Shown piece by piece: positions 1-64,000 of a stretch of 64,000 bases of DNA (its first letter is position 1; each line of letters opens with the position of its first letter). The translations under genes and the position numbers were made by a program. Under the pieces are notes generated by a model. It did no database searches. It worked only from the letters and a program-made list of their open reading frames with translations, and had not been told where the DNA came from. The DNA lies in contig NC_088302.1 of assembly GCF_032854445.1 (NCBI RefSeq), positions 23,821,788 through 23,885,787 on the forward strand. The letters are read 5' to 3'. Source of the stretch: Liolophura sinensis. Lineage: Eukaryota; Mollusca; Polyplacophora; Chitonida; Chitonidae.

Positions 1-59
1 TGCCTCTGCCAATATAGCGATTTTGTCTGTCTGTCCGTCTATACGTCCATCCGTATTGC

Positions 60-450
60 TGTCCGGGCTATAACTCCAAGTTTTCAACATTTGGTTTGGT
101 GGATACATGGATACACAGATGACGATGTGTCGTGACTCACATTTGTCCATGTTCGCGATTGTCATGGTAACCAGTTAGCCTTTTTCCTTATCTATACTAT
201 ATAAACAGATATGATTTCATGTCCAGGCTACAACTCCATCTGTGTTCTGCATAAAATTTTCAATTGTTGTAGACACGTTTGTCCACTTGTGCGGTTGTCA
301 TGATTACCGGGTAGCTGTTTTCCTGACACATACTATATAAACAGATATGATTTCATGTTCCAGGTTACAACTCCATCTGTGTTCTGCATAAAATTTTCAA
401 TTGTTGTGGACACATCTGTCCACTTGCGTGGTTGTCAAGGTAAACACATA
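60..450 (+). repeat. degenerate tandem repeat, about 136-160 bp, three units
   Basis: TCCGGGCTATAACTCCAAG (about 61), TCCAGGCTACAACTCCATC (about 222) and TTCCAGGTTACAACTCCATC (about 358) begin successive units. The last two also share ACTATATAAACAGATATGAT. The short open frame at 355-573 lies in this repeat and is not a gene. Confidence 0.8.
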
Positions 451-1345
451 CCTACCATCAACACCCATCAAGACTCCCCTCAGATGTTATACTCACCACA
501 ATTTTCTGGTATTCTTTTATACATTTCAAACAAATGCATTTGTTGGGGCATATGTTGTGTTCTAACATTTTGAGAAACTTTTTTCAGATGCCCAAAGGCA
601 TGTTGTGCATACAGAATGTGTTCAAACAAAATAGCTGCCTAACATTTCTGACAGGTCGCATGGTACAGTACGACTTTTTTTTTTACCTTTAGCAAAGAGT
701 TCAAATTCAAGACTCTCATAATGCTGTGCCACATCCTCTACCATCCATACAGCACAAACAGTATTAAAGCAGTTTTTGTAAACATTGCCTTCAGCCAGGT
801 GTAATGGATGTATGTACAATCTACGTCACTGTACCACAACATGTGTCTCCCTGTGGCATACACAGTACAGAACAAACCCACTAACCTCAAGGCCATGTCG
901 AACCTCTGTCTTATATCTCTGATCTTAACACTAAATGAAGGCTGCAGATTGTTTATTCGTTTTAATATATTCGTGTTTATCTTTCAAAAAGGAATTTAAT
1001 AATTCCAGTGAAGTTAGGATGAAAACAAACAGTGAAATGTTAACCACTGGTAGGATCCTTGATTGGCTGAATCTTTTTGTAGGCAGCAGATTTAGCGAAT
1101 GCCCTGGGGTGATGTGGTTTTCCAGGCTCAGTGCAGTTCCCTCAACCCATTAACCTGGCCAAAGTTATTCAAGTGAAAAACATAAATCAGAAATTGAGTA
1201 ACAAATACTGTATTTCACCTATACTTTTGTGTGTGAATATGCACTTTCAGAAATAAATACAGGACTCAAAATGACACTTTTCATGCCAACGCATGTAAGG
1301 TTTCTGTGATCAGAAATTAACTGATCTTCACAAAGAACATTTAAG

Positions 1346-1490
1346 TACTGTAATTCTTCAACCTTTTCGTATGTTTGTAAGGTGTTTATTCAAGCATATT
1401 CTCAAGGCCTTACTCTGTGTAGACTGATAATATTATACTTTTCGTGAAGCCCTGAAACTGGCCAATTTGACTGAGACGTTCACATGAAAC
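1346..1490 (+). mobile_element. MITE family A, 5' half
   Basis: TACTGTAATTCTTCAACCTT followed by the family body through GAAGCCCTGAAACTGGCCAA. The mirror end is not found, so it is a truncated copy. It lies downstream (3') of NSUN7. Confidence 0.65.
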
Positions 1491-1747
1491 TGTCACAGTA
1501 CTGCAGTCTGATAACGAGAAAAGGAACAAAGGCTTAGCTTTTAATGGTAACATGAAAACTTAAATTTACTGTATGAGCAAAATGTGGAACACGGCCAATG
1601 GATTCCAACAACAACCTTTTTTTTTTGTCTTCGCCTCATTCCACATAAAACAACAACAGTGTAAATAGACTGATTGTCTCTCCCACAAGAGGCCTCTGTA
1701 TCCATAGCAACACTGGAAATAAGACAGTTTTGTTTGTCTATATACAC

Positions 1748-1963
1748 TAATTCCTCTCAAATTTGGGACAGATAGTAGTAGTGTTGAAAGTAGAATATTA
1801 CATTTCTTTACCAGCCTTTTGGAAAAGTAAAGATACTAGTATATTGTTCATAGATAGTCTAACCATGTAAGAAAAAAGAAACTCAATATTCCTGCTAGAA
1901 TTACATATATATTTTTTCTAAAATGAGCAGATCAGGCGTCCCAGTTTTTAGAAGGAATAGGGT
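1748..1963 (-). mobile_element. MITE family B, inverted copy
   Basis: Reverse complement of the copy at 16604-16817. Shared words include AAGTAGAATATTACA, CCAGCCTTTTGGAAAAGTAA, TCAATATTCCTGCTAGAATT and AATGAGCAGATCAGGCGTCC. The ends carry the same inverted repeats. Confidence 0.75.
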
Positions 1964-3349
1964 ATATACATAAGTATCAATATCACAGTTACATGTTTTA
2001 ATAAAAGAAAATATGAAAATACTGGTAAAATTCATCAGCAGTTAACATACTCCAGCAAAGATCACAGGCACCAGTATTAAGTTGAACTTAATACACTGAA
2101 GAAAACTAAAACCGTTCAGTAATTTGTAATCACTAAAGACAGAGAGATCTGAAGGTGGAATCAACAAGTACATGCGGTACACAGTCTCCATCTTATAGGT
2201 TTCAATATGTATGTATACATCAGGATTTCTGTGGCTGAAAACAGTATATATACAGGTTGATAATAAAGTGATACAATGAAATCACAAAAAATCAAATGAT
2301 GCATCTAAAATAAATATTTTGATGAGGAACATGTATTTGGTGTGTAAATTAAATATGAGGTTTAATGACTTCACAAGGTAAAGTAATCAGAATGAAAGCA
2401 TGCTGAAAAACGCACTTAAATGATCAGATCAAGAGTAAATAACAGTGTATATGCTTCTGGTAAAGTAAGCATTGCAACAAAAGGTGAAGCAAGTAGCACT
2501 TTAAAGGTGTCCTTAAGCCAGTGTTCAATACACGACCCAAACATCAGTTTTGAAATTACTGTGAATTTGTGCTTAATTACATCGTAATTGTGAGTAACAT
2601 AACCAACATGTAGCATACCCAACACACTTTTCGCCAATCTCCAAATATCAATTACTTCTTTTTCTTAGCACTGCCACATTTCTTCCTGTGGACAAATGGG
2701 TATCAAATATAAACAGCACTTCATAACATGTGAGCACACTCAAGGGGAGCAACTCCAGCCAAAATGGGGTCATCAAATTTCAAGGGTTCTGTGTTAAATG
2801 TAGCCAATGGGTAAAATAGGGTTACTGTTAATTTCAGTGCAAGCCATGTGAAATGTGCAGAAAACACCTTTGTGTTTTATGTGAAATGTTACCTGTGTGA
2901 ACTTTTTTTGATCTCCGGCACACTAGCTGACCGCAAACCTGGCTGTTTGTAAAGAGAGAAACATTCTTGAATAGGTCACTTTGTACAAAGTCTTTAAAAT
3001 AAGCCTCACCTAAACAATCCATTATATGGATTTAAGTTAAACTATGGTATATTACAATATGATGTAAGTTACCTGAAGAACTGTAGAGCAAATAGGATGA
3101 AAAATGAGAGTAATAACATTTGTACCATCGTTGCAAACATAATTGCTATTGAGTAAATTAAAACAAATGGACGGAGAATTTCAAAAATACAGTCTCAAAC
3201 AATAAAATTACATTCATATTGGGTTCTCTAAAACAATACTGGTGTCTACACCTAGCACCTGTAACTACATATTATGCACTATTCTGACTTCGACATATGT
3301 ATTTCTATCATATATTTTTTGCTATGGAAAAACGAAACATGTCATGAAG

Positions 3350-3905
3350 TGATTCAGCAAAGTCTCCGTCAACAAAGTACGCTTCACACAGTGTACCTTC
3401 AACAAAGTCTACTTAACACAAAGTACATCCAACAAGTGTGCTCACACACAGTACCTTCAACAAATGGGCCTGACACAGTACATCTGACAAAGTGTGCTTA
3501 ACAAAATACATCCAATAAGTATACTTGACACAAAGGAGATCCAGGAAACAGAGTCTAAAACAAAATACATCCAGTAAATTGTGAATACACAAAGTTTGTG
3601 TACATCCAACAAAGTGAGCTTACACAAAGTACATCCAACAAAGTGTGCTTAACCCAAAGTATACCTAAGAAAGTGTGCCCAGCACAAAGTACATCCAGCA
3701 AAGTGTGCCGAACCCGAAGTATATCCAACAAAGTGTGCCTAGCGCAAAGTACATCCAACAAAGTGTGCCTTCACAAAGTACATGAACATACAACAAAGTG
3801 TGCCTTCACAAAGTACATGAACATACAACAAAGTGTGCCTTCACAAAGTACATGAACATACAACAAAGTGTGCTTAGCATAAAGTACACACAACAAAGTG
3901 TTCCT
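3350..3905 (+). repeat. about 29-30 bp minisatellite (CAACAAAGTGTGCTT...)
   Basis: About 18 units of the type AACAAAGTGTGCTTA-CACAAAGTACATCC, with a 38-bp higher-order variant (CACAAAGTACATGAACATA) three times at about 3770-3870. It lies just 3' of NSUN7. Open frames on both strands arise from the repeat. Confidence 0.88.
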
Positions 3906-4107
3906 AAAGTGAATATATAGGTATACGTATGGCAACTAATATGTGATAAAACATAGTACATTTAACAAAGGTATTTATATCAATTAAATTGCATTGTGTA
4001 AAAAGTCTAACTCATGACAAAGTGTCGGTGAACATCCCAATGAAATTATACTGATTCACCACCATACAGTTTAAACCGATAAAGTGTCTCTCGTTTAGTA
4101 CGGTTCT

Positions 4108-4113
4108 TTTTAA
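4108..4113 (-). terminator. possible poly(A) signal of NSUN7 (ATTAAA)
   Basis: ATTAAA on the minus strand lies about 67 nt past the NSUN7 stop codon. It is the common variant of AATAAA. No canonical AATAAA is seen on this strand in the next ~150 nt. The position would give a very short 3' UTR, so the true cleavage site may be further left. Confidence 0.3.
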
Positions 4114-4179
4114 TCTTAAGTGAAGATTAAACATAAGTGTGCATGCCTCGGAACGTGAATCCACACACAAGATGATAAA

Positions 4180-4617
4180 TCAGCGGAACGGTGCTGGGTG
4201 TTTGACCACTTTGCGGTACTCCTGGATGTGATTTTTCTGTTTGGCGCTGGATGGCTGTGCTTTGGGTTTGCCGCTGTACAGACGCGAGACGACAGACTGT
4301 GGGGTGACGTGACGGTGTGGGGGGCGGTGTGCAGTGAGGACAGTGCCAACTGAGCCCTTATAGTTAAGGTTGTGCGTTTGTACTTTAGCAGTGGCCGTAA
4401 TGGGAGCAGACTTCCTGGAGGGACTCAGCCTGCTCTGTGGCTTCCTTACCCGTCGATGTAACAGTTTATCGCTTTTCTCCGTCTCCTTGTTCTTATCGGC
4501 ATCACCATTTTCGTTGTCTTCCTTCGCTTTGGTTTGAACCTTAGGTTTTGGTCCCAGCAAACCTTTGGCAGCAGCTCGTTCTAAAACATCTTTAGCAGAT
4601 TCCTGGTACTCTTCAGG
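4180..4617 (-). CDS. NSUN7: NSUN7 exon 9, C-terminal basic tail and stop
   Basis: Acceptor TATGTTACAG|CCTG. It encodes PEEYQESAKDVLERAAAKGLLGP, which matches the conserved (S)VKDVLARAAAKGLL block after the core in vertebrate NSUN7. A 120-residue Lys/Arg/Ser/Pro-rich disordered tail follows, ending HPAPFR and TGA at 4180-4182. The tail is rich in SRL, RKS and KAQP patches, like nuclear RNA-binding tails. Confidence 0.88.
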   Translation of the reverse strand, partial: PEEYQESAKDVLERAAAKGLLGPKPKVQTKAKEDNENGDADKNKETEKSDKLLHRRVRKPQSRLSPSRKSAPITATAKVQTHNLNYKGSVGTVLTAHRPPHRHVTPQSVVSRLYSGKPKAQPSSAKQKNHIQEYRKVVKHPAPFR

Positions 4618-7600
4618 CTGTAACATAGCAACACATGTGTGTAGATGTATGTATGTGAGCAGGATCACGTGAAAAAGATGTGGAGGCCTAACAACCTTGA
4701 AAAAATAGGCCAAGGTCACTGAAAAACAATAACTTATTAATTAAAGTTGTTATCCAACAGTGTTGCCGGAGTCTTCTACCACTTCTGATAGCCTGACAAA
4801 TCGACAAATGTCTTGACAATAGGAAAAAACACAAAAAAGAAATGGACAAGAATATACTGGATTTGAGCTCTAGACGGCCAGGCATTATTTGCAATTGACT
4901 AAGCACTGAAGACTAGCATAGAGAATAGGCCGCTTTGATCTTCTGCTAACAGAAAAGACAGAAAGATTACATTGTTGCAAAATTGATACCTGAGAGAAAA
5001 AGGCAGAAAGAATACATTCCCAAGGTAAACTGATGTGAATGGTTTCATGCAGTGTAGGACGAAGTTCCCATGTTATTTACATAGGACTGTTTTTTTTCAA
5101 ATTTTTATTGTTTTTTTGGTCATACCATGAAAACAACACAAAGTACAAAAATAATTCTTGCAAATTTGTAATTGTGACATCAAGGGGCACCAGATAGTGT
5201 GTTTGTTTAATGATTTTAAGCAGTTTTAAACACTGACATACTTTTGAGCCAAGTTCATTAGTCAGTGTAGGCCTTATTTGCATACCAAATTAAAAGTTTT
5301 TTTACAATATGGGAAGGGTGATTCATCTAAAAACTGTAAATGAAAAGTTCATCTCAATAGTTTTAGCCATTTTGGAGAAGAAGATTTTCTTAGCTTATCG
5401 ATAAATTCAAAATGGCCGCTAAAAATCATGTGACTGGTAAAACAACACAAGATGTCAAAAAGTTGCTTTATATGTTCCTCATTAAAACTCCAAAGTTTGG
5501 TTTTTCTACCTTTACCAGTTTTCGAGATATTGCAATTTTACGAGTTGACTAAGAAGAAGAATAATAAACAATATGCGACTAGGTATACATGTAATGTAAG
5601 TCTGGTAAGTCTGGCTACAAGATAGAGGGTTTACATACAAATAGATATACTGATATACAGACTGACACCAAGTGCAACAACAATACCTCTAGACCAATCT
5701 TAGCAGAGTTGTAAAAACACCTTCCTGTTGTAAAGATGAGTTACATCCCTGTATTAGTCTTACCTCTCTTGTTATGAGGGCCACAAAGCAGCCGTTGGAT
5801 TTGTCGGATGGGGCCACCTTAATGAATTTACCATTAAGAAGCTTCCCACTGTCAATGTCCTCTCCGCTTAAAGGCAACACAGGGGGCGCAACTCTGTAAG
5901 GAACTTTACGCAGAAGAGCTGTGTTTGCATACTCAATGGCTTTCTCTACAGCGGCCTCGTTCTCCACGGCGTTGACAGAGCGGGTGCAGTAAACAATGGC
6001 TTGCACTTTCGACACTATCACCAAAAGAAACTCCCAGAAATTAGTCCATGATAAAATTGAAATATAAAAAAGATATTAGTACTGAACTTCAGAACAGACA
6101 ACCATGGACCATAAATAATTCTAGAGGAACTTCACATCATGCTTCGATCCATAGTTTCGTATAATATTGCCCTAATCTGGTTAGCTACAGGATTACTCAC
6201 TCTACCAAGACATATATCAATTTGTTCAAAAAAATAAAACATAAAATTCTGATAAAAATCACAAGAAAAACATAACAAAAAAAACTATATCTGCATGAAA
6301 TACCTTTCCTAATTCTTTTAGGATTCTTTTCATGGCATCAAATGCTGTCAAAACTGTGCATCATAAGAGTTTTTACAAATATACAGTTTTTCTACAAATT
6401 TATGTCCAGATCTGAATAAAATGTAGTGTGTGACGTAGCACAAAAAAACAAATCTGGCATTTGATTAAAAAATCTGTTTTAGGGCCAATGTCATGGGCAA
6501 ATTACTCTATACATTATCCATTTTGTCCATAAAGCCTGATTTATAAAATATAAACATTTGATTGCACACAATTCAATAAACTAAATATAAAAAAACATTA
6601 CCGAAGGTATTTACAGATACAGTTTTAAATTTAATGGTCTTTCCAATAATGCTTACTTTATTTTCAACTTTCCCTTCCTTTATTAAAGTACGAACAAATC
6701 GATATCCTGTTTCCCTCATGTAAGTATCAATTTATTTTTAACATAAAGCATACAGACTCACTTCTCATGGCATGTTTGAGGAGAGCTCCCTGAGTGGCTA
6801 TTAACTTTGCCAGTTTACTATGGTCAGCTTCTCCTATAGACAGGTCCTTCAGTATAGTCATATCTGTAAAGTAAAAGTAGAGGACAATGGAACCTGGCAC
6901 AGTCTGGTTACTTATCACCAATGTCTTGTTTAGATCAATGATCAATCAACAATCAAAACCACACTGCATATCTGGCAAATTATAATTAGGGCACTAGAAT
7001 TCATACATATGTATTTGTCTGATTGATGTTTTACGCCATCCTCAAGAATTTTCTCCTCTTATGACGACAGCCACCATTATGGTTGGAGGAAACAGAGCAG
7101 ACCCTGCAGGTTGCTGGCACACCTTTCCGCGTACGACTGGAGAGGAAGTCAGCATGTGCTGGACTTTAATTGACAATGAGGAGGGACACTGGCGAGAGGC
7201 TCCTGGGTCATTCTGCCGGGCTAGCGTGCTAGCCACAGCAAGCAGATATTTAACACAGGTGACAAGAATTAGTAGTATAAACAACTTAAATATCACGAAA
7301 GTTAACACACATGGCTAGACTAGTATTGTGGACTGCTTAAGACTGTCATCTACAAATATTGAAGGCAGGGGAATACAAAAATTTCCAGTCCAAAGCCGGG
7401 ATTGAACCCACACCTTGAGTCCTTGAAACTGAAATACAAGCACCTTAAAGAGCACATAAACAATGTGATAAAGTCATGGGCCATTCAAAGTTCCGTGCAA
7501 AGCTGTACCCAACACTGTTTTCATTTACTTTTTTTGTGTTTCTTATGCGCTATAAAAAGGATTTAAAGTAGGCTAAAAGAATGTGACCTTTTCAAACCAC

Positions 7601-10600
7601 ATCCAAGTGACTGTACATCACAGTAGTCATAAGAATATCCCTTGTTTGGTTATGGGATAGTGGTTACAAAATAATATGAAAAACCTTTGGAAAACATAGT
7701 CTCCAAAACTCACCTAGGAAAATAATTTATTTTTCTAGATGTAAAAAAATGTTAAAAATAATCTGAAATACTTCTAGACATAGTTCACTTTTCATTTGAG
7801 GCACACATTCTTTTTGTCTTTATGTACACCTTAACCACTTGGTCACAGCATGCTCCCCCATCAATTATTCCACATTGAATGTCTCTCACCTTCTCCCTCA
7901 CTGACGACAAAGTCCACCGGATTACTGACCCCAGACTTGCTACACTCTGCCGATAACAGCACCACCTTGGCGTTCCTCAGGCGGATATCATCAGGGGAGG
8001 TGTCCAGGAATCGATCAGGTATGATCTTAACATCTGAGACCCCTTAAGGAAATTAACACCATCCACTGATTGATTTGGTTGGCCCTTTGATTGGGTACAC
8101 AAGAATTTTTTGCTTTTATGATAGTGGTCAGGTTTGTTTGTGGTGGAAAGTGGACTGTCTTAAGAAAACCATCGCCCTTTTGCCAGGTACATTAAAAGCC
8201 GAACTTAAAGCCACAGCTGATTCAGGATAAGCTATATATAACATGCGAACAACAACATTCTATGATTTCAATGTCAAAATGTATATACATGTATAATTAT
8301 GAAAAATGACAATGTTGTTAACACTGTTTGAAAACCTGAAAACCAAAATCTGACAAATGTTCGCCCATGTGACATCTAGATTCTCACCTGCTGAGTGGGT
8401 TCCATGTGTTTGCTGTGTGTATATTTGTGGAGGGCAAATAATTTCCAATAAACTACACGTGGAACAATATATACAGCCACTGTGGATAGTTTATGGCCAC
8501 TCAGGCTCAAAGAACAATGAAACCATGGGAATTTTAAAAAAAATTGAAAAAAAATTCCCTATCCAAGGCTTGGAATGAACCAACACCTGTTATATTCAAA
8601 TGATTCAAAGATGAGCATCTTAACCTTAACGACTCGTCACCTAATTCATAATTCATACTTTCTTTCATTTATAATTGTTGAGCGTGGTAAATTAATCCAA
8701 CTGTGTGTTAAGTCACAGCAGTTTTAGCACCTGAAATAATAAAAATGAAAGGTCTTTATAGACCACCTGCCGCTTACACACATCAATCATTCTGAGTGTA
8801 ACAACTGACAAGGTAGATCAATAAGGCCCAGGTAAATCAATGAGGTAGCCATAACGAGTTTGAAGCAGGTGTAAATTAATCTGTCCAACACATGTATAAA
8901 CCATGAGATAGGTAAACAAGCCATACAATATGAGAATTGCGCTGGTTTATTTCAGCTCATTTATCCCAGTCCAGACGGTTCAAGCGTTTTAATGCCGATA
9001 AAAAAAAAGCTGCCTGGATTAATAGCTGTCTGCACGCAGACGAAGGCAGAGAGGAAGGAAAATTATACTGTGGCAGATTTCCATAACAGGTTTACGTAAC
9101 AGTAAATTATACAATTTTCAAGCATAAAGTGATGAGTGAAGCCCCCTATACCCCCCTATAAGTATATGTGATAGTACATCCTTTTTGATAGTACATCATT
9201 GAACATACGTACCAATTCTCAGGAAGTCGAACCATTCCCGAGTAGCATGAAATGACACTGTGTACCATGACACTGTGTAAGTTATCTGTCAAAACAGGCT
9301 GATTTAACAGGTACAGCTCACAACAGAACACAGGGGTATGATTAAGCGACAGACTTATGTACACGCCAATTTTGTAAAATTTGAGATTTATTTATTTATT
9401 TGATTGGTGTTTTATGGCATAAAAGAATATTTCACTCATATGATAACGGCCAGCATTATAGTGGGAGGAACCCACGATCACAGGTTGCTTGCAGACCTTC
9501 CCACATATGGCCAGAGAGGAAGCCAGCACGATCAAGTTGGACTTGAACTGACAGTGCTTGCATTGGTGGGAGGCTTCTGGGTCATTTCACCGCACTGGCG
9601 TGCTAACCCTCTCGGCCACGGAGGCCCCTAAAATTTGAGAAAAAAAATAGACTATGACAATACCCAATGCTAATATGTAAGCTAAATTTGGCCTAAAATT
9701 AAAGCGCACTTTAATTAAGTGGCAAGTAATATCATATTATATTACTTTTTATGCTGATACATTTTTCCAGTAAGATATCCTCACCTTTCTGAGACCCAAA
9801 AAACTGTCAGAATAAGGTAAAATGAGTACTGTAAATTTTCAACCTTTTCCACCACCAAAGCACTGTTTTCAGTGAAACAAAATTATTGTTGAAATCAAGC
9901 CACAAATTGCATGTAATTAAAAATACAAGCTGTATAACTCTGTGCAAATTATTTCTCTACACACTATAGTTCTCTAAGAATGTTTCAAAATACTAGTTGC
10001 ACGAGCTTTTAAAAGAATTAAGGAGAAGAAAACTTAAATTACAAACAAATACCATTTAAAAGAGTATGCATTTCCTTGCAGGTGCATGTCGTTAACAAAA
10101 TTCTAATATGTACCTCAAGATGATAAATTATAAATAAAGTCAGCGCCAAAATCCGCTGTGGGGGACTCCATTTTGCCTAAGGACTAGTCCTGAAGTCTTC
10201 TGTGTTAGGAGGAGAATTTTCATCAGAAACCTTCGAAGTGCAGTTCGTACATTTCCGGGAGAACTCTTCTTCCCAGATGGTAGCGAACAGTACAGTTCGT
10301 TTTCCGCTTGACAGTCGGGAAACCAGAATGTTGGACGTAGGTTCCGAGTTTACAAATGAACATGCCGGCAGTTTTAATGACTCTCATTTTTTAACGACAC
10401 GGCCCCCAGCATACATTACAGGGTGTTAAAAGATGGAGGACAAGATGGACTCAGCGATTTATGCCAGCTTTGCCGTTTTCAGACTTTACGCGTATGGTGT
10501 GGAAAAATCACAAAATTTTGCAGCAGACACCACCAGATAGAAAAAAATGTGCTCTTTTCAGCCCTTAGTGTCATGGTTTTAAGTTTTCTTCTCCTTTAAG

Positions 10601-13600
10601 ATAATTTAGTTTACATATACAGTCATAGGAAATACAGGTATTATAGAGAATCAATATAAAGGATACTTTTCACTTTGAGGTTGTCAAACAGATTTTTGAT
10701 GTGCTCTATTTCCTGTTCGGTCTGAGACTGGGCAAATGCCCAGATGTGGTTGGAGCGTCGGCCTAGGAGACTGGACAGGTGAGCTGTGGTTGCCCCTGAC
10801 CCTATGTTAACATGGATCACATCGTCTGTGTCGTTAAGTAGATACCTCACAGTGTGCGGGCCATAGCAGCTAGATTTATCCTGCAATTTAAGTAATAATA
10901 ATAGCACTGGAAATAGAATGTGACAACAATGAAATTTTGAAAACCTAATTACCAGATTAATTTGCCCTGATTCACTCATAAATGCACATGTACATATTCT
11001 ACGATTTAGTCTTCAAATCGTAGAATATTTTTAGTATTCTACGAGCTTTCAAGATAATGACCATGTAAAGGACATGCTTGTCATCTGATGTAGTATACTA
11101 CTATACATGTATGCTATTGATGTAATCAATAGTAATATATGTCCACAAATTTTGAGAAAAAAACCCAATAAAACAGTAATGTAAACACAATGTACAATTG
11201 GCCAGTTTCATCAAGTGGATTTCTGTACTTTTTTACTTGGCATTTGACAGTCAAGGCGGTATGTAAATGAAAAAGTTGTAGTGTCTGTGTTGTGTATTTT
11301 CTCCATCAAACACATTTTATTGGGGTTATAATTAAATGTTACTTGGCAATTTTGCAGGCACTATATACCAGGTAAATAGAATTCAAATAATGTGAGGTTC
11401 TTGGATCTGTGAGGTTTTGGTGAGGTTGTGGGTGAAGATGTCCTCCCTGGCCTCATGGGAGAAAATGAGGACATCATCACAGTGGGGGTTCTTACCTGGA
11501 GCACAAGAGAGCTCAATTTGGTGAGGTTGTGGGTGAAGATGTCCTCCCTGGCCTCATGGGAGAAGGTGAGGACATCATCACAGTAGGGGTCCTTACCTGG
11601 AGCACAAGACAGCCATCTTTGGTGAGGTTGTGGGTGAAGATGTCCCCCCCCCCCCCGCCCGGCCGCGAAGGAGAGAGTGAGGACGTCATCACAGTGGGAG
11701 TCCTTACCTGGGGTCCTTACCTGGAGCACAAGACAGCCCTCTTTGGTGAGGTTGTGGGTGAAGATGTCCTCCCTGGCCTCATGGGAGAAGGTGAGGACAT
11801 CATCACAGTAGGGGTCCTTACCTGGAGCACAAGACAGCCTTTGGTGAGGTTGTGGGTGAAGATGTCCTCCCTGGCCTCATGGGAGAAGGTGAGGACATCA
11901 TCACAGTAGGGGTCCTTACCTGGAGCACAAGACAGCCCTCTTTGGTGAGGTTGTGGGTGAAGATGTCCTCCCTGGCCTCATGGGAGAAGGTGAGGACATC
12001 ATCACAGTAGGGGTCCTTACCTGGAGCACAAGACAGCCTTTGGTGAGGTTGTGGGTGAAGATGTCCTCCCTGGCCTCATGGGAGAAGGTGAGGACATCAT
12101 CACAGTAGGGGTCCTTACCTGGAGCACAAGACAGCCCTCTTTGGTGAGGTTGTGGGTGAAGATGTCCTCTCTGGCCTCATGGGAGAAGGTGAGGACATCA
12201 TTGCAGTGGGGGTCTACACAAAACATCTGTCCTGTCAACTCTTGGTTAGGGGCAACTTTAATGAAGCCGTCCCGACAAAGCTCCTCAACTACAGACTCCA
12301 CACTGTAAGTACAAACAGGTAAGTATTAGGAAGATATGACCATTGTTACTCCTCTCTTTTTTATTGATGCTTTATGTTGAGGAACAAACCTGCCAATTGC
12401 TAAATCAGTGGCTCTCACTGAATAATTATAAGATAATAAAGGTTATTAAAATTCCCTATAAAAAATTTTCTTCAAAAATTCCCAATCCTATCAGAAAAAA
12501 ATGGTAGGTCAGTAGAGATTTATTTTTTTTACTCTAGCTAATGAAAATGAAGTTAAAGAAATTAACATTGGAAAAAAAAATGTGCATGAAAATTATTATA
12601 GAGCTATAGAGTAAGGCCATGTTTTGGAGGGTCAGTCGCCGTATGCACTATGAATATATTTTTGATGATTGCCTCAACAAAACATTTGTGGAATTGTCCT
12701 TACCTGGATTTGGCCTGGTTCACCCATAAGTATGCAGGTATGTTAGACTTAGTCTCGGTCTCCCTCACAGCAGCAGGCAACAGATGGTCAATGGAGATCA
12801 CCTTGTGCTTGATACGGTTTCTCGCCATCGACGCATTCAGTTTGACAGCACAGGATAAGATGGCCTCCTCAATTGCCTGAATGTCTGGCTCTAACTTCTC
12901 ACCGGGTAACGGTGTGCGAGGCTGAAACTTTCGTGTCTGAAAGTCATGAAGTACCACCATCACGTCCGACTCCTCGTCTCGATGCTACAATATAAATGCA
13001 AGAAGACTTTGGCTCATGGATTCATCAACAAGAGCCATTTCTACCCAATTCTTACCAGTACAAATCACCTAAGATCATCATAAAGGTACGTGGACAACCA
13101 CTGTGACTATACATATTACACAACTATATGCACAGTACATTATGTTAAGCTACACATGTATTTAAGGGCACACTCAAACCCTATTGTTCCCTTGATACAT
13201 AGCATACCTGATTATACAGATGGCACACCTGATTATAATGATGGCACACCTGATTGTACAGGTAGTGCACTTGTCTGTATTGGTAGTATATCTGATTGTA
13301 CAGGTAGTGCACTTGTCTGTATTGGCAGTAAACGTGATTATACAGGTAGTGCACCTGTCTGTATTGGCAATATACCTGATTGCACAGGTAGTGCACCTGT
13401 CTGCATTGGCAGCACACCTGATTGTACAGGAAGAACATTTGTATCATACATTGATATTGTGTTTCTTTACTATAGAACAAAAGCACACGCTCTTTACACT
13501 GTTGTACAAAGATGACATTTATTTTAAAACTTTTGTGCCGAAAAATAGAACTGTCTAAAGTAAATGCAACTTTGAAATTCTCACCTCAGGGAAATGAGCA

Positions 13601-16600
13601 AAAAATGAGACATCGGATAACATTTGATCCAAAAGATTTTGATCTGAAAAGAGAAAAAAAGAAATTAAGGAGGGTTAAGAGGGTCTACTGGCTTGTAATA
13701 CACATATCTGTAAAGGTTTACACAGTCCAAAATAAAATGTGTGTAATAAGTAACTCTAATCATTCTGAAGATCCACACAAGGCCTATTTTATATTTGTTT
13801 ATTTATACTCAAGAATATTTGACTTATATGACAGATTATGGTGGGAGAGAACCGGGCAGAGTCCGGGGGAACCCACAACCATCCTCAGGTGGCTGACAGA
13901 CCTTCCTACATACGGCCACAGAGGAAGCCAGCATGAGCTGGACTTGAACTCAATGCGTCCACATTGAAGAAAGGCTCCCTGGTCCTTGCGCTGCGCTGGC
14001 ACACTAACCTCCTCAGCCCCACCTATTTTATATGACAAATCTGTAATCAACTAACCTCAGGGTTTACAAGTGTTGAGAATATGATACTGACAAAGCCAAA
14101 CTGGTTTCAAACAGTACAACAAGGACTTGTATGTGCTTTCGAAAAATTTTTAAAATTTAATAAAGAAAAGTAAATGTGTTTCTCAATAGATTGATTATCA
14201 ACTACTATTTTGTTTGTAATGTCTCTATGAATTCAACCCATCAAATGTCAGCAAAACTGTCGAGTGTTGAGAGAAAGATAAACGCAGCCAACTGTGATCC
14301 CTTTCTTCCATTATTTGTATGGATGTCAACTAAAAATGAGGTTAACAATTATAGAACGTACTTATAACACCAATTTACAATGCATCTCATACATGTACAT
14401 AGACTGCAGAGGCCTCTGTGGTTCAGTTGGTTAGCACACTAGCGCAGCGTAATGACCCAGGAGTCTCTCACCAATGCGGTTGCTGTGAGTTCAAGTCCAG
14501 CTCATGCTGGCTTCCTCTCCGCCCTTACGTGGGAAGGTCTGCCAGCAACCTGTGGAGGGTCGTGGGTTTGTCCAGGCTCTGCCTGGTTTCTTCCCACCAT
14601 AATGCTGGCAGTTGTCGTATAAGTGAAATATTCTTGAGTATGGCATAAAACACTAATCAGATAAATAAATAAATACATGAGCTGTAATGTTCCATGCATA
14701 TGGTCTGGCTAAACAGAGAAAAATACTCTGAAGTATAAAACCTGCAAAAAAGTTATTATTATTATTATTATTAGTTAGCATTATCAAGTCAAACATCAGC
14801 TGCTTACATTCTTTTCTTTCAGGTTGAAGGTGACTCTATAACATGGATGCCACACCTAGTAAAAGTACATGTATGTACATGTAACTTTGCTCATGGAGTA
14901 AAGGATTTTCATCATCTGCATGTACATGCAATTTATTTGATTGGTATTTAATGCCATACTCACAAATTTTCAGAGTTTTCTATAGAAGCTAATGATTAGA
15001 TGAACCCAGATGAGACTAAAGCGCCCAGATTAAAGACACAGCGGCAACCAAAGCAGCAAGAGATGGATTTGAACCTCATCAATCAAGGACTTGAGAGCCA
15101 AACCGAGCCAGCGCTTTTAACCATTACACAAGCCAACTAGTGAGGGCATTTCAGATATGGATTTATGGACCTTCTCTTAGTCAACATGTGCTGGGTTAAG
15201 TGGGAGTAAATTCTTTCTTAAAAACAGAAATATACATGTACATGACAGCCAATGTGAATTCTGATAATAATATGTTCAGTTTTCAAGTGCAGTGAGTGAA
15301 TGATAGATCGTGATGCAATTCTGAAATTTCAGAATCTACACATGCGACTACTGTAAATGCCTTTTTATTGGCGTGGTACTAACATTCGCAGATTTCGCTG
15401 CAAACACATTTCTGCGAAAATAAGTACCATCGAATACAAAACCCATGTAAATAATTTCTTAATGTAGAATGCGTTACAGTTATAAATTCGCTAACAAGCA
15501 CTACAGTTCTAATACTTTTTCAAACACGTTAATTAGAAATACCTAATTAGAATGTATTCCGGCTTTCACAAATCCAGCTTAACTGATCGTCAGTTAAGCT
15601 TGCTTTCTTTCAAGGAGGCTTAGCTCCATCTAAGTATCGCCACATTGAGACGTTGTTGATTTATTGCCGCGGTTAGAGACATACAAATCGATAATTTGTA
15701 CTGGGCGTGTGTACATCGCTTGGGGTTTTCCACACTTCAAACTTCCTTTTCAATATGATGATTTCTGAGAAATTTACTCAAATCTGTCACAGCTCACTAA
15801 AAGTTTCACTCATACTGCTGATGCATGAGAATTAAACAGTGTGATTTATTTATATCAAATTTAATTCTTCGTCGTCTCCCGGAGTGAGTGACACGAATAT
15901 TTGCTTTTATATAGATTAACAGTCTTCAAAAGATTAAAAGCTTAGGAGGATTAACTTCCTTTGTCTGATCAAGTTACTGTATTGTATAGAATTTTTGTCA
16001 CATCTCACAGGTACAAACAAGTTTAAATGATAATACTGTTACTTGAATGCTTGAGTTGTTTTATTATTTGATGTTTCTGTGTTGAAGTTTGATTTTGTTT
16101 ATCAGTTGTCCAAAAATTCTGTAAAAATCCGCGAAAGTTGATTCCCGCAAATGTGTCTTCTTACCAAATCTGCGAAAGTTTATGCCCGCGAATAAAAAGG
16201 CATTTACAGTATTTCAATAAGCTACAGTACAGTATTTATACATGTATACTTAAAATAAAATATTATTCATTTGGGCTGATAACTGTGTACCTTGAGACAC
16301 CAAACAAATAGTCTGGATACAAGATATATACATGTATTTACTGACCCATGAATATAAAGTTCTCCATCACACATGTACTGTAATTCTTCAACCGTCTCGC
16401 ATATTTGCAAGGTGTTTCTTCAAGCTTATTCTGAAGGCATTATTCTGAGGTTCATTGGTAAAATTACGCTTTTTGTGAAGCCCTGAAACTGGCCAATCCA
16501 ACCGATATACATGTAATTTTTGTCTCCAAAATCAACTTTAAAATGTGTATAAATTGCACTGAAAGTTGTTCTTTTATACGCAAAAAGGTTGAGGAATTAG

Positions 16601-18109
16601 GGTACCCTATTTCTTCCAAAATTTAGGACGCCTGATCTGCTCATTTTAGCCAATATGTATGTAATTCTAGCAGGAATATTGAGTTCCTTTTTTTCTCACA
16701 TGGTTAGACCATCTAATGAACAACATACTCATATCTTTACTTTTCCACAAGGCTGGTAAAGGGCTGTAATATTCTACTTTCTACTAATATCTGTCCCAAA
16801 TTTTAGAAGAGTTAGGTTAATATGTAACGATCGCTTGGTATCATCTCTGTGAGATACTAAAATACATGTATATGAACTCCTAGCTGCAGGCGTTATTTAT
16901 TCACCCTATGTAAAGGGCAACTGGACATGTCTGGATTTAATGACTTACCTGTACATGTATGAAGCCTACATGTACTTGTAGTGAATATTTAATTTCTGTA
17001 TACATGTAAGCAAAATGATGCCACGTCTGCTGGTCGCATACGGTGGACAATCAGTAAGAAAAAAAAAAACATTTCTGGAGTAAAAATGCTACAAGGTGAG
17101 ATATACATGTATGCACATATTGTATACATGTGCATATCTAGGTCAGGAAACACATGTAAATGTACATTATGTGGAAGAGATATATGTAAATGCTGCGATT
17201 AACATCTATTTTAATACCAGATAGATGTACAAGCTAAAGAATCACAAATCTGATATTTTAACACTCAAGGTCAAGACTACCATAAATTGGGAATTTTTGT
17301 TTCTTTAATGAAAAACTTAAGAATTTTTCACTTACATGTTTATGATGATGGTCATTTAAATGTATGGGAAAAACCAGAACACCCTGGATAAACCACTGCA
17401 CTTTGGCAAGTAACTGACAAACTTTCCCATATGTGACGTAAATACGTATATCACCTTGGTGAAAGACAAGTGGTCTTCAACAAACCGCACACTGTGTAAC
17501 ATTGTGCAATCAGCCAATTGACCGCTTAATGTCAGCATACACTGAGTGCTAAAAGCAGGAATTTCCCAATTTACCCCGCACCCCGTGTCGTGGCAATTAA
17601 AAATCAACCACCCGTAATCACCATATACTACGGTCTACTCCCTAGCCACACAATAAACTTGTACAGTATATTTACTCACATTTCAAGGCACTAAAAGCCA
17701 ACTCGAATGCTAGTCTTTTTTCTTTTGCATTCTCAAAGTCAATATGAGGTATTTCTGGAGGCTTGTCGTTCTTTTGTTCTTCTCGTTTTCGCTTCAGGTA
17801 AGGGTTATCGTCTTCTTTCTCATGTTTCAAAGCGTTGAAAATGACAGCAGCATGCTTGAAGATTTTGTGCGAATACAGACATGGCTCTTTTTTGAAAAAC
17901 TCCATCCTGAATTTGGCTTCATTTTCTTTTAGGTTCTTTAAAGAGGTGCTCATCTTGAGCGGGCGACCAGTTGGCCTTCCTAAGTGACCGGTTGACTTAA
18001 GACTTGCGGCGTCATCCATGTCTCTATTAGTCAGGTAGGAATTCTGACCGCTCTCTGTACTCTGTGGGGTCCTGGAATGGTAATTCATCGTCTCAACTGT
18101 GGGCGCCAT
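4180..18109 (-). CDS. NSUN7: NSUN7-like RNA m5C methyltransferase homologue, 9 coding exons, 700 aa
   Basis: Nine exons (minus strand, 5' to 3'): 17680-18109, 13585-13643, 12704-12984, 12119-12302, 10667-10880, 7890-8033, 6762-6863, 5764-6014, 4180-4617. All introns are GT-AG, all phases join, and the total is 2103 nt including the stop. The length (700 aa) is close to vertebrate NSUN7 (about 718 from memory). Family landmarks in order: RLAFELAFSALKY before intron 1; VMVVLHDFQTRKF in exon 3; a degenerate SAM-binding motif I (VNIGSGATTAH, about 342-352); the motif IV cysteine C420 in AECSKSGVSNPV; motif VI at 480-484 reading YCTRS; a basic tail beginning SAKDVLERAAAKGLL. NSUN proteins are nuclear, mitochondrial or cytosolic RNA cytosine-5 methyltransferases; mammalian NSUN7 is linked to sperm motility and enhancer RNA. 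Motif VI normally has TCS, so catalysis here is doubtful. The family call is firm; activity is inference. Confidence 0.93.
5764..6014 (-). CDS. NSUN7: NSUN7 exon 8, motif VI with Cys replaced by Arg
   Basis: Acceptor TTTTGGTGATAG|TG and donor AGAGAG|GTAAGA. It encodes MSKVQAIVYCTRSVNAVENEAAV, then a region ending NGCFVALITRE, which is the last core strand of the methyltransferase fold. The family signature here is (Y)xTCSVxPxENE; this copy has TRS (R483, codon CGC), one base from TGC. C481 lies two residues upstream and could be a sequence-level remnant, but it is not the normal nucleophile position. No stops or frameshifts are seen. Confidence 0.9.
6762..6863 (-). CDS. NSUN7: NSUN7 exon 7 (residues 438-472)
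   Basis: Acceptor TACTTTACAG|AT and donor AGAA|GTGAGT. It encodes DMTILKDLSIGEADHSKLAKLIATQGALLKHAMR as two pieces either side of GEADHS. The second piece is the helix (L-A-x-x-Q-x-x-L-x-H-A-M) that precedes motif VI in NSUN proteins. The exon is 102 nt and phase 1 at both ends. Confidence 0.88.
7016..7245 (-). mobile_element. SINE (tRNA head, Nin-like core) in NSUN7 intron 6
   Basis: Minus-orientation copy. It runs from the 3' core (GATTGATGTTTTACGCCATC) to the tRNA-like head (CGGGCTAGCGTGCTAGCC). Diverged by small changes; no clear target duplication seen. Confidence 0.8.
7318..7470 (-). mobile_element. tRNA-like SINE remnant, third type
   Basis: On the minus strand GTGTGGGTTCAATCCCGGCT carries a good box B (GGTTCAATCCC). 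The flank is diverged. Similar box B words occur at about 8565-8590, 15060-15075 and 27188-27205 (minus) and at 21552-21566 (plus). Function is only inferred. Confidence 0.4.
7890..8033 (-). CDS. NSUN7: NSUN7 exon 6, motif IV cysteine
   Basis: Acceptor GGGGTCTCAG|AT and donor GAAG|GTGAGA. It encodes NVKIIPDRFLDTSPDDIR, then VVLLSAECSKSGVSNPVDF. C420 is the motif IV cysteine (PCSG in active family members), which normally helps release the methylated RNA. The usual Pro before it is Glu and the Gly after Ser is Lys, so the loop is altered. The exon is in phase 1 on both sides. Confidence 0.9.
9383..9629 (-). mobile_element. SINE, near full length, NSUN7 intron 5
   Basis: Minus orientation. It begins with the (TTTA)n tail complement and TTGATTGGTGTTTTATGGC, and ends TCGGCCACGGAGGCCCC, which is the complement of the tRNA-like 5' head. 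Box B-like sequence (GTTCAAGTCC) is read on the minus strand around 9538. Confidence 0.85.
10018..10600. mobile_element. 583-bp inverted-repeat element in NSUN7 intron 5
   Basis: TTAAGGAGAAGAAAACTTAA at 10018 is the inverse of TTAAGTTTTCTTCTCCTTTAA at about 10579-10599. The interior has an open frame of 75 codons (10202-10429) that resembles nothing I know. A related TTAAAGGAGAA word occurs at about 30119. It is probably a non-autonomous DNA transposon. Confidence 0.65.
10667..10880 (-). CDS. NSUN7: NSUN7 exon 5, degenerate SAM-binding motif I
   Basis: Acceptor TTAAATTGCAG|GATAAA and donor AAAA|GTATCC. It encodes DKSSCYGPHTV... then VIHVNIGSGATTAHLSSLLG, which occupies the position of the Rossmann-fold SAM loop. 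Active NSUN enzymes usually have D-x-C-A-A-P-G-G-K-T there. Here the loop keeps G345 and G347 but lacks the Asp, Pro and Lys. Alternative donor GTGAAA six bases earlier would not join in frame as well as this one. Confidence 0.88.
11400..12210 (-). repeat. exon-derived 97-101 bp tandem array carrying splice donors
   Basis: About eight head-to-tail copies. The one at the high-coordinate end is the 3' half of NSUN7 exon 4 and the other seven lie at the start of intron 4. Each unit holds the DVLTFSHEAREDIFTHNLTK coding stretch, the LVLQ end and a CAG|GTAAG donor. The donor words lie near 12117, 12015, 11915, 11817, 11715, 11702, 11592 and 11491. Units are 101 bp or 97 bp (a 4-bp loss in the AAAGAGGGC stretch). 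One copy (about 11622-11743) has a poly-C/GC-rich patch and a local duplication giving two donors 13 bp apart. Confidence 0.93.
12119..12302 (-). CDS. NSUN7: NSUN7 exon 4, 3' half is the parent of an intronic tandem array
   Basis: Acceptor TACTTACAG|T and donor CTCCAG|GTAAGG. It encodes SVESVVEELCRDGFIKVAPNQ... followed by DPHCNDVLTFSHEAREDIF and ending GCLVLQ, the pre-core NSUN7 region. Its last ~90 nt are repeated seven more times downstream in intron 4 (see 11400-12118), so identical splice donors follow the authentic one. Only the first donor keeps the frame into exon 5 (DKSSCYGPH); reading through meets an in-frame TAA at 12017-12019. Confidence 0.9.
12704..12984 (-). CDS. NSUN7: NSUN7 exon 3 (residues 164-257)
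   Basis: Acceptor ATTGTAG|CATCG and donor CCAG|GTAAGG. It encodes the VMVVLHDFQTRKFQPR block typical of NSUN7, then an alpha-helical region ending AYLWVNQAKS. The last part corresponds to the 'R-V-N' RNA-recognition strand before the methyltransferase core in NSUN proteins. It ends in phase 2 and shares a Ser codon with exon 4. Confidence 0.9.
13203..13435. repeat. 42-bp minisatellite in NSUN7 intron 2
   Basis: Repeats of ACCTGATTGTACAGGTAGTG followed by CACCTGTCTGTATTGGCAGT, about five full copies preceded by shorter ACCTGATTATA units. The period is a multiple of three, which explains long open frames (VVHLSVLAVY-type) on both strands. It is not a gene. Confidence 0.85.
13585..13643 (-). 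CDS. NSUN7: NSUN7 exon 2 (59 nt micro-exon)
   Basis: This small exon lies between the acceptor TTCTCTTTTCAG and the donor GAG|GTGAGA. It encodes the end of a Tyr codon plus QNLLDQMLSDVSFFAHFPE (residues 145-163). The exon is needed to bridge exon 1 (ALKY) to exon 3 (HRDEESDVMVV), and it restores the ALKYQ-(D/N)-(I/L)L pattern I recall from vertebrate NSUN7. The phases (1 in, 0 out) fit both neighbours exactly. Confidence 0.88.
13797..14022 (-). mobile_element. SINE, minus copy, NSUN7 intron 1
   Basis: It contains TACTCAAGAATATTTGACTT, the GGTGGGAGAGAACCGGGCAG segment and the head complement GCGCTGCGCTGGCACACTAAC. It sits about 390 bp from a plus-strand copy at 14408, making an inverted SINE pair in one intron. 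Confidence 0.82.
14408..14675 (+). mobile_element. SINE, full-length plus copy, NSUN7 intron 1
   Basis: Head GAGGCCTCTGTGGTTCAGTT with box A-like GGTTCAGTTGGTTAGC and box B-like GAGTTCAAGTCC. The core then runs ATAAGTGAAATATTCTTGAG... and the tail is (AAAT)n. It is antisense to NSUN7. Confidence 0.88.
15349..16211. mobile_element. 863-bp inverted-repeat DNA element (MITE-like) in NSUN7 intron 1
   Basis: The left end TACTGTAAATGCCTTTTTAT is mirrored by the right end ...ATAAAAAGGCATTTACAGTA. Imperfect inverted homology continues inward (TTCGCAGATTT and CGCAAA blocks). There is no transposase frame inside, so it is non-autonomous. A TA dinucleotide at both ends suggests a TA target duplication (inference). 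Confidence 0.75.
16376..16603 (+). mobile_element. MITE family A, copy in NSUN7 intron 1
   Basis: Begins ACTGTAATTCTTCAACC and ends GGTTGAGGAATTAGGG, giving about 18-bp inverted ends, with a non-coding 228-bp body. The body shares GGTGTTTCTTCAAGC.. and GTGAAGCCCTGAAACTGGCC with the copies at 1346 and 56730. It abuts MITE family B directly. Confidence 0.75.
16604..16817 (+). mobile_element. MITE family B, copy in NSUN7 intron 1
   Basis: About 214 bp. The left end CCCTATTTCTTCCAAAATTT is inverted at the right end (CCCAAATTTTAGAAGAGTTAGG). The interior (GACGCCTGATCTGCTCATTTTA...) matches the reverse complement of 1748-1963. No coding capacity is seen. Confidence 0.75.
17680..18109 (-). CDS. NSUN7: NSUN7 exon 1 (start codon, residues 1-143)
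   Basis: The ATG at 18109 is the first in-frame ATG after a TAG at about 18164-18166. It has purines at -3 and +4 (G and G). The residues run MAPTVETMNYH..., a low-complexity polar leader, then FKHAAVIFNALKHEKEDDNPYL and, at the exon end, RLAFELAFSALK, the segment conserved in NSUN7. The donor T|GTGAGT leaves phase 1, and the Tyr codon is completed by exon 2. An open frame reaches 18163 but only with a TTG start. A 5' non-coding exon further upstream cannot be excluded. Confidence 0.88.
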
Positions 18110-19297
18110 AACACAGAAGCCTTCACTCACAAGCTTGGGCAATAGTGTAACAATGGTCGCCAACTAGCATTCAGTTTGAACAATACTTAAACAACTCTCG
18201 AGCAGTCCAGGAAACATCTGTTAACATCCAGCACACATGCAGGCAATCTGCAGCCTAATACCATTATCTTTTTTTCCCCAGCCAACAGTATGCTACTTCT
18301 GCTGGAGTCAGAAATGACAAGCAGGCTGACCAGTAACGGGTGGCGTTTCAGGGACTATGGAATACTGGATATATCCTCTATAGTCTCTCACACTGCCTGC
18401 TCTTGAGTGGAACTGTTACTCTCTCACCCTGCCAAGCTCACCTGGGAACAGAAAAGAAAAAGGTATAGAGTCAATATCCGAGAGCTCTGCTATTGACTGT
18501 ACACGCCCCGACGGTAGACCAGCACTTCTGAAGGACAATGAGCTGCTCAGCTTGGTAACTTAAACACCATTAAACCAATAAAACACAGTCAGAAGTCCAG
18601 CCCAAGACAGCGGTAATCCATCAATACAAGTCTGTGATCACCTCACAATAAACCGCAGACAATGCTGCCTGAGAGTTTGCGATATTGTCACATGTACATT
18701 GTACCTGTCCATACACACTCACCTGAGCACATTCTTTGAACCAGTACCTGTACAATCCAGGTATGGTTATCTTACAGTACAGGTACAGTGTATGTGCTTG
18801 TAAGATCTTGTATTAAAACCAGACATTAGTCAGTAAAAGTACTATGTATGTCACTTTTATACAGTTTTACTGTTTGTCATGAGCAATCACTTAACTCATA
18901 ATGAGCACATCTAGCTGGGAAGAGTATAAAATTTGGTTAATCCAAGTTGCCATACCCTGCAGATCCTAAACACTACACTTAACCAAGAACCACATACATC
19001 AAAAGGTCATTCACAAGTGTAATATATCAAATTTACACCGATAACAACATGAAAGGTTTATTTCAAGATAAGGGAATGTTGTTTAGGGCAGCCCGGTTGC
19101 TCCCCTTACTAGACAACATAAAGCCTGGGACCACAGGTATACATGTATTTATTGGTACTTAATCTGTGGAGGAGAAATTTAAGCAAACATGACACCTTCA
19201 CAAGTATCATGCACGTATATTTGCAATACCATGTGTATAAATGTGTACACTAGCATTCAGTTGTGAAGTCATACATTAATGATCACTATGCAAACAT

Positions 19298-19569
19298 TGG
19301 GCCTCCGTGGTTCAGTCAGTTAGCGTGCTAGCACAGCGTAATGACCCAGGAGTCTCTCAACAATGCGGTTGCTGTGAGTTCAAGTCCAGCTCATGCTGGT
19401 TTCCCCTCCGGCCGTACGTGGGAAGGTCTGCCAGCAACCTGCGGATGGTCGTGGGTTTCCCCTGGGCTCTGCCAAGTTTTGTCCCACCATAATGCTGGCC
19501 GCTGTCGTATAAGTGAAATATTCTTGAGTACGGCGTAAAACATCAATCAACTAAATAAAGAAATAAATA
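19298..19569 (+). mobile_element. SINE, full-length with 14-bp target duplication
   Basis: Complete copy from GGGCCTCCGTGGTTCAG to an (AAAT)n tail. It is flanked by perfect direct repeats CACTATGCAAACAT at 19284-19297 and 19570-19583, the mark of LINE-assisted retroposition. Confidence 0.92.
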
Positions 19570-19608
19570 CACTATGCAAACATCCCCTTAGGATATGCTC
19601 GCTTTCCT

Positions 19609-19676
19609 TCCACCATAATGTATAAGTGAAATATTCTTGAGTACGGCGTAAAACATCAATCAAATAAATAAATAAA
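19609..19676 (+). mobile_element. SINE 3' fragment beside the full-length copy
   Basis: Only the last ~68 bp of the core (CCACCATAATG...ATAAGTGAAATATTCTTGAG...) plus tail. The internal GCTGGCCGCCGTC block is deleted. It is followed by ACTATGCAAA, a third copy of the neighbouring target word. Confidence 0.8.
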
Positions 19677-22600
19677 TACTATGCAAATTCCAATAAACCA
19701 AACGAACAGTGACAAACCACCTCAATTAACATCAGTGAATACTTTGTATCACATACCGACAATACTGAAATTTTATTACCTGATTTCAATGAAAACTACT
19801 TTGTAAGTACATGTATATATCAAAGATCAGTGGTTTACTTCAGACACTCTGGTTTCCTCCACCAAGTACCACACATTTCATGTCCACACCTTTCACCATT
19901 TCACTAATGGAGCATAAAATGAAACATTTTTTTATGGATGCAGGCAGTTCTCAAAAAATCCAAAATCATATTTGTTTAGACGGGTCCATTGTTGATCAGA
20001 TAGTAGTGCCTTTTCCCAGCATAAAAATTATATAGCAGATAACTATGCCATTACACACTGTACAAAGACAGAAGAAAGTGCTCGGTTTATGTGCTGTCCA
20101 AGTTTCAGTATTTAGATGAGTATAACATGTGTCATTTTAGAGACATAGACCAACCATGACTTTGGTGTATAAATCGTTTTAAGAAACCATATGTGTGGTA
20201 CAAATCGACTTATAGTCATAGTCACAAAACTTCAGAGATGTAAATCAACTTTCTGATAACTTGCTACTGTTACTGGCAGCAAAAAGAAAAAAAAAATGAT
20301 TTACAAAGTTTTCTGAAAATGGGTAATTTTTTATCCGACTACTTGATATACTGTATTGACATGTTCAGGTGACATAAAACTCATCAATGTATACACAGTC
20401 ATGTCTATGTATGTTCATAAAACCATGAGATGAGCCTCATCAAATGATACATTCTTATCAGCAAATACCAAATTTAAGACCTGGCACAGGCATTAAGAGC
20501 CACATACATGTAAAGTGTAAGCGTACATGCAAGAATTTTGTATCTGTGGAATCCATAATTTCTTTACAAAATAAAGATCTTCATCTTTCTAAGTAAACAT
20601 AATCTTAACACAGATTCCCAATTAACTTCATAGATAAATGTACATGTATCTCTACTTACCTGTTAAAGCATTAGACATGTCTGACATCACCGAGTAATAA
20701 GCCTGACGAGATTGGTGAACGGATAGGCTCACAAACAGTGTAGCTGTTGTCAGGGTACCTGGTATCTATTCGATGGCTTAGCCCGGCAGGCAGCCTAATT
20801 CACCGTGAAATCAATTGGCTGTCAATCAAGCCTATCTCAGACAGGTGAGACATCACAATAAAACATTTACATCTAGATCTGGCAATGAGAAAGCGACCTG
20901 AATTGGCTTAGAGTGAAAAGTCCAGCCTTTCTCTAACATGTTCCACTCCAGCTCACAACTGCACATGTGGGGGTGTCGCAGTCTTTTCTGAAGGGTTCTT
21001 ATAGAACCAAGCAGGGCTAGTGCACTCGTTAAATTCCTTTAAACGTCACCCTTCAGTTTATCTTCCGCTGTTTAGTATTCATGTACAATATATATTATGT
21101 AAAGTAGGCATACTAGTACAATCAAATTTAGGTCAACTTAAATAAGCCCCTGCCCTCCAACTGGAAGACCTTACACTGACCAGCCTAGTCTGACTTCAAA
21201 AGGTCTTGTTAACCCTATAACAGGATTAAAATTTATTTGCATAAATTTTTAGGACAGATTACCATTTGACCAGATGCATCATGTTCAAATTAATGTGTAT
21301 CTACTATGTTAAGCTCGCTGACTGGACATTTGACCAACATGTACAACATATACAATTTCACCTGTGCTTTAAAAACACCTCTGCATAAGCAGCTAGTGCC
21401 CTAAATTTTGAAATCTCACACTTCACTTCTAGGCAGACCAATGATTAGTTAAGAGTATCTTAACATTTATTGAATGATGCGCCCTACATGTAATTTATTA
21501 ACATAGCCACACTGAAATGATTGGAGTGTCAACCCCATAAGCAGAAGGTCCGAGGTTTAATTCCGAACTGAGCAATACATTTGTACCTAAAACCTTAAAG
21601 TTGACAAGCTTGGTAATTCCCTAGCTTCATGAGCCACAAATATGCTAGATGAGGTCAGTGCTGATCAGCCCAGTATCTGCACCACATGTACACTGATTGG
21701 GAGGGGAATCACGTACATGTATTGTGTATTATCTATGCATGGTATTTCAGTGAGGCAGCACTACAAACTGCTCACCGTATTGACTGGTCTACTAAAAGGA
21801 AACCCTTGTAAAGTGATCAAAATAATATTGAAAGCTACATTTCTAAACTTTGCATTAACAAACAAACAACTTGAAACAATCACTGTTGAAAAATCCAAAA
21901 ATGGCTAAAAGTCATCAACTTTCAAAAACATGACTGAAGGCAAGGAAAATTCTTCATTGTTTTTTACACACTGAATAAATCAAAAAGTAGTTTTTCCCTA
22001 TTTTAGTATTATTTGTGGTCACAAAGGTCTTGATAAGCCACAAGTATTTTTCTGTTTGGAAATTCCTAAAAAATCAACAATTAAAGCCCATTGCAACCAT
22101 GTGTTATTCAATAGCTGATATCATATTTTACACTTTTTGAGACCTATTCAGCACCATCTTTCCCACAGCTGATCTGGTCAAATGAATCCTGAACATGATT
22201 TTATTACCCTAATTACCCGTACTTCAGGTATTGGAGGATTCTGGCCTATGGATGATAACCCAGTCATAACATGCACATGTATGCTCCCCACATGACTTTC
22301 TGACAAGAACATCAAGCTGAATTAAGCCACACTTACATGTATCTCACCCGCTGTTAATCCGGCCAAACAAAATGTATTCCAACAAAGTATGTAAACTTCT
22401 GTGGAATAAGTTTGCTTAGCCAGTTGGGCCTGTAATATATATACAAGTAAGAAAAAATATTTTCACCACCGCCATATCTACTTCCCCCAAACGAAAACAT
22501 GACCAAAATTTGTATGTACAATATACACAAAATACATGTTGTCTTCAAAAACCAAAAAATCAACAATACTAATTGTGGCCATCTGGAACAGTAGGTGTGA

Positions 22601-23670
22601 AAATGGTGAAATGTTAAAAAAAGAAATACAAAGTGTACCAGTATTAAAAGAAGAATTAAGTTTGCGATGGATTAATTTTGATGCATTGACACTATGGAGG
22701 AAGTTAAGAAGGACTATCAAGGTGAAGTTATCAGGAGCATATATATCTACATATTTTCAGGTAGAGCATCTGACATTTACAGTTATATATTGGGTCATAA
22801 ACAGCCTGACTTATAATACAGCCCGATCAGGGGTTAAGAAGAGCATGTAAATACACAGGGGCACCTTCACACGAGCATGTCCGTCTGAAGTTCAACGTAT
22901 TAGTATACACGAGGCTGAAACATAAAGACCGACTATAATTTTCTACTACCCTCATCAAATACCAGTTAACTTGTGATTTCCCTGTCACCCCTAGGAACAT
23001 AACAAACAAAACCTTGTGAGGGACCACTGATATATCTCTGACTTCATTGTACAACTTATTGAATATCAAAAGTCTTTTTGACAAGTCTGCAGGCTATCCG
23101 TCATATTACGTGCGTTGCCTACACTGCTATCAGTTCTATAACGCACACACATACCTGTATGACGCACGAGGCACTGGTTTGTACTATTTTTACATTATGC
23201 ATTTCCTACACCATTTTAAAACTGAGGTAACATATTTACAGATGGCACAGTTATAACATCAATCTGGAATATTATTCTTGTCATGTGAAAATCCCACTTC
23301 TCAACAGAACGTGAATTTAATTCAAAATAGAGGGAATGACACACGAATGCATGTCTATTCAATAACCTGCAAATCTTGCTCTGAAGCGTGACTGCGCCTT
23401 ACAAGACTGACATACAAGCTATACATCTGCAAAATAAAACTGTATTTTCAGTGTAGGAATGAATACTCTGATCCAAGTAGATTAAACAAAACAGAATCTG
23501 GTCTGAATACAGTGAACCAGATATTTATTTATCAATTTCAGACCTTAGTTTTTATTTCTTTTTTCAGCGTTTTAATATAAATGACTTTTGCTGTCTCTTA
23601 GGTTTTTACATTGGCATATGCCTTTAGTATGTGAAAGGTGAAAGTTAAGTACAATGTAAAACCCAAAGCA

Positions 23671-23672
<2 letters not shown>

Positions 23673-23722
<50 letters not shown>

Positions 23723-23743
23723 ATATATATATATATATATATA
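23673..23743. repeat. (AT)n microsatellite
   Basis: About 70 bp of TA with one C interruption. It gives YIYIYI artefact frames. Confidence 0.97.
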
Positions 23744-24609
23744 CCCACACACATTTCATGGGAATTAAAGCATTAAGAAGAAACTGTTTAAATGCATGCA
23801 ATCACACTGCGCTTAGAGCTATGGAAAATAGCTGGATATTTATTAACTTTATACATGTGAATGAAAATCAATTAATGGAAAATCAGACTCCAATCCATTC
23901 CACCTTTGTAAATCATTGATATTGCCACCTAACAATAGCTCTATTCTCATGGAAATCATAGAATGGACATGTTCCTTTGTATTTCCTTTCTTCCCAAGAC
24001 GGTTAAATTTATCGCCTACCCTTCTATCTTATTTATATTTTTGAAGCTTAATGGGTTCAGATCAAGCACAACAGACATCTCTAATGGTCTCAGTAAATTC
24101 CCAGTATAAGACCATTATATTAAATATGTACAATCTATAGGGTCAGGTCAGCCCACCCAGCATGAAGTAGTAGCCTATCCAGGGCTACACTATTAATTCC
24201 AGGTCATAACAACCCATGGTGAGATAGATCTAAATTAGTGGTGGCTGGCGCACATATACCAGCATCCCCGGGGACATGCTTATACAGTCATTTATACACT
24301 TCCATGTATATGTATGTACACACCCAGATCTCAGTAATTATTGACAGTTTAATCACCTTGATGTTAATCTTTCAGAGTCTGGTTTGCTGGAATCTAGTCA
24401 AGGCCCACCCTGTTTGTTAATTACATACTGCAGTCACAATCTATCAGGATAGTCTCACAATAGTATATTACACTAGCTCTTACATATATCAGTCATTTAC
24501 TAATCTAGGTAGTCTACAGGCTGATCAAATCAAGACAGAAGCTCTCTCTCTCTCTCTCTTATATTTCCTTTCAGGATAAAGTGAACTTTATATACCGATG
24601 TATGTACAT

Positions 24610-24720
24610 AATAGAGGGTTTGATTGGAGCTTTACGCCACTCAAAAATACTTCACTTAATATTCGACGGTGGCCAGCACTGTAGGGGGGAGGAAACTAGA
24701 CCTGTTCAGTACAGAAACTA
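24610..24720 (-). mobile_element. SINE 3' end, minus fragment
   Basis: TTTGATTGGAGCTTTACGCC, ACTTCACTTAATATTCGACGG and GGCCAGCACTGTAGG show the core in minus orientation. It pairs with an opposite fragment at 25030. Confidence 0.65.
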
Positions 24721-24999
24721 TTTTGCAATTCTCTTCAACTGATTCAGATTGTGGGGCCTAGATGATAACTAACGGTCAGTGACGCTCATGCGGTTGTCTG
24801 AGCAGTTTAACATTCACTGAAGACCACTTGTTTTAATAGACTGGTTGATTGACCTACTTCTGGTAGCCATATTGGAGTACTATGTCTACCAGCCAATGTT
24901 AACAGGACTTCAACATGGCTGACGAGCCATTGTTATGTAAGGGTGATGATGTTACATGCAGCCTATCAGTGAGTGTCATATTTGGAAACGATTATCTGA

Positions 25000-25080
25000 T
25001 TTCCTTCCCCCAATAAAACTGACTGCCACTGTGTAAATGAAAACTTCTTTTGAGTACGGCATTAAATAATAATCAATTAT
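25000..25080 (+). mobile_element. SINE 3' end, plus fragment
   Basis: CTTCCCCCAATAAAACTGAC then AACTTCTTTTGAGTACGGCA and TAATAATCAATT. It faces the minus fragment at 24610-24720 across about 280 bp. Confidence 0.55.
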
Positions 25081-26396
25081 CTTTGTTGGGTTTTTGGGGG
25101 GAGGGGCAGGAGGGGGTATACATGTATATTTGCAGATTTTGCATGAAAAAAAATATATTTTTGGGCAAGCACGTCATAAAATATCACTTTTGGCACTAGA
25201 AAGTTGAATTTTTTTATTATTTTTTTTTTTTTAATCAAAAGAAAATTATCCCACATGTACCTTGGTAATTAAAACTAAAAAGTCTTTTTGAGTTAATTAA
25301 AACTCATAGAATCAGGAAAAATGTGTATCTTAGTCCTATTCTAAAATGTGAGGTCAAAATACAGCAAGCACCTACAATACATTTATTGATCATTACATGT
25401 AGACATATTGACATAAATGAGTCACGTTTCCTGTCCACAGGGAAACAGGCCACTGTAATGGCCTTCCTAGAATAATGCTGACCACAGACCATTGTTACCA
25501 GCCTTTATAAACATCCAGAAATGGACAATAGTGACAGCCTCTACGCACAGGTTTGTTTGACTGGTTCTCTAACAAGCACACACCTTATTTGCTCTCCATC
25601 CTGTGGGAAGGGGGAGGCAATCAATAGTGATAAGCCACTTTTGAGTTCCTGCTAGTTACTAGCCTGAACAAGAAAACACAAGGTAGAAATCCCAGCACAG
25701 TATTACTGTGGGTCTCCCCAATCACTGTACGACAATTGCTGGAAGCCTATTTATCCACACGCTAAGCACTTCTCTACCAATTGGGTCGTCACTGAATCGA
25801 TGCTCTTCAGGAGCAACCTGATTGACCATCCCAAAAAAAAAAAACCTACTCAAAAATTTTTTTTCTTTCTTTTTTCCTAAAAAATGTATTTGTATAGTTT
25901 TATCTCAATGCTGATTCTATAGTATTCAAATCCTTATCTTTTTCAATAGCCAGGATAAAAAAAAAGAATCCACTATTGCCTTACCCTATTTTTTCAGACA
26001 ATTAGGTTACGTTAACATTGATCCCTATTTTTTTAATGTTAAACAAAGAATAACATCTGGACATTAGCCCTAAGCAGATCAAAACCATGGAAATCTTGAT
26101 CAGATTTTAAAGTGTTATGTCTGATCTGACTGCGGCTGCCACACCCAACTACATGTATCATGACTGGACTAGATTCATACAACAAACTTTACTGAGCAAG
26201 TATGTGTGTATAATCACTCGCATACATGTTATCGTACAACACAATCTGAGCAACTGTAACTAAATTAACAGAAATAAAATGAGTATATGTAATGTAACTT
26301 CTGAGTAGCCTGTACATAATAAATGGTTTGATTATAGTATGAAAATGAACTATTTCAACTGAACGACTCATATCAGATTCTTGGAAATGCAAATCA

Positions 26397-26650
26397 TCCA
26401 TGTATTCCCAGCTTGTGACTGCACATCATCTATATATCCCCAGCTTATGACTGCACATCATCCATGTATCCCCAGCTTGTGACTGCACATCATCTATATA
26501 TCCCCAGCTTATGACTGCACATCATCCATGTATCCCCAGCTTGTGACTGCACCTCATCCATGTATCCCCAACCTGTGACTGCACCTCATCCATGTATCCC
26601 CAGCTTGTGACTGCACATCATCCATGTATCCCCAGCTTGTGACTGCACAA
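26397..26650 (+). repeat. 31-bp minisatellite, about 8 copies
   Basis: Unit: CCCAGCTTGTGACTGCACAT then CATCCATGTAT. Early copies alternate CATCCATGTAT with CATCTATATAT, giving a 62-bp higher-order pattern. Intergenic. Confidence 0.9.
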
Positions 26651-27707
26651 ACTCGCATCAAAAGTTCATGCTGTTTCAACTTTTGTCTGGTGTCACATAT
26701 CATATATCACAAATCACCCATTGCTGATATACAGCAACAAATGATGGTTTATTTAAATTTTTCTGACATCCCTCCAGAAGATTTGCGTTACTAGTCACCA
26801 TAAATGCCTCTCTTCAATGTTGGATCAAGGTTAAAATTACTTCAAATTATCACAGAAAAACAACCAAAGATTTTGTTTTTGAGCACACTCCACTTAAAGT
26901 TGTGATTAACAGCGCTATTCAAAATAAACACAATTTAGGAAATCAGGAGTCTGATTGTAAGTTAGGAGCAGCACATAAAACACATAATTAAATATTATTA
27001 ACTAAACACTTTTTATTTATAATTATTCATTAATCAATTTATATTTTGCCTTGTTTTACTACACATGTAAGTCATTATTTCTTGGTTAAAATTGTTAATT
27101 AAAAATTCATTAACAAAATAACAATGAACAAAATTCCTTAATAATGCATAATAATCTACATTTATGCAATAAAAAAAATACTCCATCCTAGGTTTGAACC
27201 CCTATTTACAAACTATCTCGGTCAGCACAGGGGAGGAATTTATATATTGTGAAACCAAATTTAACATTATTCAGAAGCCAGGAGTGCATAGGTAAATTGT
27301 ACTGAGTGGCCCTCTACAAACAAGGCCTCAGTACTTGTCACTCAGTACAGGCACTTGTCAGAACATACATGTACACAGGTCACATCACTTTACCTTGCTG
27401 ACACTCACTAAACATGTGCCTCTATTGTGTCACCGTGTAAAAATCCACTTACTACTGCATAAAAGAAGAGCTTTGACACATTGTAACACAGGCAAACAGA
27501 GACACCCTAAACAAGTTGTGCTGTCGACTACACAATGATTTTTACCTACTATGCTTATGTAAACTGATGTTCTTTTGTCACCTGACCATGATTTTGGCAA
27601 GTCATCAAACATCAAAAAATTATCAAGAGTTTACATCCGTGCCCTTGGCATGAGCGAAATGGTAACTAAGTATTGACACAGTTAGTAGAGTTAACCTTTA
27701 TGTATCT

Positions 27708-28856
27708 AGAGTTTCGGGGATTCAATCATGCGTCAAAATATAACACTCTTTGGCACAGACATGCATGAGATGGTGTGAGCACCCACTGCGTCAATTAAAG
27801 CCAAAATACGTCTCTCATGGAAGTCGTCAGCCGCCGGATGACGTCATCAGGAATTCTGTTCCACTCCTCAAATAAAGCCTGTTCAAGCTGTTGCCTGTTT
27901 TGTGGGGGAGGGACGCGTTGTCTCAGATGTCGATCAAGATGATCCCACAGATGCTCCAAGGGATTCAAGTCTGGCGATCGTGCTGGCCAAGGCAGTACGT
28001 TGACATCAACGGTGTCCAGATAATTTAGTACAACTCTGGCGGCATGAGGTCGTGCATTGTCCTGCTGCAAAAGGATACCCCTTTGCTGTTGATGCACGAA
28101 TGGCACTACAACAGGTTCCAATATTTCATCTCGGTATCTTTGGCCAGTTAGATTTCCCTGGATGATGACCAATCTCATTCTCACCTGTCCACAAACTCCG
28201 CCTCATACAAGCACCCCTTCAGCACCAAAAATGCAGTTTTGTGCCAATCGCTCTCCCATGCATCGATACACACGAATTCGACCATCATTTGTGAAGAGGT
28301 TATATCGGCTTTCATCAGTGAACAGCACCCTTTCCCAGTCTCGTCGCTGCCATCGACGTACAACTCTTGCCCAACGCAGCCTGTTTTGACGGTGTAGAGG
28401 AGTCAATGCCATTCCACGGAAGGGGCGAAAGGCTCTGATACCACTCACGCGGAGTCGTCGTAAGACTGTGCGTCTGCTGATGGGGTGTCCCAGTGCCGTT
28501 TCCACCGTTGACGTCGCCGTCACAAACCGGTTACGCAGGTGGATTGTGCGGATGTACCGGTCTTCGCCAGGCGTTGTAACACTTGGCCTGCCCGATCTTG
28601 GACGATCTTGTGTCCTGCCTGTTAGGCGGTAACGACCCAACAGTCTGCTGATGGTGGCTTGACTGCAATTGAATGTTCTGGCAATGTGGTGTTGGCTGGC
28701 CCCCATGTCGGCCATACCAGTGGCTCTATCACGTTCTGCTTGTGTGAGTCTTGGCATCTCTTAGATGTTTTTTATGGTATTGCACCCTTACCATGTGCTA
28801 CATCGGTATTTATACGGCGGTCATTATCAAGAATTTTCAACAGGGCCCGAAACTCT
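27708..28856 (-). mobile_element. Tc1/mariner-type DNA transposon (about 1.15 kb)
   Basis: A transposase gene occupies most of the element. An 11-bp inverted repeat, AGAGTTTCGGG at 27708-27718 and its complement at 28846-28856, flanks it at the size expected for Tc1/mariner (about 1.1-1.3 kb). TA lies next to the left repeat but not clearly at the right, so the ends may be eroded. Confidence 0.75.
27795..28757 (-). pseudogene. Tc1-family DD34E transposase with one in-frame TGA
   Basis: A 320-codon frame starts MPRLTQAERDRATGM and ends TSMRDVFWL. Residues 1-110 hold paired helix-turn-helix DNA-binding segments (QHHIARTFNCSQATISRLL) with an RPRSGRPS basic linker at about 53-60. The catalytic acidic residues are D148 (LFTDES), D233 (QDNARPH) and E268 (SPDLNPLEHLWD). 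The D233-E268 spacing has 34 residues between, the DD34E signature. The only break is TGA at 28203-28205 (codon 185), where a Trp is common in the family before GGV. No frameshifts are seen. The protein would cut and paste the element via its terminal repeats. The stop suggests a recently inactivated copy. Confidence 0.9.
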
Positions 28857-29039
28857 TTTTTTTTTACGATTTTTCATGATCTAACACCAATTTCAACGAA
28901 TCTCGTTAAAAAGTGACGTGTACACAGGGTGATTATGTGCAAACGTATTCGCACAACGTTCAAACTTATTCAACTTATTTTTCCATAGAAAAAACTGCAT
29001 TTAAAAGTTATACGTTTCTTTTGCCCAGTAGTTTATTTA

Positions 29040-29715
29040 CTTGTTCACTGGAATGGTATTTTACTATTAAATTGGTCATTGGTTTCTGTGCAATAACTGC
29101 TGTAAATATTGTTTGTTTTCCTTATAACATTTTGGATGTAGGTTCATCTTGTTTAATGCCAGATTAGGAACCAACCAGATCTGTGCCTAAGATTTAAATA
29201 TTTAATGATCATCTGTATTCTGATATTGGTCATTGGTTCCTCCACCCACATTACTCCGTGCATAAGTTTTGCGAATCTAAATGATTTCCCTGATCCTGAC
29301 TGGTGGTTGCTTTTCTTGCTAAATGTACATATAACTGCTTTGCATACTGTCTGATTTTGATAAAACTATGTGTGTGGTTTTACTCTGTGAAATCCCTAAT
29401 CAAGTTTGAAAGCCATCCCAATTTGTGCCAAGTTTTCATATTTACAGATTTCTTTTCTTCTGATTGGTCGTTGCTTGCCATGCTGGCTTAACTGTTCCAA
29501 ATATTTTCCTAGTTTGATAAAGTTTTGTGTGCAACTATATTTTATGTAACATCAGATCAAGAGCAAAAAACAAGCTGGATCCGTAAGTTTTGTATATTTA
29601 TCACTTTCTATGGTTCTGATTTCTTGGTTTATGTGCAATAAATGTTGTCATTTTTCAACAAAATTTGTGTGTAGGTTCATTTTGTATGCCCTAAGGTCAA
29701 GGTTTAAGCCTAACT
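29040..29715 (+). repeat. degenerate tandem array, about 150-180 bp units
   Basis: Four loosely similar units each carry GT(A/T)AGTTTTG-like, TTCTGATT(T/G)GT-like, GATAAA(A/G)TTTTGTGTG-like and ATCAAG words. Clear anchors lie near 29264, 29430 and 29585. A single related unit lies at about 43009-43100 (ATAAGTTTTGCAGATTTAATG). Old dispersed repeat. Confidence 0.55.
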
Positions 29716-30682
29716 TGATTCACAGACTATAGCTCTTTCAAGTCAGGTTTTCTGTAATTTGCTCATATTTTGAAATGGGTCACTTTGATGACTCATTTTG
29801 AAATGAGTCATCAAAGTGACAGATTACAACCTGTGTCAGATATTAGACCTAGGAGTAATATATTTAATTATAAGATACATTTGTCTCAGGTTGGACACTG
29901 GAGGTTAGTGTATATTTTTTGGCTTGTTCAAATTTAAAATTTTGTATATTGCCCTCAGAAGATAGGCCCTACTTGAGTATACATTTATGATATGCTGCAT
30001 TGTTTTCACTGAGTTGGGGGTACCCGTATTGATACACAGTACTCACAATATTTGATTGTTGTTGTTGTACATGAATTTTCCATTTATAGACCCATTTCTT
30101 TCCAACATACTGTCTAACTTTAAAGGAGAAATCTTCAGGATGCAAAATGTTTGCATGAAAATCTTACTTAGAATTTAAACCAAAGTAAAATGAAATATCC
30201 AGTAGTTTGCCACGAAGTTAGACGTTCATCATTTTCAAAGATTCAGCGCGAAACGTGCGTTAGAACAACAGCGTCTGTAGACTTACCAATGCAGGCGCAA
30301 GAGTTGCCTGCTTTTGATAAAAATGGGCGTCATTTTTGTACTTAATAAAATTGGTTGAGTTGGAAAAATTGGCACTTCTTCGTGGCTCCAGTATTTTGTT
30401 TCAAATCTTCTTCAACTTTAGACAGTCAAATGGCCCACCATTAGAAAATTTTACGTCACTGTCATCATCGAGAGTTGTCTCGAGTTGTCTCCCGTCGTCC
30501 CCCGCGCAGAGCACAATTATCTCCCTTACAAGAACGTATCTATTTTCGAAAATAGAAGACTATTAACTAATTAATAATAATTAATATTAAGAAATATTAC
30601 TTAATAGGCTTTTGAAAGTAAAGATGTACCTGCTGCCTTCGTTGCAATTACGTCAAGTTTTCCAGTGTATCAGTGTACCAGT

Positions 30683-30810
30683 GAAGAGTGTTTGTGAGTG
30701 CGCCCATCCAGAACCATAAGGCTGTTTCCCCTTAAATATGTACCACGGTTTACTAAACGTTAATCTGTTGTGGATGAAAAAGTGTACTGGTTGATCCTGT
30801 TCAGCAAAAA
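30683..30810 (+). repeat. BEL left LTR remnant
   Basis: GAAGAGTGTTTGTGAGTGCG through TTGATCCTGTTCAGCAAAAA. It matches 36636-36755 with scattered substitutions and a small indel (about 15 bp extra here). The outer part of the LTR is not recognisable. Confidence 0.75.
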
Positions 30811-31479
30811 CTAAATTATCTGAATATGCACAGCAATGATGTGTTAGCTCTGTGGTGGATTCATCATTAACGTTAGCCCCAAGTGGCTACTTCGGTTCCT
30901 CTCTTTATACTGGGCTGGCATAGTATCGTAGCCACAGGGGAGAACCAATGGTAAACCATACACCGATTCACACCATGTCCGATAAGTCCTTTCCAAACAA
31001 TGGCTGCAGTCCAAAAGTGATGTCAACTTTGGCTCTTACCTCTCAGCTCGCCCGCACACGCAACAGCCCAGGTATATTCCATTCGGTAATGGCACACCCG
31101 CCCCGTATTCACGATACTGCAGACCATTTCTACACAAGGCAGCCATTAGGTTCGTCTTTTCATGTTTAACGCGCATGAGCCATCTAGGAACGATAACTTT
31201 TGCAAGACCCATAACTGTGGCGAAGGCAGAGTCTCTGCTGCTTTAGCGAAAACTGTGAGTTAAATTCGTGTGTCCTTACCAAGTGGACTGGAAAGTAGGT
31301 ATGGTAAAATACAGCTGACGCCCCAGTCATTCATCAAAAAGGCACTGGATTGACCTGTGGTTCGTGCACACAATGTTAAGGTTCTGGATGACTACTTGCT
31401 AATTGAGTGCGAAAATGCAGTTAAAGGTATCCACGCTGTGAAGGTTCTATAGTATCCAGAGAACTTAAGGAGATGGGTA

Positions 31480-33064
31480 AGCAAACTACCAAGCCTGGGC
31501 ACCAGAGCAAAAATTGTCTACTTGTGACATTTGCAAACTTCGACATCCTACTGTCCTCCATAACAAAACCAGGGAACGTCCAGAGAGCCAACCGAAAAAG
31601 AGGGTGGAGACTGATATAACTTTGCTAAGAATATTGTAGAGAAATGCGAGGGCCAGTGTTGGACAATGCACGATGACCATTATACCAGTACAAGTGAAAC
31701 TGAAAACGCCACATACCAAGAAACAAATATCTTTCGTACTGGGACCATTTGAGGGGCATTGACTTGCCAGAGATTGATGCTGATCGATTTACTTCTTGGA
31801 AACAACGTAGCCGGTGCCTATATGCCGTACGAGATAAAGACAGGTCCAAACAATGCTTGGATGGCTTATATAGAATTTAATCCGGGACGTCAAAGGAATG
31901 GACAAAGGTTCCACTTTCACTGTGAATAAGGCGGAAATTACAGCAGTGGAAGAGGTGGAACAACTCGAGAGAGTGAACAGACTAGTAAGAAACCCAGTTG
32001 ATCTTGATTTCCCGCTGAGGCTTTCTGGGGACAAAAGAGAGCATTCGCAAGAAGACATTCGCAAGAAGAAAGGAATGCTTTCTTTCACCAGCTCAGTGTA
32101 CCCCTTGGGAACGGCTGCTCCTTTTGTATCGGAAGCAAAGATCCTCCTCTAAAGTGTATGTAGACAGAACATTGGATGGGACGAACAGCTGACGAAGGAC
32201 CTTAGCGCCTGGCGTCAGTGGCTTCGGTGTTTCTGAGACGCCAGTGGCGTGGGGTACGGCTTGCTGTTGCCTGCCTACGTATTGTCGACGAGAATAATGG
32301 AGCCAGCACAATATTCGTCGTTGGAAAAGCAAAGGTAGACCCGCTCAAGAAGGTGACAGCTCTACGGATGGAGTTAACTGCGGCGACCGTTGCGGTAAAA
32401 CTTTAGAAAAAAATTCCTAAAAACAGAAATGGGCTCCAACATTAACACTGTAGACAGGCAGCATGTCGAGGTTAAAGTACATGGCCAACCAAGTATCAAG
32501 GTTTCAAACCTTTGTCGCATATCGCCTTGCCATCGTTCGCGATTCCTCTGAACTACACCAACTGAGATATGTTGATACGAAGTCCAACCCTGCTGACCGC
32601 GCCTCAGAAACTACTATAACTACAGTTGAACAAGGTAGCTACCTGGATACATCTAGCAAAAGAAAACCACAAAAGACGTGTTACGGTTCGGAAGAAGATT
32701 CATCATGATTTAGGACAGCTGGAACTTTACCCAAAACTAACAAACAGAATAAATGAAACGCTTTTTGCTCGTGCGAGAGACACAACAAAAACAGAAATTA
32801 CCGTAGATATACTGGAGCGAACAGAAAAGGCACTGGTTAAGTATGTCCAGCAGAACCACTTCTACGAAGACACCGAAGCGCTCACCAAAGTTAAAGGGCC
32901 TCAAAGCACCTCAACTACAATAAAGAAGTCCTGCGAAAGCTTGACCCGTTCTTGGTTGATGGTCTTATCCGCGTTGGAGAGAGCCTTCGGAGAACAGACA
33001 TCGACTATAATGCCAAAGCATCAGATTTTGTTGCATAATATAAGCGTTATGTCCGACATTCATA
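31480..33064 (+). pseudogene. BEL/Pao pol, first part (RT end, RNase H, integrase N-terminus)
   Basis: Recognisable blocks in shifting frames: HLRGIDLPEIDAD (about 31747) and NNVAGAYMPYEIKTGP (about 31801), both from the protease-to-RT region; SSVYPLGTAAPF (about 32090), the end of the RT palm; IGWDEQLTKDLSAW (about 32172); VVGKAKVDPLKKVTALRMELTAA (about 32320, split here by position, not by gap), which is RNase H-like; YVDTKSNPADRAS (about 32568); and NAKHQILLHN (about 33010), the integrase zinc-finger side. At least four frame changes and several stops. It ends abruptly at SDIHI, where BEL homology resumes 2.2 kb later. Confidence 0.8.
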
Positions 33065-35311
33065 TACCATTCGTAGTCTGTAAAGGGCGTTCCAAGTCGA
33101 TAATCGCAAGATCCATTTCCAAAACAACGTTTAGCACTAACTCTCAAAGACAAAGATATGTAAGAAATTATACAAATAAGAAATAAAGCCGGTAACAGAC
33201 AAGAGAGAAGCGGTCATCAGTTTTCAATGATGCCGGGCAGACAATGAATATTCCAGGCATGAATTCCATATCAAAGTTCAAATTCGTAGCCCCAGGTTAA
33301 GCGGTATTAGATACAGTTTGAAAATGATGAGCGTTACAGACCCAAACCGATCAGACTGTGATTCAAAAGTAACGGACGATTACGTCTTTCCCGTTAATAT
33401 GTAAAGATCTCATGCTACAAGAGGCGTCATCTATGATACTACACGTGACATACAATAGACGGTTACACTGGTGCCATCTATGTTGTTAAATACCATGTAC
33501 GTGATAGATATGTACATAGGGATAAAAGGGCCGTCTGTGTGGTTGATCACAATGCAGATCGCCAGAGATTCTTAACGCTCTGTCCATACCTGCCAACAAG
33601 AGTGTTATACTCATTGTAAAATTTGAGAAACTTAGAATGAAAGCGTTTGATGGAGTATCCTTGACAAACTAGTTTTTGAACTAGCAACTTGTGACACAGA
33701 TTAAAGTCACCACAATTAACGCATGATCTGACAAATGCTACAAGGCGAGATATGTGTACGCCATATGCAGGACCGTTTGGTATATTGCTATCTAAATAAG
33801 GATAATTTACAACATCAAAATTGAAATTATCCCTTTTGTCGTAGAGGCGGCGTGAAAGGAGACCTTGTTCGTCTTTGTACAGATATAGATCCAAATAAGA
33901 TGTACCATCAGGACTATCTGTTGTCTCCTTTTAATCCAATGAAGGCGGATAGATTTCCTTCAGCGCTTCAGCAATATGGGGATTATTTAACGCCAGTAGA
34001 TCATCAATATACCGCTTGGTAAATGAAAAGGATCGAGCTTTAAAGATATTACTTTTAAGTAATTTCTGCATATAGTCGTATTCATATGAAAACATGTATA
34101 GGTCTGCCAAGAGGCGCACAATTGGTACCCATTGGAATACCTATGCACTGTTGGTAAATGGTATCTCCGAATTTCACATAGATGTTATTAATGAGAAATT
34201 CAAGTAATTCAATAAATAGTGTAACATCGCATGAGTGGTAACCTTTATAAAGAGTAGAACTAAAGAAAGCCTTATTGCTTCTGACGTTAATGTAACGATG
34301 ATTGTTTTAGTAAATACCGAGATAATTAACGACGATATTCTTTCAATAAGATCTTTGTGAGGAATCGTAGTATAGAGAGTAGAGAAATACGTCTTTGTAC
34401 GGTATATGCATATGAGCATCGAGTTCTTCTGTAAGACGTTTGGAGTTGTTAAGAATCCACATGCAGTTGACACCTGAATTTTTTGTTATGGCACAACAAT
34501 ACTTATTCCAAAATGACTTTACTTCTTGTAACGCTCTCGTAAGTAGGGCTGAAAAGAGTTTGGTGGTACAGCTTCTTGAACCTGCAATAAATCGAGCCTT
34601 GTAGGGGATTTATGCATTTTAGGAATCCAGTAAAGCTGTGGTATTTCTGTGTGACGGGTAGGTATATTTATGCGCCTTTCTTCAAGAAAGGTTTTGTGTT
34701 TGTTAAATAGTTCCTCCAAAGTACATGTAGTAGCTGAATGCGTGGATGTCGTTGTAGATGCACATAGCTCTTGAACAAGAATTTGATAATAATAATTCTT
34801 GAAAATAAAGATGACATTATTAGGAGCCTTGTCTGCTACAGTGATGACAAATTTACTATGAAGGTCAGCGAGTGTTTCTTGCACAGTGGGATCCTTCAGA
34901 ACCTGTTTAACTTTAGGTAGAGCATCAGTGTCTAGACGGTGTATAGTTAAACTAACTTTCTTTTTGACAATCTCAAGCCAATCGTTAAGTACCGAAGAAT
35001 CCACTTTCTCCCGTTTTGACCATTTTTTAACATACTCCTCAAGTGCCGAGATGATACTTTTTTTGTTTGATCGAATGTTGACATTTCTCTTTTCTCTATA
35101 CTTAGGGCCCCTCACAAAGAGATTCCTTAGATCATGATTCTTAATAATATTAAGGTCACCAGTCAGGACATGTTTACATTTGTCGTAGGTTAAAACTGAG
35201 GATTCACAATCACAGTTACAGCCGCCAGAAGTATACGTCGCCAAATCGAACTCCTTGATGGCCTGTATAAATATAAGCGTCAAGTCCGACACTCCAGTCT
35301 CGAAGTTTATC
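33065..35311 (-). pseudogene. Penelope-like reverse transcriptase element, antisense and nested in BEL
   Basis: Minus-strand open pieces in N-to-C order: 35311-34519, 34473-34174, 34119-33931 and 33894-33547. Motifs: PQLYWIPKMHKSPTR (about 34620), STLYTTIPHKDLIERI (RT motif A region, about 34340-34390), GIPMGTNCAPL (about 34105-34137), RYIDD (catalytic YxDD, about 34000-34014), and YDKRDNFNFDVVNYPYL (about 33800-33860). The pieces are separated by single-base frameshifts, for example after NCAPL. No GIY-YIG endonuclease could be recognised. The family call rests on the RT motifs; a related RT type is possible. Clearly inactive. Confidence 0.65.
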
Positions 35312-36330
35312 ATTTTCGAAACACACAAGGCAGTTGGATATCTTGGCAAAATTGCCGTCCTCGCAAGACTTCGCCAGTTACTGGATCATAGGAGTTTAGT
35401 CTCCAAATGTGTAACTTGTAAAAGACACCAGCCTCTTGCCTTGCAACAGATGATGGCAGACATGCCGTAGGACACAACCCCATTTTACGTATGTTGGAAT
35501 GGACTTTTTCGGTCCGTTTGAAGTGAAGAGAGGGCGGGGTATCATCAAGAGATATGGCGTCAAGATCACGTGTTTGACAAGTAGAGCTGTTTATCTCGAA
35601 CGGGATAACACACTCGAAACAGATTCCTGTATTAACGCCATACAGAGGCTGATTGCTCGCAGATGAAATTCATAATTCACAACGGGACAAAGCTGGTAGG
35701 TGCAAAGCAAGAAATGAGAGAACCACTGCGAACCTGGAACAAGCAGAAAATTCACGGTGATATGCTTCTTAAAGGGATTGAACTGAATTTCAACGCTCCA
35801 AAAGCGTTGCCATTCGGCGGAGTTTGAAAACAGAATGTCAACAGAATGTCAACAGAATGTCAACAGAATGTCCAACCTCAACGACGAGTCTCTGCAAATT
35901 TTGCTCTGTGAAGTGGGAGCCATATTAAATGGTCGTCATATCAGTGAACGTCCCAACAGTGTACACGCTCTAGATGTTCTCACACCTAACCACCTGCTAC
36001 TTCTCAGATCGGGGGACAGATTGCCATCAGGACTTGAGCTGTGCAGAGCAAAGAAGCAAATTCAGTATCTTTTGCAAAAGATGGAGACGAGAGTATATGC
36101 CTCTTCTGCAGGGAAGACAGAAGTGGAACAGGTCCAGGAACAACATTAGCAACGGAGATATTGGTCTCATCGTGAATTCTACTCCAAGAAATTCATGGCA
36201 CTCGGGATAGTAATTGAGGTCATCAGGGACAACAAATAGCTTGTCGTAGCAGCAAAACTGAAACGCAAGTCATCTACGTTAATTCGCCCAGTGGCGAAGT
36301 TATGTTCCATTCTCGAACATGACAACTGAT
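35312..36330 (+). pseudogene. BEL/Pao pol, second part (integrase core and DUF5641-like tail)
   Basis: It resumes at THKAVGYLGKIAVLARLRQ (about 35320), then SKCVTCKRHQPLA, VGMDFFGPFEV (about 35493, containing the first catalytic Asp of the DDE integrase), NDESLQILLCEVGAILNGR (about 35879), LTPNHLLLLRSG (about 35985) and RWRREYMPLLQGRQKW (about 36080). The last two are typical of the DUF5641 tail of BEL/Pao integrases. Multiple frameshifts; an AACAGAATGTC unit is repeated at about 35830-35870. Confidence 0.82.
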
Positions 36331-36465
36331 TATTTACATAGTTAGTTTTCGGAAGCCTGTGTTTTCGTGCTCTGTTTCTGACCTGTTTTGTGCTGTGCGT
36401 CATTTCATGCATTGATAGAATCTGTTTCATAATTGCTCGTCTGCTCTCAGTTAGAGAGCCGGAAT

Positions 36466-36517
36466 GTGACGGCCAATTCCATTTTATGTACTATAATTTA
36501 TTTATTTATTTATTTTT

Positions 36518-36548
<31 letters not shown>

Positions 36549-36755
36549 TTCCATGTATCTAACTAAATGGCATAGCCAATAGCTTGTATGCGCATATGCC
36601 ATGTTGTATTAAGGGGAAATAACCACTAAATCAGGGAAGAGTGTTTGTTAGTGCGCCCAGCCAGAAACATACGATTGTTTCACCTGTAAATATGTTCCAG
36701 GGTTAATATGTGGTGGATGCCAAAGTGTACTGATTGATCCTGTTCAGCAAAAAAA
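36466..36755 (+). repeat. BEL right LTR (probable extent)
   Basis: The part matching the left LTR is 36636-36755. The likely start is TGTGACGGCCAATTCC at 36466, a typical TG start, with a (TTTA)n expansion inside (36495-36550). The outer limit is inferred. Confidence 0.55.
36495..36550. repeat. (TTTA)n microsatellite in the BEL right LTR
   Basis: About 14 units of ATTT with one poly-T interruption. Confidence 0.95.
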
Positions 36756-36954
36756 TACATTTTCAGTAGCTCTATATCAGAATTCATATAGCGTTTATAA
36801 ATCTAAATATTCCGTAAGTGGCTGAGGAAAATATCAGACCTTTCATCAATGAAGTCGCGCATACTACCAAAGCACTCCCTGTTTGGGCTGCGACTGTAAA
36901 TCAACAGGTCTGTCAGTTACTTGGCGAAAGTCGATTGTTAACTCCGGGCAACCC

Positions 36955-37045
36955 GACTGCCTCCACCCATAATCCTAACAGCCGTAATTTATAACTGAAA
37001 AATTCTTGAATACGGCGTTAAACACCAATTAAAGTATTAAACAAA
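36955..37045 (+). mobile_element. SINE 3' fragment next to the BEL element
   Basis: Diverged core: CACCCATAATCCTAACAGCC and AAAATTCTTGAATACGGCG, then ACACCAATTAAAG. It begins about 200 bp right of the BEL 3' LTR. Confidence 0.65.
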
Positions 37046-39454
37046 TAAGAAAACTTCGGCGGTAACCTAAATGGGTGTGTTTCGCGGCCTACTGGTACCA
37101 CAGTAAAATAAAAATTAGAATAGAAATAGAATAATAATTTCAACTTTTACATTTGGAAATTTTGACTTTCAACTTTTTGTAATGCACGCAAACCTCGACT
37201 AATTATATGATACTATTAGAATTGTTATATAGTTTCAGCTTTTCTACTATTAATGTAAATAATAAATTTTTAAAAACGCTACAAACCATTACCAGTGCCC
37301 CCACCCCTGCCTGCTCCACCCCTCCTCCCCCTACCACTCATACTTTTTACGTGCGAGGGAGAATTTGATCTGTCAGGATTACCATATATATATACATTGT
37401 ATCGCCTCGTTCAAAAAATTCAGTTTTTACTGTACTAAAATGATCAATAAAAATTAGATAAATTCATTATTTCTTTATCAAAAGGATTAAATGCTAACAT
37501 TTTCTGTCCATCGGATTAGGCTCTTATATACGGTGCCTTTTACATATAGTAAAGAAATTTCGCCAAAGATGCTCATCGGTGGCTGTCGTAATAAAAGCCG
37601 GGGTTCCAACGTTGAACTTGCATCCACGACTCCTAAACTCAGCGCACTGACTTCTCGCCTTAAAAGCTTTTTGCCAGGTTTCTGCTCGATAGTCTTTAGA
37701 CTCATGTCTCGGGGCACCACTTAACTTTGAATGGCCGAAAACTTGTCTGTACGACAATCTGGGCTTGCAGTACTTTCGAAAACTAGTCGGCCCCTGGACT
37801 CTCGATTCAAGTGCTCGGATAGATTTTAAAACTGCCCCCTCCCCCCCTACAACATACTTTTAATACAATATTTTAAACCACATGTCTCGGTATCTCAACT
37901 TTGAATGTCTGCTCAACTCTTTAGGGCAGTGTAGGGACACTCAGCCTCCGAGGCCTAAGTGGTCAATGGGCCCTCACCTGTTGTGCTGGGGTAAGCTTTT
38001 AAGCCTCTTTCATTTTCAGCTTGTCATTTTTAAAGCTATTTACTCATCAGGCCCCATCTCTTGCGATACCCGCCAAAATGGCTGAGATCTCATGTACGGC
38101 AATTTAGAGTCCCTGAGCTTCCGGGGCCTAGGTGATACCTGGACCCTCACCTAATGTGATGTGATAGTTGCCAACCTCCTTGCCCCCTCCTTCTTCGGGG
38201 AATATTTTATTTTCCGTCCGACCCCACTGATTACACATAAAATCTGTTAAGGGTTTTTAAACTACCAGACCAGCAGCTCTATGTATGTCGCCCTGCATGT
38301 GCAGTACACATAGGCCTACAACAAAAATCTGACCCAGTACGACTTTAAACTTTTCATGATTATTATCTACTGATTCATCATTATTATGTGCTGCTTGTCC
38401 CGACATGCAGCTGTACATTTCACTTACCTCATCATGCCATGGCAGGGATTGTGGGTCAATACGTGACTTTCAACTTTACGTGCATCTCTCCATTCCCAAC
38501 GGCACCCTCACTCTGCTTGTCAACGTCCGACGTCACCAATTGTTAGCTACGTCACATAATTGTGACGTGTTCAGAAAAAGCTTTGTCTCGAGTTCTTCAC
38601 ATCAACGTAATAAAGACTGACGTCCAGTATATGGGTGAGATGAAGTTGCTGGTCGGGGCTTTTCAACATTCTCACAGACATTATAATATAACGAATAGTT
38701 ATATTTGATGTTTTATAAAACATATCCAGTCAGTCCATAGGCTGCCGAAGAATATATTATGCTGAAGGAGAGGTCTACCTTAAAACAGTTTAATGCCTGC
38801 AAGTGACTACATAAATAGGCTTATCAAGCTGACAGCATCTCGTTGTGTCCTTCAGAAAGACCCTTCCAAAAAATCAAACGACAAATTACAAATCAGATAA
38901 AGTTCTGCAGCTTTGCATTCAGTTTTAAGTTTCATTCTCCCTGAAATCTGTAGAGCCCATATAGCAGAACGATCAACCGCCGACCACCACTGAAATAACT
39001 AACGTCCCTATATCACACAGGCAAAATATCCTCTTGTAGCTCCACTAGCATCACTAGTAAATCTTTTGAGTCGAGGAGAAAACACACCATGTTCTCTCGC
39101 GAGTTAACTTCGTTAACTGCACCAGGCTATCCGGTTGTCAGGCGATGCTTATACATACTGTAAAAGCCGAAACATTTGGAACATTCTCTGAAGTGATTAA
39201 CAGACCTACACGCCAAACCTCGCTTAGCCGATAGAAATCAGTAAACATTGCTGTAATCAAACATTTAGATTTCTGAAGTTACAAATGCACAACAACAATA
39301 TTAAAAAAAAAAAAAAAAAAAAAAACAATCCGCCAAGGTGTTGAAAGTCGTACCATGTTTTAGCAACGTCGTAGTTTTGTCTTCATTCCTTACGGAGTCT
39401 TGTTAACTCGCTATGTGTTTCCATTTAGGTCAATGTAGTTTTCTATACTGTGGA

Positions 39455-39730
39455 GTGGGGCCTCTGTGGTTCAGTGGGTTAGCGCGCTAGCGCAGCCTAA
39501 TGACCCAGGAGCCTCTCACCAATGCGGTCGCTGTGAGTTCAAGTCCAGCTCATGCTGGCTTCCTCTCGGGCCGTAAGTGGGAAGGTCTGCCAGCAACCTG
39601 CGGATGATCGTGGGCTTCCCCCGGGCTCTGCCCGATTTCCACCCACCATAATGCTGGCCGCCGTCGTATAAGTGAAATATTCTTGAGCACGGCGTAAAAC
39701 ACCAATCAAATAAATAAATAAAGTAATAAA
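39455..39730 (+). mobile_element. SINE, full-length with 14-bp target duplication
   Basis: The head GGGGCCTCTGTGGTTCAGTG runs to an (AAAT)n-type tail. It is flanked by TTCTATACTGTGGA at 39441-39454 and 39731-39744, a perfect direct repeat. It is one of the least diverged copies, so relatively recent. Confidence 0.92.
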
Positions 39731-40707
39731 TTCTATACTGTGGAAGTTCCACTGAATTAGGCAGGACATGCATGGCTTCTTCCGGGTAATCTACAACAAC
39801 ATAATAGACTCCAACATGGAGAGCAAAACCAAAGTGACAAATGGTAAAACTGGGTGAAAGCCGGCCTGTCGTCAGTTTATCTCAGTTATGGTTTGGTTCA
39901 ACTTAAAAACATGCCCTCTATCACAATATATAAAGCTTATGCAGCTATAGGTAAAAAAATGTATTCATGTTAATTGAAATTTCGTAGCCGTCTCTGATGC
40001 AATTAATCACATGCTGTGATTCACATGTAATAAACGTGAAAACCATTCAGAGAGACCAGGCTTTGGGGACGCTCAGTAAAATCCTGCCTTATGCTCGTAT
40101 ACAATGATGGCCTCACATGGCTGTGGAACAAGACAACTGCATGATGGTGTCTTGAGCAATAAGGAACTTTGATGATATTTCAGTTCCGTGTGGCCAGGTA
40201 GCTTCAGCCAGAGGTCAGCTTCTAACGCCTTTCTGAAAAGAATGAATGTTTTCCCAACAAACTTGGCCAGCTATTCTTCATATATAATAACCATATGTAG
40301 ACATTCGCAAGCCATCCATGCTGTGCTGGGCCGTTGACCTTGACGCAACATGACATGTGCATCCAAAAGCAGGGTCTTTCTTCCCTTCCACCGCATTTAA
40401 CAAGAATGTCCTTTCTGTGGGCATGACCATCGTGTATTAGAGACAAAGAAAACACTAGCGTGAAGTATACAGAGAATAGACCATTAAATGCTGCCTTTGG
40501 AAAATAGTTCTATTTGTTATTTACAATACTTTTCGTCCTATTAAAATACATTTGAAACTTTGTGTTCTGCGGTGGTCTTTTCTGACCATATTGAGACCAG
40601 TGACGTCACATCAGTTCTTTGGCATTTGACACTCACAGACGGCTAGATTCCGTCATTCAAAAATATGGCTGTTGTGCCCAGCCAACCACCGCAGGTTGTA
40701 AAAATTT

Positions 40708-40885
40708 CACAATAACCCAGGAGCCTCTCACCAATCGCTGAGGGCTCATGCCGGATGGTCTGTCAGCAACCTGAAGATGTTCGCCGGCTTCCCAATAATG
40801 CTCGCCACCGCCATATACACGTATGTGAAATGTCCTTGAGCACGGCGTAAAACAGTAATCAATCAAACAGATAAATATATAAATT
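40708..40885 (+). mobile_element. SINE, internally deleted old copy
   Basis: CCAGGAGCCTCTCACCAATC, then a shortened body (CTGTCAGCAACCTGAAGATG) and the core TGAAATGTCCTTGAGCACGG. Partial and diverged. Confidence 0.72.
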
Positions 40886-41399
40886 TAAAACTTCTAAAGA
40901 AGTAAATCAGACTATGTGATTAATACTTAACTTTAGTGATTTCATACCCATTAGAAGAACTTGTCCTGTATTTGTGCTAAAATTTCAAGCCATAATTTTT
41001 TAAATTCACGTCATGATCTTTGGAGAGTCTAGCCATGTCGTGTATATCGTAGATATATCGGAATACATTTGCCATACATAGTAACAAATTCTCATAAATA
41101 GCAATGAATCTTACTGGTGTCTTGACACATGGAACTGATCTCTTGATAGATCGTACTGGTGTCTTGACACCAATTTCTTGTCTAACTTTTGTCTAACCTT
41201 CACTTATGGCATCTTCTTTCTGACATTGTATAACATTTCATAATTAGTGGTAACTTGACGTAATTATTTCGTATTCAATTGTAGTATGTATGCAGGCATG
41301 TTTGGGGTTTTATGCCATGCTTAATTTTTCAGTCAAATGACAACGAGGAGTCGTTAGGTGCATGTGTGTACATATACTGCATGTGTCTTCTTGTGACAT

Positions 41400-41640
41400 G
41401 GTGAGCCTAGGCCGCCAAAATGCTGCCGACAGAGGTTTCATGCCGAAGATACCAGACATTATACTGACACCAGGCCAACCAATCAGGCTTCCTTGCTCTA
41501 ACCTCTCGGTGCTGAGTGCCAAGCGAGGCAGCAACAAGTACCATTTTCAAATCTTTGGTATGACTCGACCAGTGACTCGATCCCGGCTTCGAGGCGGGCG
41601 CTCTAACCATTATAGGCCATCGAAACGGTCTCAATCGTAA
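41400..41640 (-). mobile_element. second SINE family (tRNA head), minus copy
   Basis: On the minus strand: GATGGCCTATAATGGTTAGAG (box A-like), GCCGGGATCGAGTCAC (box B-like), CTTGGCACTCAGCACCGAG, GTGTCAGTATAATGTCTGG and ATCTTCGGCATG. This arrangement resembles a mollusc SINE family I recall with the GTGTCAGTATAATG...GGCATGA body. Different from the main SINE in this window. Apparent open frames on both strands are not genes. Confidence 0.65.
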
Positions 41641-41875
41641 GCCCCGATCCCATCTAGTCGAATGTTGCGTCTTTTCATTATGACATAAGATTCGTATTGA
41701 ATCATGTAGGAAGAAGTAAATTGGCGAAAATTTCACGACAGGCTTACGACAGTTACAAACAAGTTGCGAAACGTTTTGGCAAGATTCGTAATTGATTCGT
41801 AATTGATTCGTGAAAAGGATTAATCTTCGTGAGAAAGGCAAGAATAGATTATGTTATAATGCAACATTATATCAT

Positions 41876-41975
41876 GTCTCGCCAATGCGGCCGTTGTGAG
41901 TTCAAGCTCAGCTCATGCTGGCTCGATTCCCTTTCCGGTCGTATGTGGGAAGGTCTGCCTGGTCGTGTGTTTTCG
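41876..41975 (+). mobile_element. SINE internal fragment
   Basis: TCGCCAATGCGGCCGTTGTG...GTGGGAAGGTCTGCCTGGTC. This is the box B and body portion only, without head start or tail. Confidence 0.7.
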
Positions 41976-43322
41976 CAAGTTGAAGGGTGAAACATATAGG
42001 CCTATATATTTTGACTTACACAAATTTGAACCTTTATTAAAATAAAAATCTAACTTTATCTAGAGCATGACAAGAAAAAACTATACGCTGGAAGCTGTTG
42101 CATGCACAAATAGATAATTTTTCTCATTAATTTAAAGAATAAATGAAACAAACAAATATAACTGGACACATCGATGATGACGTAATAGGCCTAAGCCATA
42201 CGTCATATGTATATACATATATGTGGGCGTCAGCTGTAGGCCTACTTTTGAAAGGATGTGTCGACTATATACCATGCATAAAAACCCAGTGAAACGCATG
42301 AAAATGCTGACATGTGGTTTTTGGAGCACCACTGAATCCTGTACTTTGAGGCAACAAAAAGAACAAAAACGTATACCCTGTAGCCATAGGCGAGTGTTTT
42401 TTTTTTTGTTTTGTTTTTTGTTAAACTTAATTTATGTTTAGTTGCATTATAAAGCGGGACGATTGCAGTAACTTACACCAGTTAGATGAAAACTATTAGA
42501 ATATAATATAGAATTAATACATTGATTGGCATTCACAACGTACACTATATATGTTGTTTGACGCCGTGTAAACCAAGAATTTTATATTACATGTCACTAT
42601 AAAGGCTATACCATGGTTGTCAGTTTTATATGAGAGAAGGAGTGCGTAGTATAAACCACTGACCCGGGACAAGTTTATGACGAACTTTCCAACGTATGGA
42701 GCACATTGTATTAGTGTACAAAACAGCTCTATTCAGCATCAAAATCAGTTAATGTTTTGTGTACTATTAAATCAATTTTCACAAATTTCTATATGTGTAG
42801 AGTCCTCCCTCCTGTTCCCTCTCTCCTCCCTTTTCTCCCTTTGTCTCTCATTTTTACGCCCTGTCTTGAAAAGATTGTAGGTACATGTGTATGGGCCTAG
42901 CGCCAATTGTTTTTTCAGTCCATGTGTCCGCGCACGGTGGTTCACAGATTCGTGCTGATTATATCTTAGAGACAATATAAGAGTAGTATGCATTTTAACC
43001 TCAGACCATCTTCAAAATCCAGCTTGATTTGTGCATATAAGTTTTGCAGATTTAATGCTTTCTTTGGTTCTGATTATTAGATATAGTTGGTTTACATTTA
43101 AGTGTGATTGCATGGGGAGACTCCTGCGTGTATGGTTGTAAAGGCACTGGTGTCCTCGCGCAGAACTATTTAATCAGCATTCAACAATAAAATTGTATCA
43201 AGTGTTGATTAGAATAAAATGCCTGCTTTAGGTAAAGAGAATGGACGAGTATTAAGTATTATCAGAAACAACGCTTGAGATAGAATGTTTTCTGGTATCA
43301 CTTCCTTCCTCATCATCATGAC

Positions 43323-43324
<2 letters not shown>

Positions 43325-43405
<81 letters not shown>
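43325..43405. repeat. (AT)n microsatellite
   Basis: About 80 bp of uninterrupted AT. Confidence 0.97.
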
Positions 43406-43407
<2 letters not shown>

Positions 43408-43540
43408 AGATTTCTGTACAAAATTTAGTACTATAGTGGTGCCAGTGATGTCAAGCGAACGTAGAGCGAGTGGCACATACGCTGTATAAGTATGACTATG
43501 CAGCAGACTCTGTACATATAAAAATTTCAGTGAAAGTGCA

Positions 43541-43734
43541 AATCATGCTGGCTTCCTCTCCAGTCGTATGTGCATGCGAAGGTCTTGCATCAACCTCCAT
43601 GCGGACGGTCGTGGGTTTTCTCTGGGCTCTTCCCGGTTTCCTCCCATCATTATGCTGGCCGCCGTCGTATAAGTGAAATACTTTCGAGTATACGGTGTAA
43701 AACCCCGGTCATATAAATAAATAAATAAATAAAT
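43541..43734 (+). mobile_element. SINE, 5'-truncated copy
   Basis: Begins ATCATGCTGGCTTCCTCTCC and ends AAATAAATAAATAAATAAAT. Several substitutions (TTTCGAGTATACGGTG) show it is older. Head missing. Confidence 0.82.
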
Positions 43735-44574
43735 TTGTAATTTGGAAACTAAAGTGGTAACGGGCTCCATGTCACTCATTTGCTGACAACTTTGTGATTT
43801 ACTGGGTTGTGTGTATTCAGTTTTAAATAATTGCTACCACTGACTGGAACATTTACCTGGCGGTTATATATACTGATTTGGCGATATAACATGATGACAC
43901 GTATAGTATGGGGGACATGATTTCCTCCGTTATCTAGACCTGACTTACCTGTTTACTACTGCATAACATGTATATAGCCTATATCGTATAATGCTGACAT
44001 GTATGCGTGGTCGATGCTTTGCCTGCGTGTGACACGTTTTCAAACAACGTGTGTTGTATATGTATCTAACCATTGCTGTCCAAAGGCGCCTTTTGATGCC
44101 CATTTTTTTCAGTTACATGTTATATAGAAATGCTGAGCAAATCATTATAGTATACACGCGGCCCAAACTATATATGACCTTGGTCTGCTCAAAGGCTTAA
44201 AACAGGCATATATATATATATCTTTGATTAACAGGTGTGGACATCCTCGTAAGGCCACATCTTTTTCAGTGCTGCTTTATTCCGTTTTTCCTGTTATATC
44301 ACTTAAAGCTCCAGACAGGCAATGATTCCAGTTTATATATCCGTGTTATTTCTGTAAAATAGAAATAAAATGGAACAAAAGGGTATTCTAATCGCACTGA
44401 AACATCTTTTGTCTATAAAACACTGGGTAGAATATAGGTAAAACCAGTGTACCACAAGCGTAAATTTCAGCCTGATAATCCTGCTACATGTTACATATAT
44501 TTTGTATAACAAGTTATAATGAGAGACGACCACGTGATCTCAAGCAGGATTCACGAATGGTTTCGGTTGCATTA

Positions 44575-44625
44575 TTGTTATTTATTTGATTGGTGCCTTA
44601 ATTAAGCCGTACTCTGCGTCATAAT
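44575..44625 (-). mobile_element. SINE tail fragment
   Basis: TTATTTATTTGATTGGTGCC then AAGCCGTACTC. Only the last ~50 bp of the family in minus orientation. Confidence 0.5.
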
Positions 44626-44879
44626 ACGTATATACATAAGTAGGCCTACACTTTAATAATTATCGATTCTAATTTGTACTAGTGTTTATTAAATGCACGT
44701 AGGCCTATATCTTTATACACACGCAAAAGTATGTTCAATAAAAACAACACAGCCATTATATATGTAACATTTAAACTCTGTCTATTGACGAGCTACCTAT
44801 TACCTATACAGCGATTTCGTTAACTCACTATATACTATATGAAGGATATGTCTTACCATCGACAGAAATATGGATTGTA

Positions 44880-45443
44880 AACTTGATATATATTCACGGC
44901 TTACATAGTATACTCTACACTCAAAAAAGTAATCTGTTAATTTTAAGAGAAAGTCTGAGTGAAGCCAGTATGTATTCTGTTAATATACCACATATTGTGT
45001 CATATTCAACATAAATTCTTGTTACTCTGATAGAATTAGAAGAATATGTGCGTTACATTTAACAGAATAATCTGCTGGCAATAGCAGAATAAATTGTAGC
45101 ATCATTAAGACAAACAGGCTTTCCATTAAATTTAACAGATTATTTTTGTGAGTGCATGCAGAGAGATGTATGTTCACGGCAGACATAATATATACTCTAT
45201 ACGCACAGGGGTGCATGTTCACGGCAGACATAGTATACTCTATACGCAGAGGGATGTACGTTCACGGCAGACATAGTATACTCTATAGAGGGGTGCATTT
45301 TCACGACAGACAAAGTATACTCTATATACAGTGGTGTGGATATATATTTATGGCAGATATATATGAGAGGGCTGTATATTCTTCGCAGAGAGTGTATATT
45401 CACGGCAGATATAGATACACTTTGTATACGCAGAGGGGTGCAT
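44880..45443 (+). repeat. about 50-bp minisatellite split by a MITE
   Basis: Units of the form GTTCACGGCAGACATAGTAT followed by ACTCTATACGCAGAGGG, about seven copies at 45155-45443. A further partial unit (TATTCACGGCTTACATAGTA) lies at 44890-44917, left of the inserted MITE. The unit length keeps frames open on both strands. Confidence 0.85.
44918..45154 (+). mobile_element. MITE with 29-bp terminal inverted repeats, inside a minisatellite
   Basis: The left end CACTCAAAAAAGTAATCTGT is mirrored by ACAGATTATTTTTGTGAGTG at the right. The repeats extend about 29 bp with three mismatches. The 237-bp body has no coding capacity. Both flanks belong to the same minisatellite family. Confidence 0.85.
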
Positions 45444-47819
45444 AATAATGATAAATTTATCTGGTTGATGTTTAATGCTGTGCTCACGTTAGATGCATAT
45501 AATAACCATGCACATTACATGCATGAAGCATTCATGCATTTATTTATTTATACAGATTGGATATTTTTTATTTATGTTACGTCGATTGCTCTGTTATGGC
45601 GTTTCCGACCTTAAAAAAACATACAGAAGAAATGAAAACCTACAGACGAATTAAAATGTACTGGCTGTTGATAAAAGGTGCCAAACGGTTCTTATTTCTG
45701 TGTATTAACAGTTACGCCTTGATTGTAGCGGAAGGCTGTATTCAAGGGGACATAACTCTCCTTAAATATAGCTTTTGTGGTGGTTGTATGATTTCCTGCG
45801 CCGTGGAGTGCTAGAATACGTGCATATCATTCAGTGATCTGCTGCTGTTACCATAATCAAGGATATCCTGGTAATATTCTTAGTTTGTACAGATGAGATA
45901 CCACCCACTGGACATACATTTGAAGCTTAGAATGTATTTATACAGTTCGCTCCTCCTAAATGAAGTTGGTAGAATTAATTTTTTTTTTTGGCAAAAAATC
46001 GGTCAGCGTAAATTCAATCGAATTTTTTTAGAATATTTTATTTTATAATATCCCAAATAATTACCTTTCGCAGAATACATGTCTCATCCTTGCAAGTGTT
46101 ACCGTTCAAAATTTTTAATTAACGAAGTTCCTAAAACGTATAACTTTAGCTGGTCGCATTGTATAAATTTTTCAAACTTTAAAATAATTTTAACACTACA
46201 AACAGTACGCACAGGTATGATTCTGCTATTTTCTGAAAGCGGCAATAATGTTGCCGCTGTTATTCTTGGTAAAATATAAAAAATTTGATTTGAAGAGCGA
46301 ACATGAATTTCTTCAGTATAACCAGTTTAAACTACATGAAGGTCAAGGTCTAGCTGTTAGCGGTTAGAATTTTTAGTCCTTTTTTGTTGTTGTTTTGTTG
46401 TTGTTTTTTTTTTTGTTTTGTTTTTGTGTGTGTGTGTGTGTGTTTTCTGTTTTGTTACATATGGGGCTATATAGGGTATATTGAATACTATAATACTATT
46501 ACTAAATGTTATTATTTTACATACATCGACAGTACAACACATTTTTATCTTATCTGCAGCCGCTGTTAATTTTATCAAGATTTCCATCGACAGAGAGGAT
46601 GACTTTCGAAATCCGTTTACACACACAGATACTAAATTACAATCAGGTTTGCAAGAAGTCATCCGGAGCGGAGATTAAAAACAATGACATTAATCAACCC
46701 AGTGGAGTATTAACCGGTCATTGGTGATCTTTATTTTCCTAATAATTGACTGGTTGATTGATTGTTTGATTGTTTGATAATGTCAACACGCCATGTCTTC
46801 CATTATGCATTCACTGCAGGGGTCGACAACCAGCCACTCACTGTGCGTGGAGCATCGACTGGATCAGCGTCTAGACATCTCATTATACCAGGTAACTTGG
46901 GGTGCCTTCATTTACATATATGCCTAATAAAGATATGTATTTAATTTAACTATTTTATAGGCAACTGGAAATACCTTGTTCTGTTATTGAACAACACGGC
47001 TCTCTCTTTACGGTCGTTTACTTCCAATCAAGAATCAATCGCTTAGCAAAAACACAATTTTCCTGCACACATGAATATCCTTGCTATTATTTTAAAATGC
47101 AGAGGAAATTAATAGCATGGTATCATATTCAAGAAACTTTATTTCAAATCGATTTTACCAGTAGGCCTATGTATGTTAACATATTAATTAGCTCTACCCC
47201 ACCAAGATCCCCCCCCCCCACCCCCCACCAACCAAGGGTTACACATCTGTCATCGTGGGTATGTACAACAGCATCAAAATAATAATGGCAGCTTCTCGGT
47301 CTAACTATGTTTCCATGATGTCATACCGAAACCTTACTTCATGTACATTTCCTGCATTACAACGTAAATGAAAACCGATGTTTACAGTTTAACTCGCGCT
47401 CTTTCATTTGAGTGGATGTCTACTCGTCACGTGACAATTACTGGTCTAGACTCTCTCCCAGTGGATATCAGCCTTCACCTTGTTGGCATATAGAGTTGAG
47501 CTAGAGACCAAATATCACATAACCGCTTCACGCTGCTCTACAGATCCATCCGAGTTTCAGAAAATACAAGAAAGTACTGGATGTATCAGATTCCATTTAC
47601 CTGGATACTCAAATTCTTTGACGCCAAGTAACACCTCAATTTTTAAACAGCAATTTCTAGCGTTTTGTTTTACTGAGCCTAATCGTTTTGAAACCTGTCA
47701 AGCTTTCCATCTATGGTCCGGCGTATGAATCTGCTCATGTAGTAGACGTCTGTAAATAAGTGTTTTATGGACGAAAGGTTAGGCTCGTTACAGCGACAAA
47801 TTAAGAAGAATTTCAAGTA

Positions 47820-48078
47820 ACTTGTGGATTGTGGACACTTGTTTTGAGGACATATGGCACCGACGCGTTGGTTTTGTGTGAAAACAAACTGATTGGGGAC
47901 ACAAGAACTGTTCTACGCGGTGTACAGTTGACGGCGGACTACCCAACATGTAGGCCGTTTGCCGTTCAGATGTCTCGGCCGAGCCCTGTGATTCTAAAAG
48001 GCCACAAACTCTCCTCGTTCTCTTCTTGTTAACGAGATGTTCGGTGTGTAAATCACCGTCTGGTTAATCTACGTCAAA
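47820..48078 (+). promoter_or_regulatory. CpG-rich 5' leader with short upstream ORFs
   Basis: CpG is rare in the window, yet about 15 fall in roughly 250 bp here (GACGCG, TACGCGG, GACGGCGG, TCTCGGCCGAG). This suggests a promoter-proximal, unmethylated exon. An upstream ATG at 48037 opens a four-codon ORF ending at the TAA 48049-48051. A longer upstream frame (47829-48032, 67 codons) precedes it. The transcription start is unknown. Confidence 0.45.
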
Positions 48079-48095
48079 ATGTCTAGCAGACACAG
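48079..48095 (+). CDS. AFF-like exon 1 coding part (start codon)
   Basis: CAAAATGTCTAGCAGACACAG then GTAAGAG. The ATG has A at -3 and is preceded in frame by TAA at 48049-48051, so it is the first usable in-frame start. The 17 coding nt end in phase 2. The CpG-rich leader and perfect donor make this a credible first exon. Confidence 0.65.
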
Positions 48096-49615
48096 GTAAG
48101 AGAAATCTTTTGTCTTCCTGTGGAGTACGAAAAGAACACATCAAATTCGACTGATCGGACATCTTCCATAACGAAGTCCCATATTTGCCCTGGGAAATAC
48201 GATCTTAGATGTGAAGTTTCACTCCTGTTTTTTTTTTTCTCTGAATATGTTTTGTCCTTATACAGGATGGGGTGTGTGGTGGTATGGTTTAGCGAGTAAA
48301 TCAACGTATTATATCTAGCTAAAAATGTATCCTGAATTTAGTGTCGACGTGATCTAATAGATTGGACCACTACCAGGTAATCCCAGGTCAGGGTCACAAG
48401 TCGGTCTTCATCTCCAATAGTTGTTGCACATATTTAACAATTTCATTTTCATTCCGTTAGTTTTTAACGTCTCAGTTGTTCCGAGGTGCAATTTTAACAC
48501 AGTTAATACGTTCATTATTTTATTGCCTTAGGTGTACATATGGGATCAACTTGTTGTTGTAACTTACATTTGAAAAAAAAAAAGGAACTCTTTAGTGCAT
48601 AACATGGTTATTTCCCTTAGATCAGTAGAAGTATACAACGAGTAGCGTACAACCATATCGGGAGTAATCCGCAAGTCAGCATTTATGGGATTAGTGCATG
48701 TCAGTAGGGTCAATATTCAGCTGAACAGCTGTTCGAAGTGTGTCGCTCAGGTATCGTATAAAAGAGGTCTTCCTTGCACAGTAGCTTTCACTGTAAAGTT
48801 ATGCCGTCTGCCATTTTGTTGTCAAGTGAAGGTTTATGTTGTGAGTTAGTAAATATTCATGCCATGAACATTCACTATTTAGTCATAGGGCCGAGGGGAT
48901 AATATACCATATGAAGGATGCCATGAATCTTATTTTAGTAGTTCTGTGTTGTTGCTGGGGGCCCTTCTATCAAACTAGTAGATCAAATGTGTTTGTGCCA
49001 TGTCATACTCTGTGACTGTCTTTTAAAACAGCCTGTTGCCACCTAGTGTTCACTGACTGGCTCAAAATAGAGGATTTTGCTGCCAATTTTGACACTTTTT
49101 TTCCCTGTACTGTATGCTGTCCAAGACATTGTGCTGTAAATCCAGTCTGTGTGTAGTTTTCTGCAAAGAAAGTATATGTTGATTTCTGCAGGATTCGGCC
49201 TCACATGGTCATTAGAATTCTGCCAGGTCAAGTCACAAGGAAATGTGATATAATAACTTTTGCAAACTTATTAGTGACATTTTCTGTAACAAGACAAAAT
49301 TCATACTGATCCTATGTTTACATAGGCTTGTACATGTTTTCTGAGTCTTCTTCAGAATTCAAGAGCTCCGTCAGAAGTACAGTTATTTCTAACACCTGAT
49401 TTAACAAGGTACTAACGTACCGTCCGAGCAGGTCAGCTTCACCGTCCGAGCAGGTCAGCTAGATGAAATCAAAGATGTTGGAAGCAGAAAAACTTGCTTC
49501 TTGCCAGAAAACTTTGGTAATGCATTATAACATGCACTGGTCTGGTATATTTGTATGTCAATGACAAGATCAAACATATGTGAGCATTTGTGCGTCTTCA
49601 TTTTGTAGGTTCCGG

Positions 49616-49672
<57 letters not shown>

Positions 49673-52600
49673 ATTCCATGTATTTTCACTGCCAGGATCT
49701 CCACGAATGAAAGTCTTTATTCAGTTCATCTTAACCGCGCAATTCAATTCATCAGTCCCCCTGTAATGTCACACGCTCGCAGGTTTTCCCACAGAAGGAA
49801 GCCTAGTTTTGCATACAGAACTCATGGGAACGAAGATGTTTGCAAATGATCAAGCTTGTAATGTACTCTTGACAGTTTTAACCAAGTTGCTTCTTCTAGT
49901 ATCTACAAATTATCATGTTCACTCTGTTCTTCAAAATTGTCTGAGTTATCCACAAAATCCTTTCCACTTGAGTGTATTTATAGTCTGGGTCGTTGGGTTA
50001 CCTGCATGTGTATGAGCTACGCACGTGCGGCTATGTCAGAAGAAGTGAGAGTTAACTCGGGTCATTTTCTTTCAGTCTTTGATAGGCAAGGATTAAGACA
50101 TACAAACTAAGTACGTCCCGTCTCGTGGCCATATCTCGCCCAGCAGGAAAATTCTAATCTGCAAAGTTATTCATGTTTAAAAGATGTCAAAACGTTCACC
50201 AGTAAACTCTCTTTTAACAACAGTGAAGCTGTTGAGAATTTTAAATTGAGTCTTTCTAGAATTTGGATATCAAGCCATGCTATACTAACTTAACTTGTTT
50301 AACCCATCTTGTGGCTGTACCTCGCCCAGCAGAACAATTTCACAAACATGAGTTAATGCTAATGTTTGGTAAACTTTGAATCCCCAAGTTAGCCATGTTT
50401 AAAAGATGTCAAAAGATGCACTGGTAAACTCTTTTTTAACTGCAGTTCAGTCTTTGAGACTTTTGAATCAAGAAGTCCAGCTGATATCTGCCATTTTTCA
50501 TGCTCGAACCTAAGAGAAGGTACGTGCTGGCTGCTTGAAAAACAAACTGTTGACAATGAAATCCAAGGACTTAAGTTCCTTTATTTCTGAAGGCAAAAAA
50601 AAAAAGGAAAAACCAAATGAATTCTGAACGAAAAAGTTTTGTGGCAAGAAATTTTTTGAACAGCCAGCACATACCGTGCCGGAACTTTGCAGATGGGTGA
50701 TCTCCAAAACATGTGAAATCTTGGTTTGACTTGTTTGATTCAAAAGTTTAAATGTCTACATTACTGTCCAAAGATAGTTTCGATGATGACTTTAGATGAC
50801 TTAGGGAATCTAAACTTACCAAATCTAAGGCCAGGCTCTCGTTGGAAAAAACAGCGAAATTGTCTGTGTTGTACAGATAGACAAGAGCCCAGTGAAACGT
50901 AGAGCCATGTATTCTACTGGGCTCATTCACCAACTGCAAGGACAACAACAACAACAGACTTGTCTTCAGCTTAAGTTTAATCTTTCTGTGAACCCCAATC
51001 TTGGACAGGGAATTTGTGAACTCTCTCATTCTTGTAGGTGATAATAATCAGTTAACGAGACTGGTACAGTAACATATATGGGCATTTGTGCAGTCTAGCA
51101 ATACTTGAAGATCACTTGTCTGCCACCAGTGTTGTGTGTATGCTTACACATCACAAATGAGAAAGTTTGTCAAACCCTTGCCAAAGATCTGTGGTTTACA
51201 CCAGCCTCTCTGGTTTTCTCTACCCATAAAAGTCATTGCCATGGTCATCTAGATGGTGTGTTACTGTAAAATTCCAACTCCATTATGGCGCGAGACAGGT
51301 GACATTAAGTTTATGCTCTTGTATATTTGATAAGGCTGACTAGTGGGAACACTGTAACAGTGGTAAAGCCTTCCAATGTTTCTGATCAATCAGCTGATTG
51401 GCTTTTCTTGTTGTCTTGACTTTGAGTCATTGACATTGATAGGTGTACAGATAGCTTTCTATGAAAATTTGTCCGTTACGTTCTGTGATCTTGCATGCAT
51501 TACAAACCTATTACAACCTCTATAATTTGCCGTTCAAGTCCTAAAACTTTAGGAGTGAAATTGCGCTGTGCCAAACGCGTCATCATGTAAAATGTAAATG
51601 AAAACATTTGCCCTAGTTTCCTGCAACATTCAGTGCAGTAGTACACATAATTTGCTAAATTTTGAATTTGGTTTTAAATAGCGGAAATCAGGGAGATGGT
51701 ATTTAGGTGGTCTAAGCATATGGAAATAGCCAGCTCAAAGAGTTCCTGGCCTCTTAAAGCAGTGCAACTCTTTCCATGAACTGATGAACCAATAATTTCC
51801 AGCCCACTTATCGGAATTGCAAATTAGTTCCAAATTAGTCTCCAATGTAATAAAATGTATTTTGGGTGTACATGTATATGGTATCGATAACACACATGTA
51901 ATAAAGAAAGTCATTTACAGTACCGACATTCAGTACTGTGTGTGGATGAACGGAAATAATTGTTTACTACATATGTAGGCCAGACCTGCTGGTGATATTG
52001 CTGGTTGAGATTGCTAATGCCAGTTATCTTTGCCCTTAGTATATTTACCAGAAACCGACTAGGTGGCCTTGTGTATGTACACTGTACCAGCTGAGTTGAC
52101 TATTCTGAAGCTATAATTGTCATTACGTTTGTGGAAGCTGTGTAATTTATAGGATTGAATACATGTACCATTCATGATTGTAGGTTTGTCATCGAAAGTC
52201 GGGACAGGTGTTAATCTCTTTATACATGTTTAATATCTTGTAATTAATTGGATTATGGAAGTGATGGAAGCTTACATAATATCTTCTCACAAACAAAGTA
52301 AAGCTCTCTACATGTATGGATGCCTTTCCTCAGCCACTAAACTTTCCTCTCAGGCCGTAAGTGGGAAGGTTTGCCGCAACCTGCGGATGGTCGTGTGTTT
52401 CTCCCAGGCTCTGCCCGGTTTCCTCTCACCATAATGCTGGCCGCTGTCATATAAGTGAAATATTCTTGAGTATGGAGTAAAACACCAATCAAATAAATAA
52501 ATAAATCAACCACTAAACCTGATACATTTATCTGTTAAGAACTCAAGTGGATATTAAACAGGGACTGCATGTAATTTAGGCGTGACTGAAAGCATTACTT

Positions 52601-55600
52601 CTGCATCATTCACTTGTTTGACTGAATATATGGACAACAACAGCGGGCTCACTTCCAATTTATGTGAAGTCTTCTTACTTTCTAAAAATAGTTACATTGC
52701 ATTTATCAAGTAAACAACAACCAAATTTAAGGTGTTTCAGAATTACAGTATAAAGAGGGACTGGTGCTACACAGAAGCAATGTTTAGAACTGTTTGGCTC
52801 ATCACAGTGACTGAAAATGAGTTTTTTCATGGTTCATTAAATCAAAAGTCTGTATATATATGTATTATGTATGAAATGTTTAAAAAGTAATCTGTTTGCA
52901 TGTATCAGTATATATCATGTAGAATACACATCTGAATTAGAAAAGACAAAACACTGCTTTCTGGCCTCATGGGGGGACAAGTGTAATGCAGGACTACTGC
53001 ATAGATGTCTTGTGACTGTGGCACAACACACAAAACTCAGAATTATGAAATTGTATTACATATATTTAGACGTCTCGAAAAAAATTGAAATCTGTCCTAG
53101 TCTCAAGGGTGAAATGGCTACCCTGATTCCTCAACCTTTTCGCATATGCAAGCGCAACTTTCAGTGTAAATGTATGCACATTTTAAATTTGATTTTGGAG
53201 ACAAAATTACTTTGGTTGGATTGGTCAGTTTCAGGTCTTGACTTAAAGTATAATTTTATTAGCACAAAATAATGCCTTTTGGATATGTTTGAATTTACAC
53301 TTTGCAAACATGTGAAAAGGTTGATGAATTACAGTAACCTTCTTTATAACCAAGCATTCATTCTCATGTTTCTGTTGTCATGCTGATTCAGTAGGTGTTT
53401 AGGAACTGTGTTAAAATATACTAAAAAGAACAAAAATTTTTAAGTGGCAGACATTTCTACCAACCATCATTGTAGGGAATCAGATAATGTGAATGCAAGA
53501 CTTTCAGGTCTATAGGTATGGTAGATTTAGCGCTTCACTCCATGTAGATCAGGGCTATTCAAGGAACAAGGATTGTGATAAATATTTTCGTTTTTGCTTG
53601 CCTTCAGATAAGGATTGTTTTTTGTTTTGGGGCTTCAAAACAACAGATAAGTCCACAAAATGAAAGACCAAATCACTTGTTTGGAAGCATCCATGTCTCC
53701 TGCCAGTTAAGGTTGTCAGATATGGCCTGGATATGTTCTTGTAGCTGGCTGTACCTGGTTGGGTAAGAGGTTGGTGACAGCAGAGTAGGAAGAGGAAAAT
53801 GGCTGTAAAGGATACTAATAACAAAGGATGTCTTGGATCAATTCTTCACTGAAATTAAAAGGGTGTGGTCAGTTCCTCCTTGCATTGCTTCCTAGGATGT
53901 CGCCTTAACAAAGGAACTGCAAATGAATTGTAACCTAATCTTCACTTGAACTACTGTCTTGTGGAAATAATTAAGCACTGATGTCAGACTGACCAGATCT
54001 GAGGATTGATGTTGTGAAGATGAGGTATCTGGTTGTCATGTTTTTTAAAAACCCAACCAAGGAAGAGTTTTTTTGTGTGTTTATGTGGGTGTGGGTTGGG
54101 GATCAGTTCAGGTATACAAAGTTGATCAGCTCTATGGACGGAAAGAACATAACTGGGAATATTTACCTTGAGTGCTATAAATGTCCGGACTACAAGCCAG
54201 CCAATGCTGTGAAAACTAGTTTTGAGCCTGCAATCTCCTTGGTCAATGGCAAGAAAATTTTTTGGCCAAATAGTTAGCAGGTTCCTCTGGGTTATTTTAA
54301 GGATATCTCTTAGTTCATCAGTTGTCAGAATTAAACATTGGGATTTTTGTCATGTAATGATTACTGACGCACCTAATTTCTATGACAGATATGCATTTGT
54401 AGCATGAAAAGCAGGAAGAAAGAATTAGTATGGTAGCCAACACAACCATTTTACAGTTATTGGTTTAATCTTGTGAATGTTACACTCAACTCTGAATCAC
54501 TGCTCCATCCTGTGACTAAAATCAGATTTCTTTGAGGTAAAATACATCTAAGCATTAAAAGTGTCATAATTTAAAAAATGCTGTCAAATGTATTCGACGG
54601 AAGACTTAAAGGATGCTTGAAAGGCTTGGTCTGTATTTCTTAATACGTAGCATATGATTAAGAAATGATCGTTGATGATAAATGATCATATTTTCATGTA
54701 TTATTTGTCTGCTTGTTTTCATTTTTAAGCCATGCATAGTTGTCAAACAGAATGTTTGAAAAGTTATGTTAAAAGTTTTAGTTTGATGATGATATTTATT
54801 TAGTATTAAACAGTGTTGGCTTGTATGATATTAGGTATGTTGGTCTCAGTGAGAAACCTAGTTGAGTTGCCCCTTTTCTTTGTTCCTGTTTATTTAGTGA
54901 TAGAAGATGATTTTTTATGATCGAACATTGAGCTCATGTGAGAGCAATTGATTGGAGTAGATTAGGTGGAACAGTCAGAAGATCGAGTGTCAATGCCCTA
55001 ATCTTGTAAATGCTGTGTGTTTGGGGTGCATTCAGAGCTCAGTTGAGTTTCAAGCAGAAACTGTTCACCGACGGCAACATGTTGACAGGGCCCTGTGTAC
55101 ATGTGCATGCTGTAAACTTTACTCTAAAACAAAAAGGAGTTCAGCATTGATTTCTGATCTTTACACCAAATTCCTAACATGCCAGGTTTCATTTACTATG
55201 AGTCACCACAAAAGAGCACGTTTACATTCAACAAATGGGAAGACTCCCTTAAGATAAAAGGGAAGTGCTAATTGGTCTGTACATGTACTTCGATTTATTT
55301 CAGCATTGCTTGTTTAAAATGCTGAACTGCATGTCAGTATACTGCTGGAAAGGAAGTGGAAAAACCTGTGCATATATTTCTGCAGCCCATTATTACATAC
55401 AGTAGTAGTGCATGGTGGTGAAAGGGCACAGTACTTTTTATTCAAACTGTGCTGTGTAGCATTTGCAGTTAAATGCATTGTCTTACATGCAAGCAGTTAC
55501 TCTGTCCTATTAAATTAGGAGCTGCCCTAATTCTTCAACCTTTTCAACCATCTCTTCAACCCATATTTGAAATACTCAAAGAACTGTGGAGTTTAAAGAA

Positions 55601-57772
55601 ATAATTAGCATAGTTTTCTGAACCTTGCATCTTTAATGACACAAACATTTTTTAATATCATTTTCGTAATGATTGTATGCATAAGTTTCACTGAAAAAAG
55701 TGCTTTAGTGGTTGAAAAGGTTGAAGATTTACAGAAGATGTACAAATTTAATCACATCCAAGATAGGCAACATTGAAATCTTTCTTCGTAACACTGGATT
55801 CCTACATATATGTACATGTACATATATATATTTGGACGTATCTTTTTTCTCCATAAACACCCTTATGGGTAGCCTCAAGCTTTCCATCATGGAGTGCTCC
55901 AGTTCTTGCTGTAGGCAGTTGGTAGCTGTGTACATGGAACATCTGGTGTCTGGGACAAATTTCTGGCTCCCACACTGAGTGACACCTTTACATGTGTATA
56001 TATGGAACCTGATTGTTTATAACATGTAGACCTAAAGACCTAGGGTTTATAACATTAGAGGCCTTAGTTTATCTATTCTAGTTTGAAGTTACAGGTTCTT
56101 CAGGTCTCTGTTGTAACATTTGGAGACAAATATTGTATACATGAATATACTTACTACTGTACATGTAAATGGGCCTTTTAGTATAAATTGATCTGAGAGG
56201 GCAATCCAAAATATTTGAAATTGATAGCCTGCATACCTATATGTAGTTAAAAACACCTTTAACTTGTTTTACTTCCTTGAAAAATAGCAATAAAAACAGA
56301 CATTTTTCTCAGCTACAGTTGTAGTATATTCCCTTTTGTACATGTACGTCTTGTGGATGTACTGCTCTTTTTTTTTTTTTTTTTTTTTGATTGGTGTTTT
56401 ACGCCGTACTCAAGAATATTTCACTTATACGACGGTGGCCAGCATTATGGTGGGTGGAAACCGGGCAGAGCCCGGGGGAAACCCACGACCATCCGCAGGT
56501 TGCTGGCAGACCTTCCCACGTACGGCCGGAGAGGAAGGCAGCATGAGCTGGTCTTGAACTCACAGCGACCGCATTGGTGAGAGGCTTCTGGGTCATTACG
56601 CTGCGCTAGCATGCTAACCGACTGAGCCACGGAGGCCCCTGTACTGCTCTTAACGTTCACTAACTTCATTGTAGTGCCTACTAGACGGATGTGGGTTGTT
56701 TTATGTGAAAATGTTGTAGTCCTGATCTACTATAATTCTTCAGCCTTCTCACATGTTTGCAGGGTTAGTCAAGCTTTTTCTGAAGGAAATATTCTGTGTA
56801 GACTGATAAAATTGTAGTTCTGTGAAGTCCTGAAACCTCGGAAACAGTTATAAGTTCATGTTTTATGATTTGGGAGATAAGGCTTGGCAGTCTGCCAGAT
56901 ACGTCAGAAATATTGCGAAAAAATCAAAAAATCATACAAAGACAAAATTGTCATCGACGTGACATTCAGAAGGCTGGCGGCATCTCCTGAAGCCAAACCT
57001 GAAAGTTTGACAACCCCATGTTCACAGTCAAATTATTTCAATTAATAAATTTCATTTAAGTTGCATGTAAATTTAAGTTACTCTTTCAGGTATGAAAAAG
57101 GCTGAGGATTAATGATTTGGGTACAGATTCCATTTGTGCAAGTAAATAATTGTATTCATTTCTACATGGAGCTTTGGACTCTCGCAGTTTATGACCTTGG
57201 AAATCCTACTGGATTCTTGCAAGCAATTCCGAAATTCCAGGCCTGTAGGTCTTGGAAAAATCATGTGAATTTCATCAAAAAAATGTTTTGGAAACAAACG
57301 TGTTTGTGTATAACTTGATGACATATGAGAAAAAGCATGAACACAATTCTGTGAATATTGTTTTCCTTTGATTATTTCAGCTCTGTAAAATATTTGTTAC
57401 TGAATACATCAGTAATGTATGTGTGAATTAGATATATTTAAACAGGTGTTGAGGTCAATATTTCATAGCTAAAGACACAAATGGCACTATCCACTTTATG
57501 TTGCCTGCATAAAATTTGACTATGGATATGTCATTGTTTTGGTATATGTGATTTTTATGGTTGTACATGAACTGGTATACACCTGTACTTGTATATCATG
57601 CTTAATGAGAAAGTCTCATTGTTCACTATTTTAGTGAGATTATTAAAATTGAATTGCCTTTCTCTCTTGGTACTTACACGTAACTTATAACGAGTGACAA
57701 TCTTGCAGTTTGTGTAATAATAACATATGGTAAACTTTTCTGAGAGGTTTAAATAGTGTAGTGCGTGTGTGT

Positions 57773-57846
<74 letters not shown>

Positions 57847-60800
57847 TGTATGCATATTGAGTCAATCAGTAGCCAGAGGGTAAGCTATGAAAGATGAGTT
57901 GTAAGATTACATTTACAAAACAGCCCAAATCCTGTTTCAAATCCAGGTTAGATAATAAAGGTCATGGAGCTATAAATACATGCACAATTAGCTTACTTTG
58001 CTAGCCTTTTCATCCATTGTTACTGAATCTCACTTTTGCATACCGTTATATGACAGAATACATGTATAAGGGTGGTGTGTGTACATGTGCTTTTATATGA
58101 TAGTACATATGCAGCTCTTGCTGGCTTCCTCTGTTGTCATTTGTGAGAAGGTCATCCAGCAACCTATGGACAATCGTGGGTTTCCTGTGGGCTCTTCTCG
58201 GTTTCCTTCCACCATAATGCTGGCCGCCACAGTATACGTGAAGTATTCTTGAGTATGGCGTAAACCACCAATCAAATAAATAAATAAATATAATAGCATG
58301 TAAGGCTGTCGACATACACTTGACATACATATTGTTTAAGGGTCTCAGATAGGTAAAGGGATAGAAATTAAGTAAAGCCAGCAGGACAATGGTCCTGTTG
58401 ATCTCTAAAAGTTACCAGACATTTTTGCAACTCACCGGACAAAATTTCTCCACACTGATCTGTTGGCCCATATATGATTAAATGCAATGTGTACATGTGC
58501 TTATAGTGTTGACATGTAACTGTTTTGATAACTGACTAGCTGGGTTATTTGTGGTCATCGTAATTTTCATGTGTGCAGTGCGTGGCTTCCAATCTTCCTT
58601 GAAATACCATCACGTAGCTGACGTTCGATTAGCTTCATTGCTTGGGTCAGTTACGGATGCATTAGTCGATTGTTTGGTAAATCCAAATATCAGTAGGCCG
58701 GTCATTTTGGGCTATCGATATTTTTCATTTTGAATCCAACAACTAGATTTTCCAACGAAGCAACGTCTTGAAGTAATTTGATGTTTTCTTAAGATGCTAT
58801 GAATGTGGTATTAATCAGTCCATCTTTCTTTGGATATCTGAGAATCCCAGTCCAGAAAATATTCCTTAAAATCAAAGTTACAGGAATGTGGATTAAAGAA
58901 ACAGTAAAAAAAAACATGACAATTATTTTTCTGATAAGTAATTTCTATATATGCCTGAAGAATTAGTATTTATCTTCGATATAGCTTATATTTGTTACTT
59001 ACATTTAGGGACAGGGATTTCAGAACAGTCGAATATACAGGAATCTAAAATTGGATAACCACATATTATGGGAGTTTTTATTCTGGTAAAATTTAACAAA
59101 AATGAGACCTTAAATGGATACTGAAGAAGTATATAGAGTATACATGAACTGTGGAACATACTCGTGAACAGTTTATATTCATTGATTCGAAATCAAAATA
59201 CATCTGTAATGAAAACTGCGTATGAGTGGTGCCAGTGAGGATACATTTATTTTGAGAATAATAGTTTTTCTACCTCTTTTTGAAATTGCCGATTGTCAAG
59301 TTCAAGACAACTTACATATAAGTAACAGCCTTTGACCATTAGTTTCCATGGGATGGAAAAATATAAAATATGTACATGTAAATATGAGATCATTAGATGC
59401 AAACAGTATCCACAACCGGGGAGTACATGTGGTATTCTAATAGAATTCCACATGATTAATTTGTCCCATGACCATTCAAGATAGGATCATAGTCTTCCTG
59501 GAGCTCCTCTCATCAAAAAGCACATGCATGATCTCAAATAACCATCATTAATTCATGTAGAACACTGTTGGGGGGTATTCTGGAATTCTAACTTATATTT
59601 TGTGACCAATTCTGGCTGTTTTGTTTGTTTTTTTAATTATAATACATTCCAGGTCCATTAGCTGATGGGGGTGGTTGTAATATTTTTATCAGTATAGTTA
59701 TGACCAGAGAAACCAAGTTTTTATTGAGAGAAAAAAATGTGTACAATTTACTGTGAAAAATGGTTTGTCTGATAGTGATCCATTAAAGGAATTTGCAAAG
59801 GCTGAATGGACGATTTTTTAACCATTTTATGTCATTTGACAACAGCCACATCACTCTTAAAATGCTCATTACTCTGCTGTGTAGAGATAAAGCCCTATCA
59901 TATGATACGATGATGAATAACTGGCATTTTCTTGGAAAAACCAGGCATGCAGTTGCCATCGTACTTCTCAATTTTATGAAGGGCACTTCATAATTTCATC
60001 GGCACAGATGCAGCAATAAAATGTATACTGCCATCCTGTAATAGGAGAAGCTTCTTGGGTTGCCATATCAACAGTTTTCTAATCACCACACATAATGTTG
60101 TAGGATGGGCTTGCACTGTTGCAAGCCCTCAGCCTATGGCTTAAGAAAGAATCCCATGTGTGAAAGACGTAATTTAGGTTATCTATGCAATCTGGAGTTT
60201 TACACAGAGAGGTCTGTGCTATCACTGTGTGTGTGCTAATGTTTATGTGGGTCATGAGAAGTTCCCTGTCTTAAATGTCATCGCCAACATACAAGCTGAT
60301 AGGTGGGGTCAGCAGATCATCTACATCCAGGCAGTGGGCTGCCCTCCCAATGCTGTGTTGAATAACGTACAAAGCAGGAAAAAAAAACCCACACTGCTGG
60401 TACATATGCACGTACTGTATGTACATACATACAGATACATGTTCATGGTTTTGGTTCGTACGTTTCTCCAGGGCCCTGCCTGGTTTCCTCTCGACATAAT
60501 GTTGGCCACTGTCGTATCAGTGAAATATTTTTGGGTATGGCATTCAACACCAATCAAATAAATAAATAAATATGCATGCTTTTATATACAATCAGCTCTG
60601 CAGGAAGTGACATAAATGATTAAGCCATAATCATTCATTCAGAATATGATCAGCAGTATATAATATTTAAGTTATAAAATGTGGATGTTCTTTTGCGTTG
60701 CTTTTTTTTTATTCCAATATCTTAAAGCTGACATGAAAACTACATGTAACAGATGTGTATGTGTGTATATGTATTATTAGACCTGTTCTCCACATCAGAA

Positions 60801-63527
60801 ATATCAACTTTTTGCTTGGTATTTGTGTCATATATATTGCTTGTACAGTTCTATTTTGGTGAATAAGATAAAGAGGTTGTTAAAGGCAATGTGATTGAAG
60901 CAGGAGTGGTTAAATAATGCTTGATTGTGTAACTGTACTGTTCATGACTTCAAAAGGGTTCATAAAAATATCAAACTGTGTTCACTTTAACATTACATGT
61001 TATTGTTGTATAGTGTGTCACACATACAAGTTTATAAAATGTATACGAATGCATTGCAAGACCAGTTTTCATTTGTTTCTGAGACTCCTTCCCATCTGTA
61101 TCAAGACAGTCCAAGCTGTGAACCCCTGTTCTTTCCTTTATTGCATCACAGTTATCGGTGTATGTGTGCTCATAAAAACATATGAAGTACACGCACATTG
61201 CAGCATTCACAGAAGAAAACAATGCGTTCTACTGTCATTTGAAACTTGTGTGTAACTCGCCCTAAAGTCTCCCATTAGAGGGTTCTGCTGTTTGGGGCAT
61301 GTAAAGATCCTAAGCATTCATTGATAATATACAGATATATTGAACCCCTATTTATTTGATCGTTGCTCTCACACTGCATTTTGCATTTGAATTCTGCTTA
61401 TTGTGCAGTTGATAACTGATGCGACAGTCAGAATGTTAAACTGTGGAGTTTTCCAGGAATCATTTCCTTTGCCGTACTGATTTTTTAATATCAATCAAAA
61501 TAATATTCTCTGAGCATCTGTGTGGACTCTACATGAATCTATGTGCAAGTACTCTACATGTAGAGTGATAACATCATACATGTTAATTTAGTGTCATTGT
61601 TCTTGTTATGGCCACCCATCTGTAAATGTAATACATAACACAACAGTAGCAGTTTGAAAGCTCCCAATCAGTCACTCAGAACTCAGTCTTTTTATAGGTT
61701 CTTATTTAGTTCTGTAAAGTATCACAAAAGACCATATCACTAACCAAAGGGGGGCGGGGGGGGGAGGGTGGGAAGGCCTCAGCTGTTCATGTTTGTAAAC
61801 ACAAGATGTATCAAAACATTTTCTCTCGCCTGCCTACATCAAATACAAATTAGTTATATTAAGTGGTATATCATATCAAGTGTTATATCATGAAAAAAAT
61901 AATTACAGAATAGTTGTTAGCCGTGATCTAAAGCAGACTTCATGTTTTATGTTTAAAAAATATTTATACAGGCATAGCACAGCATTGCATAATTCTCATG
62001 ATATTTGCAGAAGTGCCTGTTGAATAAAGAGAGCTACTTGAGCTTAATTGCTTGTTTTCTGCTTTCACTTGATGTACATGTATTTCAAAACTTTCATACT
62101 GTAGTTAATAGGTTTGAAGCAGATTTTATGCATATATATGTATGTATACATGGATTGATCTGAATTTCATAAGGTAATTTAAGAGTCATAGGAAGCGAGA
62201 TTGACCACTCCATTCAAGCAAGGCCTTCTACATGTTTAATAAGTCCCACCACACATACATGTACACCCAATTTAGAGACGTGATCTTTTTTTCATTTACC
62301 AATACCTTGTTCCAGTTTTCACTCTTCTGTGGCATTATAAGGAGATCTTCACCTATGTTAACCCTTGTTATGGCTGGAATGCTGCTGAAGTGGCATTAAG
62401 CCATAGTTGTTTCTTCAGTGCTCAAACATACAAAGTACAGGTAGCTTGTTATGTATAACCTGTGTTTCAGTCCTGAGCATTCCATGTACACATGTAGATA
62501 GTGATGTTTTGAAGGGTTGAGTACCCATTGCCTGTTTGCTACAGATTCCATGTTAAAATTTCCTGGTTACATTCTTCAGAAAGACATGGGGATGAGTGAG
62601 AAGGCTCTTGCTGAGGCTTGCACATGGAGACATGTCTTCAGGTTGCCTGACAGATGTTTCATTTGCTTGTCGTATTGATGATTAGCACTGTGATTTATTG
62701 GCCTTCTTTTGTGCAGAGAGCCTGTTAACCCAGAGGCCTCCATCTATGGAATACTGATCTATTACAGCGTTGGATGTTGCTCATGAGAATCTGTCTATCC
62801 TGTGAACATTAACATACATGTACCTGGAAGCTAAGCACAGAGGTGCAGCTGTGAGGGTTATTGATAGATGTGCTTTTAAAGTCTGATCATACCTATGATA
62901 TTTGTACATGTGTGCACAGGCTTTATTTTGAATCCAAATTGTGTAGACAACTATTATTGGTAGACATTTATGCTGCATGAATTATCATTTCATCATCTAG
63001 TTACGTTCCAGTTCTGAGTTAAGGATAAGAAGTTCATGTCTACATGAGCAAGAGAACAGGAGGTTGAATTACTCTGAGTGTTTCTTTATGGGATGTTATT
63101 AGCAGGGGTTTTTAAGGGGTGAGGTGAACATGTTTCACTAGAGTACGTTCATCCACGTGACTCTCTGTGCTCATCACAGACTGGCAGTAATACAACTGAA
63201 AGTCTGTACGCTCCACCTGATGCTTTTATGCTGTCAAATCCCGAAGGCCATAGAGACGGCACTGGCTTCAGCTACAGTCACATGTTTTAAGCAGACATTT
63301 TTGGTTGAGGAAATCTATTCATTGGCTTTTTGGATGTATATTCATTCAGAACTGACATGATTTTGATATCTGGATCCGGTGGTGACAGCAGTGTATTTCC
63401 TCTACTTCACAGACATGACAACAAGCAGGCATTGCGGGTGCAAGCTCAGCAGCGGCGGGCGGCGCAGGCTCAGGAAAGGGCAGAGGTGAATGCTGCTGCA
63501 CCAGAGCTATTTGCGCAGCCAATCAGG
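48079..63527 (+). CDS. AFF/lilliputian-like gene, first two coding exons (runs off window)
   Basis: Exon 1 (48079-48095) encodes MSSRH plus two bases; exon 2 (63413-63527) supplies the third base and continues HDNKQALRVQAQQRRAAQAQ, then ...PELFAQPIR. The phase match (2+1) and consensus splice sites support joining. From memory, vertebrate AFF1/AFF4 start with a DRN-x-LR-x-x-E-R-x-RR-x-Q pattern followed by PLF-(G/A)-EPYK about 25 residues on; this product has D-N-x-x-LR-...-RR-AAQAQ and ELFAQPIR at the same spacing. AFF proteins are nuclear scaffolds of the super elongation complex that recruit P-TEFb through this N-terminal segment. The family call is inference from 44 residues; the remainder lies right of 64000. 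Confidence 0.6.
49419..49460 (+). repeat. 22-bp tandem duplication
   Basis: ACCGTCCGAGCAGGTCAGCT occurs at 49419-49438 and 49441-49460, separated by two bases. The copies are identical, so it is recent. Confidence 0.9.
49619..49669. repeat. (AT)n microsatellite
   Basis: About 50 bp of AT in AFF-like intron 1. Confidence 0.97.
50095..50480 (+). repeat. degenerate two-unit duplication, about 205 bp
   Basis: CATGTTTAAAAGATGTCAAA followed by A(C/G)(A)TTCACCAGTAAACTCT-like sequence occurs at about 50173 and again at about 50394. Both are preceded by CTCGCCCAGCAG (50136, 50322). It lies in AFF-like intron 1; an old tandem duplication. Confidence 0.7.
52343..52509 (+). mobile_element. SINE, 5'-truncated, AFF-like intron 1
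   Basis: Starts inside the body (TTTCCTCTCAGGCCGTAAGT) and lacks the tRNA head. It ends in (AAAT)n and is flanked by CCACTAAAC at 52334-52342 and 52510-52518. A 5'-truncated retroposition with its own target duplication. Confidence 0.85.
53121..53337 (+). mobile_element. MITE family A copy in the AFF-like gene intron 1
   Basis: The left end CTGATTCCTCAACCTTTTCG and right end GTGAAAAGGTTGATGAATTA form imperfect inverted repeats around a 217-bp non-coding body. Confidence 0.7.
55525..55735 (+). mobile_element. MITE family A copy in the AFF-like gene intron 1
   Basis: CCTAATTCTTCAACCTTTTC at the left and GTTGAAAAGGTTGAAGATTT at the right are inverted repeats. The interior is diverged. Same size class (about 211 bp) as the other copies. 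Confidence 0.7.
56370..56639 (-). mobile_element. SINE, full-length minus copy, AFF-like intron 1
   Basis: A poly-T run (complement of the tail) then TTGATTGGTGTTTTACGCCG through to CCACGGAGGCCCC. It is flanked by TGTACTGCTCTT at 56358-56369 and 56640-56651, a target duplication. Little diverged. The long open frames here are SINE artefacts. Confidence 0.9.
56730..57113 (+). mobile_element. MITE family A, long variant (384 bp)
   Basis: The left end TATAATTCTTCAGCCTTCTC is mirrored by GAAAAAGGCTGAGGATTAA at the right. The first 150 bp follow the family body. About 150 bp of extra sequence (around 56880-57050, containing GACGTGACATTCAGAAGGCT) is absent from the shorter copies. Confidence 0.65.
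57775..57842. repeat. (AT)n microsatellite
   Basis: About 68 bp of AT in AFF-like intron 1. Confidence 0.97.
58110..58290 (+). mobile_element. SINE, 5'-truncated copy, AFF-like intron 1
   Basis: Begins at TGCAGCTCTTGCTGGCTTCC, with the core GTATACGTGAAGTATTCTTG and an (AAAT)n tail. Diverged. Confidence 0.82.
60463..60571 (+). mobile_element. SINE 3' fragment, AFF-like intron 1
   Basis: About 109 bp from TCCAGGGCCCTGCCTGGTTT through ATCAGTGAAATATTTTTGGG to the (AAAT)n tail. Confidence 0.78.
63413..63527 (+). CDS. AFF-like exon 2
   Basis: Acceptor TTTCCTCTACTTCACAG and donor ATCAGG|GTAAGC enclose 115 nt of G+C-rich coding sequence in an A+T-rich surround. It encodes a strongly helical Gln/Arg/Ala stretch (RVQAQQRRAAQAQERAE) followed by NAAAPELFAQPIR. 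The downstream frame is closed by intron sequence. Confidence 0.72.
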
Positions 63528-64000
63528 GTAAGCTTTGAAACAGTTGTTATTCTTATATGTTCATGTCTTACATTAATTAAAATTTTATTAATTTACTTGA
63601 TTGTTGCTGAAAGGCTTACTCACAAATTTTTCAGAAATTGAAATGTTGTAGTATAGTTATAATTATCGTGTGATTCACCATATATGATGTATAGTTAAGT
63701 GTAGTAATATATGTATTGTGTAACATTTCCCAGTCTGATTCACTCCCCCTAAATATGATCATCTTTTGTAGTTCAATTAACGCACAAAAATTCCAATGCC
63801 AGAGTGCAAAGTAAATATTGTAAAGTGTGTACTGTACATTAGTAAAGATTCCATATCCGATGATGTGCACAGTGCATATGTACTTATCTAAAGTCAAATG
63901 TTTTGGTACACTTATATTAAGTTCTCTCAAGACACATGGATTTAGTGACTTGGGTGACCATCACTGATTTTCATGAAAGTTTATTAGACTAGTACAGGTA

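Follow-up and report, generated by a model that had tools for sequence, protein, structure and literature searches.

A probable mirage-type minisatellite with repeated splice donors in an NSUN5/7-like gene of the chiton Liolophura sinensis

The host gene and the array in intron 4

When an exon end and its splice donor are followed in the intron by seven further copies, which donor serves the exon, and is such an array a regulatory device or a by-product of mutation? How the spliceosome decides between donors of the same sequence is usually investigated in artificial constructs. Here, the question is raised by a natural locus within a 64,000 nt stretch of the L. sinensis genome (C8:23,821,788-23,885,787), referred to as the window, in which all positions below are numbered unless a scaffold is named.

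The gene model lies on the minus strand (4180..18109) and comprises nine exons (18109-17680, 13643-13585, 12984-12704, 12302-12119, 10880-10667, 8033-7890, 6863-6762, 6014-5764, and 4617-4180), which join into an open frame of 700 amino acids plus stop; the exon boundaries were placed by reading, and exon 2 is the best candidate of a scan. A preliminary description of the locus had named the gene NSUN7. This label, rather than NSUN5, is presumptive, and the gene is called NSUN5/7-like here. From exon 3 on (12704..12984, minus strand, as placed in the rebuilt gene model), the product matches NSUN5_fdxn-like (2e-9) and Methyltr_RsmB-F (5.6e-7) in Pfam and NSUN5 (2b9e, 5.4e-15) in a PDB search. 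Exon 4 (12119..12302, minus strand, 184 nt), the parent of the repeat, is entered in phase 2 through the acceptor TTACAG/TGTGG, is left in phase 0 through the donor CTCCAG/GTAAGG, and is in frame with exons 3 and 5. Exon 5 (10667..10880, minus strand) begins with DKSSC, and intron 4 is 1238 nt long by the model coordinates.

Other repeats and reading frames are present in the window. Intron 2 of the gene contains a 21/42-bp minisatellite with CAGGT words in its units (13202-13430), and the program-made list has open reading frames at 27795-28760 and 32000-36200, which we take to resemble a Tc1-type transposase and pieces of retroelements.

On the minus strand, exon 4 is followed by seven further copies of its last ~94 nt, a length taken from the unit alignment, the automatic estimate of 32 nt having been shortened by a 3-nt indel. 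Tandem Repeats Finder places the array at 11416-12214 with a period of 101 and a score of 1185, and gives a score of 982 to a 199-bp dimer within it; these scores are far above chance and rule out a chance similarity of the units. Eight minus-strand donors were mapped (G of GT at 12118, the true exon end, and at 12020, 11919, 11821, 11720, 11707, 11596, and 11495), of which seven read CAG/GTAAGG and the last CAG/GTAAGA. The claim of the preliminary description that the end of exon 4 and its CAG/GTAAG donor are copied seven more times in intron 4 is therefore borne out by the repeat score, the donor map, and the alignment. The copies are not all complete, however, since the donor at 11707 derives from a partial unit of 13 nt and the seventh extra copy is without a terminal CAG/GT.

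From donor 1, the units measure 98, 101, 98, 101, 13, 111, and 101 bp, followed by the partial eighth copy; of the sizes first reported, 101 bp is correct, 97 bp should be 98 bp, and the 13-nt and 111-bp units are additional. All lie on the minus strand, and AG/GTAAG ends each of u1 to u7. Unit u1 (12021..12118, 98 bp) starts at donor 1 and differs from exon 4 at 4 of 91 aligned positions. Unit u2 (11920..12020, 101 bp) starts at donor 2 and contains the TAA (12019-12017) that had been predicted, correctly, to lie in frame on read-through from exon 4. Units u3 (11822..11919, 98 bp) and u4 (11721..11821, 101 bp) have the sequences of u1 and u2, respectively. The 13-nt fragment u5 (11708..11720), GTAAGGACCCCAG, supplies the extra donor at 11707, and u6 (11597..11707, 111 bp) carries a G-rich insert. 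Unit u7 (11496..11596, 101 bp) is placed by the donor positions and the unit alignment, and the partial u8 (11411..11495, lower edge ~11411) carries the last donor and ends without CAG/GT. At the aligned bases the inner units u1-u4 are identical and exon 4, u6, u7, and u8 differ, the array thus having homogenised inner units and diverged edges. The run of G inside u6 (C on the plus strand, 11640-11660) may not be reliable in its exact length, sequencing uncertainty being possible there. A 199-base probe from the array, searched against the whole assembly (632 contigs, 609,464,459 bases), gave four matches, all within the array, so that in this one haplotype the sequence occurs in one place.

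The donors are not equivalent for the reading frame. With contiguous donor use, the full frame into exon 5 is obtained from donor 1 only (one of the eight cases computed); from each of donors 2 to 8 the frame ends prematurely, at a stop lying 680-1235 nt short of the last exon junction (7/7). When any subset of units may be retained, 4 of the 128 subsets leave the full frame intact, namely that with no unit kept, u6, u5+u7, and u5+u6+u7. The last three would insert extra coding sequence, an in-frame insertion of 37 codons in the case of u6 kept alone. The earlier statements that the first donor alone keeps the frame, and that every alternative shifts it or adds a stop, consequently hold for contiguous use and fail for these three subsets.

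Donor arrays at other exon-like ends

The donor side of the genome was scanned with the word CAGGTAAG; the corresponding pattern for the acceptor side would be TTTTACAG. Counted as matches rather than arrays, so that large arrays weigh heavily, and possibly as lower bounds, three CAGGTAAG occur at least 1617 times with a spacing of 80-110 nt (against 283 with the word reversed and 413 and 319 with two other permutations), at least 1013 times with a spacing of 111-140 nt (294 reversed), and at least 1306 times with a spacing of 55-79 nt (244 reversed). Thirty-one distinct arrays on C1 (scaffold 1, 96,433,062 bp) were inspected among the matches listed (80-110 nt to 6.9 Mb; 111-140 nt to 77.1 Mb), 18 lying within the first 7 Mb of the scaffold and 13 further along. 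The units derive from an exon-like end in 13 of the 31, a call made by eye in a set preselected for CAGGTAAG, which is not a rate for minisatellites in general. Among the matches listed, minisatellites with the donor word are more closely spaced towards the beginning of scaffold 1 (C1:0.5-7 Mb) than deeper into it.

In the first 7 Mb, 4 of the 18 arrays are exon-derived, at ERI2, alpha-L-fucosidase (three paralogous copies, counted once), a tectonin-like gene, and a TRPM-like gene. Beyond 7 Mb the count is 9 of 13: L055, L056 (NOX2-like), L057, L067, L068, L069, L071, L073 (TSP1-like), and L074 (MARS1). The remaining 14 of the 18 (L062 doubtful), together with L058, L066, L070, and L072, were counted as not exon-derived; L058 begins beside an exon-like donor, yet its units do not come from the exon.

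Support for the parent exons is strong for ERI2 (PDB 7n8v, 4.5e-14), the NOX2-like gene (PDB 3a1f, 5e-22), MARS1 (PDB 5gl7, 5.9e-21), and the tectonin-like gene (Hyd_WA, 2.1e-20). It is modest for the TRPM-like gene (TRPM5, 0.0015), for which a repetitive viral protein with no relation to it ranks first in PDB (4.1e-5, no single stretch passing by itself), and weak for alpha-L-fucosidase (Pfam, 0.0011) and the TSP1-like gene (0.00035), both below the cut-off. For L055, L057, L067, L068, L069, and L071, exon status is judged by eye from an open frame and an acceptor-like start; Pfam gave no significant match for any of the six (the L057 peptide, pieced together by eye, contains sequence from a later unit), and a PDB search with the peptides of L055 and L069 gave none for either. 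The label GMC oxidoreductase for L069 is not used here, the PDB search of its peptide being without a match.

The largest series is at ERI2, with 55 perfect CAGGTAAG in 3.0 kb. In this gene the exon ending at donor 1 and the next exon past the array align together to PDB 7n8v (4.4e-24), gapless at the junction, and the same holds for the NOX2-like gene and PDB 3a1f (3.9e-40); in both, the next exon lies beyond the array and begins after CAG. This protein-level evidence points to donor 1 as the ancestral and needed site in these two genes, whatever use may be made of the other donors.

Unit lengths were compared over the 14 exon-derived arrays (13 on C1 and that in the window), with L057 set to 0 mod 3 by eye and with units of other lengths also present in the L068 and fucosidase arrays. 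The first unit is 2 mod 3 in 10 of the 14 (binomial 0.004, post hoc and for one class of three) and not a multiple of three in 11 of the 14 (binomial 0.26). Selection for units that place TAA in frame was considered and rejected, as five of the ten follow exons read as phase 1 (fucosidase, L063, L067, L068, and L069), where the TAA logic differs, and 11 of 14 reaches only 0.26. In L073 (C1:71466200-71467700) and L057 (C1:72020300-72022000) the units are 45 and 60 nt, multiples of three, and by eye the first units show no stop in the frame of the exon; array length could lengthen the protein in these cases.

Splice signals and the fate of the units

Every GT (864) and AG (820) of the gene region was scored with weight matrices of approximate frequencies. 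All eight array donors fall at the 98.6-99.0th percentile of GTs. Read as acceptors, seven of the eight array junctions (six of the seven extra ones) fall at the 98.9-99.6th percentile of AGs, the exception being 11707, the end of u5 (70.9). The candidate branch point CTCAC lies 24-27 nt upstream of the acceptor-like junctions, and the real acceptor of exon 5 (88.2nd percentile) scores below them. Across both strands of the window, 8 of 474 AGGT sites attain both the donor and the acceptor score of donor 1, six of them in the array and the others at 18441 (minus) and 17798 (plus); within the array, the last donor falls short on its donor score and 11707 on its acceptor score. The site at 18441, upstream of exon 1, outscores the array sites both as donor and as acceptor, and is possibly a 5' UTR splice site or a ratchet point.

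Most units carry what appear to be the signals that a small intron needs (a strong GTAAG, CTCAC, a pyrimidine tract, and CAG). Splicing of donor 1 to the end of a unit would restore the exon end with its donor, and units taken out in this stepwise way would leave no trace in the mRNA. The preliminary description was correct as to the anatomy and to most of the reading-frame argument, but it treated the copies as competing donors only and overlooked the acceptor-like nature of six of the seven extra junctions, through which stepwise removal would be neutral.

The array in the NSUN5/7-like gene is, with good confidence, a minisatellite of the type called 'mirage' in amphioxus and one case of a recurrent process, the productive mRNA being formed from donor 1, either directly or by way of ratchets. 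A segment across the 3' end of exon 4 and its 5' splice site appears to have been duplicated in tandem into intron 4, for which microhomology between GTAGACCCC in the exon and GTAAGGACC at the donor, as suggested earlier, would be a plausible basis. The inner units would later have been homogenised and expanded as the 199-bp dimer. Donor 1 is probably used because, in exon definition from the acceptor of exon 4 (184 nt upstream), the closest complete donor has the advantage; the array in its entirety would then leave with intron 4. Units may also be removed step by step, as splicing from donor 1 to a unit-end AG/GT would leave the final mRNA unchanged. Use of later donors would mostly lead to premature stops and then to nonsense-mediated decay. 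The same process appears to recur at other exon ends of the chiton genome. In-vitro work on duplicated donors counts against donor 1, since the intron-proximal site, which here would be the last donor, is often favoured.

That ratchet (recursive) splicing is the main route, with introns of ~100 nt removed stepwise before a final join to exon 5, is rather unlikely. Recursive splicing sites are described for long introns, of tens of kb, and intron 4, at 1238 nt, is far from this length. The combination of a pyrimidine tract with a dual CAG/GTAAG sequence is present (acceptor at 7/8 junctions, donor at 8/8), the dual-site junctions outscore the true acceptor of exon 5, and the seven junctions fitting (Y)nNCAG/GTAAG, with their upstream CTCAC, are near the Drosophila consensus quoted in PMC5126111. 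Against this, the end of exon 4 may resemble an acceptor by chance (scored as acceptors, the other four AG-ending exon ends of the gene, those of exons 2, 3, 6, and 8, fall at the 90, 77, 17, and 16th percentile), and other exon-derived arrays have poor acceptor-like ends. In the NOX2-like array the unit ends are not acceptors (score -5.4 for most units), and in L065, L067, and L071 they are weak; ratchet splicing was therefore rejected as a general rule for such arrays.

It had also been asked whether the array is a copy-number-tunable switch or simply a recent accident, and the accident fits better. In a switch, near-identical donors would compete, array length would set the share of decay isoforms, and less NSUN5/7-like protein would be made. 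The eight near-identical donors in matching context agree with this, as do the premature stops from all seven contiguous alternatives. The switch is nevertheless improbable, given that the same architecture is found at 13 further places on C1, among them unrelated genes such as MARS1 and ERI2 (55 donors), where frequent misuse should be costly, and that the amphioxus precedents are reported to splice normally (PMC3087553, PMC3902484). The array is most likely a mutational by-product, recurrent and mostly tolerated, rather than a purpose-built switch. It would be tolerated because the first donor serves the exon, as it is complete, is transcribed before the others, and has the most favourable position for exon definition; dedicated regulation by the array is possible, though unsupported.

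Intron gain in progress, by which units become new introns or cassette exons after the AGGT tandem-duplication model of Rogers, is very improbable. The complete units are bounded by AG/GT, u6 alone or u5+u7 would insert in-frame sequence, and the model was put forward on the basis of amphioxus mirages (PMC3087553); however, all copies lie within the existing intron 4 and the exons join in one open frame, so that no new intron position arises in formerly exonic sequence. An error of assembly, in the copy number or in the array itself, is hardly credible, for although the array has a perfect 199-bp dimer and the G run in u6, and one amphioxus mirage is described as aberrantly assembled in a genome draft (PMC3087553), the published statistics give HiFi reads averaging 8,347 bp at 14X (PMC11068029), about ten times the array, so that single reads can span its 0.8 kb, the diverged outer units anchor it, and similar arrays exist elsewhere in the genome.

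Significance and relation to known systems

The locus and its counterparts are natural series in which 3 to 55 donors, nearly identical to one another, stand in an exon context that is nearly identical as well, and the first donor is needed for the reading frame in the NSUN5/7-like, ERI2, and NOX2-like genes. The wider proposition, that in this chiton minisatellites repeatedly arise from 5' splice sites (with as many as 55 perfect donors at ERI2) and that the spliceosome consistently selects the first donor or ratchets through the series, is put forward tentatively, with rather less than even confidence. If true, the chiton genome would amount to a large experiment of nature in splice-site choice, and mirages would have arisen convergently, and across the genome, outside cephalochordates. 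Their repeated presence in a mollusc speaks for an origin that is either convergent or general. The general point carries more weight than the one locus: many natural donor series exist, at genes such as MARS1 and ERI2 for which frequent errors would presumably be too costly. With the chiton arrays, the choice of donors, recursive splicing, and the origin of minisatellites at splice sites could be put to the test. Searches by title and start of abstract, in open literature with few subscription papers, found no report of exon-boundary arrays in a mollusc, which is weak evidence of absence, and within the open literature, most subscription papers lying outside it, the class was found described under the name 'mirage' in amphioxus only. 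Work by Canestro from 2002 is cited in connection with the amphioxus mirages.

Repeated donors supplied by a minisatellite are also known in human IFI6 (6-16), reportedly described by Turri in 1995 as having multiple splice donors; its unit is said to be 12 bp and its transcripts to use several donors, whereas the chiton units are ~100 bp and mostly exon sequence. In the tandem-duplication model of intron gain by Rogers (ATP2A1; potato RdRp), an AGGT-bearing or boundary-crossing duplication supplies the splice sites, as outlined in PMC4974935; there a new intron arises, whereas the chiton copies sit in an old one. Recursive ratchet points, (Y)nNCAG/GTAAG junctions described for long introns in PMC5126111, are of the same junction type, but the chiton intron measures 1.2 kb and holds six strong sites in addition to donor 1. 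In human segmental-duplication genes, the structure of exons and introns is changed by the expansion of internal minisatellites according to PMC2812944, in human paralogs and with units of 30 bp on average, as against ~100 bp in the chiton. Among molluscs, an intronic 27-bp minisatellite is reported in abalone, with no exon boundary described in the part of PMC6905558 at hand.

The closest likeness is to amphioxus. PMC3087553 describes mirages as minisatellite-like tandem duplications that cross exon-intron boundaries; AG/GT signals occur in many of them, the inner units are homogenised, and the length is unstable. PMC3902484 adds PGBD5 and TnC, and according to these reports normal splicing is left undisturbed by the Adh, TnC, and globin mirages. 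The array described here shares with these (Adh3, the globins BflGb6/9, TnC, and PGBD5, as far as described there) the boundary-spanning tandem copies, the AG/GT signals, and the homogenised inner units, and an exon end and its donor are repeated across the boundary. With these anatomical features present, it is best read as a probable mirage in a mollusc. The chiton arrays differ from those of amphioxus in that most units in the NSUN5/7-like gene are complete intron-like modules, in that the host is a mollusc and not a cephalochordate, and in that such arrays recur at 13 more exon-like ends and reach 55 donors.
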